A stretch of DNA of 64,000 nucleotides, taken from the NCBI RefSeq assembly GCF_019397265.1, contig NZ_CP068985.1:2832501-2896500 (forward strand). Direction: 5' to 3'. A program made the position numbers and the translations under genes. Below the pieces are notes generated by a model. It was given only the letters and a program-made list of their open reading frames with translations. It made no database searches and was not told the DNA's origin. This document shows positions 1 to 64,000 of the stretch, one piece after another (position 1 is the stretch's first letter; each line of letters starts with the position of its first letter). Source of the stretch: Nonomuraea coxensis DSM 45129. Its GTDB lineage: Bacteria > Actinomycetota > Actinomycetes > Streptosporangiales > Streptosporangiaceae.

Positions 1-332
1 TGCCGCGACTGCTCGGCCGCCATCTGCTCATCGGTGGGCACCAGGCCGGGATAGGCCCGGGCGGCGGCGCGTACGAGCTCGTCGATGCGCAGGTGCCTGG
101 TCAGGCCGGAGGTGAGCTCGGCGTAGATCTCCTCGGCGTGTGCCTCCACGTAGTCCGCGCGCATCCCCCTCACCTTGTCGAGTGCCGAGGACACGGCATC
201 GCGCTGGGCGGGGGTCCTGGCAGAAGGCATCGGCAGCCGGGCGAGCAGGTCATCGACTCGCCGGGCCTCCACCGTCAGCGCGCAAAGGGCGAGCGGCGAC
301 CTGAGCGGCACAGCCGGCCAATCCGTCGTCAC
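1..332 (-). CDS. dpgC: DpgC, 3,5-dihydroxyphenylacetyl-CoA 1,2-dioxygenase (partial, N-terminal part)
   Basis: Open frame of about 110 codons from a GTG at 332 to the left edge with no stop, so the C-terminal part lies outside the window. The GTG overlaps the dpgB stop in a GTGA arrangement, indicating translational coupling. The visible part is an alpha-helical N-terminal region without the crotonase core. Its identity therefore rests mainly on position as the third gene of a dpgA-dpgB-dpgC operon, plus general likeness to DpgC N-termini. DpgC is a cofactor-free dioxygenase that turns 3,5-dihydroxyphenylacetyl-CoA into 3,5-dihydroxyphenylglyoxylate, the keto acid later transaminated to Dpg for NRPS modules 3 and 7. 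Confidence 0.85.
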   Translation of the reverse strand, partial: MTTDWPAVPLRSPLALCALTVEARRVDDLLARLPMPSARTPAQRDAVSSALDKVRGMRADYVEAHAEEIYAELTSGLTRHLRIDELVRAAARAYPGLVPTDEQMAAEQSR

Positions 333-997
333 GAGAGGGTCTCCCGTCGTAGGGCCCGGTCCACCGCGGCCAGGTGAGCACCGAGCGCGTCCTCGAAAGT
401 GGTCGAGCCGGCTTCGAATATCAGCTGCCGGCGAATCGCCAGCTCCGCGCCGTCCATGGCGCCGGCCGGCTCGGTCAGGCCGGCCAGGGACGCCGCCGGG
501 TCCTCGGACACCTCGTCGATCAGGTTGAGCGCGAGCGCGCGGCCGGCGTCGATCGGCGCCCCGAGCAGCACGGCCCGCCGGATGGCGGCCGTACCCGCCT
601 GCTGGGTGAGCCGGTGAACGGCCATCCCGGGCCACGTGGCGCCGCCGGCCCAGGAGGGCAGCAACCGGGTTTCCGGAGCGGCGATCCGGACATCGGCGGC
701 GAGAAGCAGGTCCAGAGACGGTCCCGCGCAGTCGCCCGCCGCCACGGCGACGGTGAGCCGGCCGAGCCGTTCGAACCGGCGCACCACCCGTTCCCACTTG
801 GAGACCAGGCCCACCGTCAGGCCCTTCGACCAGCCCGGACGCGGCACGCCCGTGACATGGACGACGACCGGGCCCGGCGCTCGGCGGTCCTCGGCGCGGT
901 CGCAGAGGGCGTTCATCACCTCGACCGACGCGGCCGGCGGCTGAGCGCCGTCGAAGCGCAGCTCCAGTTCGCCGTCCGTCTCGCTGCCGCTCACCAT
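329..997 (-). CDS. dpgB: DpgB, enoyl-CoA hydratase-like subunit of Dpg synthesis
   Basis: 222 aa, crotonase-fold protein, short for the family as usual for DpgB. It shows the crotonase-type segment around DLLLAADVRIAA (residue ~95-107) and an Ala/Gly-rich oxyanion-hole region. DpgB assists DpgA in turning the tetraketide product from malonyl-CoA into 3,5-dihydroxyphenylacetyl-CoA, probably by speeding dehydration/aromatisation. The ATG at 997 overlaps the last codons of dpgA (stop 991-993) and the stop overlaps the dpgC start, so the three genes are translationally coupled. Confidence 0.93.
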   Translation of the reverse strand: MVSGSETDGELELRFDGAQPPAASVEVMNALCDRAEDRRAPGPVVVHVTGVPRPGWSKGLTVGLVSKWERVVRRFERLGRLTVAVAAGDCAGPSLDLLLAADVRIAAPETRLLPSWAGGATWPGMAVHRLTQQAGTAAIRRAVLLGAPIDAGRALALNLIDEVSEDPAASLAGLTEPAGAMDGAELAIRRQLIFEAGSTTFEDALGAHLAAVDRALRRETLS

Positions 998-2109
998 TGG
1001 ACCAGCGCCGTTTCGATCGTGGAGCCGGGCCCCATGGTCATGAGCACGCCATAGTCCCCCGGCCTGGTCACGCCCTCGTCGGCGAGCCGCTCGTAGGAGA
1101 AGAGGAACGAGCCGCTGGAGAGGTTTCCGTAGTCGCGGAGCACACCGGTCGTGTGGCGGACGTCGTGCCGGCTCAGGCCGAGGTTGACGACGATGGCGTC
1201 GATCACCTTCTTGCCGCCGGAGTGCACCAGCCAGTGGCCGATGTCGCTGCGGCGCAGCCCCGTACCGGACAGCAGCTTGTCCACGACGATCTCGGCGTGC
1301 GCACCGACCACGTAGGGGATCTGCGGATCGAGGAAGAAGCTGAACCGGTCCTGGTCGCGGTCCCAGTCGTAGCGCATCGCGTCGAGCGCGTCGATGATGA
1401 TGTAGCTGGCGAACTTCAGGACGCGCGGGCCGGGTACGCGCCCGTCACCGGAGACGACGGCGAGGGCGGCGGATCCGTCGCCGAACAGGCTGTTGACCAC
1501 CGCGGTCCGCATGGTCCCGTCCAGTGCGTAGGCGGCGGAACACGCCTCGCTGCACAGAACGACGGCGAGCTCACCCGGGTGCGCCGCGGACCAGCCCGCG
1601 ACCACGTTGAGCGCGTTCAGCCCCGCGTTGCATCCCATGCCCACGATGTCGGCGCGGCTGCAGTGCGGGTCGATGCCGAGCTCGCGGATGATCAGCGCGC
1701 TCAGGCCGGGGGTCAGAAAACCGGTCGAGGTGACGCAGCACAGGTGACGGATGTCGGACAGCGTCGCGCCCGCCGACTTGAGGCAGGCCTCGAGCGCCCG
1801 GCATCCCATGTCGACAGCGATCTTCTTGTGCTTCTCCAGGAGATCACCCTGCGGTTCCGCCACGCGTGTCCCGTCCCGGCCCTCAGGCGGAAGCGCGAGA
1901 AAACGCCGGTCGATCGCGCTGTTCAGGAACAACGACCGGATCTTGGGTTCCCTTATGCCGAGGATGTCGAGCAGCTCGGGTTGTGAATAGGACGTGGCGG
2001 AAACAGCTGTCCCCACGCCGGCGAATCTGGTGATCTCGGTCAGTTCTGTGAGGGCGGAAAGGGTTTCTGCCGACGCGATGCTGGTCGTCATCGATACATC
2101 CACCCCCAT
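991..2109 (-). CDS. dpgA: DpgA, type III polyketide synthase (3,5-dihydroxyphenylacetyl-CoA synthase)
   Basis: 372 aa, the usual size of chalcone-synthase-like type III PKS. The catalytic Cys lies in VGMGCNAGLNAL, the His in HWLVHSGGKK and the Asn in LRDYGNLSSGS, giving the Cys-His-Asn triad. The N-terminus MGVDVSMTTS matches what I recall of DpgA from other glycopeptide clusters, supporting the ATG at 2109 over the one at 2091. It condenses four malonyl-CoA units to the precursor of 3,5-dihydroxyphenylacetyl-CoA in the cytoplasm. It lies 163 bp downstream of the thioesterase gene with a hairpin in between. Confidence 0.97.
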   Translation of the reverse strand: MGVDVSMTTSIASAETLSALTELTEITRFAGVGTAVSATSYSQPELLDILGIREPKIRSLFLNSAIDRRFLALPPEGRDGTRVAEPQGDLLEKHKKIAVDMGCRALEACLKSAGATLSDIRHLCCVTSTGFLTPGLSALIIRELGIDPHCSRADIVGMGCNAGLNALNVVAGWSAAHPGELAVVLCSEACSAAYALDGTMRTAVVNSLFGDGSAALAVVSGDGRVPGPRVLKFASYIIIDALDAMRYDWDRDQDRFSFFLDPQIPYVVGAHAEIVVDKLLSGTGLRRSDIGHWLVHSGGKKVIDAIVVNLGLSRHDVRHTTGVLRDYGNLSSGSFLFSYERLADEGVTRPGDYGVLMTMGPGSTIETALVQW

Positions 2110-2163
2110 GTCCTGAGTTTGCTCCGGAGCACTTGCCTGACCTCGGACGCGGCCATTGTTCTC

Positions 2164-2196
2164 ACCTTTCCGGTCGCAGCGAACACCGTGAAAGGT
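2164..2196 (-). terminator. Hairpin between thioesterase gene and dpgA
   Basis: ACCTTTC at 2164-2170 pairs with GAAAGGT at 2190-2196, and an inner CGGT/ACCG adds four pairs with one bulged base. There is no T-run after it. It could be a weak terminator or attenuator that lowers dpgA expression relative to the upstream gene, or a processing site. Confidence 0.35.
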
Positions 2197-2272
2197 AGGC
2201 TCGGCCGATCTCGACGGTCAAGATCGTCCAACGCCCTCAGCAATGGCAAAAGGAGTAACGGCGACAGGGGAG

Positions 2273-2779
2273 TCACCATGGGCGCAGGTAACGCGTGAGA
2301 AAGGCGCGCTCGTGGACGGTGAAGCGCCGCGGTCTGGCGGTCCGCGCGTCGAATCCCATGATCATCGAGCGGGCTTCGACGAACACCTCCCCGTCCGAGC
2401 AGATCTGCGCGGCCATCTCGCAGGTGACCCGGTTCATCCTGGTCACCCACGACTCGACCCGCACCGACCCGTGCCGGAACCTGAGCGGGCGACGATAGCG
2501 GATCTCGTGGCGCACGATGGCGAACCCCACGGTGGGCACCCCGTCGCGGTCCTCCGGCGGCACGGCCGTGTTGTCGAGATAGAGGGCGATCCAGGCGTCC
2601 TCCAGATACTCGAGGAACCGCACATTGTTGACGTGACCGTGGGCGTCGATATCGGAAAAACGCACCTGGCGGTAGTACATGTGCGTCTCGGGAACGCTCT
2701 TCGTCTCGACCAGCCGGCGGGCGCCGTCATCCGGGGGCCGGCCCCGGCTGTCGGACTCTTGATCGTGTGGATGTCCCAT
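2273..2779 (-). CDS. Hot-dog fold acyl-CoA thioesterase (4HBT family)
   Basis: 168 aa. The 4-hydroxybenzoyl-CoA thioesterase signature RFSDIDAHGHVNN (residue ~40-52) carries the catalytic Asp, followed by a typical hot-dog pattern. A homologue (dbv30, as I recall) precedes dpgA in the A40926 cluster. It may release 3,5-dihydroxyphenylacetate or edit mis-formed CoA/ACP thioesters in Dpg synthesis, but its exact substrate is not shown by the sequence. It is the first gene of the apparent thioesterase-dpgA-dpgB-dpgC unit, and a StrR-type operator lies 100-127 bp upstream of its start. A GGGGAA element precedes the ATG. Confidence 0.85.
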   Translation of the reverse strand: MGHPHDQESDSRGRPPDDGARRLVETKSVPETHMYYRQVRFSDIDAHGHVNNVRFLEYLEDAWIALYLDNTAVPPEDRDGVPTVGFAIVRHEIRYRRPLRFRHGSVRVESWVTRMNRVTCEMAAQICSDGEVFVEARSMIMGFDARTARPRRFTVHERAFLTRYLRPW

Positions 2780-3175
2780 GGTGTTCCCCGTCGTGTGGAA
2801 GGAACTGGATCAGGGAGGACGTCTGCCCGAGGCCGCGGCGGCGATCTCGCCGAGCGTCTCGATCACGGGCACGGCGCCGTCCAACTGACGGCCTCCGTGG
2901 TTGGACACCCGAGCCGTGGCCTACAAGGGCGACCGTATCTTCAGAGATCCGAAATCTGTAGGCGATGGACACGGACGTACGGTCACGACGTGGAGAGAGA
3001 GGGCTTACGGAAGAGCCCTGACGCCGCGCGATCGGTGATTTCCCTCCAGATCATCCGCCGGCGACGGCCACCAGGGCGGCGGGGGCGGCCTCCCGCTGTC
3101 CCGGCGGCCGCGTCTACCGGCAGATCCTCGCCGTCTGCGACGACCTGCTCAAGCCGGCATCGGTTCGGCAGGACG
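2780..3175. other. Intergenic region with promoter of the dpg unit; no gene seen
   Basis: 396 bp between the thioesterase start and the end of the beta-hydroxylase gene, both on the minus strand. It contains an inverted repeat at 2879-2906 like StrR-family operators. No open frame here has convincing codon bias. A plus-strand frame near 3109-3180 reads RVYRQILAVCDDLLKP, which looks protein-like but has no start or recognisable family. In the A40926 cluster a hexose oxidase gene sits in this neighbourhood; nothing in this gap resembles a full flavoprotein. Confidence 0.6.
2879..2906. promoter_or_regulatory. Putative StrR-type operator upstream of the thioesterase-dpg operon
   Basis: GTCCAA (2879-2884) and TTGGAC (2901-2906) form a perfect 6-bp inverted repeat with a 16-nt spacer. 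The Bbr/Dbv4 consensus I recall is GTCCAA-N17-TTGGAC, so this site is one base short in the spacer. It is 100-127 bp upstream of the thioesterase ATG, and in A40926 Dbv4 was reported to act upstream of the corresponding gene. Confidence 0.6.
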
Positions 3176-4765
3176 TCATGACGACCAGTGCCACTCATGC
3201 TGGTCAAGCAGATGGGCGGCCTTCACGCCCTTGTCGGAACACCATGCCTCGAACTCGGCGATCTGCTGGAGCTGGTAGGAGTCCTCGTTGTAGCTGGTGG
3301 CCATGACGTGGCCGAGCCAGCTCTCCTCGCCCATCGCGTAGATGTACGCCTCCTCGGCGCCCAGTTCAGTGACGATCGCACTCGCCTGCTCGGCGTTGGA
3401 GCCGGACATCTTGCGGCTGTCGCTCATCTTCTTCGGCAACGGCTTGGTGATGAACGGCTGATACTGCCAGTTCAGGGGAGCGCCATCGCATTCCATTCCG
3501 AGGAAGGCGATGTCGACCGCTCCGAGATGCCGGCGGATATAGCGGTAGAGAACCGGGTCGAGGCCGGAGGAGTCCGCGCCCACCCAGATCGACTTTCCGC
3601 CGATGTTGATCCAGTAGGTCGACTTGGCGCGGATGTCGAGATCGGCGTGCTCGCCGAAGAACGGGGTGGAGACGATTCTCCCGCCGGGGAACTCGACCTC
3701 GTCGAAGTCGTCCGCCTCGATCGCGGGAAGTCCGAGGCTCTTGAGATAGAGCGCCAGGGAAGGGTCGCACAGGTTGCCGCGCGAGGTTCGCGGGACGATG
3801 AACGTGCCCACCCGGCCGCGCAGTTGCAGCAGGGTCTCGGGCACGAGATGGTCGGAATGCCCGTGCGTGATGAGCACGTAGTCGAGGTGGTCGGGCAGGT
3901 CGTTGTAGGTGTAGCGACCGGTCGCGCCGGTGTCCGCGCTGATGAACGGGTCCGTCATGATGGCCACGTCGGGCGTCTGCATGAGCAGGCAGGCGTGCCC
4001 CCAATAGCGGATCCGGGCTCCGGCCGCGATGTGGCGGTCGGCGGCGAGCGCGGGCTCCGGCACCAGCAGGCCGGCGAGCCGGCCCGCTTCCGCGTCGCCG
4101 AGCTCCAGCGCCTCGCGGAGGGCGGCCAGGGTGGTGGGCCGGATCCTGGCCTGGAAGAGCGCCTCCAGACCTGGGTGCCGGAACGGGATGTCCAGCTCAA
4201 GTACGTCGGGTGAGGGCAGCCGCGGGGTGCTCATCACGAACGGCCGCTCGATTCCGGTCTCCACCGAGATCTGGACGGACTGGCAGTCCTCGGCGAATGC
4301 CTTGCTCTTGTAGGCGAGCGGCTCCAGGAAGTGGAGCGAGGCCGCGTTGCTGGTGTCGTAGGCGATCTCCACCAGGCCCGACAGCTCGGGAGGCAGCTTC
4401 GGGTAGAGCGGCCTGAGATCGTAACCGGTCGCCTCCTCGCGGACGATCTTCTCGGCCTCCGCGATCGCCTCGGCGAACCGGATCATGTCCGCGCGGTCCC
4501 GCCGGATGGCGGCGAGCAGCGCCTCGACCTCGTGCTTCCGCTTCTCCTCGATGTTGACGAAGAATCCGCCGCGGAACTTCGGGTCGCGGGCGGCCGCGAA
4601 ATGCCATTCCGGGGATGCGAGATAGGACTCCAGCATCGGTATGTTGCGGAAAGCGAGATTCATGGCGGCCATGATGGGGGCCGTCGCGTACATCGTGGCA
4701 TAGAACCTGTTGGCCAACGGTTCGATAATGGTGTTGGGCCGCAGAAAGAGGGGCTCCTCGTTCAT
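3176..4765 (-). CDS. CmlA-type non-haem diiron beta-hydroxylase (acts on carrier-bound amino acid)
   Basis: 529 aa, the size of CmlA (about 530 aa). An alpha/beta N-terminal domain of about 240 residues precedes a metallo-beta-lactamase-fold domain with ITHGHSDHLVP near residue 300, giving the HxHxDH diiron ligands, and later EFPGGRIV and IWVGADSSGLD segments. In glycopeptide clusters this family (Dbv28 in A40926, Tei homologues) hydroxylates the beta carbon of NRPS-bound tyrosine, here most likely residue 6 and perhaps residue 2. No free beta-hydroxytyrosine (OxyD/Bhp) cassette is in the window, which fits hydroxylation on the assembly line. The gene lies 90 bp downstream of the methyltransferase gene. 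Confidence 0.92.
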   Translation of the reverse strand: MNEEPLFLRPNTIIEPLANRFYATMYATAPIMAAMNLAFRNIPMLESYLASPEWHFAAARDPKFRGGFFVNIEEKRKHEVEALLAAIRRDRADMIRFAEAIAEAEKIVREEATGYDLRPLYPKLPPELSGLVEIAYDTSNAASLHFLEPLAYKSKAFAEDCQSVQISVETGIERPFVMSTPRLPSPDVLELDIPFRHPGLEALFQARIRPTTLAALREALELGDAEAGRLAGLLVPEPALAADRHIAAGARIRYWGHACLLMQTPDVAIMTDPFISADTGATGRYTYNDLPDHLDYVLITHGHSDHLVPETLLQLRGRVGTFIVPRTSRGNLCDPSLALYLKSLGLPAIEADDFDEVEFPGGRIVSTPFFGEHADLDIRAKSTYWINIGGKSIWVGADSSGLDPVLYRYIRRHLGAVDIAFLGMECDGAPLNWQYQPFITKPLPKKMSDSRKMSGSNAEQASAIVTELGAEEAYIYAMGEESWLGHVMATSYNEDSYQLQQIAEFEAWCSDKGVKAAHLLDQHEWHWSS

Positions 4766-4855
4766 TTCTGCTCCTCACTGTCGAATGACTGCCGACAAGT
4801 GCCTTCGAGAGAACTCACAAGCGCTTCCCCGGGGCGGTCGAGGGCGCGTCGTCCA

Positions 4856-5683
4856 CTATGAGGGCCGGCCGCTCAACTGCGCCTCCAGCACCAGTTCGTG
4901 ATTACGCACCCCGGGAAGCGGGGTCCGCGCGACCACGTCGAATCCGGCTTGTTCGAGCTCTCGTGCTATCTGGTCCGGGGTGATGACCCGGAAGCGATTC
5001 ACGCAGATGACGAAAGGGTCCAGCGATTCATCCGCGGGATGAATGGTGACGTCGCGGATCTCCTCCGACGGGTAGACCTTGGCGTGCAGCACGTAGCGGC
5101 GGCCACTTCTGCCCGTGAACTCCTGGGTGCGCTCCAGCGGCTCCTGCCTGCCGGACGCGTCCGGGTTGGCCATGCCGACCAGGAACCTCCCGCCGGGCTC
5201 AAGGTGCTCACGGACCGACGAGTACAGCCCAGGTCTGTCGACATCGTCGAGGAGGTCGATCGTGGACGGGCTGAGAACCGCCGTTCCGAAGCGCTTTCCC
5301 AGCGCGAAGGCGGTCATGTCGCCGGGCACGACGGTGCACCGGTCCCGCAGGTCCGCCGGCGCGTCCGCCAGCCGCTGCCGCAGGGTGGCGAGCATCGCGG
5401 CCGACAGTTCCAGGGCGGTCACCTCCCAGCCGAGCTCCAGGAGCGGAATGGTCAGTCTGCCGGTTCCGGCCCCGAGCTCCAGGACCGCTCCCGACTCCGG
5501 GCGAATAAGCGCGGAAAAACCATGTGCTTCCTCCGTGCCGCCCGCGTCCGCCGCCAAATCCCGGAAGATGTCCGAGGCGTTCTCGTCGTAGAAGTCACAC
5601 AGCACGCCTCTTTCGCCTACCGAGGCCAGCAGAATATCCGCGCGGGCGGGCCGGATCGGTCCATGCTCTGCTTTACTCCCCAT
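4856..5683 (-). CDS. SAM-dependent N-methyltransferase (MtfA/Dbv27-like)
   Basis: 275 aa class I methyltransferase. Motif I is VLELGAGTGRL (residue ~70-80), followed by VTALELSAAML and the acidic segment CTVVPGDMTAFAL. The N-terminal stretch ADILLASVGERGVLCDFYDE resembles my recollection of MtfA-type glycopeptide N-methyltransferases. In A40926 the homologue methylates the N-terminus of Hpg-1. The ATG at 5683 is the only good start. It lies after the ABC permease gene and a strong hairpin, so it probably has its own promoter in 5684-5743. Confidence 0.88.
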   Translation of the reverse strand: MGSKAEHGPIRPARADILLASVGERGVLCDFYDENASDIFRDLAADAGGTEEAHGFSALIRPESGAVLELGAGTGRLTIPLLELGWEVTALELSAAMLATLRQRLADAPADLRDRCTVVPGDMTAFALGKRFGTAVLSPSTIDLLDDVDRPGLYSSVREHLEPGGRFLVGMANPDASGRQEPLERTQEFTGRSGRRYVLHAKVYPSEEIRDVTIHPADESLDPFVICVNRFRVITPDQIARELEQAGFDVVARTPLPGVRNHELVLEAQLSGRPS

Positions 5684-5743
5684 TGCGCCAACCTACTCAT
5701 AGGGATTCGACGTTGGCACGAAGGGAGGTTGGACAACTCCCGG

Positions 5744-5805
5744 GGACAATGAGCGCGCTCGGGCCAGGGCGCTGTCGCACCCCGGCCCGAGCGCGCTCAC
5801 TGTCC
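5744..5805. terminator. Long perfect hairpin downstream of the ABC permease gene
   Basis: Sixteen consecutive bases at 5750-5765 are exactly complementary to 5784-5799. After one A-C mismatch, five more pairs (GGACA with TGTCC) extend the stem to 5744 and 5805. The loop is 18 nt. It sits 39 bp past the permease stop on the minus strand and 61 bp before the methyltransferase start. No T-run follows, as is common for actinomycete terminators. Confidence 0.75.
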
Positions 5806-5843
5806 TTGGCCGCGTTCCCGATGCCGCTTGATCGGAGGCGGCC

Positions 5844-8237
5844 TCACTCGAAGGAGAGCCCCGCGGCCGGCGTCACCCGAGCGGCCCGGCGTGCCGGGAG
5901 AACACTGGCGAGGAGCCCCGCCAGGGCGGCGGTGAGGAGGACGGCCCCGAGCAGTGGCCATGGGACCTGCATGGTGGCGTTGGTGAGAGCCTGTTTCACG
6001 AAGGTCACGTAGCCGACCCAGGCGAACCCGATCCCGATCACGGTGCCGAGCAGGGCGGCCACCAGCGAGAGCAGCACGGCCTCGGCGGCCAGCATCTGCC
6101 GCAACTGCCTGCGCGTGAGGCCGAGCGCGCGCAGCAGGGCGTGTTCGCGGACGCGTTCGAGAACGGACAGGCCCAGAGTGTTGGCGATCCCGACGAGGGC
6201 GATCGCCACGGAGAAGCCGAGCAGGGCGACGATCGCCCAGGTGAGGATCGCCAGCGGCGCGTTCTCCGTCTCGCGGGCCTCCAGCTGGTCGTACACGTTC
6301 GCGCCGGCCGGAGCCGCCAGGTCGCCCAGAGCACCGACGAGCCGCGCCGAGTCGGCGTCGGAGGACGCGCGGATCCAGATGGCACGCGGCGCGGAGGAGC
6401 CGGTGAGCTGGGCCAGCGTCTCCGGCGCGACGAGGGCTTCGAGGCCCCAGCCAGTGGCGAGGGAGACCCGCAGCTCAGCCCGCCGCTCGCCGACCGCGAC
6501 CTTGACCTTGTCGCCGGCCCGGAGGCGCAGCTGACGGAAGGCGGATTCGTCGAGTCTGATCACGCCGGGTTCCACCTGGGCGAACGCCCCGCCGTCGCGG
6601 GCCACCCGCTTGGCGTCCGGCGCGGCTATCACCGGGATCGGTTTGTCGAGGCCGGAGACCGTGGCGACGGCGCCGTCGACGGCGATGGCCAGATCCACCC
6701 CGGAGGTGCGGCGTACCTTGTCGAGGAGGTCGTCGGAGAGCGGCTTGCCGGTCGAGACGAGCGCGGCGTCGACGGGGTGCTGGCCGTCGAGTTTCTCGTT
6801 CAGCGCCGCCGATGTGGTGGTGATCCCGGTGAGGACGGCGGTGATCAGGGTGATGCCGACCAGGAGTGAGGCGGTGGTGGTGGCGGTCCGGCGCGGGTTG
6901 CGCACGGCGTTCTTCGTCGCGAGCTGCCCGATGGGGCCGAAGCGCGTACCGGTGAGCTGGATCAGACGGGGGACGAGCACCGGACCGAACAGGAGGACGC
7001 CGACGAACAGGGAACCGCCGCCGGCCAGCATGACCACCGTGCTGTGCGACACCATCGCCAGCACGAGCAGGAGAAGCCCGGCGATCGACAGGACGGCGGC
7101 GAGCGCCAGCCGTGCTCGCCCCGGGGCCGTACGCGGGTCGGTCCCGGTGTCCGGGCGCAGCGCCGCCAGCGGGCTCACCCGCACCACGCGCCGGATCGGC
7201 AGCCAGGCCGCGACCAGGGTGCCCATCAGCCCGATGGCGAGCCCGCCCAGCAGCCACGGCGCGGGCGGTGGCGGGGAGGCGATCGGCGTGATCGGCGAAA
7301 GGGTCTTGATCAGGGCGATGAGCCCGTAGCCGAGCCCGATGCCGACGAGCACGCCGGCCAGCGAGGCGATCAGGCCGACGACGGCGGCCTCCCGGCGTAC
7401 CGAGCTCATCACCTGGCGCCGGGTCGCGCCCACGCAGCGCAACAGCGCGAAATCGCGCAGTCGCTGGGCCAGCAGAATGGAGAACGTGTTCGCGATCACC
7501 AGGATCGAGACGAACACCGCGATGCCCGCGAAGAGCAGCAGCAGCAACGACCAGGTGTCCACGCCGTTCTGGAGCTGTGCCGTTCTGTCCGCGATGGCCT
7601 GCTCCGGGGTCTGCACCTTCGCGTCGTCGGGGACCGGGCCGACCGCGCCCCGCACCGTCACCGTGTAGATGCCGAGAGAGGGGTCGTCGGCCCAGCGCAT
7701 GAGCTGCGGCCAGGTGACGTACACCGAGGCCTGCGCCACGGGAGAAGGCGCCTGCACGATGCCGACCACGGTGAAGTCGGCGGCCGTGGCCCCCTCGCCT
7801 ACCCGGATGCGGTCGCCGACGGAGACGTCCCAGTTCTGGGCGTCCCACACGTCCACCACGGCCTCGCCCTTGCCCGCGGGGAAACGGCCCGAGGTGAGCT
7901 TCTGCCAGCGTAAGTCCGTTGAGGCGGCGACCGGGCCCACGCCCATCTCGGGGTAGGACCGGCCACCCGCGCGCACCGTCAGCATGGCTCTGCCGAGCGG
8001 TGACGCGTTCTCGCCATGACGCTCGACGAGCTTGAACGCGTCCTCGTTCCTCAGCTTGGACACCACGTAGCTGGAGTTGCGGAACGGCGCCCCGAAGCCG
8101 GCCATGATCCCGGTCTGCGCCCCGGTGGTGAGCACGCCGACCCCGACGACGAAGGCCACGGCGACGGTGACCGCGATCGCCGCCGCGACGTACCTGCGGA
8201 TATGGGTGCGCAGCGACGCGAGGAAGACGGTGCGCAT
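5844..8237 (-). CDS. ABC transporter permease, MacB/FtsX type with two FtsX domains
   Basis: 797 aa. The N-terminal membrane segment (residues ~13-35) is followed by a periplasmic-type MacB_PCD domain, an FtsX block of three helices (~245-365), a second extracytoplasmic domain (~440-650) and a final FtsX block (~670-790). The start ATG overlaps the stop of the upstream ATPase gene by one base, so the two form a transporter pair (Dbv18/Dbv19-like by position). Likely role: export of, or protection from, the antibiotic or a cell-envelope function; the substrate is not shown. Codon 109 is TTA (7911-7913), rare in this genome type. Confidence 0.88.
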   Translation of the reverse strand: MRTVFLASLRTHIRRYVAAAIAVTVAVAFVVGVGVLTTGAQTGIMAGFGAPFRNSSYVVSKLRNEDAFKLVERHGENASPLGRAMLTVRAGGRSYPEMGVGPVAASTDLRWQKLTSGRFPAGKGEAVVDVWDAQNWDVSVGDRIRVGEGATAADFTVVGIVQAPSPVAQASVYVTWPQLMRWADDPSLGIYTVTVRGAVGPVPDDAKVQTPEQAIADRTAQLQNGVDTWSLLLLLFAGIAVFVSILVIANTFSILLAQRLRDFALLRCVGATRRQVMSSVRREAAVVGLIASLAGVLVGIGLGYGLIALIKTLSPITPIASPPPPAPWLLGGLAIGLMGTLVAAWLPIRRVVRVSPLAALRPDTGTDPRTAPGRARLALAAVLSIAGLLLLVLAMVSHSTVVMLAGGGSLFVGVLLFGPVLVPRLIQLTGTRFGPIGQLATKNAVRNPRRTATTTASLLVGITLITAVLTGITTTSAALNEKLDGQHPVDAALVSTGKPLSDDLLDKVRRTSGVDLAIAVDGAVATVSGLDKPIPVIAAPDAKRVARDGGAFAQVEPGVIRLDESAFRQLRLRAGDKVKVAVGERRAELRVSLATGWGLEALVAPETLAQLTGSSAPRAIWIRASSDADSARLVGALGDLAAPAGANVYDQLEARETENAPLAILTWAIVALLGFSVAIALVGIANTLGLSVLERVREHALLRALGLTRRQLRQMLAAEAVLLSLVAALLGTVIGIGFAWVGYVTFVKQALTNATMQVPWPLLGAVLLTAALAGLLASVLPARRAARVTPAAGLSFE

Positions 8238-8935
8238 CAGGCGATCCGCCCGTCTTCCAGCGTGACCACGCCGTCGGCGTAGGCCGCCGCGTCACGCTCG
8301 TGGGTGACCATCACGACGGTCTGGCCCAGCTCGCGTGCCGACTTGTGCAGGTAGCCCAAGACCTCCGCCGAGGTGGTGCTGTCCAGGTTTCCGGTGGGCT
8401 CGTCGGCGAACAGCAGGTCCGGCCCGGTGATCAGAGCCCGGGCGATGGCCACCCGCTGCTGCTGGCCGCCGGACATCTCCGAGGGCCGGTGGCCGAGCCG
8501 GTCGGCCACGCCGAGGGTCTCGGCGAGCATGTGCACGCGCTCGGTCGCCGCGTTGTCGACCCGCCTGCCGCCGAGCTCCAGCGGGAGCACGATGTTCTGG
8601 AACGCCGTGAGCATCGGCAGCAGATTGAACGACTGGAACACGAAGCCGATGTGCTCACGGCGGAAGACCGTGAGCGAGTCGTCGTCGAGCGATCCGAGAT
8701 CGGTGCCGCCCACGATGACCGTGCCATCGCTCGCCTTGTCGAGCCCGGCCAGGCAGTGCATCAACGTGGACTTGCCCGATCCGCTCGACCCCATGATCGC
8801 GGTGAACTTCCCCCGCGGAAGGTCGAGGTTGATGCCGCGCAGGGCATAAACCCGGGTTTCGCCCTCGCCGTAAATCTTGGTCAGGTTCCGCGCGCTGGCC
8901 GCCACGGTTTCCACAGCGGCTCGCTGGCCGGTCAT
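8237..8935 (-). CDS. ABC transporter ATP-binding protein (MacB/LolD type)
   Basis: 232 aa. Walker A GSSGSGKST (~residue 50), Q-loop in GFVFQSFNLLP, signature MSGGQQQRVAIARAL, Walker B LLFADEPTGNLDS and switch His in VTHERD are all present, with the LPRG and NLLPMLTAFQN features of the MacB/LolD subfamily. It pairs with the overlapping downstream permease. It is the cytoplasmic ATPase of a putative glycopeptide-cluster transporter. Confidence 0.93.
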   Translation of the reverse strand: MTGQRAAVETVAASARNLTKIYGEGETRVYALRGINLDLPRGKFTAIMGSSGSGKSTLMHCLAGLDKASDGTVIVGGTDLGSLDDDSLTVFRREHIGFVFQSFNLLPMLTAFQNIVLPLELGGRRVDNAATERVHMLAETLGVADRLGHRPSEMSGGQQQRVAIARALITGPDLLFADEPTGNLDSTTSAEVLGYLHKSARELGQTVVMVTHERDAAAYADGVVTLEDGRIA

Positions 8936-9096
8936 AGAAGCACCCTTCGATTGTGCTTGCGTACAGTCGGCATGCCATCGTAGGCGAGCGCTCGACTGGG
9001 CACCATCGATTCAAATGGAAACAGGGCACCGCGCGGATATCGCCACTCAAGGCCGCCATGTCCTGAATTTCATGATAAAGGATTGAGATTCCCTGG

Positions 9097-10704
9097 TCAG
9101 CCCCCAGGGGTCCGGGCCGCTGGTCCGGCATTGGCGTCGAAGGAACTTCCTCCGTACCTCGGGTCGAGCACGGAGGCGGACCACGTGGCGGGCGCGGCCA
9201 GCATGGCCGCGACGCCAAGGGCGAGTCCGGCATTGACCAGGGAATTGCGGGTGGGCCTGATCAGTCGCGCCAGGGCGAGCGCGACGACGGCGACCACGCC
9301 GAGCGCTGACGTGCCCCACAGCGCCCACGGCAGAAAGGTGGGATAGAAGGACCACAGCCAGGCGCTCCACGCCACTTCGGCCGCGACCGCGAGCGGAAAT
9401 ATCCACGCCACCCTGCCTCCGCTCCGGAACGCCCGCCAGAACATCACAATGCCGATTCCGGACAATGCAGCTACCGGCGGTGCGAGTACGGCTACATATG
9501 CGCTGTGCGGGATGACAAAGACCGCGCTGAAGGGCAGGGCAAAGGTGACAAGCCACACACCCCACATCACCATTCCGCCGCGCGCCTGGTCGGTACGCTC
9601 GGCCCGCCGCCACCACCAGAGCCCGCACAGCAGGGTCAGAATCGCGAGCGGATACAGCCAGCCGGACGCTACGCCGAGGCGGCCGCCGAACAGCTTGCCC
9701 CAGCCGCCCCCGTCCTGGATGCCTATTTCCGGTATGACGATGCCGGGGCCCGGCCGGGGCTGCTGCGCCGGCTTCTTCGGAGGCGCCGGGCCGATCACCG
9801 AGCCCATGTAGTTGGGAGGCAGGGCGCCGGGCAGGTTGATGCCGAGGCGCCCGAGACCGTTGTAACCGAACACCATCGCGGCGGCGCTGCTGTTCGTGGT
9901 GCCACTGATGTAAGGCCGGTCGGGTTCGGGCGTGACGGTATAGAGCATGATCCACGACAGCGACACCACGAGCGTCACCGCCCCGGCGATTCCCAGGTGC
10001 CGCAACCGGCGGCGCAGGTCGATCGGCGCGGTCATGAGATAGCCGATCGCCAGGGCGGGGAGGATCATCCACGCTTCCAGCATCTTCGCCTGGAAACCCA
10101 GCCCGACCCAGACACCGGCCCAGACCAGCGACCGCAGCCGTGCCTCCATGACGGCACGCTGATAGGAGTCGACGGCGAGCACCAGGCACATGACCAGCGC
10201 CCCGTCGGCCATGCTGTGCCCGAACATCGACGCGGCCACGGGGGTGAGGGTGAAGACGGCGGCGGCGAGCAGGCCCGGCACCACACCCGCCCATCGCCGC
10301 ACGATCCGATACATCACCAGCACCGAGATCACGCCCTCGATCACCTGCGGCAGCGCAAGGGCCCAGGCGTGGAAGCCGAAGATCTTGACGGCGACGGCCT
10401 GCGGCAGGAAGGCCCCGGCGAGCTTGTCGAGCGTGTAGGTCGCCTCCACGTCGACGGTGCCGTACAGGAACGCCTTCCAGCTCTCGGACATGCTCTTGAC
10501 GGCGTCCGAGTATCTCGGCGCGTAGTCGACCAGCGGCAGGTTCCAGGCATAGAGCACCAGTGCCGTGGCCGCGATGCAGAGCAGCGCCGGCCGGGCCCAC
10601 CACGGCTGACCGGGCGGCGACCGCCACACCGCCCAGCGGGGGGATCTGCCGGCGGGTGCGGGATCCCGGCACGCGGACGGCGGACTCAGGATGACTTCTG
10701 ACAT
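9097..10704 (-). CDS. Membrane mannosyltransferase, PMT/ArnT-like GT-C family (Dbv20-like)
   Basis: 535 aa, a multi-pass membrane protein with about ten hydrophobic segments. The first loop, after TM1 (LCIAATALVLYAW), has YAPRYSDAVKSM with the acidic residue typical of GT-C enzymes, followed by a YTLDKLAGAFLPQ segment as in PMT/ArnT-like glycosyltransferases. Teicoplanin and A40926 clusters carry a homologue that attaches mannose to Dpg-7 from polyprenyl-phospho-mannose at the outer membrane face. It lies 39 bp downstream of the deacetylase gene. Confidence 0.87.
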   Translation of the reverse strand: MSEVILSPPSACRDPAPAGRSPRWAVWRSPPGQPWWARPALLCIAATALVLYAWNLPLVDYAPRYSDAVKSMSESWKAFLYGTVDVEATYTLDKLAGAFLPQAVAVKIFGFHAWALALPQVIEGVISVLVMYRIVRRWAGVVPGLLAAAVFTLTPVAASMFGHSMADGALVMCLVLAVDSYQRAVMEARLRSLVWAGVWVGLGFQAKMLEAWMILPALAIGYLMTAPIDLRRRLRHLGIAGAVTLVVSLSWIMLYTVTPEPDRPYISGTTNSSAAAMVFGYNGLGRLGINLPGALPPNYMGSVIGPAPPKKPAQQPRPGPGIVIPEIGIQDGGGWGKLFGGRLGVASGWLYPLAILTLLCGLWWWRRAERTDQARGGMVMWGVWLVTFALPFSAVFVIPHSAYVAVLAPPVAALSGIGIVMFWRAFRSGGRVAWIFPLAVAAEVAWSAWLWSFYPTFLPWALWGTSALGVVAVVALALARLIRPTRNSLVNAGLALGVAAMLAAPATWSASVLDPRYGGSSFDANAGPAARTPGG

Positions 10705-10743
10705 GAGGAACTCCCTGACGTTTCCTTCGGCGGTCCGTTGCCG

Positions 10744-11556
10744 TCACTGGTCCGCGTGGCGAATGACCGGCCAGGTGGTCTCGTTGTATCCGCCGTCCGG
10801 CGAAGCGCTCCGGGCATGCTCTTCCAGCCTGGCGAACAGATTCTTGTTCGGCCCGTCGAGCACCGACAACTGCGTCGCATAGTGCTTCATCGCCTGGAAT
10901 TTCCGCGCCCGCGCCTCCTCCTGGACGAAGCTCAGGTCCGGAGAGCCGAGCTGGAGGCCGCTCGGCAGTTCGGCCATGTTCGAGGAGTAGACCGCGTACG
11001 GGAGGTCCTGCCAGAGCCGCAGCGGAATGCCTCTGCCGCCCGCCGTGAGCAGCGTGGCGTCTCGCGTGACCATGTGGTCGGGATGATTCCCGATGGCCAC
11101 ACAGGTGAGAAGGAGCGTCGGCTCGCACTCCGCGATCACGGACTCGATGTCATGTCTGATCGCGGAAGCCAGGTCGTGGTTGTTCACCGGCGACTGCTGG
11201 CGGACTGCCGAACCTCCGTCGTGGTGCAGCAGCCACTGGCCGTCCGGTGACTTTCGATAGATGGCGTCAGGAAATCGGCCATGCCGATGGTCCGCGCCGA
11301 GATGATCGAGGGCGGCGATGTCTTCGTTCCGTCGGCGAAGCGGCGCGTCCTCGGTCGGCGACAGACCCCAGCGCGCGTGGAATCGCTCCGCCGCCGGGGA
11401 ATAGGGGGGTGCCGCGCTACCGGCGAACACCGTGAAGACCGTTACCTTTCCACCGTCCCGCGCCGCCTGGGCGAGGCTGGCTCCGACGGAGAGGACGGCA
11501 TCATCCAAATGCGGGGAGATTGCTAATATCCGGGTTCGGTCGGCGTCCTGCAGCAT
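10744..11556 (-). CDS. PIG-L/LmbE family zinc deacetylase (N-acetylglucosaminyl-glycopeptide deacetylase)
   Basis: 270 aa from the ATG at 11556; the frame stays open to a GTG at 11658, which would add 34 residues without a visible ribosome binding site. The start is therefore uncertain. Zinc motifs are SPHLDDAVLSVGA near the N-terminus (HxDD) and GNHPDHMVTRDA in the middle. Homologues Dbv21/Tei Orf2 deacetylate GlcNAc on the glycopeptide, freeing the amine that the acyltransferase then acylates. Gene order with the mannosyltransferase matches A40926. Confidence 0.9.
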   Translation of the reverse strand: MLQDADRTRILAISPHLDDAVLSVGASLAQAARDGGKVTVFTVFAGSAAPPYSPAAERFHARWGLSPTEDAPLRRRNEDIAALDHLGADHRHGRFPDAIYRKSPDGQWLLHHDGGSAVRQQSPVNNHDLASAIRHDIESVIAECEPTLLLTCVAIGNHPDHMVTRDATLLTAGGRGIPLRLWQDLPYAVYSSNMAELPSGLQLGSPDLSFVQEEARARKFQAMKHYATQLSVLDGPNKNLFARLEEHARSASPDGGYNETTWPVIRHADQ

Positions 11557-11829
11557 GGTGATCAGTCTGGTGTCGGCCTTTCCCCCTTTGCAATGGATCG
11601 AGACTGGACGGGACCTTTCATGCGCGGGCGGAGGTTCCCGTCCGATATTCGCGGTCACGCGGAAGTCACACGTTCTCTGACCGGCCTGTCACCGTCGGCC
11701 GCCTAGAAATGGTGTCGACGCAACCACTGGGCGGGAGAACATGAGAGGGAAGAACGCGGCCGCACGACCTTTCCCCGGCCGCCTTGATCGACGCGTTCGC
11801 GGCGTTTCTGATGGCGTTTCTGTTGGCGT

Positions 11830-13086
11830 CTACCGTCGCGTTGCGCGCAGCATGAGCGGGAAGCGGATCTCTATCGAGAGGCCACCCTGCGGCCGCGCGT
11901 TCGCGGTCAACGTGGCGTCGTGGGCGACGGCGATGGCGCGGACGATGGACAGCCCGAGGCCATGGTGGTCGTCGACGCGGGTGCGGTCGAGTCGCTGGAA
12001 GGGCTCGAAGAGGCGCTGGACCTGCTCGACCGGGATCACCGGCCCGGTGTTCGCGATGGAGACGACGGCCTTGCCGCCCTCGATCCGGGTGGAGACCTCC
12101 ACCTGGCCGCCGGGCACGTTGTAGCGCATGGCGTTGTCCAGGAGGTTGGTGATGAGCCGTTCGACCAGTGCCGGGTCGCCCGTCGTCGGGGCGTGTGCGA
12201 TCCCGGTCACCAATCGGGGGTGTGGGCAACCGTCCCCGGGGGGCTTCCCGCCGGCCCAGGAATCGGTTGCCGCACCGGCCGTGGGGCTGTTCCCGTCAGC
12301 CCTCAGGCCGGCACCCGCGCCGGCCCTGGGACTGTTCCCGTCAGTCCCGGGGCCGGTCCCCTCCATCGTGCGTATCGTGCGCTCGGCGATCTCCGCCAGG
12401 TCCAGGAGCTCCCGGTGATCGAGGCCGCCCTCGCTCTTGGCCAGCGTCAGCAGCGATTCCAGCAGGCGCCCCTGCTGCCGGCTGAGGTCGAGCAGCCGCT
12501 CCATGATCGATCGCATGGACGGGGTGTCGGAATCCCGATGCAGGAGGCTCTCCTCCAGCAACGCGTGCTCCAGGGTGAGCGGGGTGCGTAACTCGTGGGC
12601 CGCGTTGGCGACGAAGCGCTTCTGCGCGTCGAGGGCACTGTGCAGCCGCTCCAGCAGCCCGTCGACCGTGTCGGCGAGATTGCGCAGCTCGTCGCGCGGG
12701 CCGGGGAGGGCGAGCCGCTCGTGGACGTTATGGGCGGAGATCCGCTTGAGGGTGGCGTTCATCGTCCGCAGCGGGCGCAGCATCCGCCCCGCCACCAGCC
12801 AGCCGAGCAGGAACGAGATGACCGTCATCAGGGCCAGGGCGATCAGCGACTGCAGCAGCAGGTTCTCGAGAATGGCCGCCTGCTGCTGCCGCGCGAAGGC
12901 GCGGAATCTGCCGCCAGGGTCACCGTCCACGAGCACGAAGGGCCTGGAGCCGCGGAAGAGCAGATAGGTGATGGCGAGCAGCACCACCCCGGAGGCGGCG
13001 AACAACGCGCCGTAGACGAGCGTGAGGCGCAGCCGTACGCTGCGGAAGGCTGTCAGACGTCGAAGACGATCGGCCACTGTTCCCAT
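11830..13086 (-). CDS. VanS-like sensor histidine kinase with a tandem-repeat linker (Dbv22-like)
   Basis: 418 aa from the ATG at 13086. TM1 (LVYGALFAASGVVLLAITYL), a short external loop, TM2 (LIALALMTVISFLLGWLVAG), a HAMP linker, an H-box with FVANAAHELRTPL (phospho-His), an N-box ITNLLDNAMRYN and a G-box HHGLGLSIVRAI are seen. Between the dimerisation and ATPase domains is a Gly/Ala/Pro-rich insert built of two 15-residue repeats. The Leu in the H-box is encoded by TTA (12589-12591). The likely partner is the response regulator at 54968-55621. It probably senses the antibiotic or wall damage and controls vanY. It lies 41 bp beyond a hairpin after the acyltransferase gene. Confidence 0.88.
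   Translation of the reverse strand: MGTVADRLRRLTAFRSVRLRLTLVYGALFAASGVVLLAITYLLFRGSRPFVLVDGDPGGRFRAFARQQQAAILENLLLQSLIALALMTVISFLLGWLVAGRMLRPLRTMNATLKRISAHNVHERLALPGPRDELRNLADTVDGLLERLHSALDAQKRFVANAAHELRTPLTLEHALLEESLLHRDSDTPSMRSIMERLLDLSRQQGRLLESLLTLAKSEGGLDHRELLDLAEIAERTIRTMEGTGPGTDGNSPRAGAGAGLRADGNSPTAGAATDSWAGGKPPGDGCPHPRLVTGIAHAPTTGDPALVERLITNLLDNAMRYNVPGGQVEVSTRIEGGKAVVSIANTGPVIPVEQVQRLFEPFQRLDRTRVDDHHGLGLSIVRAIAVAHDATLTANARPQGGLSIEIRFPLMLRATRR
12269..12358 (-). repeat. 45-bp in-frame tandem repeat in the histidine kinase gene
   Basis: A 33-bp segment at 12269-12301 recurs at 12314-12346 with a few mismatches, giving a 45-bp period. On the minus strand this encodes two successive 15-residue units, each beginning DGNSP (DGNSPRAGAGAGLRA, then DGNSPTAGAATDSWA). 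It lies in the linker between the phospho-acceptor and ATP-binding domains. Confidence 0.85.
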
Positions 13087-13126
13087 GCTACGAGACCAGG
13101 ACCGGCCGGAGGCGCCCACGGCGCGG

Positions 13127-13159
13127 GCGATCGCGGCCCGGGGCGAGGGCCGCGATCGC
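13127..13159. terminator. Hairpin downstream of the O-acyltransferase gene
   Basis: GCGATCGCGGCCC (13127-13139) is exactly complementary to GGGCCGCGATCGC (13147-13159) with a 7-nt loop. It begins 34 bp past the acyltransferase stop on the minus strand and 41 bp ahead of the kinase start, so it may separate the two transcripts. Confidence 0.6.
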
Positions 13160-13193
13160 GCGGGCTGACGGCCGGGATGCCAGGTCCTGGCGC

Positions 13194-15341
13194 CTACCGG
13201 GCCAGCGCGGCGCGCACCGCCGCGGTGACTTCGGGCGCCAGGGTGCGGGCGAAGGCGGTGGTGAGGTGGCTGCGGTCGGAGTAGGCGATCAGGCCGCCGA
13301 TGACGGGGCGGCACCGCTCGCCGCACATCAGGTCCTCGACGCTCGCCACGGAGACGAGGCCGGTGGTGTCGGCGCGGGCGGCGGCGGCGAGCGGATCCGG
13401 CCGGAGCACGACGCGGGCCGGACCGCCGCAGGAGTCGATGTCGTCCGGATGCTTGGCGATGCAGTGAGGCACGCTGTCCGGCATGGCCGGGGTGTCCCGC
13501 AGGACGAGCACCGGCAGGCCGGCCCCGGTGAAGGCCCGGAGCGTGTCGCGATAGGCCCGCTCGGCCGCGGCCTGCTGGCCGGCGGGCGGGACGCCGGCGA
13601 GCGGCTCATGCGTCCGGTTGGACATGATCACCAGATCGTAGCCACCCTTCACAATGGACCCGACCGCCCACCTGTTGATCTTCTGGCAGTTCTCCGAGAC
13701 GCCCGCGCCCTCCAGGACGATCGGCTGATCGACGGTGTAGCACGCCAGCTGGACGTAGGTGGTGAGCCGCCAGCGCTCGCTCCACAGCGCCTTCTCCAGG
13801 GCCGGGACCCAGTGCCCGGCGTGGGAGTTCCCGACCAGGGCGATGCGCCTGCCGCCGGTGCCGGGTCCGTACGTGCACGTGTTCCGTGCGATGAACGGTT
13901 CCTTGTTCACGCACCCGTCCGCGTACACGGCGGGCTTGTCCTTCAAGGCGACCTGAGGAGGCATCAGCAGCCCCGGATCCTCGCACGCCGGGTCGCGCAC
14001 GACGCCGGCGCCCAGACATGCCCCTGCCCGTGCCGCCGCGGCCTGGAACGTGGCACTCGCCCTCTGCTCGGCGGCGTCGGCGTAGGCGGCGACGCCCGCT
14101 CCCGCCCCGCCCACGATGACGACGCACGACGCGAGCAGCGCGAACGTGGCCTTGCGGCTGCGGACCAGAACCGGGTGCCAGCGCAGCCTGTCCTCGACGA
14201 GGCGCTGCGAGAGCGCGGCGAGGAGAAGGGTCATCGCGATCACGGCCAAGGAGTCGATCACGGTGAGCGAGCGGCCCAGCACGTACGGGAGAATCATGAT
14301 CACCGGCCAGTGCCACAGGTACACCGCGTAGGAGGTGTTGCCGAGCCACTGGACCGGCCGCCACGCGAGCAGCCGGCCGGGCCCGCCGCGGAGACCGTCC
14401 GCGGCGGCCGCGATCACCAGGCAGGTCCCCACCGTCGGCACCAGGGCGACGGCCCCGGGAAAGGCCGTCTCGGAGCCGAACCGGACGACGGCCCACACGA
14501 TCATGCCCAGGCCGGCCCACGCGAGCCCGACGCGGACCGCCCGCCCGCGCGGCGCCGCGCGTACGGCGAGCACCGCGGCGAGCAGCCCGCCGAGCGCCGG
14601 CTCCCAGAAGCGGGTCGTCGACACGAAGTACGCGGCGGCAGGATCGGCCGCCGTCCTGTCCACCGACCAGGCGAGGGACACGGCGACGACCACACCCGCG
14701 ACCACGACCGCGCTCCACCTCGTCAAGGTCTCCGGACGGCGGCGCCCCCGCACCACCCGGGCGGCCAGCCAGGCCGCCATCCCCAGCAGCAGCGGCCACA
14801 CGACGTAGAACTGTTCCTCGACGGACAGCGACCAATAGTGCTGCGCGGGCCAGTCCGGCTGGTCGGCGTCGAGGTAGTTCGCCTGCGTGAACGCGAGTCT
14901 CAGGTTCTCCGCGTACAACACGGCGGCGATCACCTCGCGCGCCGCCGTCCCCAGGACGGTGAGCGGCAGCCACACCACCGACGCGGCCAGCGTGACCAGG
15001 AGCGCGAGGCTCGCGGCCGGGATGAGGCGGCGGACGCGGCGTGCCCAGAAGTCCAGCACTCTCCTGCCGCCGCGTCCCGGCTGACGCAGCAGGTGGCTCG
15101 TGATGAGGTATCCGGAGATGACGAAGAAGACGTCGACCCCCACGTACCCGCCGGTCGGCCCGCCGGGCCACAGGTGGAACGCGACCACCGCCGCCACCGC
15201 GATCGCGCGAAGGCCCTGAATGTCCGCGCGGGACGTGGAGCTCCGGCCGCCGGCGTGCCCGTCTTGCGGCTCACACGACGAGGCGTGCGGCGTCAGCCCG
15301 CATGAGCAGGTCGACGGTTCGGCGGGTGCCGGGCGCTCCAT
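13194..15341 (-). CDS. OafA/YrhL-type membrane O-acyltransferase with C-terminal SGNH domain (Dbv23-like)
   Basis: 715 aa from the ATG at 15341, preceded by GGGAG. The N-terminal acyltransferase-3 domain starts at RADIQGLRAIAVAAVVAFHLWP with FFVISGYLITSHLL, then about ten membrane segments. The C-terminal extracytoplasmic SGNH-like domain has IALVGNSHAGHWVPAL with its GNSH nucleophile block. In A40926, Dbv23 O-acetylates the mannose residue; the same role is inferred here. It is divergent from the ABC exporter gene, sharing a 299-bp intergenic region. Confidence 0.88.
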   Translation of the reverse strand: MERPAPAEPSTCSCGLTPHASSCEPQDGHAGGRSSTSRADIQGLRAIAVAAVVAFHLWPGGPTGGYVGVDVFFVISGYLITSHLLRQPGRGGRRVLDFWARRVRRLIPAASLALLVTLAASVVWLPLTVLGTAAREVIAAVLYAENLRLAFTQANYLDADQPDWPAQHYWSLSVEEQFYVVWPLLLGMAAWLAARVVRGRRRPETLTRWSAVVVAGVVVAVSLAWSVDRTAADPAAAYFVSTTRFWEPALGGLLAAVLAVRAAPRGRAVRVGLAWAGLGMIVWAVVRFGSETAFPGAVALVPTVGTCLVIAAAADGLRGGPGRLLAWRPVQWLGNTSYAVYLWHWPVIMILPYVLGRSLTVIDSLAVIAMTLLLAALSQRLVEDRLRWHPVLVRSRKATFALLASCVVIVGGAGAGVAAYADAAEQRASATFQAAAARAGACLGAGVVRDPACEDPGLLMPPQVALKDKPAVYADGCVNKEPFIARNTCTYGPGTGGRRIALVGNSHAGHWVPALEKALWSERWRLTTYVQLACYTVDQPIVLEGAGVSENCQKINRWAVGSIVKGGYDLVIMSNRTHEPLAGVPPAGQQAAAERAYRDTLRAFTGAGLPVLVLRDTPAMPDSVPHCIAKHPDDIDSCGGPARVVLRPDPLAAAARADTTGLVSVASVEDLMCGERCRPVIGGLIAYSDRSHLTTAFARTLAPEVTAAVRAALAR

Positions 15342-15640
15342 GGCGACTCCCGAGTCATCGAGATGATGTGCGGCCCTCGAAGGTCGCACCCGCGCGGACG
15401 GCAGGCGAGCGGGTCCGGGCCGAGTCGATCGACTTGATCGCAAGCGTGCTCAATGGACGCGATGTCCGCAAGCAGGTCCATGTCAACCGGCCCGGTCCGC
15501 TGTCCGCCGTCCGCGCGGTCAGCGGCTCGGCGAAGCGTCCAAGCGCCCGAAATGTTCAGTTGGACCTACTCGTGGACATCGGCTCCGCTCAGCACGATGG
15601 AGATCGCCGACTTGCGTGCGCGTGTGAGAGGGGTATCCGC
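15342..15640. other. Divergent promoter region between O-acyltransferase and ABC exporter genes
   Basis: 299 bp with no convincing gene. It holds a perfect StrR-type inverted repeat at 15537-15565, about 76 bp before the exporter start, and presumably promoters for both directions. Confidence 0.6.
15537..15565. promoter_or_regulatory. Perfect StrR/Bbr/Dbv4-type operator upstream of ABC exporter-NRPS operon
   Basis: GTCCAA (15537-15542), 17 nt, TTGGAC (15560-15565): an exact match in sequence and spacing to the GTCCAA-N17-TTGGAC pattern I recall for the glycopeptide StrR-like regulators Bbr and Dbv4. It lies 76 bp before the start of the ABC exporter, the first gene of the operon with NRPS modules 1-3. 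Confidence 0.78.
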
Positions 15641-17587
15641 ATGGCCATGGTGTCGCCGTTCGGAGGTTTGCTAAAGGGCGACGAAGGCGATGATCCCGCG
15701 CCGTCCAGGATCCGCCCGGAGACGGTACGACGAGTGCTCGGCTACTTCCGCCCGCACATCGGCAAGGTGGCACTCTTCGCTCTCGTCACCGCGATGGACT
15801 CACTCTTCGTCGTCGCGTCTCCCTTGATACTGAAGGACCTGATCGACAAGGGCGTGCTCGGGAACGACCTTGAGCTCGTCGTCTTTCTCGCCTGCCTGGC
15901 CGCCGGGCTCGCCGTCATGAGCGCGCTGTTGCAGCTGGTGTCGGCCTACATCTCCGGCAAGATCGGGCAGGGCGTCAGTTACGACCTCCGGATCCAGGCA
16001 CTCGACCACGTCCAGCGGCTGCCGATCGCGTTCTTCACCCGCACCCAGTCGGGCGTGCTGGTCGGCCGGCTGCACACGGAGCTGGTCATGACGCAGATGG
16101 CGTTCACCCAGATGCTGACGGCGGCCGCCAGCGCGGTCACGGTCGTGCTGGTGCTGGCCGAGTTGTTCTACCTGTCGTGGCTGGTCGCCCTCCTCGCGCT
16201 GCTGCTGATCCCGGTGTTCGTGGTGCCCTGGTCGTACGTGGGACGGCGGATGCAGCGCTACATGAGACGGCTGATGGAGGAGAACGCCGGCCTGGCCGGG
16301 CTGCTGCAGGAGCGGTTCAACGTCCAGGGTGCGATGCTGTCCAAGCTCTTCGGCCGTCCGGCCGAGGAGATGGCCGAGTACGAGAGACGTTCCGGCCGGA
16401 TCCGCGGGCTCGCCGTGAGCGCCACCCTCTACGGCCGGATGGCCCCCGCGATCTTCGCGCTGATGGCCGCGCTCGCCACGGCGCTCGTCTACGGGGTCGG
16501 CGGCGGGCTCGTGCTCGCGCAGGCGTTCCAGCTCGGCACGCTGGTCGCCCTGGCCACCCTGCTGGGACGCCTGTTCGGGCCGATCACCCAGCTGGCCAGC
16601 ATCCAGGAGAACGCGCTCACGGTCCTGGTGACCTTTGACCGGATCTTCGAGCTGCTCGATCTGAAGCCGCTGATCGAGGAACGCCCCGGCGCGGTCGGAC
16701 TCAAGGCGGACGCGGCATCGGACGTCGAGTTCGAGAACGTGTCGTTCCGCTATCCCAGCGCGGACGAGGTCTCGCTGCCGTCGCTGGAACAGAACGTGCG
16801 CGCCGGGCAGGAGCGCGGCGAAGTGACCCAAGAGGTGCTGCGCGACGTGAGCCTGCACGTGCCGGCCGGAACCCTCACCGCGCTCGTCGGCCCGTCCGGC
16901 GCGGGGAAGAGCACCCTGACGCACCTGGTGTCCCGGCTGTACGACCCGACCTCCGGGACCGTTCGCGTCGGCGGGCACGATCTGCGGGACCTCACCTTCG
17001 ACTCGCTTCGCGCAACGGTAGGGGTGGTCAGCCAGGACACCTACCTCTTCCACGACACGATCCGGGCGAACCTGCTCTACGCTCGCCCCGACGCCACCGA
17101 GGACGAACTGGTCGAGGCATGCGAAGGGGCCCAGATCTGGGACCTGATCGCCTCCCTGCCCCGTGGGCTCGACACCGTCGTGGGCGATCGTGGTCATCGC
17201 CTGTCGGGCGGGGAGAAGCAACGACTGGCGATCGCCCGGCTGCTGCTCAAAGCACCCTCGGTCGTCGTGCTCGACGAGGCCACCGCCCACCTGGACTCGG
17301 AGTCGGAGGCCGCCGTCCAGCGGGCGCTCGCGACAGCCCTGCGCAGCCGTACCTCACTGGTGATCGCCCACCGGCTGTCCACGATCCGCGAGGCCGATCA
17401 CATCCTCGTGATCGACGACGGGCGGGTCCGGGAACGCGGGACGCACGAGGAGCTGCTGGCGGAAGGCGGTCTCTACGCGGACCTGTACCACACGCAGTTC
17501 GCCGAGTCGGGCGCCAACGGGACCCGGCCGGGAGCGGACGACGGGGCGGAGCCGGTGCAGCACGTGGTCGGCGGAGGGGGACGGTGA
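15641..17587 (+). CDS. ABC exporter (fused membrane and ATPase domains), glycopeptide export (Dbv24-like)
   Basis: 648 aa half-transporter of the MsbA/LmrA type. A six-helix membrane domain (~residues 30-310) with [15 protein letters not shown] and [11 protein letters not shown] coupling features precedes an ATPase domain with Walker [11 protein letters not shown], signature [15 protein letters not shown], Walker [13 protein letters not shown] and the switch His. The frame is open further upstream, but the ATG at 15641 with GAGAGGGG before it is the best start. The stop overlaps the GTG of the first NRPS gene (GTGA), so exporter and NRPS are coupled. Likely exports the finished glycopeptide. 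Confidence 0.93.
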
Positions 17588-20500
17588 GCGCCACACCGAC
17601 GGTGCCGGACCTCTTCGCCCGGCAGGTGGAGCGGACACCCGATGCGGTGGCCCTGACCGACGGGGACCGGGTCCTGACCTACCGGCGGCTGGACGAGCTG
17701 TCCGGAGCGCTGTCCGGGCGGTTGATCGGCCGGGGCGTTCGCCGGGGCGACCGCGTCGCGGTGATGATGGACCGCTCGGCGGACCTCGTGGTGACGCTGC
17801 TCGCCGTATGGAAGGCGGGGGCGGCGTACGTGCCGGTGGATGCCGCCCATCCTCCCCGGCGGGTGGCGTTCATGGTGGCGGATTCCGGGATCTCCCTGAT
17901 GGTGTTCTCGGCCGCGACGCGCGACGCCGTACCGGAAGGGGTCGAGTCGATCGAGTTCACCGGCGAGGGCGTGGGCGGCACACCGGCGGTCACGGTGGGC
18001 CCGGGGGACCTGGCGTACGTGATGTACACGTCCGGCTCGACGGGGACCCCGAAGGGCGTGGCCGTCCCGCACCGGAGCGTCGCGGAGCTGGCGGGAAACC
18101 CCGGCTGGGGCATGGAACCCGGCGACGCGGTCCTCATGCACGCGCCCTACACCTTCGACGCCTCCCTCTTCGAGATCTGGGTGCCGCTGGTGTCGGGCGC
18201 CCGTGTGGTGATCGCCGCGCCGGGTCCGGTGGACGCCCGGCGCCTGCGCGAGGCGGTCGCGGCCGGGGTGACGAAGGCGCACCTCACCGCGGGCAGCTTC
18301 CGCGCGGTGGCGGAGGAGTCGCCGGAATCGTTCGCGGACCTCCGTGAGGTGCTGACCGGTGGTGACGTGGTGCCCGCGTACGCGGTGGAAAGGGTGCGGG
18401 CGGCCTGCCCCCGCGCGCGGATCCGGCACCTGTACGGCCCGACGGAGACGACCCTGTGCGCGACGTGGCATCTGCTGGAGCCGGGTGACGCCGCGGGTCC
18501 CGTCCTGCCGATCGGCCGGCCGCTTCCCGGCCGCCGGGCCCGCGTGCTCGACGCGTCACTGCGGCCGGTGGAGCCCGGTGTGGTCGGTGACCTGTACCTT
18601 TCCGGCGCCGGTCTGGCGGACGGCTACCTGGACCGGCCGGGGCTGACGGCGGAGCGGTTCGTGGCGGATCCGTCCGCGCCCGGGAGGAGGATGTACCGGA
18701 CGGGGGATCTCGCCCAGTGGAGCGCCGACGGTGAGCTGCTGTTCGCGGGCCGGGCCGACGACCAGGTGAAGATCCGCGGATTCCGGATCGAGCCGGGTGA
18801 GGTCGAGGCCGCGCTGACCGCTCAGCCGAACGTCCGCGAGGCTGTGGTGGGGGCGGTCGACGGGCGCCTGATCGGTTACGTGGTCGCGGACGGGGACGTG
18901 GATCCCGTCCTGGTGCGCGAGGGTCTGGCGGCGTCGCTGCCGGAGTACATGGTTCCCGCCGCTCTGGTCACCCTGGACACGTTGCCGCTGACCGGCAGCG
19001 GCAAGGTGGACAGGAGGGCGCTGCCCGCGCCCGGCTTCGCGCCGTCCGCGACGCGCCGCGAACCCGGCACCGACGCCGAGCGCGTCCTGTGCGACATGTA
19101 CGCCGAGCTCCTCCGGCCGGAGGGGCGGCGCGTAGGGGTCGATGACGGTTTCGTCGAGCTGGGCGGAGACTCGATCGCCGCGATCCGGCTGGCGGCGCGC
19201 GCCTCCAGGGCAGGTCTGCTGGTGACGCCCGCCCAGATCTTCACGGAGAGGACTCCCGCACGGCTGGCGGCCGTGGCGGGCGCCGTACCGGCCGGCAGGC
19301 CCGCCGACGGCCCCCTGATCACCCTCACGGCGGAAGAGGAGGCGGAGCTGAGGATCGCCGTCCCGGACGCCGAGGAGGTCTGGCCGCTCGCACCGCTCCA
19401 GGAGGGGCTGTACTTCCAGGCGACCCTCGACGACGAGGGGCACGACATCTACCAGGCGCAATGGATCCTGGAGCTGGAGGGGCCGCTGGACGCCGCCCGG
19501 CTGCGGGCCTCGTGGGAAGCGGTCTTCGCCCGGCACGCCGAGCTCCGCGTGAGCTTCCACCGGCGCGCGTCGGGGAAGACGCTGCAGGTCGTCGCCGGGC
19601 ACGTCGTCCTGCCGTGGCGGGAGGTGGAGCTGGCCGGCGGGAGCGATGTCGACGCGGCCGTGGAGACCTTGATCAGGCAGGAACAGGAGCAGCGGTTCGA
19701 CCTCGCCAAGGCACCGCTGTTCCGGCTGGTGCTGGTCCGTTACGGCGAGGGCCGGCACCGCCTGCTGGTCGTCCACCACCACATCCTGACCGACGGCTGG
19801 TCGGTGGCGGTCATCCTCAACGAGGTGGCTGAGGCGTACACGGCCGGCGGCCGTCTCCCCGATCGCGCGGGCGCGTCCACCTACCGGGACTTTCTGGCCT
19901 GGTCGGACCGGCAGGACAAGGACGCCGCGCGTGCGGCCTGGCGGGCGGAGCTGTCCGGCCTCGACGGGCCCGCGCCGATCGCGAGAGCCGCCGCCACGAC
20001 CGGCGCCGGGACGGAGTACGAACATCGCGTCGCCTTCTTGAGACCGGACCTCCACACGGGGCTGACGGAGCTGGCCCGCGACCATGGGCTGACGCTGAAC
20101 ACCCTGGCGCAGGGCGCGTGGGCGATGGTGCTGGCGCGGCTCGCGCGGCGGACCGACGTGGTCTTCGGCACCACGGTCGCCTGCCGTCCCGCCGAGCTCC
20201 CGGACGTGGAGTCGGTGCCGGGCCTCATGATGAACACGGTTCCGGTCCGGGTGCCGCTGCGGGGCGGGCAGCCGGTCGTGGACATGCTCCGTGACCTGCA
20301 GGCGCGGCAGACGGCCCTGACACCGCATCAGCATCTGGGGCTGCCGGAGATCCAGCGGGCGGCAGGACACGGCGCGGTGTTCGACACGCTGCTGGTCTTC
20401 GAGAACTACCCGCGGGACTTCGCCGGCCGGTTCACCTATCTGGGGACGGTCGAGGGGACCCACTATCCGCTGACCCTCGGCATCATCCCGGGAGACCACT

Positions 20501-23500
20501 TCAGGATCCAGCTCGTCTACCGGCGCGGGCAGGTCGAGGAGAGCGTCGCCGAGTCCATCCTGGGGTGGTTCACCAGCGCTCTCACGGCCATGGCCGCCGA
20601 TCCGCACGGGCTGGTCGGGCGGATCGGTGTGGGGGAGCCCTGGGACGGCGGCCAGGAACGGGCGAGGGCGGCGGGGGAGCCGCTGCCGGTGCTGGTACGG
20701 CGGGTGGTGGAGGACCGGCCGGACGACGTGGCGGTGGTGGACGGCGACGGCGAGCTGTCGTTCGGAGGGTTGTGGGAGCGGGCGACGGGACTGGCGGCCG
20801 AGCTGAGGGCACGCGGGATCGGGCCGGAGACCCGGGTGGCCGTGATGGTGGGAAGGTCGGCGTGGTGGGCGGTCGCGGTGCTGGGCGTGTCCACGGCGGG
20901 CGGCGCGTTCGTGCCGGTGGATCCGGCGTACCCGGCTGAGCGCGTCAGGTGGATCCTGGCCGACGCCGATCCCGCGCTGGTGCTGTGCGGTGGGACGACG
21001 CGGGAGGCGGTGCCGGAGGAGTTCGGGGATCGGCTGGTGGCCGTCGACGAGCTGGACCTGGCGGGGGGCGGCGACGCGGGATCGCCGCGGGTGCGTCCCG
21101 ATGACGCGGCCTATGTGATCTACACGTCGGGATCGACCGGGACTCCGAAGGGGGTCGTCGTCACACACGCGGGGCTCGGGAACCTGGCGATGGCACAGAT
21201 CGACCGGTTCGCCGTGTCGCCGTCGTCGCGAGTCCTGCAGTTCGCGGCGCTGGGCTTCGACGCCATGGTGTCGGAGGTGCTGATGGCGCTGCTGTCGGGG
21301 GCGAGGCTCGTCATGGCGCCGGAGCGGACTCTGCCACCGGCGGTGTCGCTGGCCGAGGCGCTGCGGCGATGGGAGGTCACGCACGTGACGGTTCCGCCGT
21401 CGGTGCTGGCCACCGCCGACGCGTTGCCGGCCGGGCTGGAGACGGTGGTGGTGGCGGGGGAGGCCTGCCCGCCGGGACTGGCGAATCGCTGGTCGGCGGG
21501 GCTGCGGCTGGTCAACGCGTACGGGCCGACCGAGGCCACGGTCTGCGCGGCGATGAGCATGCCGCTGGCGGCGAGCCGGGACGTGGTCCCGATCGGGAAA
21601 CCCATCGCCGGCGGCCGTTGCTATGTGCTGGACGCGTTCCTCCGGCCGGTGCCGCCGGGGATCACCGGTGAGCTGTACGTGGCCGGGATCGGGCTGGCCC
21701 GCGGTTATCTGGGTCGTGCGGCGTTGTCGGCTGAGCGGTTCGTCGCGGATCCGTTCGTCGTCGGTGGGCGGATGTATCGGACGGGGGATCTGGCGTACTG
21801 GTCGGGTGCGGGTGAGCTGGTGTTCGCCGGGAGGGATGACGACCAGGTCAAGATCCGTGGGTATCGGGTGGAGCCGGGTGAGGTCGAGGCGGTGCTGGCG
21901 GGGCAGCCGGGGGTGGATCAGGCGGTGGTGGTGGCGCGTGGGGGGCGTCTGCTGGGTTATGTGGTGTCGGGTGGCGGGGTGGATCCGGTGGGGTTGCGTG
22001 AGCGGGTCGCCGGGGTGTTGCCGGAGTACATGGTGCCGGCGGCGGTGGTGGTGCTGGATTCCGTGCCGGTGACGGCGAACGGGAAGGTGGATCGGGAGGC
22101 GTTGCCGGATCCTGGTTTCGGGGGGCGGGTCTCGGGGCGGGAGCCGCGTACGGAGGTCGAGCGGGCGTTGTGCGGGTTGTTCGCCGAGGTGCTCGGGTTG
22201 CCGGGCGTGACGGCGGTCGGTCCGGACGACAGCTTCTTCGAGCTGGGCGGGGACTCGATCACCTCGATGCAGCTGGCGGCGCGGGCTCGCCGCGAGGGAA
22301 TGCGCTTCGGCGCGCGGGAGGTGTTCGAGCGCAAGACGCCCGCGGGGCTCGCGGCGATCGTCGGCCTGGGAGGCGAGCCTGCGGCAGGTCCGGCGGACGG
22401 CGTGGGGGAGATCGCGTGGACGCCGGTCATGCGGGCCTTGGGGGACGGGATCACGGGGTCGCGGTTCGCCCAGTGGGTGGTGCTGGGCGCGCCGCCGGAG
22501 CTGCGGGTGGACGTGCTGGCCGCGGGCCTGGCGGCGGTGGTGGACACGCATGACATGCTCCGGTCGCGGGTCGTCGACGACCGGGCGGGCCGCCGGCTGG
22601 TGGTCGGCGAACGCGGGTCGGTGGACACCGCCAGGCTGGTCACGCGGGTGGACGGCGCCGGCCGTGCGCTGGACGAGGTCGTGGAACGCGCGGTGCGGGA
22701 GGCCGTGGAGCGGTTGGATCCGGCAGCGGGTGTGATGGCGCAGGTGGTCTGGGTGGACGCGGGGCCGGCGCGGACGGGGCGGCTGGCGCTCGTGGTGCAC
22801 CATCTGGCGGTCGACGGGATGTCGTGGCGGATTCTGGTGCCTGACCTGCGGCTGGCGTGTGAGGCGGTGGCCGAGGGACGCGATCCGGCGCTGGAACCGG
22901 TGTGGGGGTCGTTCCGGCGCTGGGCGGCTCTCCTGGAGGAGTCGGCGCTCTCGCGGGAGCGGGTCGATGAGCTGCGCACGTGGAGAACGATCGTCGGTCA
23001 GGAGGATCGGCCGATCGGCCGGCGGAGCCCGAACGCGGGGCGTGACGCGGCCGGCGGCGTGCGCTCACGGTCGTGGGTGATGTCGGGGGCCGAGGCGTCG
23101 GTCCTGGTGGGGAAGGTCCCGGTGGCGTTCCACTGCGGCGTTCATGAGGTTCTGCTGGCAGGGCTGGCGGGAGCGGTGGCGCGCCGGCACGGTGTCCACG
23201 GGGTCCTGGTGGACGTGGAGGGCCACGGGCGCCATCCGGCCGGGGGGATGGACCTGTCCCGGACGGTGGGCTGGTTCACGAGCCTGCATCCGGTGCGCCT
23301 GGACGTGACGGGGATCGATCTGGCGGCCGTGCCGGCCGGTGGCCGAGCGGCCGGAGAGCTGCTGAAGGTGGTCAAGGAGCAGTCGCGGGCGGCGCCCGGC
23401 GACGGACTCGGCTACGGGTTGCTGCGGTATCTCAATCCCGGGACGGGCCCGGTCCTGGCGGCCCTGCCGTCGCCGCGGATCGGGTTCAACTACATGGGCC

Positions 23501-23865
23501 GGTTCGTCACCGGTGACCAGGGCGGGGCGCGGGCGTGGCAGCCGGTCGGGAGAATCGGCGGCTCGATGGATCCGGGCATGGGCCTGCCGCACGCGCTGGA
23601 GTGCAACGCGGTCGTCCACGACACGCCGGAGGGCCCGGAGCTGGTGCTCACCGTGGACTGGCGGAACGACCTGCTGGAGGAGGCCGAGGTCGACGGGCTG
23701 TGCCGGGCGTGGCTGGACATGTTGTCCGGGCTGTCCCGCCAGGCGGACGATCCCTCCGCGGGCGGGCACACCGCGTCCGACTTCGCCCTCCTCGACCTTG
23801 ACCAGGACGAGATCGAGAGCTTCGAAGCCATAGCGGCGGAACTGTCTGGAGGACAGGCATCGTGA
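17584..23865 (+). CDS. Glycopeptide NRPS, modules 1-2 (A-T-C-A-T-E), Hpg and Tyr
   Basis: 2093 aa from the GTG at 17584. Domains: A1 (~10-505), T1 (FVELGGDSI ~523), C2 ([11 protein letters not shown] ~597; HHILTDG ~731), A2 (~1035-1530), T2 (FFELGGDSI ~1549) and E2 (~1609-2060; [10 protein letters not shown] ~1738). The first module has no C domain, as expected for initiation. Pocket residues read by eye are DAFHLGLLCK for A1 (Hpg) and DASTVAAVCK for A2, the tyrosine code of glycopeptide modules 2 and 6. E2 sets a D residue at position 2. The end of A2 and all of T2 up to the Ser lie in a 562-bp block repeated exactly in module 3. The last residues ([13 protein letters not shown]) resemble those of the module-3 protein and may act in docking. 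Confidence 0.96.
21695..22256 (+). repeat. 562-bp perfect repeat, copy 1 (module 2, A2 C-terminal part and T2)
   Basis: Base-for-base identical to 26257-26818 by direct comparison, offset 4562 bp. It spans motifs A7-A10 (TGDLAYW through NGKVDREAL) and the start of the carrier domain up to the phosphopantetheine Ser codon. Identity stops abruptly on both sides, and the codon usage here is richer in GGT/GTG-type triplets than the flanks. Confidence 0.97.
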
Positions 23866-26800
23866 ACACTCCGAACACATCCGCGGGGTCGGCGCTCGAG
23901 GAAGTCTGGCCGCTGTCACCGATGCAGGAGGGCATCCTCTACCACGCCGCACTCGACGAGGCCCCTGACCTCTACCTCATCCAGCAGACGCAGATCATCG
24001 AAGGGCCCTTGGACACCGAACGGTTCCGCATGGCCTGGGAGACCCTCCTCGACCGGCATCCGGCGCTTCGCGCGTGCTTCCACCGGCGGAAGTCCGGCGA
24101 GACGGTCCAGCTCATCCCCCGGAAGGTGCGGCTCCCGTGGTCGGAGCGCGACCTCTCCGGCCTGGCCGAGGAGGACGCGCTGGCCGAGGCGGGCGTGATC
24201 GCGGAGCGGGAGCGCGCCACGAGATTCGACCCGGCGAAGCCTCCGCTGCTGCGGCAGGTGCTGATCCGGCTCGGCCCGGAGCGGCACTGCCTCGTGACGA
24301 CGAGCCATCACCTGGTCATGGACGGGTGGTCGCGGGCGATCCTCGAGTCGGAGCTCCTCGACCTGTACGCGGCGGGAGGCGCCGGCCCGGGGCTGCGGCC
24401 CGCCGGCTCCTACCGGGACCATCTGGCGTGGCTGGACCGGCAGGACAAGGAGGCCGCCCGCGCGGCATGGCGTGCGGAGCTGGACGGCGCCGGCCGTTCG
24501 ACCTTCGGGATCGCCGAGAGGTCCGGGAAGACCCCGGGGCAGCGGGTGCGGGAGGTGCTCCGCTATTCGCCGGAGTTCACCTCCGCTCTGGTGGAGTTCG
24601 CCCGCGGTCATGGGCTGACGCTGAACACGCTGGTGCAGGGGGCGTGGGCGCTGGTGCTGGCCCGGCTGACGCGCCGTCGTGACGTGGTGTTCGGCGCGGT
24701 GGTCTCGGGGCGTCCGGCGGAGGTGCCCGGCGTGGAGCAGGCCGTGGGGCTGTTCATCAACACCGTGCCGGTGCGGGTCCGGCTGGACGGCGGGCAGCCG
24801 GTCATCCAGCTGCTGACGGAGCTGCAGGAGCGGCAGTCCGCGCTCATCTCGCACCAGCATCTCGGGCTGCAGGAGATCCAGAAGCTTTCCGGGGTGAGTT
24901 TCGACACGGTCGTGTCGTTCGAGAACTACGTCGATCCGGGGGCGGGAGCGGGCTCCGATCGCGAGGTGCGCCTGATCCTCAAGGAGTTCCACCAGTCGGC
25001 GCCGTACGCGCTCGTCCTCGGCATCATGCCGGGTGAGAGCCTCCAGACCGACGTGGAGTACCGGCCCGCGATGCTCGACGGCCGCGTCGCCGAGGAGGCT
25101 CTGCACGGGCTCGCCCGGGTCCTCGAGCGGATGATCGCCGAGCCGGAGACGGCCGTGGGCCGCCTGGACGTGATCGGTGACGCGGGGCGCGAGCTGGTGG
25201 TCGAGCGGTGGAACGAGACGGGCGAGGCGATCGGCGCGGCGTCCGCCGTGGAGCTGTTCCGGCGGCAGGTGGAAAGGGCGCCCGCCGCCACGGCGGTCAC
25301 GGCAGGGGGCCTGGCCTGGTCGTACGCGGAGCTTGACGGGTGGTCCGGCCGTCTGGCGCGGGCACTGACGGATCGCGGGGTGCGCCGCGGCGACCGGGTC
25401 GGTGTGGTGCTGGGGCGGTCGGCGGAGACCCTGGCGGCATGGCTCGGGGTGTGGAAGGCGGGAGCGGCGTTCGTACCGGTCGATCCGGACTACCCGGCGG
25501 ACCGGGTGGCGTTCATGCTGGCCGACTCCGCGGTCGCGATGGTGGTGTGCCAAGAGGCGACCTCGGGTGTGGTGCCGCCGGGCTACCGGCAGGTCTTCGT
25601 GGACGACGCCGGCGACGGCGAGACCGCCTTCGTCCCGGTCGGGGCGGACGACCTCGCCTACGTGATGTACACCTCCGGATCGACCGGGACCCCGAAGGGC
25701 GTGGCGGTCCCGCACGGTGGCGTCGCGGCGCTGGCGGGAGATCCGGGATGGGGCGTCGGGCCCGGCGACGCGGTGCTGATGCACGCCCCGCACACCTTCG
25801 ACGCCTCCTTGTACGACGTGTGGGTGCCGCTCGTGTCCGGTGCGCGGGTCATGATCACCGAGCCGGGGGTGGTCGACGCGGAGCGGCTCGCCGCGCACGT
25901 GGCCGGCGGTCTCACCGCCGTGAACTTCACCGCGGGGCACTTCCGCGCGCTGGCGCAGGAGTCGCCGGAGTCGTTCTCGGGGCTGCGCCAGGTGGCGGCG
26001 GGCGGAGACGTGGTGCCGCCCGATGTGGTGGAGCGGGTGCGGCGGGCGTGCCCGCGGCTCCGTGTCCTGCACACCTACGGCCCGACGGAGACCACGCTGT
26101 GCGCCACGTGGAAGGCGATCGAGCCCGGTGACGAGGTGGGGCCGACGTTGCCCATCGGCCGGGCACTGCCGGGCCGTCGGCTGTACGTGCTGGACGTCTT
26201 CCTCCGGCCGGTGCCGCCGGGCGTCACGGGTGACCTCTACATCGCCGGCGCCGGAGTGGCCCGCGGTTATCTGGGTCGTGCGGCGTTGTCGGCTGAGCGG
26301 TTCGTCGCGGATCCGTTCGTCGTCGGTGGGCGGATGTATCGGACGGGGGATCTGGCGTACTGGTCGGGTGCGGGTGAGCTGGTGTTCGCCGGGAGGGATG
26401 ACGACCAGGTCAAGATCCGTGGGTATCGGGTGGAGCCGGGTGAGGTCGAGGCGGTGCTGGCGGGGCAGCCGGGGGTGGATCAGGCGGTGGTGGTGGCGCG
26501 TGGGGGGCGTCTGCTGGGTTATGTGGTGTCGGGTGGCGGGGTGGATCCGGTGGGGTTGCGTGAGCGGGTCGCCGGGGTGTTGCCGGAGTACATGGTGCCG
26601 GCGGCGGTGGTGGTGCTGGATTCCGTGCCGGTGACGGCGAACGGGAAGGTGGATCGGGAGGCGTTGCCGGATCCTGGTTTCGGGGGGCGGGTCTCGGGGC
26701 GGGAGCCGCGTACGGAGGTCGAGCGGGCGTTGTGCGGGTTGTTCGCCGAGGTGCTCGGGTTGCCGGGCGTGACGGCGGTCGGTCCGGACGACAGCTTCTT

Positions 26801-27053
26801 CGAGCTGGGCGGGGACTCCATCTATTCGGTGAAGCTGGCGGCGCGGGCCACGCGTGCCGGAATGCCCTTCACCGTGGTGGAGGTGTTCGAGCACAGGACG
26901 CCCGCGGGGCTCGCGACGATCGTCGACCCGGGAGGCGCGCCCGCGGCAGGTCCGGCTGAGACCCCGTCGGACTCCGCCCTCCTCGACCTGGACCAGGACG
27001 AGATAGAGGAGTTCGAGGCCGAGTTCGACGGCGGACGTCACTCCCTTCACTGA
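23862..27053 (+). CDS. Glycopeptide NRPS, module 3 (C-A-T), predicted Dpg
   Basis: 1063 aa from the GTG at 23862, which overlaps the previous stop (GTGA) and follows GGAGG. C3 begins at [11 protein letters not shown] with HHLVMDG (~148). A3 occupies ~455-960 and T3 has FFELGGDSI (~978). There is no E domain, so residue 3 stays L, as in teicoplanin-type peptides. The A3 pocket reads DAYNAGTLCK: it shares the D-Y-G-TLCK frame of the canonical Dpg code (DPYHGGTLCK, found exactly in A7) but differs at three positions. Dpg is the best guess from context. The 3' part of A3 and T3 is the second copy of a perfect 562-bp repeat. A strong hairpin follows the stop. Confidence 0.95.
26257..26818 (+). repeat. 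562-bp perfect repeat, copy 2 (module 3, A3 C-terminal part and T3)
   Basis: Exact copy of 21695-22256. The differing flanks (pocket-forming N-terminal A subdomains, and the C-terminal half of the carrier domains) show a local gene conversion or unequal exchange rather than duplication of a whole module. Confidence 0.97.
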
Positions 27054-27060
27054 TCAGAAC

Positions 27061-27092
27061 CGGGCGGCCGGGCACCCTGTGCCGGCCGCCCG
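27061..27092 (+). terminator. Terminator after the module-3 NRPS gene
   Basis: CGGGCGGCCGG (27061-27071) pairs with CCGGCCGCCCG (27082-27092), with CAC/GTG extending the stem inward past one bulged G. It starts 7 bp after the stop of the module-3 gene. It closes the exporter-NRPS1-NRPS2 transcript and implies a separate promoter for the next NRPS gene. Confidence 0.72.
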
Positions 27093-27388
27093 TTCGCGCT
27101 GGAGCGTCAGGCCGTGACCGTGCCGGCTGACGCCCAGAATCGCCGGCGGCGTGGACGAGCCGCGCGAGGCCGTCCGCGGCACACCCCTGCGCCCTCGACG
27201 GCCACGTTCCCGGCCATGAGTGCGCGCGTCAGAGCGGTCAGCTCCGCGCGCACCCGTTTCCCTTCAGGCCGGACACCCGAAGATCACCTCACCCGGATCC
27301 GGTCACGGCTGGACAGATTGTCCGGGTCAGAGCCCCCCATGGATGATTCCCTCGCGGGCGCTTTGCTGATCGAGGGAGATATCTGTCA
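27093..27388 (+). other. Promoter-bearing gap before the module 4-6 NRPS gene
   Basis: About 300 bp between the terminator and the next NRPS start. No gene and no GTCCAA/TTGGAC operator was found. A GAGGGAG ribosome binding site lies about 11 bp before the ATG at 27389. Presumably it holds the promoter for the large NRPS operon; it could be a target of the LuxR-type regulator. Confidence 0.45.
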
Positions 27389-30300
27389 ATGGCTCAGTCG
27401 CGCATCGAGGATTTCTGGCCGCTGTCACCACTCCAGCAAGGACTGCTCTTCCACACGGCCTACGACGACGATTGGCCCGGCCTTTATGTGGGCCATTGGA
27501 TCCTGCACCTGGACGGTCCGGTGGAAGCGGGCAGAATGCGTGCCGCATGGGAGGCGCTCCTGGCGCGGCACGCCGCTCTCCGCGCCTGTTTCCGGCAGCG
27601 CAGATCGGGTGAGACGGTGCAGCTCATCGCCAGGCAGGTGGAACTGCCGTGGCGGGAGGTGGACCTGTCCCATCTCAGCGAGCCCGAGGAGGCCGTACGG
27701 GCGCTGGCCGAGGAGGACAGGACGAGGAGGTTCGACCTCGCCAAGGCGCCGTTGCTGCGGCTGACCCTGATCCGTCTCGCCGGCGACCGCCACCGCCTGG
27801 TGATGACCAGCCATCACGCGATCATGGACGGCTGGTCGATGCCCATCATGTTCGACGAGCTGTCGCAGCTGTACGCGGCCGGCGGCAGCCCGCCTGACCT
27901 GCCCGCGGTGACGTCGTACCGGGAGTACCTCGCCTGGCTGGACAGGCAGGACAAGGAGCGGACGCTGTCGGCATGGGCGGCGGAGCTGCGGGGCGTCGAG
28001 GAGCCGACGCTGGTGGCGCCCGCCGACCCGGGGCGGGCGCCCGCCATGCCGGAGAACGTCACGGTCGAGCTGCCCGGGAACCTCACGCGAGCTCTGAACG
28101 AGCTGGCCCGTGCCCATGGGCTGACGCTGAACACGGTGGTGCAGGGCGCGTGGGCGCTGCTGCTCGCACAGCTGGCAGGCCGGACGGACGTGGTGTTCGG
28201 CGCGGTCGTCTCGGCGCGCCCGCCGGGTCTGCCCGGCGTCGAGGGAATGGTCGGGCTGTTCCTCAACACCGTTCCCGTACGCGTGCGGCTGGACGGCTCG
28301 ACGCCGGTCATCGACCTTCTGGCGGATCTGCAGAAACGGCAGTCGGCGCTCATTCCCCACCAGTACGTGGGGCTGGCGGACATTCAGAAGGCGGCCGGCG
28401 CCGGCGCGATCTTCGACACCCTGCTCGTTTTCCAGAACTTTCCCCGTGAGCTTCGCGAATCAGCTGCCGCGGAAACCTTCGGCATTCGCATAGAACAGGG
28501 CCGGGAAGCCGCCCATTATCCGCTGACGCTGGTCGCCGTCCCCGGCGAGTCGATGCTGCTCAATCTCGATTACGTGACGGACCTCTTCGACCGGGAAAGC
28601 GCGCTCGCCATCGTCGAGAGATTCACCGGAATTCTGCGGCAGCTCGCGGACGCGGGCGACATCGCGGTGGCCGAGGTCGGCGTGACGAGCGCGGCCGAGC
28701 GTGAGCTGGTGACGAGATGGAGCGCGGCATCCGACGGGGCGCCGTGCGATCTGGCCCTGGAGCTGTTCGACCGCCAGGTCGAGCGGGGCCGTGACCGGGT
28801 GGCGGTCGTCGAGGGAGAGCGGGCGGTGCCGTTCGGCGAACTGGCCGGGCACGCGGAGCGGCTCGCCGGCTACCTGAGCGGCCGGGGCGTCCGGCGCGGG
28901 GATCGGGTGGCCGTGGTGATGCGACGCTCACCCGACCTGATCGCGACGCTGCTCGCGGTGTGGAAGGCGGGAGCGGCGTTCGTGCCGATCGATCCCGCCT
29001 ACCCGGCGGAACGCGTGACGTTCATGCTCGCGGACGCGGAGCCGGCGGCGGTGGTGTCCGAGCGAGCGTGCAGGCACCTGCTGGACGGCGGGCCCGATCC
29101 GATCGTCCTGGACGATCCGGAGACGCGGCGGGCGGTGGCGGAGCACGCCCGGCTCTCCGCGGGCGCGCGGGCGGACGACCTCGCCTACGTGATGTACACG
29201 TCGGGATCGACGGGGAGGCCGAAGGGCGTCGCGGTGTCGCACGGCAACGTCGCGGCGCTGGCCGGCGAGCCGGGATGGGGCATGGGCCCCGAGGACGCCG
29301 TGCTGATGCACGCCTCACACGCCTTCGACATCTCGCTGTTCGAGCTGTGGGTGCCGCTGCTGTCGGGCGCCCGGGTCGTGCTGGCCGAGCCGGGCGCGGT
29401 GGACGGCGAGGCCCTGGCCGGGCACGTGGCCGCCGGTGTCACCTCCGCTCACCTGACCGCGGGGACCTTCCGGGTGCTGGCCGAGGAGTCACCGGAGTCG
29501 ATCGCCGGTCTGCGCGAGGTGCTGACCGGCGGGGACAAGGTGCCGCTCGCGGCGGTGGAGCGGGTGCGGCGGGCGTGCCCGGACGTCCGGGTGCGCCATC
29601 TCTACGGCCCCACGGAGGCCACGCTGTGCGCGACATGGTGGCTGCTCCGGCCGGGCGAACCGGCGGGGCCGGTGCTGCCGATCGGGCGTCCCCTCGCCGG
29701 GCGGCGGGTCTACGTCCTCGACGCGTTCCTGCGGCCCGTGCCCCCGGGGGTGACGGGCGAACTGTACGTCGCCGGGTCCGGTGTGGCGCAGGGCTATCTG
29801 GGCCGCCCGGCGATGACGGCCGAACGGTTCGTCGCCGATCCGTTCGTACCCGCCGAGCGGATGTACCGGACCGGAGACCTGGCGTACTGGACGGATCAGG
29901 GTGCGCTGGCGTTCGCCGGACGCGCCGATGACCAGGTGAAGATCCGCGGCTACCGGGTGGAGCCCGGCGAGATCGAGGCGGTCCTCGCGGGCCTTCCGGA
30001 TGTCGGCCAGGCCGTGGTGTCCGCGCGGGAAGAGCGCCTGATCGGGTACGTGGTCGCCGAGGCGGGGCGGGACCTCGACCCGGCACGCCTACGCGACCAG
30101 CTCGCCGCGACGCTGCCCGAGTTCATGGTTCCGGCCGCGGTGCTGGTGCTGGACGAGCTGCCGCTGACCGGCAACGGGAAGGTGGACCGCCGGGCCCTGC
30201 CCGAGCCGGACTTCGCCTCCGAGGCCGTGGACCGGGAGCCGGCCACCGAGGCCGAGCGGACCATGTGCGACGTGTTCGCCGAGGTCCTGGGCGTGGAGCG

Positions 30301-33300
30301 GGTCGGGGCCGGAGACAGCTTCTTCGCGCTGGGCGGCGACTCGATCTCGTCGATGCAGGTCGCCGCCCGCGCGCGTCGCCATGGCATCCCGCTGACCCCG
30401 CGGCAGGTGTTCGAGTACCGGACCCCCGAGCGCCTGGCGGCGCTGGCCGAGGCGGCCCCCGCGCGGCGACCCTCCGCGGGGGAGACGGGCGTGGGGGAGA
30501 TCCCGAGGACGCCGGTGATGCGTGCCCTCGGGGACGACGCGGCGCGCCCCGGTTTCGCGCAGGCGCGCGTCGTCGTCACCCCTGCCGGCCTCGCCCCGGA
30601 CGCCCTGGTGAATGCCCTGCAGGCCGTCCTGGACGTCCATGATCTTCTACGGGCCCGGGTGGAGCCCGGCGGACGGCTGACGGTGGCCGAGCCGGGTGCC
30701 GTGGACGCGGCCGGCCTGGTGACGCGGGTGGCCGCCGGGGACGGGAACGCCGCTGAGATCGCCGAGCGCGAGGCCAGGACGGCGGCGGGCACGCTGGACC
30801 CGTCCGCGGGCATCATGGTCCGGGCCGTGTGGGTGGACGCGGGCGACGCCGAGCCGGGCCGGTTGGCCCTGGTGGTGCATCACCTGGCCGTGGACGCGGT
30901 CTCGTGGGGCATCCTGCTGTCGGATCTGCGTGCGGCGTACGACGAGGCGGTCTCCGGCGGAACCCCCGTCCTCGAACCCGTGGTGACGTCGTACCGGCAA
31001 TGGGCGCGCCGGCTGGCCCGGCAGGCGTTCAGCGAGAGCACCGTGGCAGAGGCCGGCTACTGGGCCGGCGTGCTCGAAGGCGCCGGCCTGCCGCTGGAGC
31101 GGCACCCCGGGCAGTCGGCGTCGTGGTCCAGGACGCTGTCCGGCGCCGAGGCGCGCGACCTGGTGGCGCGCGTGCCGGCAGCCTTCCACTGCGGGGTCCA
31201 GGACGTCCTGCTGGCGGGCCTGGCGGGTGCGGTGGCGCGGTGGCGCGGCGCCGGCCCGGGGATTCTGGTGGACGTGGAAGGCCATGGCCGCCATGCCGCC
31301 GACGGAGAGGATCTGCTGCGTACCGTGGGCTGGTTCACCAGCGTTCATCCGGTTCGCCTCGACGTCTCCGGCATCGACCTGGGAGCGGCGGCAGCCGGGG
31401 ACGCGGCGGCCGGAGAGCTGCTGAAGGCCGTGAAGGAGCAGACGCGCGCGGTGCCCGGCGACGGGCTCGGCTATGGGCTGCTGCGCCATCTCAACCCCGA
31501 GACCGCGGCCAGGCTGGCCGGGTTGCCGTCGGCCCAGATCGGGTTCAACTATCTCGGACGGGCCGGCGTCGCCTCCGGGGACACCGCGTGGCAGGTGTGC
31601 GAAGGGTCGCTCGGCGGGGGAGCGGCCGGGCCGGACATGGTGCGATCCCATGCCGTGGAGGTCGGCGCGGACGTTCAGGACACACCGGCCGGCCCCCGGC
31701 TGAGGCTCGCCGTCGACGGCAAGGATCTCGACCCGGCCACGGTGGAGCGGCTCGGCGAGGTCTGGCTGGACATGCTGGCCGGTCTCGCCGCCCTCGCCGG
31801 CACTCCCGGCGCGGGCGGGCACACACCGTCCGACTTCGATCTGGTCGATCTGCGGCAGCGGGACGTGGACGAGCTGGAGGCCGCCGCGCCAGGTCTGACG
31901 GACGTCTGGCCGCTGTCGCCCCTCCAGGAAGGCATCCTCTTCGAAAGAGCCCTCGGCGAGGACGGCGTCGACGTCTACCAGACCCAGCGGATCCTCGACC
32001 TCGACGGGCCGCTCGACGCGGAACGGCTGCGCGCGGCATGGAACTCCGTGGCCGCCCGGCACGAAACGCTCCGGACCAGCTTCCACCAGCTGGGATCCGG
32101 CGAGACGGTGCAGGTCGTCGTGGGCGAGGCCGCCGTCCCGTGGCGTGAGGCCGATCTGTCGCAGCTCGACGAGGCGGACGCGGAGGCGGAGGTCGAACGC
32201 CTGCTCGCGGAGGACGAGGCGGAGCGGTTCGACGTCAGCAGGGCGCCGCTGCTCCGGTTGCTGCTGATCCGTCTCGGCGCGGCGCGGCACCGGCTCGTGG
32301 TGACCTCGCACCATGTGCTCGTGGACGGCTGGTCGACGCCCATCCTTCTGGGCGAGATGGTGACCGCCTACACGGACGGACGGGGCGCGCCCACGCCGCC
32401 CCCCTACCGGGACTACGTGGCGTGGCTGAGCCGCCAGGACCAGGACGCGGCACGATCGGCGTGGCGCGCCGAACTCGCCGGGCTGGACGAGCCGACCGTG
32501 GCAGGCTTCGACGCGGGCAAGGCGCCGATGATGCCGGACGGGCACACCGAATGGCTGTCCGAGGAGGCGACCCGCGCCCTCACCGGCTTCGCCCGTGGTC
32601 ATGGACTGACGTTGAGCACGGTCGTCCAGGGCGCCTGGGCCCTGGTGCTGGCGCGGCTGGCGAGACGTACGGATCTGGTGTTCGGCACGGTCGTGTCCGG
32701 GCGCCCGGCGGACGCGCTGCCGGATGTCGAGCGGATGGTGGGGATGTTCATCAACACCGTTCCGGTCCGGGTGCGCCTCGACGGCGGCGTGCCGGTGCTG
32801 GACCTGCTCCAGGACCTGCAGAGGCGCCAGTCGGCCTTGACGGAGCATCAGCACCTGGGGCTGCCGGAGATCCAGAAGGCGGCGGGGCCGGGCGCGATCT
32901 TCGACACGATCATGATGGTCGTCAACTACCCGCTGGACGCCGGCGGGCTCGACGACGGTGGCGTCACGATCAGCTCCGTCCACACGCGGACCGGCACCAC
33001 CTATCCGCTGTCCGTGAGCGTCATCCCGGGCGCCCGCCTGCGGATCCAGCTGGACTACCGGCCCGACGCGATCGACAGGGACCTGGCCGCCGAGATCACC
33101 AGGCAGGTCGTGCGCGTCCTGGCCCGGGTGGTTGCGGAGCCCTCGCTTCCCGTCGGACGGCTGGGCGTGACGAGCGAGTCCACGCGCGCCTCCGTGACGG
33201 AGCGCCGGAACCCGGCCGGCGGTTCATCGGTGCCGGAGCTGTTCCGGCGCCAGGCCCACGCGGCGCCGGACGCGGTGGCGGTCGTCGGCAACGGACGCAC

Positions 33301-36300
33301 CCTGTCCTACGCCGGCCTCGACCGGGAATCGGACCGGCTGGCGGGCCGCCTGGCCGCAAGGGGCGTGCGGCGCGGCGACCGCGTCGGCGTGCTGATGGAA
33401 CGCGGCGCGGACCTGATCGTCGCCCTGCTCGCGGTCTGGAAGGCGGGGGCCGCGCAGGTGCCGGTGAACGCGGACTACCCGGCGGAGCGCATCGAGCGGA
33501 TGCTGGCCGACTCCGGCGCATCGGTGGCGGTGTGCGCTGGGGCGACACGGAACGCGGTCCCGGACGGGGTCGAGCCGGTGGTCATGGACGCACCGGCGGC
33601 CGAGGGGGAGCCGCACGAGGCGCCACCGCTCGCGGCCGGGGCACACGACGTGGCCTACGTGATGTACACGTCCGGATCGACCGGGGCGCCGAAGGGCGTC
33701 GCGGTGCCGCACGGGAGTGTCGCGGCGCTGGCCGGCGACCCGGGCTGGTCGCAGGGCCCGGGCGATCGCGTCTTGATGCACGCGTCGCACGCGTTCGACG
33801 CCTCGCTGCTCGAGATCTGGGTGCCGCTGGTCAGCGGAGCCTGCGTGACGGTCGCGGAACCGGGCGCGGTCGACGCGCAGCGGCTGCGGGAGGCGATCGC
33901 ACGGGGCGCGACCACCGTCCATCTGACGGCGGGGACCTTCCGGGTGCTGGCAGAGGAGTCGCCGGACTCCTTCAGCGGGCTGCGCGAGGTCCTCACCGGC
34001 GGGGACGTGGTTCCGCTCGAGTCCGTCGCACGGGTGCGCCGGACCTGCCCGGAGGTCCGGGTCCGGCAGTTGTACGGCCCCACCGAGATCACCCTCTGCG
34101 CCACCTGGCACCTCATCGAGCCGTGGGCAGAAACGGGCGGCGCCTTGCCGATCGGCCGTCCGCTGGCCGGCCGGCAGGTGTACGTCCTCGACGACTTCCT
34201 CCAGCCGGTGGCGCCGAACGTCACCGGTGAGCTCTACATCGCCGGCGCGGGCCTGGCCCACGGTTATCTGGCCGCCCCCGGGGCGACCTCGGAGCGGTTC
34301 GTCCCGGTGCCCGTCTCGGTGGATCCTTCGGCCGCCGGCGAGCGCATGTACCGCACCGGCGATCTGGCGCGCTGGACGGACCAAGGCGAGCTGATCTTCG
34401 CCGGGCGGGCCGACTCGCAGGTGAAGATCCGGGGCTACCGCGTCGAGCCCGGGGAGATCGAGGCGGCGCTCGCCGAGGTTCCCCACGTCGCGCAGGCAGT
34501 CGTCGTGGCGCGGGAGGACCGTCCCGGCGAGAGGAGGCTCATCGCCTACGTGACCGCGGGAGAGGGCTCGGGCCTCGATCCCGATGCGGTGCGCGGGCAT
34601 CTCGCGGGACGGCTGCCGGAGTTCATGGTGCCGGCCGTGGTGGTGCCGCTGGACGGCCTCCCGCTGACGCTCAACGGGAAGGTCGACCGCGCCGCTCTGC
34701 CCGTCCCCGGGTTCGCGGGGAAGACGGCGGGCCTGGAGCCGCGTACCGAGGCCGAGCGGGTGTTGTGCGGACTGTTCGCCGAGGTCCTGGGCGTGGAGCG
34801 GGTCGGGGCCGGAGACAGCTTCTTCGAGCTGGGCGGGGACTCGATCCTCTCGATGCGGCTGGCCGCCCGCGCGCGGCGCGAGGATCTCGTCTTCGGCGCG
34901 AAGGACGTCTTCGAGCGCAGGACGCCCGCGGGGATCGCGGTGGTCGCCGGGCGCGGCGGTGAGAGGCGGGCGGGCGTCGCCGACGGCGTCGGCGAGGTGA
35001 TGCTGACGCCGGTGATGCGGGCCCTGCTCGAACGCGATCCGCACGCGATGACCCGGGGCGCCCTGGCGCAGTGGGTGACCGCCGGCGCGCCCGGCGACCT
35101 GTCGGTGGAGGCGCTGGCGGCCGGGTTGGGCGCGGTGATCGACGCACATGACATGCTGCGCAGCCGGATCGCTCCGGCCGAGGCCGCGCAGCCCCGGCTG
35201 GTCGTGGCCGAGCGCGGGACGGTGGACGCGGCGGCGCTGGTCGAACGGGTCGAGGCCGGCACCGGTGACGTGGACGAGCTCGCGGATCGCTGCGCCCACG
35301 ACGCGGCCGCGCGGCTGGATCCCCACGCCGGCGTGATGATCCGGGCGGTCTGGGTGGACGCGGGACCAGGACGGGTGGGACGGCTCGTCGTGGCGGCGCA
35401 CCATCTCGTGGTGGACGTCGTGTCGTGGCGGATCCTGCTGCCCGACCTGCGAGCGGCCTGTGAGGCCGTGACCGCCGGCCGGGAACCGGTGCTCGATCCC
35501 GTCGACGTCTCGTTCCGGCGCTGGGCGCGCACGCTGGCCGATCAGGCGGCGGGCCGGACCGCGGAGCTGGAGACGTGGACGGAGATCCTCGGCGGAGCGC
35601 GAGCGTGGCCGGGCGGGCTCGACCCGGCGCGCGACACCGTCTCGACCGCGGGACGCAGGTCGTGGACGCTGCCGCGCGACCGGACGGGCGCGCTCGTGGA
35701 CAAGGCCACCTCGGCCTTCCACTGCGGTGTCCACGAGGTGCTGCTGGCGACGCTGGCGGGCGCGGTGGCCCGATGGCGCGGCGGCACCACGGTCGTGGTG
35801 GACGTCGAAGGTCACGGCCGTCAGCCCATCGGCGAGATGGACCTGTCGCGGACGGTCGGCTGGTTCACCGACGTGCATCCGCTCCGGCTGGACGTGACGG
35901 GGATCGACCCGGCCGAGGTGATCGCGGGTGGCGGCGCGGCCGGCCGCCTGCTGAAGCAGGTCAAGGAGAACGTGCGGGCCGTGCCTGACGGCGGGCTCGG
36001 CTACGGCATGTTGCGTCATCTCAACGCCGCGACCGGGCAGGCTCTCGCGGCGCTGCCGGAGGCGGAGATCGGGTTCAACTACCTCGGCCGCTTCCCGTCC
36101 CGGTCCGAGGGCGCCGCGGAGCCCTGGCAGCTGCTGGGCACCATCGGCGGCACGACGGAGCCGGACATGGCGTTGCGGCACGCCGTGGAGATCGACGCGG
36201 CCGTGCTGGACGGCGCGGACGGACCTGAGCTGAGCCTGACCGTGACCTGGGCCGGGCGGATTCTCGCCGAGGCCCAGGCGGAGTCGCTCGCGAAGGCATG

Positions 36301-39300
36301 GCTGGACATGCTGACCGGCCTCGCCGCACACGCCGGCGAGGCCGGCGCCGGCGGGCACACGCCCTCCGACTTCCCGCTCGTCTCGCTGACGCAGCCGGAC
36401 GTGGCGGAGGTCGAGGCCGCCGTACCGGACCTGCTCGACGTCTGGCCGCTGTCTCCGCTCCAGGAGGGCCTGCTGTTCCACGCCGCCGACGAGCGTGGTC
36501 CGGACGTCTACGCGGGCATGCGCAAGCTCGCCCTCGACGGCCCGCTGGACGTCGCCCGTTTCCGCGCCTCCTGGCATGTCCTGCTGGACCGGCATCCCGC
36601 CCTGCGGGCGAGCTTCCACCAGCTCGGGTCCGGCGCGGCCGTCCAGGTGATCGCCCGCGAGGTGACGCTGGACTGGCGGGAGACCGATCTGTCAGAGCTG
36701 CCGGAGGACGAGGCGCTCGCCGAATTCGACCGGCTCGCGGAGCAGCTGCACGCCGAGCGGTTCGACCTGACCCGGGCGCCGCAGCTGCGGCTGCACCTGG
36801 TGCGCCTCGGCGAACGCCGGCACCGGCTGGTCTTCACCTCCCATCACATCGTGGCCGACGGCTGGTCCCTGCCGCTGATCACGGGGGACGTGCTGAGCGC
36901 GTACGAGTCCGGCGGTGACGGCCGGGCGCTTCCGGCCGCGACGTCGTACCGCGACTATCTCGCCTGGATCGCCCGCCAGGACAAGGCGGCCGCCCGGGAG
37001 GCGTGGCGGACCGAGCTCGCGGGCCTCGACGAGGCGACCCACGTCGTGCCGCCGGAAACGATCACTGCACCCCTGGAGCCCGAACGCGTCGGGTTCGAAC
37101 TCGACGACGAGCTGAGCCGGCGCGTGGTGGAGTTCACCGGCCGTCACGGCGTGACGGCGAACACGCTCTTCCAGGGGATCTGGGCCCTGCACCTGGCCCG
37201 GCTGACCGGACGCGACGACGTGGTCTTCGGCGCCGCGGTGGCCGGGCGCCCGCCCGAGATCCCCGGCGTCGAGTCCGCCGTCGGCCTGTTCATGAACATG
37301 TTGCCGGTCCGGGCCCGCCTGGCCGGCGCGGAACCGTTCCTCGACATGCTGGCGGACCTGCAGCGACGGCAGGTCGCGTGCATGCCGCACCAGCACGTCG
37401 GGCTGAGCGAGATCAACCAGCTCGCCGGTCCTGGCGCGGCGTTCGACACGATCGTGGTGTTCGAGAACTACCCGCCCCCGCCGCCCCGGCCCGAAGGCCC
37501 CGGCGCGCTCGTCATGCGGCCCGCGGGAATCCCGAACGACACCGGACACTATCCGCTGTCCATGCGCGCGTCCGTGGCCGGCCGCGTCCACGGCGAGTTC
37601 ATCTACCGGCCGGACGTGGTCGATCGGACCGAGGCCGAGGAGATGCTCGCGTCGATCCTCCGGGCGCTGGAACAGGTGGTGGCCGAGCCGCGCGTGCCGG
37701 TCGGGCGCGTGGGCCTGACCGGTCCGGAGCAGCGCCGCCTGGTGGTGGAGGAGTGGAACCGGACCGGCGTGCCGCTCGCCGCGGAGTCGGTGCCGGTGCT
37801 GTTTCGCCGGCAGGTGGAGCGGTCGCCGGACGCGGTGGCGGTCGTGGACGCGGCCCGTAGCCTGTCGTTCGGCGAACTGCTGGACGAGGCGGAGACACTG
37901 GCGCGGCTGCTGGCGGTGCTGGGCGTGCGGCGCGGGACGCGGGTGGGCGTGCTCGTGGAGCGGTCGGCCGAGCTGGTGGTGGCCCTGGTCGGGGTGTCCG
38001 TGGCGGGCGGGGTGTTCGTTCCGGTGGATCCGGATTACCCGGGCGAGCGCATCACCTGGATCCTGGCGGATTCCGCGCCGGAGGTGCTGCTGTGCACGAC
38101 GGGGACCCGGGAGGCCGTCCCGGAGGACTTCGCGGGCGCGGTGGTGGTGCTGGACGGGCCGCTCGCCGCCGATCCGCGGACGGCGCTGCCGCGGGTGGAG
38201 GCCGGTGACGGGGCGTACGTGATCTACACCTCGGGGTCGACGGGCGTGCCCAAGGGGGTCCTTGTCCCGCATGCCGGGCTCGGCAACCTGGCGAGCGCGC
38301 AGATCGAGCGCTTCGCCGTCACGCCCGCCTCGCGGATCCTGCAGTTCGCCGCTCTCGGATTCGACGCCGCCGTCTCCGAGCTGTACGTGGCCCTGCTGTC
38401 GGGAGGGACCGTCGTGCTGGCCGACGCGGCAAGCATGCCGCCCCGGGTGTCGCTGGGCGACGCGGTACGCCGGTGGGGCATCACCCATGTCACCGTGCCG
38501 CCGAGCGTGCTGGCCGTCGAGGACGACCTGCCGGACAGCCTGGAGACCCTGGTCGTGGCCGGCGAGGCGTGCCCGCCCGCGCTGGTGGACCGCTGGTCGC
38601 CGGGCCGCCGGATGATCAACGCCTACGGGCCCACCGAGACGACCGTGTGCGCGACGATGAGCTCCCCGCTGTCTCCGGGACGCGACGCGGTCCCCATCGG
38701 CCGCCCGATCACCGGCATGCGGGCCTATGTGCTCGACGCCTTCCTGCAGCCGGTGCCGCCAGGCGTGACCGGCGAGCTGTATGTCGCGGGGGCCGGGCTC
38801 GCCCGCGGCTACCTCGGACGTCCGGGCCTGACGGCGGAGAGGTTCGTCGCGGTGCCGGCTTCCGTGAACCCCGCGCGTCCTGGTGAGCGCATGTACCGCA
38901 CCGGCGACCGGGCCCGCTGGACCAGGGAAGGCGAGCTGGTCTTCGCCGGGCGGGCCGACGCGCAGGTCAAGGTGCGCGGATACCGCATCGAGCCGGGTGA
39001 GATCGAGGCCGTGCTGGCGGACCATCCGGGGGTCGCCCAGGTGGCGGTCGTCGCCCGCGACGACGGCCCGGGCGAGAAGCGCCTGGTGGCGTATGTCGTC
39101 CCCGCGGGCGAGCAGGCGCCCGCCGAGGCCGGGCAGGACGGCGCACTGATCTCCGCCCTCCGCGAGAGCGCGGCCGGACGCCTGCCGGAGCACATGAGGC
39201 CGGCGGCGTTCGTCCCGCTGGACGCGATGCCCCTGACCCCGAACGGCAAGGTCGATCATCGGGCGCTGCGGGCCCCCGAGGTCGCGAGGCCGTCGTCCGG

Positions 39301-39634
39301 ACGCGACCCGCGCTCGGCCATGGAGGCGAGGCTGTGCGAGCTGTTCGCGGAGGTGCTCGGCCTGGACGGCGTGGGCGCCGGCGACAGCTTCTTCGAGCTC
39401 GGCGGCGACTCGATCACCTCGATGCAGCTGTCGGCCCTGGCCCGCAGGAAAGGGCTGGACCTCACCCCGTGGCAGGTGTTCGACGAGAAGACGGCGGAAC
39501 GGCTGGCGGCGGTCGTCAAGGAGCTCCCGGCCGGCGGCGACGGCCCCGGGGAGCCGGAGCCCCCGGGCGGCACGCTCGTGGATCTTTCGCCTGATCAGCT
39601 GGACCAACTCGAGGCCGGACCGGCCGGCGGATGA
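27389..39634 (+). CDS. Glycopeptide NRPS, modules 4-6 (C-A-T-E-C-A-T-E-C-A-T), Hpg-Hpg-Tyr
   Basis: 4081 aa. Module 4: C4 (HHAIMDG), A4, T4 (FFALGGDSI ~979), E4 ([10 protein letters not shown] ~1163). Module 5: C5 (~1507; HHVLVDG), A5, T5 (~2478), E5 ([10 protein letters not shown] ~2670). Module 6: C6 (~3017; HHIVADG), A6, T6 (~4000), no E. Pocket codes read by eye are A4 DIFHLGLLCK (Hpg), A5 DALHLGLLCK (Hpg-like) and A6 DASTVAAVCK (Tyr). This gives D-Hpg4, D-Hpg5 and L-Tyr6 (later beta-hydroxylated and chlorinated), the conserved core of glycopeptides. E4 and E5 have Ala and Val where E2 has the usual Gly after the catalytic Asp. T4 has FFALGG where the others have FFELGG or a similar acidic form. 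Confidence 0.96.
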
Positions 39635-39652
39635 CTCCATAAGGAGCAGATC

Positions 39653-42600
39653 GTGACCATTGACGATACTCGTGCGAAGCCGCGCTCCAGCGTGGAAGAC
39701 GTCTGGCCCCTCTCGCCGCTGCAGGAGGGAATGCTCTATCACACCGCCCTCGACGACGACGGGCCGGACACCTACACGGTGCAGACCGTGTACGGCATCG
39801 ACGGCCCGCTGGACGCCGACCGGCTGAGGGCGTCGTGGCAGGCGCTCGTGGACCGGCATGCCGCCCTGCGCGCCTGTTTCCGCTATGTCAGCGGCGCGCA
39901 GATGGTGCAGGTCATCGCGCGGGACGCCGAGATCCCCTGGCGCGAGACGGATCTGTCCGGGCTGCCGGACGACGTCCTCGACGGCGAGGTGGACCGGCTG
40001 GCGGCGGACGAGCTGGCCGAGCGGCTCCCCATCGAGGCGGCGCCCCTGATGAAGCTGCACCTCATCCGGCTCGGCCCGGCGAGCCACCGGCTCGTGCACA
40101 CCCTGCACCACGTCCTGCTGGACGGCTGGTCGATGCCGATCCTGCACCGCGAGCTGGCCGCGATCTACGCGGCGGGCGGCGACGCGTCCGGACTGCCTCC
40201 CGCCGTGTCCTACCGGGACTACCTCGCCTGGCTGGGCCGGCAGGACAAGGAGGCGGCCCGGGCGGCCTGGCGGGCGGAGTTCGCCGGACTGGACACGCCC
40301 ACTCTCGTCGCCCCGGCCGATCCGGCCCGCGTGCCGGACATGGGCACCGCGGTGATCGAGCTCTCCGCGGAGCTGACCGACCGGCTGGCGCGGCTGGCGC
40401 GCGGCCACGGCCTCACCGTGAACACCGTCGTCCAGGGCGCGTGGGCCATGGTCCTGTCGCAGCTGGCCGGCCGCACCGACGTGGTGTTCGGCGCGACCGC
40501 CTCGGGGCGGCCCGCCGAGCTGGCCGGCGTGGAGTCGATGGTCGGGCAGCTGCTCAACACCCTGCCGGTCCGTGTCCGGCTCGAAGGCGGCCGGCGGGTC
40601 GTCGAGGTGCTCGCCGAGCTGCAGCGCAGCCAGTCGGCGCTCATGGCCCACCAGCATCTCGGCCTGCAGGAGGTACGGGCCGCCGTCGGACCCGGGGCGG
40701 TCTTCGACACGCTCGTCATCTACGAGAACTTCCCCCGCCAGGGACTCGGCCGGGCGGAGGAGAACGGCGGCCTCGCCCTGCGCCCGGTGCGGCGGGGACG
40801 CAACTCCTCGCACTACCCGTTCACCCTGATCACCGGGCCCGGCGAGGAGATGCCGCTCATCCTCGACTACGACCGGGGCCTCTTCGACCAGGCGGCCGCG
40901 GAATCGGTCGTGGGCGCGCTGGCCCGCGTACTGGAGCGGCTGGTCGCCGAGCCCGGCGTCCTCGTCGGCCGTCTGACGCTGCTGAGCGAGGCCGAGCGCG
41001 CCCTGGTGGTGGAGGACTGGAACGCGACGGCGGGACCCGAGCCGGGGAAGTCCGTGATCGAGATGTTCGGGCGGCGGGTGGCCACGGCGCCGGACGCGGT
41101 GGCGATCACCGACGCCGGCGGCGCGGACCTGACCTACGCCGAGGTCGACCAGGCGTCGAACCGGCTGGCCCGCTACCTCGCCGGTCGTGGCATCGGCCGT
41201 GGCGACCGCGTCGGCGTGGCCATGGACAGGTCGGCTGACCTGCTGATCGCGTTCCTGGCGATCTGGAAGGCGGGCGCCGCCTACGTGCCGGTGGACGTCG
41301 AGTACCCGGCCGAGCGGATCGCGTACGTTCTCGCCGACTCGGGGGTCTCGACCGTCCTGTGCACGCGGGCCACCAGCGGAGTGGCGCCGGAGAACGCGAT
41401 CGTCCTCGACGCGCCGGAGACCCGCGCGGCCGTGGGCGGGTGCGCCGCCACGCCGCCGGAGATCCGGCTGAGCGCCGACGACCTGGCGTACGTGATGTAC
41501 ACCTCGGGCTCCACCGGCCTGCCGAAGGGCGTGGGCGTCCCCCATGGGGCCGTGGCCGGCCTGGCGGGCGACGAGGGATGGCAGGTCGGCCCGGGCGACG
41601 GCGTCCTGATGCACGCGACGCACGTGTTCGACCCTTCGCTCTACGCGATGTGGGTGCCGCTCGCCATGGGTGGCCGGGTCGTGCTCACCGAGCCCGGAGT
41701 GCTGGACGCGCGCGGCGTGAGACAGGCCGTCGGACGAGGCGTGAGCTTCGTCCATCTCACCGCCGGCACCTTCCGCGCCCTCGCGGAGTCGTCCCCGGAG
41801 TGTTTCGCGGGCCTGGTCGAGATCGGGACCGGCGGCGACGTGGTTCCGGCGCAGTCCGTGGAGAACCTGCGGCGGGCCCTGCCCGGCCTGCGGGTGCGCA
41901 ACACCTACGGACCGACCGAGACCACCCTGTGCGCGACGTGGAAGCCGATCGAGCCCGGTGAGACGGTCGGGCGGGAACTGCCGATCGGCCGTCCCATGAC
42001 GAACCGCAGAATCTACATCCTCGACCCTTTCCTGCGCCCGGTCGCGCCGGGGGTGACGGGCGAGCTGTACATCGCGGGCACAGGGCTGGCCCGCGGCTAT
42101 CTCGGCCGGCCGGGCCTGACGGCCGAGCGGTTCGTGGCCGTGCCGGCCTCCGTGGCCCCTTCTTCTCCTGGTGAGCGCATGTACCGCACCGGGGACCTGG
42201 CGCGCTGGAACCGCGACGGCGAGGTGGTGTTCGCCGGCCGCACCGACGACCAGGTGAAGATCCGCGGCTACCGGGTGGAGCTGGGCGAGGTGGAGGCCGT
42301 ACTGGCGGCCCAGCCGGGGGTGGTCGAGGCGGTCGTCATGGCGCGGGAGGACCAGCCGGGGGAGAAGCGCCTGGTCGGCTACTTCATCTCCGACGGGACC
42401 GACGCGGGGCCGGCGGAGATCCGGCGGCGAATGTCCCTGGTCCTGCCCGCGTACATGGTTCCGCTGGCACTGGTCGCCCTGCCCGCTCTGCCTGTCACGC
42501 CCAACGGCAAGGTGGACCGCCGGGCCCTGCCCGCCCCGGATCTCGTGGGACGTGCGCCGGACAAGGCGCAGGAGAGCGAGACCGAGAAGGTGCTGTGCGC

Positions 42601-45265
42601 GCTCTTCGCCGAGATCCTCGGCGTCGACCGGGTAGGCGTCGACGACGCCTTTCATGATCTCGGCGGAAGCTCGGCGCTGGCCATGCGGCTCATCGCGCGC
42701 ATCCGTGAGGAACTCGGCGCGGACCTGCCCATCCGGCAGCTGTTCTCCGCGGCCACCCCCGCGGGCATCGCCCGGGCGCTGGCCGCGAAGTCACGCCCCG
42801 CGCTGGAACCCGCCGAACGGCCGGGCCTGGTGCCCGTCACCGCCCGGCAGCTCAGCACCTGGCTGCTGGCGAGCCCCGGGGAGGAGGCCGCCGGCCTGCA
42901 CGCCTCGGTCGCGCTGCGCCTGCGCGGCCGGTTGGACGTGCCCGCGCTCGAAGCGGCGCTCGGCGACGTCGCGGCGCGGCACGAGATCCTCCGGACGACC
43001 TTCCCCGGGCACGCGCAGAGCGTTCACCAGCACATCCACGACGCCCTGCCGGTGGACCTGACCCCGGTCCCGGCCACCGAGGAGGAGCTCCCCAGGTTGC
43101 TCGCCGGGCTGCGCGAGTCGGTCTTCGACCTCACCCGGGAGGTGCCGTGGCGGAGCGACCTGTTCGAACTCTCCGGCAAGGAGCACATCCTGCACCTGAT
43201 GGTGCACCGGATCCTCGCCGACGACGACTCGCTGAACGTGTTCCTCCGGGACCTGGCGGCCGCGTACGGCGCGCGGCGCGCCGGCCGGGCACCGGAGCGT
43301 GCGCCCCTGGCCCTGCAGTTCGCCGACTACGCGATCTGGGAGCGGCGCCTGCTCGAAGGGGAGCGCGATGAGGACAGCCTGATCAACGAGCAGATCGTGT
43401 TCTGGCGGGACAACCTGGCGGGCATCCAGGGGGAGACGGTGCTGCCGTTCGACCGCCCCCGGCCGGCCGTCTCGTCGCGGCGGGCCGGCACGGTCTCCCT
43501 GCGACTGGACGCCGCCGCGCACGCCAGGCTGGTGGAGGCGGTGGACTCGACCGGCGCGCACACGTTCCAGATCGTGCACGCCGCGCTCGCCATGCTGCTG
43601 ACCGGGCTCGGGGCGGGCCACGACCTGGTGATCGGCACGACGCTGCCGCGAGACGACGACCTCATCGACCTGGAGCCGATGATCGGGCCGTTCGCCCGCC
43701 CGCTCGCCTTGCGCACGGACGTCTCGGGCGACCCGGACTTCCTGGAGGTCGTCACCCGGGCGCAGGAGGCGATCCGGTCCGCGCGCCAGCACCTGGACGT
43801 GCCCTTCGCCAGGATCGCCGAACTGCTCGACCTGCCGGTCTCGCTCTCTCGCCATCCGGTGTTCCAGGTGGGATTGGAGGTGCACGAGGAGGACATCGGC
43901 GCGTGGGACGCGACGGAGCTGCCCGCCCTGCGCACCAGCGTCGAACCTGCCGGGCCGGAGGCCATCGAGCTGGACCTCGCCTTCAGGCTCACCGAGCGCC
44001 GCGACGAGGACGACAACGAGGACGGCATCGAGGGCGCCCTCCACTACGCCGCCGACCTCTTCGACCAGGCCACGGCCGAGTCGCTGGCACGGCGGCTGGT
44101 CAGCGTCCTGGAGCAGGTGGCGGAGGATCCCCGGCGGCGCGTCAGCGACCTGGACCTCCTCCTGGACGACGCCGAACGCGCACGTCCGGCCGAGGCGCCG
44201 GCGAAGTGGTCCGGGGCCGTGCCCCCGGTGGCCGCCGGCCTGGCCGAGGACGGTCCGCTCGGCGCGCTCGTGCTCGACGACCAGTTGCGCCCCGCCGTCG
44301 CCGGCGGCGTCGGAGACCTCTACCTCACTGGTCCTGCGGTGGACGCGGGTCCGGACGACCGGACGATGGCCTGCCCCTTCGGGGCCGCGGGGCGGCGCAT
44401 GCTGACCACGGGCCTGCTCGCCCGCTGGTCGTCCGCGGGCACTCTGATCGTCGTCGGCGAGCGGCGGCGATCAAGCGGCTCGGTGAAGACCGGCACGGGC
44501 GACTTCGAGGTGCTGCTGCCGCTGCGAGCGGGCGGCAACCGTCCGCCGCTGTACTGCGTCCACGCGAGCGGAGGGCTGAGCTGGAACTACGCGCCCCTGC
44601 TGCGGAGCCTGCCCCCGAATCAGCCGGTCTACGGGGTGCAGGCGCGCGGCCTGGCCCGTACGGAGCCGCTGGCGGCCGGCGTCGAGGAGATGGCGGCCGA
44701 CTACGTCGAGCAGATCCGCGCCGTGCAGCCGTCCGGGCCGTACCACCTCCTCGGGTGGTCGCTGGGCGGGCGGATCGCGCAGGAGATGGCCAGGGTGCTG
44801 GAGGAGCAGGGGGAGGAGGTCGGCCTGCTCGCCCTGCTCGACGCCTATCCCACCGACGTGGGGAGGCTCCGGCGCCCCCGGGGCGACGAGGCCGACCAGG
44901 AGGCCGCCGACTTCGACAGGCAGCAGGAGCAGCAGGCGGAGCTGGCCGCCGGGGTGGCCGCGGAGGCCGGCGCCCGCAAGCGCCTGGACGAGGTCATGGA
45001 GCACCTCGCCCGGGTCGGGCCGTTGCACACCTCCCGGAGCTTCGGCTGCGACATCCTGCTCTTCGTCGCCACGGTGAACCGTCCCGCCCATCTGCCCGTG
45101 GCGGACGCCGTCGCGAGCTGGCAACCCCTCACCACCGGAACCATAGAGCACCACGAGATCGAGATCGACCACATGCAGATGCTGCAGCCCGCGGCGATGG
45201 CCCGGATCGGGGCCGTCGTCGCCGAGAAGCTCCGGCCCCGGCCGGACGGTGAAAGGACACGATGA
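39653..45265 (+). CDS. Glycopeptide NRPS, module 7 with X and thioesterase domains (C-A-T-X-TE), Dpg
   Basis: 1870 aa from the GTG at 39653, preceded by AAGGAG, 18 bp after the previous stop. C7 (HHVLLDG ~151), A7 with the exact Dpg code DPYHGGTLCK, T7 (FHDLGGSSA ~1000) and X domain (~1059-1500) with HRILADDDS (~1185), the HRxxxDD form that cannot condense but recruits the Oxy P450s. Residues ~1530-1606 look like a decayed adenylation-domain end ([37 protein letters not shown]). TE (~1626-1860) has the nucleophile in GWSLGG. The TE releases the cross-linked heptapeptide. Confidence 0.96.
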
Positions 45266-45474
45266 TGACCAACCCGTTCGACAACGAAGACGGTTCCTTC
45301 CTCGTGCTCGTCAACGACGAAGGGCAGCACTCGCTCTGGCCCGCGTTCGCGGAGGTGCCGCTCGGCTGGACCCGCGTCCACGGCGAGGCCACCCGCCAGG
45401 AATGCCTCGCCTACGTCGAGGAGAACTGGACGGACATCCGGCCGAAGAGCCTCATCGCGGAGGCGGGCGCCTGA
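45262..45474 (+). CDS. MbtH-like protein, NRPS adenylation-domain partner
   Basis: 70 aa; begins [20 protein letters not shown] and contains [13 protein letters not shown] and [15 protein letters not shown], the conserved MbtH signature including the invariant Trp residues. The ATG overlaps the NRPS stop by 4 bp (ATGA). It binds A domains, especially the tyrosine-activating ones, and promotes their folding and activity. Its place just after the last NRPS gene is the same as in other glycopeptide clusters. Confidence 0.97.
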
Positions 45475-45482
45475 GCGAGGGC

Positions 45483-45511
45483 GTCCACCCGCGCGATGTG
45501 GACAGTTGGAC
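45483..45511. promoter_or_regulatory. StrR-type operator upstream of oxyA
   Basis: GTCCAC (45483-45488), 17 nt, TTGGAC (45506-45511), a one-mismatch form of the GTCCAA-N17-TTGGAC pattern, in the 74-bp gap between mbtH and oxyA and 37 bp before the oxyA start. In A40926 the region ahead of dbv14 (oxyA) was reported as a Dbv4 target, which matches. Confidence 0.7.
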
Positions 45512-45548
45512 GGCCCGAGACGACCGTTGAGGCGGAAGGACCTGTGAA

Positions 45549-46730
45549 GTGGACGTGTTCGAGGAGCTCAACGTCGTCCTGCCCGGGGAGCTGCACTGGA
45601 GGGACCGATTCGATCCGGTGCCACGGCTCCGGGCCTTCATGGCCGAGGGCCCGATGACCAGGCTGGGCGCCGAGGAGACCCCCGGAGGACGGACCGCGTG
45701 GCTCGCCACCGGGTTCGACGAGGTCCGGCAGGTTCTGGGCTCGGACAAGTTCAGCTCCAGGCTGCTCTACGGCGGGACCGCGGCCGGAATCACCTTTCCC
45801 GGCTTCATCACCCAGTACGACCCGCCGGAGCACACGCGGCTGCGCCGGGTGGTGTCGCCCGCGTTCACCGTCCGGCGGATGGAGAGGTTCCGGCCGCAGG
45901 TCGATCAGGTCGTCGAGGACAGCCTGGACGCCATCGAGTCCATCGGTGGCCCGCTGGACTTCGTCCCGCACTTCGGGTGGTCCATCGCGACGACGGCGAC
46001 CTGCGACTTCCTCGGCATTCCCCGTGACGATCAGGTGGAGCTGTCACGCAGCCTGCACGCCACCCGGTCTCGACGGGCGGCGAGCAGGCGCGGAGCCGCA
46101 GGGAACAAGTTCATGACGTACATGGGCCAGACCGTGGCGCGCAGGCGCCGCGATCCCGGTGACGACATGCTCAGTGTCGTGGTGCGCGAACACGGGGACG
46201 AGATCACCGACGCGGAGCTGACGGGGCTGGCCGCGTTCGTCATGGGCGCGGGCGGCGATCAGGTGGCTCGTTTCCTCGCGGCGGGCGCGTGGCTCATGGT
46301 CGAGGCCCCCGAGCAGTTCGCGCTGCTCCGGGAGAAGCCGGACGTCGCCCCCGACTGGCTGGAGGAGATGCTCCGGTATCTCACCCCCGACGAGAAGCTC
46401 ACCCCGCGGATCGCGCTGGAGGACGTGCGCATCGGTGATCACGCCATCAAGGCCGGCGACACCGTCACGTGCTCCTTGCTGGGAGCGAACCGGCGGGACT
46501 TCCCCGGCCCGGACGACCGGTTCGACATCACCCGTGAGAGAACGCCGCATGTCGCGTTCGGGCACGGCATCCACCATTGTCTCGGCAGACCCCTGGCCGA
46601 GCTCGTGTTCCGGTCGGCGATCCCGGCTCTGGCACACCGCTTCCCCGCGCTCCGGCCGGCCGAGCCCGAGCAGGAGATCAAGCTGGGGCCGCCGCCGTTC
46701 GACGTGAAAGCTCTGCTGCTCGACTGGTAA
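45549..46730 (+). CDS. oxyA: Cytochrome P450 OxyA (cross-link between residues 2 and 4)
   Basis: 393 aa from the GTG at 45549. The heme-binding loop is [12 protein letters not shown], and the K-helix region is around EEMLRYLTPDEK. The I-helix reads MGAGGDQVAR, lacking the usual acid-Thr pair, as in Oxy enzymes. It is the first P450 after mbtH, as oxyA is in teicoplanin, A40926 and vancomycin clusters. OxyA forms the D-O-E aryl ether on the carrier-bound peptide docked to the X domain. Subtype is by position and general likeness. Confidence 0.9.
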   Translation: MDVFEELNVVLPGELHWRDRFDPVPRLRAFMAEGPMTRLGAEETPGGRTAWLATGFDEVRQVLGSDKFSSRLLYGGTAAGITFPGFITQYDPPEHTRLRRVVSPAFTVRRMERFRPQVDQVVEDSLDAIESIGGPLDFVPHFGWSIATTATCDFLGIPRDDQVELSRSLHATRSRRAASRRGAAGNKFMTYMGQTVARRRRDPGDDMLSVVVREHGDEITDAELTGLAAFVMGAGGDQVARFLAAGAWLMVEAPEQFALLREKPDVAPDWLEEMLRYLTPDEKLTPRIALEDVRIGDHAIKAGDTVTCSLLGANRRDFPGPDDRFDITRERTPHVAFGHGIHHCLGRPLAELVFRSAIPALAHRFPALRPAEPEQEIKLGPPPFDVKALLLDW

Positions 46731-46750
46731 TGCCGAAGCTGAGGAGAATC

Positions 46751-47905
46751 ATGGTTGTTCCGCTGCCACATCAGCGGCTGAGGCTCGATCCCGTGCCGGC
46801 GCTCTTCGAACTGCAGGAGAACGGGCCGCTGCACGCCTATGACACGGAGCCGGGACTGGACGGCCACCGGCAATGGCTCGTCACCGGATATGACGAGGTC
46901 AGGGAGATCCTCGCCGATGCCGACCGGTTCAGCTCCATGCGCCCGGTCGATGACGAGGCTGATCGGGCCTGGTTGCCGGGGATCCTGCAGTCGTACGATC
47001 CGCCTGATCACACCCGGTTGCGCAAGACCGTGACCAGGGCGAACACCGCCCGGCGGATCGAGAGCCTCCGGCCCCGCGCCGAGGAGATCGTCGAGGACTG
47101 CCTGGACGACCTGGAAAGCATGGGGTCGCCGGCCGATTTCGTCAGGAACGCCGCATGGCCCATCCCGGCGCTGATCGCCTGCGACTTCCTCGGCGTCCCT
47201 CGTGACGATCAAGCTGAGTTGTCGAGAATGTTCCGGGACAGCAGGGAGAGCCGAGTCCCCAGGCAGCGGAACCTGTCGGGTCTGGGCATCGTCGACTACG
47301 CCAGAAAACTGGCGGCTCGCGAACGCCGCGATCCCGGCAAGGGAATGTTCGGTGGCATCGTGCGCGAGCACGGAGGCGAGGTCAGCGACGAGGAGCTGGC
47401 GGGGCTCGTCGAGGGCATCATGATCGGGGCGGTCGAGCAGATGGCCTCGCAGCTGGCGATCGCGGTGCTGCTCCTCGCGACCCATCCCGCCCAGATGGCG
47501 CTGCTCCGCGAGCGTCCGGAGCTCGTGGACAGCGCGACCGAGGAGGTGTTCCGCTACGGGTCGATCGTCGAGACTCCCTCTCCCCGGACCGCGCTGGTGG
47601 ACATGTGCCTGGCCGGACGTGACATCCATGCCGGTGATGTCCTGACCTGTTCGATCCTGGCGGGCAATCGGGTGCGGGGGGACCGGTTCGACATCACCCG
47701 GGAGAACCGCGAGCACATCGCGTTCGGGCACGGCGTCCACTACTGCTTGGGGGCACCGCTGGCCAGGCTCCAGATGCGGGTGGCGTTGCCGGCGGTGGTC
47801 CGCCGGTTTCCGTCGCTCCGGCTGGCGGTCCCGGAGGAGGACCTGCGGTTCAAGCCGGGGAAGCCGGCTCCCTTCGCCGTGGAGGAGCTTCCCGTTGAGT
47901 GGTGA
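46751..47905 (+). CDS. oxyE: Cytochrome P450 OxyE (cross-link between residues 1 and 3)
   Basis: 384 aa from the ATG at 46751, which has GAGGAG just upstream; another in-frame ATG at 46730 overlaps the oxyA stop but has no ribosome binding site. The heme loop is [12 protein letters not shown] and the I-helix [10 protein letters not shown]. It is the shortest of the four Oxy enzymes and sits between oxyA and oxyB, the place of oxyE in teicoplanin and A40926 clusters. OxyE is found only in clusters whose residues 1 and 3 are aromatic, and it makes the F-O-G ether ring. Presence agrees with Hpg-1 and Dpg-3 predicted from the NRPS. Confidence 0.87.
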
Positions 47906-49091
47906 CGACTCGCGGCCCGTCCACACCCGGCGGCAGGGCTTGGACCCGGCGGACGAACTGCGCGCCGCCGGAACGTTGTCGAGGATCACCATCGGATCGG
48001 GCGCGGACGCGGAGGCCACCTGGCTGGCCACGGGGTACGCCGTCGTGCGGCAGGTGCTCGGCGATCACCAGCGGTTCAGCACCCGGCGCCGCTGGAACCA
48101 GCGGGACGAGATCGGCGGCACGGGCATGTTCCGGCCGCGTGAGCTGGTCGGGAACCTGATGGACTACGACCCGCCCGAGCACACGCGGCTCCGGCAGAAG
48201 CTGACGCCGGGATTCACGCTGCGCCGGATGCGGCGGCTGACGCCGTCCATCGAACGGATCGTGACCGAACGGCTCGACGCCCTGGAACGGGCGGGTCCCC
48301 CTGCGGACCTGGTCCGACTCGTCGCCGACGAGGTGCCAGGGGCCGTGCTGTGCGAGCTGATCGGGGTGCCACGAGACGACCGCGCCATGTTCCTGCGGTT
48401 GTGCCACGGGCATCTCGACGCCTCGCGAAGCCAGAAGCGGCGGGCGGCCGCCGGCGCGGCGTTCTCCCGCTACCTGCTGGCCATGATCGCCAGGGAACGG
48501 AAGGACCCCGGCGAGGGGCTCCTCGGAGCCGTCCTCGCCGAGTACGGTGACACGGCCACGGACGAGGAGCTGAGGGGCTTCTGCGTTCAGGTGATGCTGG
48601 CCGGCGACGACAACATCTCCGGCATGATCGGGCTGGGCGTGCTGGCGCTGCTCAGCCACCCCGAGCAGATCGCCGCGCTGAGCGGCGACGACCAGTCGGC
48701 GGATCGGGCGGTTGACGAGCTGATCCGGTATCTGACGGTCCCCTACGCCCCGACACCCCGGGTCGCGATGGAGGACGTCACCATCGGGGACCAGGTGATC
48801 AAGGCGGGGGAGACGGTCTCCTGCTCTCTCCCCATGGCCAACCGTGACCCCGCCCTGCTGCCGGACGCGAACCGCCTCGACGTCCGGCGCGAGCCCGTCC
48901 CCCATGTCGCGTTCGGGCACGGCATCCATCATTGCCTGGGAGCCGCGCTGGCCCGCCTCGAACTGCGAACGGTCTACACCGCCCTGTGGCGTCGTTTTCC
49001 CACGCTGAGGCTCGCGGATCCCGGCCGGGAACCCAGCTTCCGGCTGACCACCCCCGCGTACGGACTGACCAGTCTGATGGTCGCCTGGTGA
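47895..49091 (+). CDS. oxyB: Cytochrome P450 OxyB (first cross-link, residues 4 and 6)
   Basis: 398 aa. The start is a TTG at 47895 inside the end of oxyE: GGAGGAG at 47881-47887 sits seven bases upstream and the N-terminus then reads [20 protein letters not shown], very like known OxyB starts. The I-helix is [12 protein letters not shown] and the heme loop [12 protein letters not shown]. OxyB installs the C-O-D ring first, on the X-domain-bound heptapeptide. The 11-bp overlap with oxyE suggests translational coupling. Confidence 0.95.
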
Positions 49092-49119
49092 TCGCGCCTG
49101 ACACCTGGTGAGGCGTATG

Positions 49120-49145
49120 AAGGGCCCCCGGACGTGTTGGTCCTT
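49120..49145 (+). terminator. Possible terminator after oxyB
   Basis: AAGGGCC (49120-49126) can pair with GGTCCTT (49139-49145) with one G-T wobble and a 12-nt loop, followed by TT. It lies 28 bp after the oxyB stop in a 184-bp gap before oxyC, so oxyC may have its own promoter in 49147-49275. Confidence 0.35.
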
Positions 49146-49275
49146 TCCACTGCCGGATGCCGCGATTTCCGGCGCTTATCGTCCATGACGAGACGCTGGA
49201 AATATCTTCTGACCGCGGCAAGGATCGGATCATCCGAGCGTTCGGGTCGACAGCGAATGGAGTTTCGACTCGGGT

Positions 49276-50499
49276 ATGGATGACGACAGTGACGGCGCGC
49301 CGGTCGTGCAGCCGACAGCGAACTACATGATGAGAACGCATTGTGATCCGCATGAGGACATGTTCGCGCTCAGGGCGCACGGCCCGCTGGTCCGAATAGG
49401 CGGGAACGCGGCCACTCAATTGCGCGTGGACTATGTCTGGCAGGCCATGGGATACGACGTCGTGCGCAAAATACTCGGTGACCACGAGAACTTCACGACG
49501 CGTCCCCGGTGGAGTTCGGCGCGGTCGATCGCCGCGGAGCCCATTCCGCCGAATCTCGTCGGTCAGTTGTCGGTTTACGACCCGCCCGAGCACACGCGGC
49601 TGCGGGGGATGCTGACCCCGGAGTTCACGGCCCGCCGGATCCGCCGGCTGGAGCCCGCCATGCAGGACCTCATCGATGAGCGCATCGACGAGATGGAGGC
49701 CGAGGGACCGCCCGCGGACGTCCAGGCGCTGTTCGCCGATCCGGTCGGCGCGGGAGTTCTGTGCGAGCTGCTCGGCATCCCGCGCGACGACCGCATCGAG
49801 TTCATCCGGCGTGTCAGGCAGAACGTCGATCTCAGCCGCGGATTCAAGGCCAGGGCGGCCGACAGCGCGGCGTTCGACCGGTACCTGAACGGCCTCGTCA
49901 CCCGGCAGCGGAAGGACCCCGACGACGGATTCATCGGCATGCTCGTGCGAGAGCACGGAGAAGAGGTCACGGACGACGAGCTGAAGGGCGTGCTCACGGC
50001 GCTGATCCTCGGCGGTGTCGAAACCGTCGCGGGAATGATCGGCTTCGGGGTGCTCGCGCTCCTGGACCATCCCGGCCAGCGGCAGCCGCTCTTCGCCGGA
50101 CGCGAGGAAGCCGATCGCGTGGTCAGCGAGCTGCTGCGTTTCCTGTCGCCCGTGCAGCAGCCGAATCCGCGGCTGGCCGTCCGCGACGTGGTCGTCGACG
50201 GCCATCGGATCAAGGCAGGAGATTACGTCCTGTGCTCGATCCTGATGGCGAACCGGGACGAGGCGCTGACGCCGGACGCCAATGTCCTCGACGTGAGCCG
50301 TGACGGCGGCTCGCACGTCGGGTTCGGGCACGGCATCCACTACTGCATAGGCGCGGCGGTGGCACGGACGCTGCTGCGCATGGCCTATCAGACCTTGTGG
50401 CGCCGGCTCCCCGGGCTGCGCCTGGCGGTGCCCGCCGAGGAAGTGAAGTTCCGCAACGCGTTCATCGACTGCCCGGACCAGCTGCCGGTCACCTGGTAG
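49276..50499 (+). CDS. oxyC: Cytochrome P450 OxyC (biaryl cross-link between residues 5 and 7)
   Basis: 407 aa from the ATG at 49276. The heme loop is FGHGIHYCIGAA and the I-helix ILGGVETVAGM, which keeps the acid-Thr pair. It is the longest Oxy of the set with an extended N-terminus, as OxyC usually is. It makes the AB biaryl carbon-carbon bond last. It is separated from oxyB by 184 bp and followed 24 bp later by the halogenase, the dbv11-dbv10 order. Confidence 0.9.
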   Translation: MDDDSDGAPVVQPTANYMMRTHCDPHEDMFALRAHGPLVRIGGNAATQLRVDYVWQAMGYDVVRKILGDHENFTTRPRWSSARSIAAEPIPPNLVGQLSVYDPPEHTRLRGMLTPEFTARRIRRLEPAMQDLIDERIDEMEAEGPPADVQALFADPVGAGVLCELLGIPRDDRIEFIRRVRQNVDLSRGFKARAADSAAFDRYLNGLVTRQRKDPDDGFIGMLVREHGEEVTDDELKGVLTALILGGVETVAGMIGFGVLALLDHPGQRQPLFAGREEADRVVSELLRFLSPVQQPNPRLAVRDVVVDGHRIKAGDYVLCSILMANRDEALTPDANVLDVSRDGGSHVGFGHGIHYCIGAAVARTLLRMAYQTLWRRLPGLRLAVPAEEVKFRNAFIDCPDQLPVTW

Positions 50500-50523
50500 C
50501 GAGCGACAACGAAGGAGAAGACG

Positions 50524-51996
50524 GTGGAAGAGTTCGACGTGGTGGTCGCCGGGGGCGGCCCGGGCGGTTCGACCGTGGCGTCACTGGTGGCCATGCAGGG
50601 CCATCGGGTGCTGCTGCTGGAGAAGGAGGTCTTCCCGCGGTACCAGATCGGTGAGTCGTTGCTGCCCTCGACCGTGCACGGCGTGTGCCGGATGCTCGGC
50701 GTGACCGACGAGCTCGCGGCGGCCGGGTTCCCCGTGAAGCGAGGAGGCACGTTCCGGTGGGGGGCGCGGCCGGAGCCGTGGACCTTCTCCTTCTCCGTCT
50801 CTCCGCGGATCACGGGTCCGACGACTTACGCCTACCAGGTGGAGCGGGCGCGGTTCGACGAGATCCTGCTCAACAACGCCAAACGCAAAGGCGTGGTGGT
50901 GCGGGAGGGACATTCGGTCACCGAGGTGATCGAAGACGGTGAACGCGTCACCGGCCTGCGGTACGTCGGCCCTGACGGTGGCGAGCACGCGGTGTCCGCG
51001 CGTTTCGTGATCGACGCGTCGGGCAACAAGAGCCGGTTGTACTCCAGCGTCGGCGGCACCCGGAACTATTCGGAGTTCTTCCGCAGCCTGGCGCTCTTCG
51101 GCTACTTCGAGGGCGGCAAACGGCTGGCGGCTCCGTACTCGGGCAACATCCTGAGCGTCGCCTTCGACAGCGGCTGGTTCTGGTACATCCCGCTGAGCGA
51201 CACGCTGACCAGCGTGGGCGCGGTGGTGCGCCGGGAGATGGCGGAGAAGATCCAGGGAGATCGGGAGAAGGCGCTCACCGCCCTGATCGCCGAATGTCCG
51301 CTGATCTCGGAATACCTCGCGCCGGCCCGCCGGGTGACGACCGGAAAGTACGGGCAGCTGCGGGTCCGCAAGGACTACTCCTACCACCAGACGACGTTCT
51401 GGCGGCCCGGGATGATCCTGGTGGGCGATGCCGCGTGCTTCGTCGATCCGGTGTTCTCCTCCGGGGTGCACCTGGCCACCTACAGCGGCCTGCTGGCGGC
51501 CCGGTCGATCAACAGCATCCTGGCCGGTGACGTGGACGAGAAGACCGCCCTCATCGAGTTCGAGACCCGGTATCGCCGCGAGTACAGCGTGTATTACGAA
51601 TTCCTTCTGGCGTTCTACCAGATGAACGTGAACGAGGAATCGTATTTCTGGCACGCCAAGAAGGTCACCAACAACAAGGAGTACTCCGAGCTGGAGTCGT
51701 TCGTCGACCTGGTGGGCGGTTTGTCCTCCGGTGAGGCGGCGCTGGCGGCCTCAGGCCGGATCGCCGAGCGCAGCGCCGAGTTCGCCGCGGCCATCGACGA
51801 GATGGCCGACGGCGACGATGCCAGCATGGTGCCGCTGTTCAAGTCACAGGTGGTCAAACAGGTGATGCAGGAGGGCGGGCAGGAGCAGATGAGGGCGGTG
51901 CTCGGCGAGGACGCCGAACCCGAGCTGCCGCTGTTCCCCGGCGGGCTGGTGACCTCACCCGACGGAATGAGATGGCTCCCCTACCGTCCCGCGTAA
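50524..51996 (+). CDS. FAD-dependent halogenase
   Basis: 490 aa from the GTG at 50524 with GAAGGAG upstream. The FAD-binding motif [10 protein letters not shown] is near the N-terminus, and GWFWYIPL (~220) is the WxWxIP halogenase signature. A second nucleotide-binding segment reads [14 protein letters not shown]. It is a variant-B type flavin halogenase that acts on NRPS-bound aromatic residues, as BhaA and Dbv10 do. It probably chlorinates residue 6 and, by analogy with A40926, residue 3. It needs a flavin reductase, which is not in the window. Confidence 0.95.
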
Positions 51997-52049
51997 GGCT
52001 CTCCCGGCCGCCTGGCGGCTCCTCATCATCCACGGAACAGGGAGACGAC

Positions 52050-53264
52050 ATGCGCGTGTTGTTGTCGACGTCGGGATCACGCGGGGACGTCGAACCGCTC
52101 CTGGCGCTGGCGGTGCGGCTGCGGGCGCTCGGCGCGGAGACACGGATGTGCGCACCGCCGGACTGCGCGGAGCGACTGGCCGAGGTCGGGGTGCCACTGG
52201 TGCCGGTCGGCACGTCGATGCGCGCGATGATGCACGGGAAGAGGCCGCCCTCACCCGGGGACATGCCCCGGCTCGACGCCGAGGCGATCGCCGCGCAGCT
52301 CGACCAGGTCCCGCCGGCCGCCGAAGGGTGTGACGTGGTGGTGGTGAGCGGCGTGCTGTCGGCGGCGGTCGGCGTCCGGTCGGTGGCCGAGAAGCTGGGC
52401 ATCCCTTACGTCTACGTCTTCTACTGCCCCATCTACGTGCCGTCGCCGTACTACCCGCCACCGCCGCCCCTCGGCGAGCCGCCCGCGCGGGACGGGACCG
52501 ACAACCGGGTGCTGTGGGACCGGAACAACCAGGGCGCCTACCAGCGGTTCGGCGATGCGCTCAACAGCCGGCGGGCCTCGATCGGCCTGCCACCGGTGGA
52601 GGACGTCTTCGCCTACGGCTACACCGATCACCCCTTGCTGGCCGCGGACCCGGTCCTGGCCCCGCTGCGGCGGACCGACCTCGACGTCGTGCAGACCGGC
52701 GCGTGGATCATGCCCGACGAACGGCCCCTTCCCGCCGAGGTGGAGGCGTTCCTGAAGGCCGGCCCACCGCCGGTGCACGTGGAGTTCGGCAGCGGGCCCG
52801 CGCCCGCCGACGCCGCGAGAGCGGCCATCGAGGCGATCCGGGCCCATGGCCACCGGGTGATCGTCTCCCGTGGCTGGGCCGGTCTGGTCCCGCCCGACGA
52901 CCGGAGCGACTGCCTCACCGTCGGCGAGGTGAACCACCAGGCGCTGTTCGGCCGGGTGGCCGCCGTCGTCCACGCCGGCAGCGCCGGCATCACGACCGCG
53001 GTCACCCGGGCAGGCGCCCCCCAGGTCGTGGTGCCCCAGATGACCGACCAGCCGTACTACGCCGGGAGGGTGGCCGAGCTGGGCATCGGGGTGGCACACG
53101 ACGGACGGGCTCCGACCGTGGAGGCCCTGTCAGCCGCGCTCGCCACGGCTCTGGCTCCCGAGACCCGTGCGCGGGCGCTCGACGTGGCCGGGAAGATCCG
53201 CGCCGACGGTGCGACCGTGGCCGCGAAACTGCTGCTCGACGCGGCCCGGAACAGAACGGAGTGA
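52050..53264 (+). CDS. GtfB-type glycopeptide glycosyltransferase (GT1 family; Dbv9-like)
   Basis: 404 aa from the ATG at 52050, preceded by GGGAG; the frame is open further upstream but [20 protein letters not shown] is the classic GT1 start. The C-terminal nucleotide-sugar domain has [13 protein letters not shown] and [20 protein letters not shown]. It is the only GT-B fold glycosyltransferase here, so it likely adds N-acetylglucosamine to the residue-4 Hpg as in teicoplanin and A40926. The central donor region carries VEFGSGPAP. Confidence 0.93.
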
Positions 53265-53266
53265 CG

Positions 53267-54226
53267 ATGGATTCCGAGAGCGTACGCGGCGAGCTGCGGC
53301 TGGGGGAGAACACCAGGGCGTGGCTCTCCCGGATCGATGAGCTCGGACCGCCTCCCGAGCCGATACGGCTGCCGCGCGGCGACGAGGCGCGTGAGCTCCT
53401 GCGGCGCCTGGAGGTCCCGGATCCCGACGTCGAGGAGATCGTGGCGGCCACCCCCGGCCCGGATCGCGACCCGGCCCTGTGGTGGCTGCTCGAACGCGCC
53501 CACCACGAGATCGTCCGTCACATGGGCGAGGTCAAGGTGAAGGTGCGGGGCGGGCCGGCCCTGCCGTACGAGACCGGGGCCGCCGCACGCTACTTCCACG
53601 TGTACGTCTTCCTCGCGACGATCCCGGCGCTGCGCCGCTTCCACGCGGCACGGGACATCCCCGAGGAGACCACCTGGGAGACCCTGACGCAGCTGGGGGA
53701 ATCGGTCGCGATCCATCGCCGCAAGTACGGCGAGGGCGGCACCCACATGCCGTGGTGGCTCACCTTCCTCGTACGCGGCTTGGTCTACCGGCTCGGCCGT
53801 CTCCAATTCAGCCTGGTCGTCACGAGGGACGGCACGCCCGTCCTCGGCATGCACATCCCCGAAGCGGGCGGACCGCTGATACCCGACATCTACTACGACT
53901 CGATGCGCCGTGCCCGCCCGTTCTTCGATCGGCATTTTCCCGAGCACGGCGCCCGGGTGGCGACGGGCACATCGTGGCTGCTCGATCCGCAGTTGGACGA
54001 GTATCTCGCCGAGGACTCCCACATCCTGCAGCTCAGACGCGACTGGACGCTCATCGACTCCGAACCGGAGGACGGGGACGACGCGATCCTGGAGTTCGTC
54101 TTCCGCTACAACGGCCAGCCGCTGGAGGAGCTTCCTCAACGCTCGGCGCTGGAGAGGGCGGTGGTCACGCATCTGAAGGCGGGGCGTCACTGGCACCAGC
54201 TCAGCGGCCGCATCGAGCTGCCCTAG
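53267..54226 (+). CDS. Glycopeptide fatty acyltransferase (Dbv8/Tei acyltransferase-like)
   Basis: 319 aa from the ATG at 53267, 2 bp after the glycosyltransferase stop. No classical motif of other acyltransferase families is evident. I recognise it by position right after the glycosyltransferase, its size (about 320 aa) and likeness to the lipoglycopeptide acyltransferases: an N-terminal helical part (~1-100), then a GNAT-like core with PYETGAAARYFHVYVFL and a C-terminal ELPQRSALERAVV segment. It transfers a long acyl chain from CoA to the amine of glucosamine on the aglycone, after the deacetylase has exposed it. Its presence makes the product a lipoglycopeptide. Confidence 0.85.
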   Translation: MDSESVRGELRLGENTRAWLSRIDELGPPPEPIRLPRGDEARELLRRLEVPDPDVEEIVAATPGPDRDPALWWLLERAHHEIVRHMGEVKVKVRGGPALPYETGAAARYFHVYVFLATIPALRRFHAARDIPEETTWETLTQLGESVAIHRRKYGEGGTHMPWWLTFLVRGLVYRLGRLQFSLVVTRDGTPVLGMHIPEAGGPLIPDIYYDSMRRARPFFDRHFPEHGARVATGTSWLLDPQLDEYLAEDSHILQLRRDWTLIDSEPEDGDDAILEFVFRYNGQPLEELPQRSALERAVVTHLKAGRHWHQLSGRIELP

Positions 54227-54243
54227 CGCGCGGCCGGCCCAGG

Positions 54244-54873
54244 CTAGGTCTGGTCCCCGTTCCGGCTCACCAGGCCCGCGCCGGCGTGGGGCAGCCGTCG
54301 TGGTGGCGTGCCCCCGTGCTCGGGGTGGTACTCGAAGTGCCACCACTCGTTGTCGTAGATGCGGTAGAGGTCGTAGCGGGCGCCGTGCGCCTCAAGCCAG
54401 CGCGCGCCCGCGTGGGGGCGTACGTCCAGCGCTATGCCCTTGACGTGGTTGGATTCCGCCGGTGGCGCCACGAACATCCGGGCCGAGGCCACGGACCCGG
54501 AGCGGCGCACCTCCTCGTCGAACATCCGTTGCTGGACGACGGGATCGCGGTATCCCGACGTGAGACCGATGAGCTGGCCGTGACGCCACAGCGCCTCGGT
54601 CCGCGCCGCGGTGAACGCCGCCCTGGCCCTGTCGTCGAGCCCGGTGAGGTCCTCGGCCGGGAATCGCATGCCCAAGGCCCAGCCGCAGGCCAGCTCGCGG
54701 GCGCGGCCTGGCCGGCGTAAGAACGCCGCGGGCAGCAGGAGCACGGCGAGCAGCCGCGTGACCGCGGCGTACACCCCGTCCCGGGCCCGAGGCGGGAGAG
54801 TGCGTGGTTCGCTGCCGCTCCCGGCCTGGACGACCACGGCACGGGTGGCGGGCGGCCGTCGTCTTCTCCTCAT
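54244..54873 (-). CDS. vanY: VanY-type D,D-carboxypeptidase, membrane-anchored (self-resistance)
   Basis: 209 aa. A basic N-terminus, one membrane segment (LLAVLLLPAAFL ~41-52) and an external peptidase domain with SNHVKGIALDV (zinc His and Asp) and WWHFEY (catalytic Glu and zinc His). It matches VanYn (Dbv7) of Nonomuraea, which trims the terminal D-Ala from peptidoglycan precursors so glycopeptides cannot bind. No vanHAX genes are in the window. Codon 52 is TTA (54718-54720). It is convergent with the acyltransferase gene, 17 bp away, and faces the same way as the response regulator behind it. Confidence 0.93.
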   Translation of the reverse strand: MRRRRRPPATRAVVVQAGSGSEPRTLPPRARDGVYAAVTRLLAVLLLPAAFLRRPGRARELACGWALGMRFPAEDLTGLDDRARAAFTAARTEALWRHGQLIGLTSGYRDPVVQQRMFDEEVRRSGSVASARMFVAPPAESNHVKGIALDVRPHAGARWLEAHGARYDLYRIYDNEWWHFEYHPEHGGTPPRRLPHAGAGLVSRNGDQT

Positions 54874-54967
54874 GCTGCTCCTCGAAGTGGTGGTGTGACA
54901 CCATTTCTACGGAGCGGGAGGTGACACGAACGTCAGAGAACGTGTGACCGCCCTGTGACCGCGTCGG

Positions 54968-55621
54968 TCAGATGCGATATCCCTCGCGCGGGACGGTCTC
55001 GATCATCGGCGGCTGGCCGAGCTTCGACCGGAGCCGGTTGATCGTCGCCTTCACGGTCGTGGTGAACGGGTCGGCCTGCTCGTCCCAGACCCGTTCGAGC
55101 AGCTCCTCGGCCGACACCACCCGGCCGCGCGCGGTCAGCAGGTGCTCCAGGACGGCCAGCTCCTTGGTGGTCAGCGGCAGCCGCATGCCGCCCCTGATCG
55201 CCACCCGCTGCGCCGGATCGAGCCGCAGATCGCCGTGGACCAGGATCGGCGGCGCGGGAGGATGCGCGCGCCTGCCCAGGGCGCGGATGCGCGCCACCAG
55301 CTCGGCGTAGGCGAACGGCTTCGGCAGATAGTCGTCGGCGCCCAGGCTCAGGCCCGCCACCCGGTCGGCGGTCGTCCCGGAAGCGGTGAGCATGAGCAGG
55401 CGGGTCCTGCGACCGTCCGCGGCGATCTGAGCGCAGAGGTCGTCACCGTGGACGCCGGGAATATCCCGATCGAGCACCACAACGTCGTAGTCGATCACGG
55501 AGACGCGCTCTTGGGCGTCGTCGCCGTCGTGACTGACATCGACGGCCATGCCTTCGCGACGCAGCACCCGCGCCACCGACTCGGCCAGGTCGACTTGGTC
55601 CTCCACCACCAGAACGCGCAT
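54968..55621 (-). CDS. OmpR-family response regulator (VanR-like; Dbv6-like)
   Basis: 217 aa from the ATG at 55621, which begins MRVLVVEDQVDLAES; an upstream in-frame ATG at 55663 would add 14 residues with no receiver homology. The phospho-acceptor Asp is in VVVLDRDIPG, with Thr in LMLTASG and Lys in YLPKPF. The C-terminal winged helix has ELAVLEHLL and a DPFTTTVKATINRLRSKLG recognition region. The likely sensor is the kinase at 11830-13086, at the other end of the cluster. It lies 94 bp upstream of vanY on the same strand, so it probably controls vanY. Confidence 0.9.
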   Translation of the reverse strand: MRVLVVEDQVDLAESVARVLRREGMAVDVSHDGDDAQERVSVIDYDVVVLDRDIPGVHGDDLCAQIAADGRRTRLLMLTASGTTADRVAGLSLGADDYLPKPFAYAELVARIRALGRRAHPPAPPILVHGDLRLDPAQRVAIRGGMRLPLTTKELAVLEHLLTARGRVVSAEELLERVWDEQADPFTTTVKATINRLRSKLGQPPMIETVPREGYRI

Positions 55622-55666
55622 CGCGCCGCCGTCTCGGTCGGGGGATCTCGGCCCTGACACCATATC

Positions 55667-56758
55667 TCACGCCTCGTCGATCCCCGAGTTTCCGCCGGGC
55701 ACCGGAGGGACGTGCCAGCCGTGGAAGCGGAGTGCCTTGGCGAGCCGGCCGGTGTCCTCCGGACGCACGGAGACCTCGACCACGCCGACCGGCAGGCCGG
55801 CCGAGTGCTCCAGGCGGACGTCCTCGATGTTGACGTCCGCGAGACCCGCCGCGTTGAAGAGCCTCGCCAGCTCTCCCGGCCGGTCCTGCAGGACCACCTG
55901 GATCACCGTGTAGTCGCGCGCCGGGCCGCCGTGCTTGTCGGGGATCCGGCCGCGGCCGTCCACGCCACGCCGCAGCAGATCCGTCACGTCGTCGAGATCG
56001 CCGGACCGCAGTGCCGAGGCCGCCGCGGCGAGATCGGCCGCGATCCGCTCCAGCACCCCGGCCACCGGCAGGGCGTTCCGGGAAAGGATCGTCCGCCACA
56101 GCCGGGGATCCCCCGCGGCGATGCGCGTCACATCGCGCAGCCCCTGTCCCGCCAGCCCCAGCGCGACGTCGTCGCCGTCCTTCAGGCGCGCCGCCACCGC
56201 GGACGCGGCCACGTGCGGGGCGTGCGACACCAGAGCCACCGCCATGTCGTGCTCGCCCGCCCCCACGGTGACGGCCTCCGCGCCGCACATCGAGACCAGT
56301 TCCCTGGCCAGCCGTACGGCATCCGCGCCGGTCTCGGGGTGGGGGCAGAGCGCCCAGGGGCGCCCGAGGAACAGATCGGCGCGGGCGGCGGCCGGGCCGG
56401 ACCGCTCCCGGCCGGCGAGCGGGTGTCCAGGGACGTAGGAGGTCAGGTCGCACCCGAGCCGCTCCGCGTCGGCGATCGGACCGACCTTGACACTGGTCAC
56501 ATCGGTGTACGCCCGCGCGGCCCGCCGCGTCTGCAGCTCGGCCAGTTGCTGCCCCACCATGGGCGGGGGCACGGCGATCAACGCCAGGTCCACGCTCTGA
56601 CCGGTCCACTCCTGACCCGCGCCGAGCGCTCGCGCCGTCCGTACGGCATGCGCGTCGACGTCGGAGAGGTAGACCGCCACTCCCTTCTCGCGAAGGGCGA
56701 GCGCGGCCGAGGTGCCGATCAGACCCGTGCCGACGATGAGCGTCTTCTCCAGGGTCAC
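55667..56758 (-). CDS. Prephenate dehydrogenase with ACT domain (Hpg/Tyr precursor supply; Dbv5-like)
   Basis: 363 aa from the GTG at 56758, preceded by AAGGAG. The NAD-binding motif is IVGTGLIGTS at the N-terminus; SYVPGHPLAGRERSG and HDMAVALVSHAPH are conserved dehydrogenase segments. The last 80 residues are an ACT-type domain (VVLQDRPGELARLFN), typical of feedback-controlled forms. It makes 4-hydroxyphenylpyruvate, the shared precursor of tyrosine and Hpg. It is followed 45 bp later by the response regulator gene. An IS element sits 112 bp upstream of its start. Confidence 0.93.
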   Translation of the reverse strand: MTLEKTLIVGTGLIGTSAALALREKGVAVYLSDVDAHAVRTARALGAGQEWTGQSVDLALIAVPPPMVGQQLAELQTRRAARAYTDVTSVKVGPIADAERLGCDLTSYVPGHPLAGRERSGPAAARADLFLGRPWALCPHPETGADAVRLARELVSMCGAEAVTVGAGEHDMAVALVSHAPHVAASAVAARLKDGDDVALGLAGQGLRDVTRIAAGDPRLWRTILSRNALPVAGVLERIAADLAAAASALRSGDLDDVTDLLRRGVDGRGRIPDKHGGPARDYTVIQVVLQDRPGELARLFNAAGLADVNIEDVRLEHSAGLPVGVVEVSVRPEDTGRLAKALRFHGWHVPPVPGGNSGIDEA

Positions 56759-56870
56759 GGCTCCTTTCTTATGCCCGCGCACCGGGCGGTGTCCATCGGC
56801 GGAGCCTGGGCGCCGCGCCATTTCGGCATGACGGATCGCCGGGCGACTTCCGTGACCCGGCGGCGCCATT

Positions 56871-57770
56871 GAGTGTTTTCCATCCTGAAGCCGCAGGTCG
56901 CGGGCATGCTGCGCGAGTGGGTCTGATCGACAAGTAGAAGAGCCCCTGGTAGAAGGGTTGTCGACCAAGATCAACCGTTAGACCAGAGGCTCCGAGTTGC
57001 TGTTCTACCGCGCCGCGCTGCCGTTGTCACCTCAGACCCTGTCCTATCTGTCCGGCATCCTGCGCCGGCACCGCAAGACGATCAACTCGCCCTGGCGTCG
57101 CCTCAACCCCGGCCAACAAGCCCTGCTCGTCCTCGTCCACCTGCGCAAAGGCGAGACCCTGGCAGAGGTCGCCGCAGGCTTCGGCGTCGGCATCGCGACC
57201 GCCTGGCGCTACATCCATGAGGCCATCGCCCTGCTCGCCCGCCGCTCGCCCCGCCTGGAGCAGGTGTTACGCGCGGCCAAGCGGGCCGGCTACCCCTACC
57301 TGGTCCTGGACGGCACCCTCATCCCCATCGACCGCGTCGCCGCCGACCGGCCCTACTACTCCGGCAAACACAAGAAGCACGGCATGAACATCCAAATCCT
57401 GGCCACCCCCGACGGCACACCCTTGTGGACCTCCGGCTCCCTGCCCGGCTCCGTCCACGACCTCAAAGCCGCCCGGATCTGGGGCATCCTGCGCCGCCTC
57501 AAGGCCGCCGACCTGATCACCCTCGCCGACAAGGGCTACGTCGGAGCCGGCGAGCACGTACGCGTGCCCTACAAGGGCCGCAACAAGCCCGCCTCCCAGA
57601 AGGCCGCCAACGCCGCTCACGCCAAGCTCCGCGGACCGGGAGAACGGGCCAATGCACAACTGAAGACCTGGCGTATTCTGCGCAAACTCCGGTGCTGCCC
57701 ACTCCTCGCAGGTCAGCTCGTCAAAGCGATCCTCGTCCTTCAGCGCCGCGAGGCGGGATGAAAAGCACTC
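56871..57770 (+). mobile_element. IS5-family-like insertion sequence, 900 bp, complete
   Basis: Imperfect terminal inverted repeats of about 17 bp begin GAGTGTTTTCCATCCTG on the left (from 56871) and GAGTGCTTTTCATCCCG on the right (read from 57770 on the minus strand), with three mismatches. The element is flanked by a 3-bp direct repeat ATT (56868-56870 and 57771-57773), a probable target duplication. It encodes one DDE transposase. It lies between the prephenate dehydrogenase gene and the strR-like regulator. Confidence 0.88.
56997..57761 (+). CDS. IS5-like DDE transposase
   Basis: 254 aa. An N-terminal HTH_Tnp_4-like part (LAEVAAGFGVGIATAWRYIHEA) precedes a DDE_Tnp_4 catalytic domain with LVLDGTLIPIDR (first Asp), LPGSVHDLKAAR and ITLADKGYVGAG (second Asp), and the Glu in GPGERANAQLKTWRIL. 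The frame is intact and fills the element, so the enzyme may be active. The listed TTG start is plausible; there is no clear ribosome binding site. It has one TTA codon, in VLRAAKRAG. Confidence 0.9.
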   Translation: MLFYRAALPLSPQTLSYLSGILRRHRKTINSPWRRLNPGQQALLVLVHLRKGETLAEVAAGFGVGIATAWRYIHEAIALLARRSPRLEQVLRAAKRAGYPYLVLDGTLIPIDRVAADRPYYSGKHKKHGMNIQILATPDGTPLWTSGSLPGSVHDLKAARIWGILRRLKAADLITLADKGYVGAGEHVRVPYKGRNKPASQKAANAAHAKLRGPGERANAQLKTWRILRKLRCCPLLAGQLVKAILVLQRREAG

Positions 57771-58495
57771 ATTGATGCGCCAATCTATTCCCTTACTCGG
57801 CAGGTCAGGGACGGCCGGCCTTCTTTTTGGATTCACGTATGTCCTTTTAAAGGACAGCCGCCCGCGGGCGGGGCGGGTCACGGCCGGCCACCGGCCTCCT
57901 GACCGGGATCACCTCGCCCGGGAACCGGCGTCACGCACGCAACCGTGAGACCGCCGGAGCCCCGCCGGGCTCGCGGCGGCAGGGCTGACGAATACCCACG
58001 AATTGACACGCATGGTGACCGGTCGCTTTTGTACCGGTCCATCATGGGGATACTCCCCGGATCCGTGACCGGGCCGCCGGTCCTCGAGTCGTCCTTGTCT
58101 CGAGACTAGGGGGGTCGATGTCCGGGATAGGGGGTGGTACGACGTGTAGAGCTCCTTTAACCTTCCGGAGGAATGCCTAACCGAAAGTCGGAGTGATCGG
58201 AATGCTAACGGGAAGCGTTTCGCAATTCGATGAGGTGTACGGCTACGGATTCGCGGCGAAAGCGTCCATTTATGTGCCGCGTGGAGTTGCCGAAGAACAG
58301 AGAATGCGTCGCATTCTCTCGACGGCGGACCCGGCCGAAGGGCCTGTGCGGCTCTCGCCGGAAAGTCCGTGCTCGCCCAGGACCGGACGCCGCAGGCGCG
58401 ACGGGAAATCGTGGAAAGTGCGCAGGACGTACGCGGCTGGGGTGATTTCTGAACGCCCCCGACTCCGATACGACGCTGATCGAGTCGGAGGCTAG
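57771..58495. other. 725-bp region before the strR-like gene; no convincing gene
   Basis: Contains a 15-bp palindrome at 57841-57855 (GTCCTTT-T-AAAGGAC), a GC-rich stretch, and an AT-richer leader toward the regulator. A small frame 58202-58495 (97 codons) ends exactly one base before the regulator start but has poor third-position GC bias and no recognised family. The region is probably the upstream control region of the regulator, now cut from its original neighbour by the IS element. Confidence 0.5.
57841..57855. promoter_or_regulatory. 15-bp palindrome, possible operator
   Basis: GTCCTTT and AAAGGAC flank a single central T. It is too tight a loop for a good terminator, so a protein-binding site is more likely. 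It is about 640 bp upstream of the strR-like start and 71 bp from the right end of the IS element. Confidence 0.3.
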
Positions 58496-59461
58496 GTGGA
58501 CCCGACGGGAGTTGACATAGTCGCTCTCCCCGTCGTCGAAATCGAGTTGTCCCGGCTGTCTTCCGTGTACTCACCACGAACCTCAGGTGAGGACCCGGAG
58601 CATGTCGAGACCCTGTTGTCGGCACAAGGGGAGCTTCCGCCCATTCTCGTCCACCGGCCAACGATGCGGGTGATCGACGGCCTGCACCGGTTGAGAGTGG
58701 CACGAGTCAGGGGCGAGACGAAAATCGCGGTAAGGCTGATCGACGGCACCGAGTCCGACGCCTTCGTGCTGGCCGTCGAGGCGAACGTGCGGCATGGGCT
58801 GCCGCTCTCACTGGCCGACCGCAAGCGTGCGGCCGTCCAGATCATCGGGACACATCCGCAATGGTCGGATCGGCGGGTGGCCTCGGCGACCGGCATATCC
58901 GCCGGCACGGTGGCCGACCTGCGTAAACGCAGAGGACAGGACGGGGACGAGGCCAGGATCGGGCGGGACGGGCGCATCCGTCCTGTCGACAGTTCGGAGG
59001 GGAGGAGACTCGCCGCCGAGATCATCCGCAGCCATCCGGACCTTTCGCTCCGCCAGGTCGCCAAACAGGTCGGCATCTCTCCGGAGACGGTCCGGGATGT
59101 GAGAGGCCGGCTGGAGCAGGGCGAGAGCCCGATCCCGGACGGAAGCAGGAGGCTGCGGGCCAAGCCGGAGTCACTGCGCCGGCCGGAACAGGACTTCGGC
59201 CACGCCGGGGGCCGGGACCGCCAGGCCGTGCTGGAACGGCTCAAGGCCGATCCCGCGCTGCGTCTGACCGAAACCGGGCGAATCCTGTTGCGAATGTTAT
59301 CCTTGCACTCGATCGACGGGCAGGAATGGGAAAGAATCCTGCGGGGAGTTCCGCCGCATTGGGACGCCGTTGTCGCTAGATGCGCCAGGGACCATGCCCA
59401 GATCTGGGCGGCGTTCGCGGATCGCCTGGAGGGGCGCGCGACCGATCTGGCCGCCGGATGA
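58496..59461 (+). CDS. StrR-like (ParB/Srx N-terminal) pathway-specific activator (Dbv4/Bbr-like)
   Basis: 321 aa from the GTG at 58496, with GGAGG five bases upstream. The N-terminal ParB-like domain reads LPPILVHRPTMRVIDGLHRL, followed by LPLSLADRKRAAVQII and two helix-turn-helix segments (VASATGISAGTVADL and VAKQVGISPETVRDV). It belongs to the StrR group, whose glycopeptide members Bbr and Dbv4 bind GTCCAA-N17-TTGGAC; three such sites occur in the window. One leucine codon is TTA (59297-59299), suggesting bldA dependence. It is followed by the LuxR-type regulator gene. Confidence 0.94.
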   Translation: MDPTGVDIVALPVVEIELSRLSSVYSPRTSGEDPEHVETLLSAQGELPPILVHRPTMRVIDGLHRLRVARVRGETKIAVRLIDGTESDAFVLAVEANVRHGLPLSLADRKRAAVQIIGTHPQWSDRRVASATGISAGTVADLRKRRGQDGDEARIGRDGRIRPVDSSEGRRLAAEIIRSHPDLSLRQVAKQVGISPETVRDVRGRLEQGESPIPDGSRRLRAKPESLRRPEQDFGHAGGRDRQAVLERLKADPALRLTETGRILLRMLSLHSIDGQEWERILRGVPPHWDAVVARCARDHAQIWAAFADRLEGRATDLAAG

Positions 59462-59560
59462 TCGCGGCGAATTGACCGGGCGGCATATGGAGAGCAACGA
59501 GACAGGACCGGATCAGGCACACGGCAAACTGCGTTGACGAACCGCTTGGGGGACGAGCGA

Positions 59561-62146
59561 GTGCTGTTCGGGCGAGATCGTGAACTGAAGAGTCTGACGG
59601 AGTTGCTCGATTCCACCGCGGCCGGCCGCGGTGGAATGGCCGTCATCAGGGGGCCTCTGGTCGGCGGCAAGACCGCCGTCCTCCACGAGTTGGGCATGCG
59701 GTCCATCGCGGCGGGGGTCCGGCTGGTCAGGGCCGGATGCACGCCGGCGGAGCGGTCGCTGGATTGGGGAGTCGCCGACCAGATCCTGGGCCGGGGGGCG
59801 GCGGAGCGGCTGACCGCTCACAGAGACGGCGATGCGGTCGAGGAGGTCTGTGACTCCCTGTTCCAGATGGCCGAGGCGAACCCGGTCCTCCTGGCGATCG
59901 ACGACGTGGATCTCGCCGATGATCCGTCCCTGCAGGCCATCCTGGCCATGGCGCCCCAGCTGGCGAACACCAGGATGATGATCGCCGTCACGATCTGCCC
60001 GGACCGGCCGCCGGCCCGGCTCCTCGACGTCGCCGGGACCTTGCTGCGACTGCCCGGCGTCCAGCTGGTCGAACTGCCGCTCCTGCCCCGTCCGGCGGTC
60101 AGGCGGTTCGCCGCCGAGCATCTCGGGGCGGAGACGGCCGACCAGATCGCCGACGACCTCTACCGCTTCAGCGGCGGCAGCCCGCTGCTGGTCCGGGCGC
60201 TGATCGAGGATCAGGAGGCCGGCGCGCCCGGACTCGCGGTCGGCGACTCCTTCATGAGCGCGGTGGCCACCTGCGTTCACGGCTTCGAGCCGGAGGCCGT
60301 CCGGGTCGCGGAGGCGGTGGCCGTCCTCGGCGAGCACGCCACGCCGGACGCGGTGGGCGAACTCGTGGGCATCGCTCCTTCCGCCGCGATGCGATCGATG
60401 GGGATGCTGGCGCGCGCCGGGCTCCTGGCCCGGGGGCGCTTCCGCCATGAGGCGGGGGGCCGGGCCGTACTCGGGCGCATGACCTCGTACGGCAGGATGG
60501 ACCTCCTCCGGCGGGCCGCGGAGATCGTCTATCGGCGGGGAGGCCCCTTGCCGGCCGTGGCCACGCACCTGCTGGAGGCGGGCTGGTCGGGTGAGGAGTG
60601 GGCTTACGACGTCCTCGTCGACGCGGGACGGCAGGCGTTCCGCGAGGGTGATTTCGTCGCTGTCATGAAGTGCTTGCGGCTCGCCCTGGCGTCCGGCTGG
60701 GGAAGACCCGGCCGGCTGGACGTGAAGGTGATGCTCGCCGCGGCGGAGTGGCGCGTCGACCCGGCCGTGGCGGCACGTCACCTGCCCGATCTGCTCGACG
60801 CCGCGCGCTCGGGCGCGTTACGTGGCTCTCACGGGGCGGAGCTGTTCCGCCAGTTCCTCTGGTACGGCCGGTTCGCGGACGCGGGGGAGCTGATCGATCG
60901 GCTGCGGCCGGCCGTCGCCGACAGGGACGCCGACGTGTCCTTGATCGGGATGTGCCATGTCCACCCGGCACTTCTCGACAGATTACCCCGCTCCGCCCGC
61001 GGCTCGACGGGCCACACCATCGAGGACGCGCGACGCATCCTGCATCAGGCGGAGCCGACGGACGAAGCGATGGACAGCATCATCTCGGCCCTGATGGCCC
61101 TGCTGCTAGGGGGCGTGCCGGACGTGGCGACCTCCTGCGAGACGCTCCTCAAGGAGCCGAGGGTGACGAAGGCGCCCACCTGGAAGGCGATCATCTCCGC
61201 CGTCCAGGCGGAGGCGGCGTGGCGCAAGGGCGACCTCGCGGGGGCCGAGGCGCATGCGCGGGAGGCGCTGACCATCCTGCAGCCGAGCGGCTGGGGCGTC
61301 GCGATCGGTGCGCCACTCAGCACCCTGCTCCACGCCCAGACCGCGATGGGCCACCTCGACGACGCGAAGGCGACCGTGGACGTGCCGATGCCCCGGGAGA
61401 CGGCGGAGACCGCCTTCGGGATCGGCTACGAGCTGGCGAGGGCGCATTACCACCTGGCCACGGATCAGCCTCGCATCGCTTTCGCCGGCTTCCAGGCGTG
61501 CGGGCAGGCGATCCAGCGATGGGGATGCAGCCTGTCCTGCGTCTTCCCCTGGCGCCTCGGCGCGGCACAAGCGTGTCTGCAGCTGGGCTGGCGTCGCAGG
61601 GCGGCCGATCTGGTCACGGCCCAGATCCTCGACACCGCCCCCGATGACCTGCGAACGTACGGGATCGCCCTCCGTCTGCTCGCTCAGCTGAGCAAGCCCG
61701 GCCAGCGCCGGCAGTTGCTGATGGAGTCCGTGAACGCGCTCGAGACCGCCCAGGATCGCTACCAGCTGGCCCTCGCCCTCTCCGACGTCGCCGGGAACTT
61801 CCAGCTGAAGGGCGGCAAGCACGAGGCCCGGGCCTACTGGGTCCGGGCGCAGGAGCTGGCCCGCGAATGCAACGCGAAGCCCTTGATGAGGAGGCTCGCC
61901 GCTGAGCACGACCACGCTGAGGCCGCACCGTTGAGCGGCGCCGAACGGCGAGTCGCCGTCCTCGCCGCCCGCGGGCACACGAACCGTGAGATCGCCGAGG
62001 CGCTCTACATCACGCGGAGCACCGTCGAACAGCACCTCACCAGGATCTATCGGAAGCTGAACATACAGACTCGCGGTGACCTGAGCGACCTCTTCGCCGC
62101 CTACATCGCGGAGGAGGCGACGACCACAGCCGGCCGCACGGCGTGA
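59561..62146 (+). CDS. LuxR-family LAL transcriptional regulator (Dbv3-like)
   Basis: 861 aa from the GTG at 59561, chosen because GGGGGA lies seven bases upstream and the protein starts with VLFGRDREL, the usual LAL N-terminus; a TTG at 59534 would add nine residues. An ATPase domain with Walker A GPLVGGKTAV and Walker B LLAIDDVDLAD is followed by a long helical repeat region and a C-terminal HTH with SGAERRVAVLAARGHTNREI and STVEQHLTRIYRKL. Two leucines are TTA codons (60818-60820 and 60983-60985). Homologue Dbv3 is a positive regulator of A40926 synthesis. It is convergent with the SGNH hydrolase gene. Confidence 0.92.
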   Translation: MLFGRDRELKSLTELLDSTAAGRGGMAVIRGPLVGGKTAVLHELGMRSIAAGVRLVRAGCTPAERSLDWGVADQILGRGAAERLTAHRDGDAVEEVCDSLFQMAEANPVLLAIDDVDLADDPSLQAILAMAPQLANTRMMIAVTICPDRPPARLLDVAGTLLRLPGVQLVELPLLPRPAVRRFAAEHLGAETADQIADDLYRFSGGSPLLVRALIEDQEAGAPGLAVGDSFMSAVATCVHGFEPEAVRVAEAVAVLGEHATPDAVGELVGIAPSAAMRSMGMLARAGLLARGRFRHEAGGRAVLGRMTSYGRMDLLRRAAEIVYRRGGPLPAVATHLLEAGWSGEEWAYDVLVDAGRQAFREGDFVAVMKCLRLALASGWGRPGRLDVKVMLAAAEWRVDPAVAARHLPDLLDAARSGALRGSHGAELFRQFLWYGRFADAGELIDRLRPAVADRDADVSLIGMCHVHPALLDRLPRSARGSTGHTIEDARRILHQAEPTDEAMDSIISALMALLLGGVPDVATSCETLLKEPRVTKAPTWKAIISAVQAEAAWRKGDLAGAEAHAREALTILQPSGWGVAIGAPLSTLLHAQTAMGHLDDAKATVDVPMPRETAETAFGIGYELARAHYHLATDQPRIAFAGFQACGQAIQRWGCSLSCVFPWRLGAAQACLQLGWRRRAADLVTAQILDTAPDDLRTYGIALRLLAQLSKPGQRRQLLMESVNALETAQDRYQLALALSDVAGNFQLKGGKHEARAYWVRAQELARECNAKPLMRRLAAEHDHAEAAPLSGAERRVAVLAARGHTNREIAEALYITRSTVEQHLTRIYRKLNIQTRGDLSDLFAAYIAEEATTTAGRTA

Positions 62147-62191
62147 GGCGGTGGTCCCATGACGCGACCACGTCCGGCGGGGCCGGCTCGG

Positions 62192-63373
62192 TCAGTGGCC
62201 TTGTCTCTTCAGGACCGGGCGCAGGACCTTCTCGTACGCGTCGGCGTACGTCGCCATGCCGAGGTCGCTCGGGTGCGAGCCGTCCACCAGTTCCTCAGGC
62301 CCGGGGAGCTCGGCGGCCGAGAGGTAGGAGAGACCTCTGACGCCGGAGCGGCGCAGGTTCGTGCAGGCCGTGCGCAGGGCGGCTGCGTTCTGGGCGTTGC
62401 GGGTGCGGCGGAACTCGACGAACTGGCCGTCCCCGTACCGGCGGTCCTCGACGAGCACGATGGGCGTGTCAGGGCGGGCCGCGCGCAGGATGCGGACGAA
62501 GGGTTCGGCGCGTTCCGCGATCTGCTGCGGGTTCATGTTGGGGGAGCTGTCGACCACGTAGACGGACGCGTCGAGCTCGGTGAGCAGCTCGGCGATCTCG
62601 GGCTCCATCCGCGCGTTGCCGGAGAAGCCCAGGTTGACGGTGGGGACGTCGAAGCGGCGGCCCAGGAGCGCGGTGATGGACATGCCGGGCCTGGACGCCA
62701 CGCCGCCCTGCATGATCGAGCTGCCGTAGAAGACGGCGGGCGGGGTGGTGCGCGGTGCGACCCCGAGGAACTTGGCGCCGGCCTGGACGCCGATCTCCAG
62801 CCGCTGCGGGCTGTTGTACAGCGGCAGGTAGGCGGTGTAGAGGCGCTCTCCCGGGTCGACCGCGATGCCCATCTGCTGGTCGACGTTCTGCGCCGCAGGG
62901 TGCGTGTTGGCGAGCCAGGCGTCGTGTCCTGCCGGGGTGCGCGCGTACAGGTCCACGCCGCTGTGGCCGATGGCCGGCATGTGGTACATCGCGACGGTGG
63001 CCAGGCTGAGCCGGTAGCGGGCCCGGAAGATGGTCGAGTCGGTGACGAACCGGGTCAGGAGCCCCGAGGAGTTGCGGCTGCGCACCCAGACCTCGGGGGT
63101 CACGACGCCTTCGGCCTTGGCCGGGAGCCGGTCGTAGGAGGCCGCCGTGTCGGACCAGCCCTTGCCCTCGACGCCCCAGTGCGAGACGTCGTACCAGGCG
63201 ATGTCGCCCTCGATGCTGGGCGTCACCTCGACGAACTCGGTGGGCCACGCGGCGGGCGGGTGCGGGGCGGCGGCGTGCGCCGGCGTCGGTGACAGGCCGG
63301 AGATCGTGAGGGCGGCGCCGCCGGCGCCCGCGAGCCCGAAGAGATGACGTCGATTGACCATGTGGTTGCCCAT
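62192..63373 (-). CDS. Tat-exported SGNH/GDSL-type hydrolase
   Basis: 393 aa from the ATG at 63373, preceded by AAGGGAG. The N-terminus has a twin-arginine signal (NRRHLFGLAGAGGAALTIS) with a cut likely after PAHA. The catalytic part has FYGSSIMQGG (block I Ser), LGFSGNARMEPE (block II Gly/Asn) and DGSHPSDLG (block V Asp-His), and an extra beta-rich N-terminal domain (~40-180). It is likely a secreted esterase or carbohydrate deacetylase. It is not a usual glycopeptide gene, so it probably marks the cluster border. Confidence 0.9.
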   Translation of the reverse strand: MGNHMVNRRHLFGLAGAGGAALTISGLSPTPAHAAAPHPPAAWPTEFVEVTPSIEGDIAWYDVSHWGVEGKGWSDTAASYDRLPAKAEGVVTPEVWVRSRNSSGLLTRFVTDSTIFRARYRLSLATVAMYHMPAIGHSGVDLYARTPAGHDAWLANTHPAAQNVDQQMGIAVDPGERLYTAYLPLYNSPQRLEIGVQAGAKFLGVAPRTTPPAVFYGSSIMQGGVASRPGMSITALLGRRFDVPTVNLGFSGNARMEPEIAELLTELDASVYVVDSSPNMNPQQIAERAEPFVRILRAARPDTPIVLVEDRRYGDGQFVEFRRTRNAQNAAALRTACTNLRRSGVRGLSYLSAAELPGPEELVDGSHPSDLGMATYADAYEKVLRPVLKRQGH

Positions 63374-63588
63374 CGGTGCTCCCTTGTCGGAACGATGCTG
63401 TTCAGGGATGAGGCCGGTCGGGGGACGGCGCGGGCCGGGGCAGGGTGGTCAAGCGTCGGCCCTGATGCGACGATGATCGGACCCGGCCTGACGGTCGCGG
63501 CCGGCCGTGGGACGGAGGAGTGGCGGTGGCGTCATCGCGCCCCGCCCTGGTTCACCGGAAGGTCATGATTCTTCGGTGACTGTATGAG

Positions 63589-63613
63589 TTGGTATACAAG
63601 TCGTCAATACCAA
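63589..63613. promoter_or_regulatory. Inverted repeat, probable GntR operator
   Basis: TTGGTAT (63589-63595) and ATACCAA (63607-63613) form a perfect 7-bp inverted repeat with an 11-nt spacer. It lies 45 bp before the gntR-like start in the 284-bp gap shared with the SGNH hydrolase gene, so it may serve autoregulation and control of both genes. Confidence 0.55.
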
Positions 63614-63657
63614 TCCACGGCCGTGGCGTAAAATGCGGGAGAAGCGCGGGTGCCGCC

Positions 63658-64000
63658 ATGAAGGGGTTGGAGGGGGTGGACGTGAGCGACGCGGACGCTC
63701 GTCGCGGGCGCAAGCACAACATGGTCCGCGAGCGGATCATGAGCCTGCTCGAAGACCTCAACGTGGGAGATCCGATCCCGCCCGAGCGCGTGCTCGAAGA
63801 GGACTGCGGCGTCTCCCGGCTCACGGTGCGGCGCGCCGTCGACGACCTGGTCAGGGACGGTCATCTCATCCGCAGGCAGGGCAGCGGCACCTACGTCGCG
63901 CGGCCCACGATCACCCAGTCGCCGACGGCGTCGTCGTTCTCGATGGGGCTGCGCCGGCGCGGCATCACGCCCTCGACCCGCGTCGTCGGCGTGGAGCGCT
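63658..64000 (+). CDS. GntR/HutC-family transcriptional regulator (partial, N-terminal part)
   Basis: 114 codons are visible from the ATG at 63658, open to the window end. A winged helix-turn-helix of GntR type reads MVRERIMSLLEDLNVGDPIP, PPERVLEEDCGVSRLTVRRA and HLIRRQGSGTYVA, followed by SSFSMGLRRRG at the start of a UTRA-like effector domain (HutC subgroup). It is divergent from the SGNH hydrolase, which it may control. It is likely a sugar-related regulator outside the antibiotic pathway. Confidence 0.9.
   Translation, partial: MKGLEGVDVSDADARRGRKHNMVRERIMSLLEDLNVGDPIPPERVLEEDCGVSRLTVRRAVDDLVRDGHLIRRQGSGTYVARPTITQSPTASSFSMGLRRRGITPSTRVVGVER

Follow-up and report, generated by a model that had tools for sequence, protein, structure and literature searches.

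Modules 2 and 3 of the noc NRPS of Nonomuraea coxensis share a 562-bp segment that is homogenized by recurrent gene conversion, a case of concerted evolution that is well supported by the comparison of three genomes. We hold with high confidence a joint explanation in which the two modules converted one another repeatedly, the module 3 version was most likely copied into module 2 at the founding event, a GRINS-like nucleotide skew probably promotes the recombination, and the edges of the exchanged tract are held.

The window, the whole 64-kb stretch of N. coxensis DNA that was analyzed, contains a dbv/noc-type glycopeptide NRPS cluster. Its seven modules are split 1-2, 3, 4-6 and 7 with a terminal thioesterase, and P450 genes and a halogenase gene lie downstream of the NRPS genes, as expected for clusters of this type. 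The gene order agrees with Table 1 for noc in PMC8291499, where the noc specificities are also given as equal to those of dbv; by this order the cluster is assigned to noc, and its product is predicted to be a glycopeptide. The nocA ORF (17119..23865, + strand) encodes modules 1-2. In its longest form it begins inside the upstream ABC-transporter gene (17119-17583), and the real start is probably the GTG at 17584, which has a purine-rich leader and is a better fit to the N-terminus of the dbv homologue. nocB (23862..27053, +), overlapping nocA by 4 bases, encodes module 3 (C-A-T), nocC (27389..39634, +) encodes modules 4-6 and was without a repeat of this kind in identity and skew scans, and nocD (39653..45265, +) encodes module 7 with two Condensation-family stretches and the thioesterase. 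A Pfam scan of nocA, nocB and nocD returned NRPS domains in all three, and the last Condensation-family stretch of nocA appears to be an epimerization domain.

The segment occupies 21695..22256 (+) in module 2, within nocA, and 26257..26818 (+) in module 3, within nocB. The initial annotation had described a perfect duplication lying in two different genes, and indeed 562 of 562 bases match and the exact run has precisely these limits. The copies are direct repeats 4,562 bp apart and encode identical protein, hence in the same reading frame. The 50-nt blocks that hold the edges are 0.74-0.76 identical at fixed offset, with paralogue background further out, and the A-cores of the two modules upstream of the segment are 35-62% identical (40-column blocks, 21200 to 21611). 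Over the segment, the remaining module pairs of the noc cluster are at most 71% identical, which excludes identity by chance (0.71^562, ~3e-84). The left limit of the segment lies within motif A6, where the A-core ends, ~62 codons upstream of the Pfam AMP-binding_C domain (A-sub; 21880..22086, + in module 2). On the right, the segment includes two of the three bases of the carrier serine codon, so that the previously described coverage, an A-domain C-terminal subdomain plus half a carrier, can now be stated to the base. It contains motifs A7, A8 and A10, as well as A-sub and the part of the carrier that precedes and reaches the serine, corresponding to the first half of the carrier (PP-binding) domain of module 2 (22165..22359, +). 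The right edge at 22256 falls at the identical base position in 3/3 genomes; the following base, the third of the serine codon (22257..22257, +), is G in 3/3 module 2 copies and C in 3/3 module 3 copies.

The segment was aligned without gaps across N. coxensis and two other genomes. One of these, G305, comes from a different genus in the same family as N. coxensis, and its C domain shares 95% identity with the nocB C domain; the other, G017, is of the dbv type, with NRPS modules on two strands as described for dbv. Within a genome, modules 2 and 3 differ at 0 (N. coxensis), 1 (G305) and 2 (G017) of 562 positions, whereas between genomes the segments differ at 24-25 (N. coxensis-G305), 41 (N. 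coxensis-G017) and 37-38 (G305-G017) positions. There are 51 variable sites, 48 of which are equal within every genome yet different between genomes (24 distinguish G017, 12 are private to N. coxensis, 8 to G305 and 4 are three-way), while 3 differ within a genome. The concerted codons comprise 29 synonymous and 14 nonsynonymous ones. Segment divergence (4.4% for N. coxensis-G305, 7.3% for N. coxensis-G017) is similar to that of the orthologous flanks (3.3-4.5%, and 7.8% for the upstream flank of module 3), with 9.1% over the whole module 2 stretch of N. coxensis and G017, so the segment mutates at about the normal rate, but in both copies. Under independent evolution since the splits, the Poisson probability of so few differences is ~2e-11 for N. 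coxensis, ~6e-10 for G305 and ~1e-15 for G017. In a DNA tree of 10 rows the copies cluster by genome, with support of 98/98 for the dbv pair and 69/80 for the G305 pair (the noc copies being identical), and a module 2 clade is rejected (p-AU 0.00016). Paralogues are thus closer to each other than to their orthologues and share derived changes, the two hallmarks of concerted evolution. No homogenized segment was found in modules 2 and 3 of six other glycopeptide-type clusters (L009-L013, L024), and no further close cluster was found among 396 genomes drawn across the phylum.

Comparison of related clusters had been proposed as a way to date the event and to identify donor and recipient; it dated the process as old and recurring and resolved donor and recipient in part. 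If homogenization had ended at the split of N. coxensis and G305, ~24 differences would be expected in N. coxensis; 0 were observed (95% limit ~3), placing the last conversion roughly within the last eighth of the branch since that split. Protein trees were built from nine clusters for the A-core (45 rows; the module 3 core of A. coloradensis is absent) and the segment (46 rows), along the lines of the segment-wise analysis that had been suggested. In the A-core tree, module 2 forms one clade (9 rows) and module 3 another (8 rows), bearing out the claim that the binding pockets were left unchanged and compatible with the different amino acids ascribed to the two modules in the initial annotation. 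The segment does not group by module: the three noc-type module 2 copies join module 3 in a six-row clade (100/99), and the grouping of these six copies with all module 3 segments has a support of 93/89 (not starred). A single clade of nine module 2 segments is rejected (p-AU 0.0005), as is a topology that joins the six noc-type copies to the remaining module 2 segments (p-AU 0.0096). The trees and AU tests together suggest that at the founding event the module 3 version probably overwrote that of module 2. Module 2 had also been considered as the founding donor on account of its skewed flanks, and was dismissed, since in three outgroup clusters module 2 has flanks of about equal skew and the tree favors module 3. 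A later event in G305 ran from module 2 to module 3. In the left edge region (21622..21694, +) the G305 tract extends further, and its module 3 carries the module 2 letter at 8/8 diagnostic sites (21660-21693); on the right side there is a single isolated site of this kind, at 22380.

The nucleotide skew of the segment had gone unmentioned in the initial annotation. GC and TA skew are 0.40 and 0.39, and when 562-nt windows are moved along the 64 kb (step 10), the absolute summed skew peaks at the segment. A is absent from its third codon positions, where the skews reach 0.53/1.0 compared with 0.07/0.11 in the rest of nocA-D, a bias beyond amino-acid choice, and it contains 31 G runs of at least 3 nt against 1 such C run. 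In the six other glycopeptide-type clusters, by comparison, the module 2 and 3 segments have GC skews of 0.03-0.16 and TA skews of -0.01 to 0.11, with module 2-module 3 identities of 71-73%. The published definition of GRINS comprises a repeat that lies within one synthase and measures 500 bp or more, identity >80%, and GC and TA skew >0.25 (PMC9899208, PMC10394414). A gap-free version of the published method, applied to nocA-D, called only two regions that reach 500 bp, one in module 2 (21589..22368, +; 780 nt, mean identity 0.955, mean absolute GC and TA skew 0.36 and 0.36) and one in module 3 (26149..26928, +; 780 nt, mean identity 0.956, skews 0.35/0.36), against 0.115/0.138 over all nocA-D fragments. 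The host genes are NRPS genes, not polyketide synthase genes, and we refer to the segment as 'GRINS-like', whether a polyketide synthase location is required being a matter of definition. The flanks of module 2 (20600-23400) are themselves moderately skewed (GC 0.23-0.25), as are those of K. aridum, A. vastitatis and S. toyocaensis (0.12-0.31), indicating an older skew. A steady drift toward greater skew was also considered and found no support, lineage-private changes toward G/T numbering 8 vs 2 in N. coxensis and 1 vs 5 in G305.

A second case was found in modules 3 and 4 of a cluster in genome G010, called kistamicin-like by resemblance, where a 1,715-bp repeat has 93.9% identity and skews of 0.30-0.33. 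Along this repeat, identity and GC skew are jointly lower across an A3-A6 stretch, which should be the location of the binding pocket, and high on both sides of that stretch; TA skew is erratic over it. The repeat was compared with the fragmentary cluster of G003 in two windows at the repeat ends (478 columns), giving 31 concerted sites, 1 module-split site, 30 others and 13 gap columns. Inside a genome the copies differed at 20-25 sites on the right and 4-9 on the left, fewer than the 33-46 and 14-19, respectively, that separate the genomes, so homogenization is partial here. A third overlap, 127 columns long and located at the edge of the pocket, was not clearly concerted, and with this overlap and 30 sites fitting neither pattern the kistamicin-like case is less clean than that of noc. 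The module 3 copy in G010 (locus L118) has no open frame throughout, the frameshift being either an assembly error or a real lesion. Draft contigs of G003 (C55, C563, C383) and G210 (C50, C43) terminate in or adjoining the kistamicin-like repeat, and such repeats may be hidden in further draft clusters.

Repeats were surveyed in 82 sequences (the window, four stretches of other genomes and 77 named NRPS loci), a biased sample in that the named loci were picked by resemblance to nocB. Repeats of at least 300 bp and at least 85% identity occurred in 6 of the 82 (the window, L116, L118 and L018 from one genome, L043 and L067), and all but L067 were skewed (5/6). The Streptomyces iranensis NRPS contig L043 contains four repeat pairs of 0.35-2.2 kb (88-93%, skews up to 0.4) and is perhaps another GRINS-rich NRPS. 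When 251 segments from 68 loci were aligned, all 10 rows with a within-locus partner of at least 95% identity had a summed skew of at least 0.68 (8 rows without the duplicate genome, from two cluster families), compared with a median of 0.011 for the named loci. With partners of 85-95% the skew was mostly raised (L017, L014, L043, L063, L050); skew was lacking in the 87.5% pair of L020 and in the 85% repeat of L067. Conversely, five segments (L019, two in L027, L034, L048) are strongly skewed with no near-identical partner in the DNA examined. Very high summed skews (0.9-1.0) were seen in the A-sub/carrier segments L027 4773 and L034 7838. Over 228 named-locus segments, skew and identity were weakly correlated by rank (rho 0.23, p 0.0004, uncorrected for relatedness).

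Several other readings of the 562-bp identity were weighed. The initial annotation had seen in it a fresh gene conversion; conversion itself and the recency of the latest event, attested by the exact identity, have held up, while a single event confined to N. coxensis has become very improbable in light of the tract being homogenized in G305 and G017 too, where it ends at the same base on the right and 48 sites have changed in concert. A single ancestral event fares no better, as subsequent independent drift would leave ~24-41 differences per genome. The chance that a collapsed repeat was written twice during assembly or polishing is slighter still, judging from the assemblies. Repeats of this kind do break drafts, as the G003 and G210 contigs illustrate, and an earlier N. 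coxensis draft had the cluster divided among contigs (PMC8291499), but the present sequence is one 9.07-Mb contig from a strain for which Illumina and ONT data are reported (PMC8291499), and the homogenized tract is seen in three separate assemblies, which differ from one another in the tract and place it between unique flanks. As the sole cause, purifying selection at the protein level has next to no standing: A-sub and carrier are conserved domains, yet the 29 synonymous concerted codons refute protein constraint.

A more serious contender, which we nevertheless regard as the less probable reading, is that ordinary recombination maintains the identity after one founding event and that the skew is a relic of codon usage with no role in conversion. 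The weak correlation, the skewed segments without a partner, the lack of a consistent trend in lineage changes, and the unskewed comparable repeats of L067 and L020 speak for it. Against it stand the strong skew of all ten segments with a within-locus partner of at least 95%, the joint dip of identity and GC skew across the pocket region of the kistamicin-like pair, and the unskewed outgroup segments. On the basis of this association, we hypothesize that skew promotes conversion.

The observed concerted pattern, edges and skew suggest a model of recurrent conversion between modules 2 and 3. The modules would swap the 0.56-kb segment repeatedly by non-reciprocal homologous recombination between the direct repeats, a route that we infer. 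Most likely, the module 3 version entered module 2 in an ancestor of the noc/dbv-type clusters, and later repeated conversions would have preserved the identity of the copies inside each lineage even as the lineages grew apart. The segment holds generic parts (A7-A10, A-sub and the carrier to its serine), and its conversion should leave the substrate unchanged. Conversion reaching into the A-core pocket or the partner-contacting part of the carrier might instead be harmful, or be blocked by flank divergence, and we propose that the edges hold for this reason. Selection may act on the left edge through the pocket and on the right through carrier partner contacts, although flank divergence alone could suffice. 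Recombination is probably promoted by the strong bias of the coding strand toward G and T. Should a crossover join the two direct repeats, 4,562 bp and one module would be lost, in frame given the shared reading frame of the copies. More tentatively, and at somewhat less than even probability, skewed GRINS-like repeats may form a general recombination motor of NRPSs with at least two separate origins in glycopeptide clusters, which would homogenize large parts of A-T units except at pocket and partner edges and mark natural exchange units that are reused.

The data presented here reveal concerted evolution among antibiotics of the family to which the dalbavancin precursor belongs, for which the systematic study PMC4256081 found none, and tie it to a signature of nucleotide skew that polyketide synthases are known for. 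The nearly stable edges in three lineages suggest an A-T part that can be swapped with the product unchanged, which would be useful for NRPS engineers. For clusters like these, trees built from an entire A or T domain blend two histories, and draft assemblies can break at such repeats.

Domain trees in PMC4256081 show no concerted pattern for the balhimycin, teicoplanin and A40926 clusters, to which the dbv-type clusters would be a sub-domain exception. As in the rapamycin family and the calcium-dependent lipopeptides (PMC4256081), copies within a cluster are closer than orthologues; in contrast to the PKS/NRPS cases described there, the noc tract covers only part of a domain. Replacement of module 3 is known for vancomycin types (PMC10687080), the consulted portion of which is silent on the noc tract, and among the matches listed, in a search whose coverage left out most of the subscription literature, there was no published description of the repeat in dbv or noc. 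Exchanges of the A-core that mostly spare A-sub have been described (PMC8097286, PMC9205934). The noc segment resembles these exchange units in its boundary near A5/A6, with A-sub and carrier together and the pocket separate, in agreement with the natural swap point recognized early on. It differs in that in those units the pocket moves and the product changes, while in noc the complementary part moves. The founding GRINS study, Nivina 2021, reportedly names several gene families in its abstract, and NRPS cases may be among them. GRINS have been described in polyketide synthases and linked with gene conversion (PMC10394414, PMC9899208), and skew together with sequence conservation is said in general terms to favor gene conversion in PKSs and NRPSs (PMC11915812). 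The noc segment matches GRINS in repeat size, identity, both skews and the link to gene conversion, and differs in lying in an NRPS, in spanning A6 to the carrier serine with no polyketide synthase domains, and in that its concerted evolution is demonstrated from three genomes.
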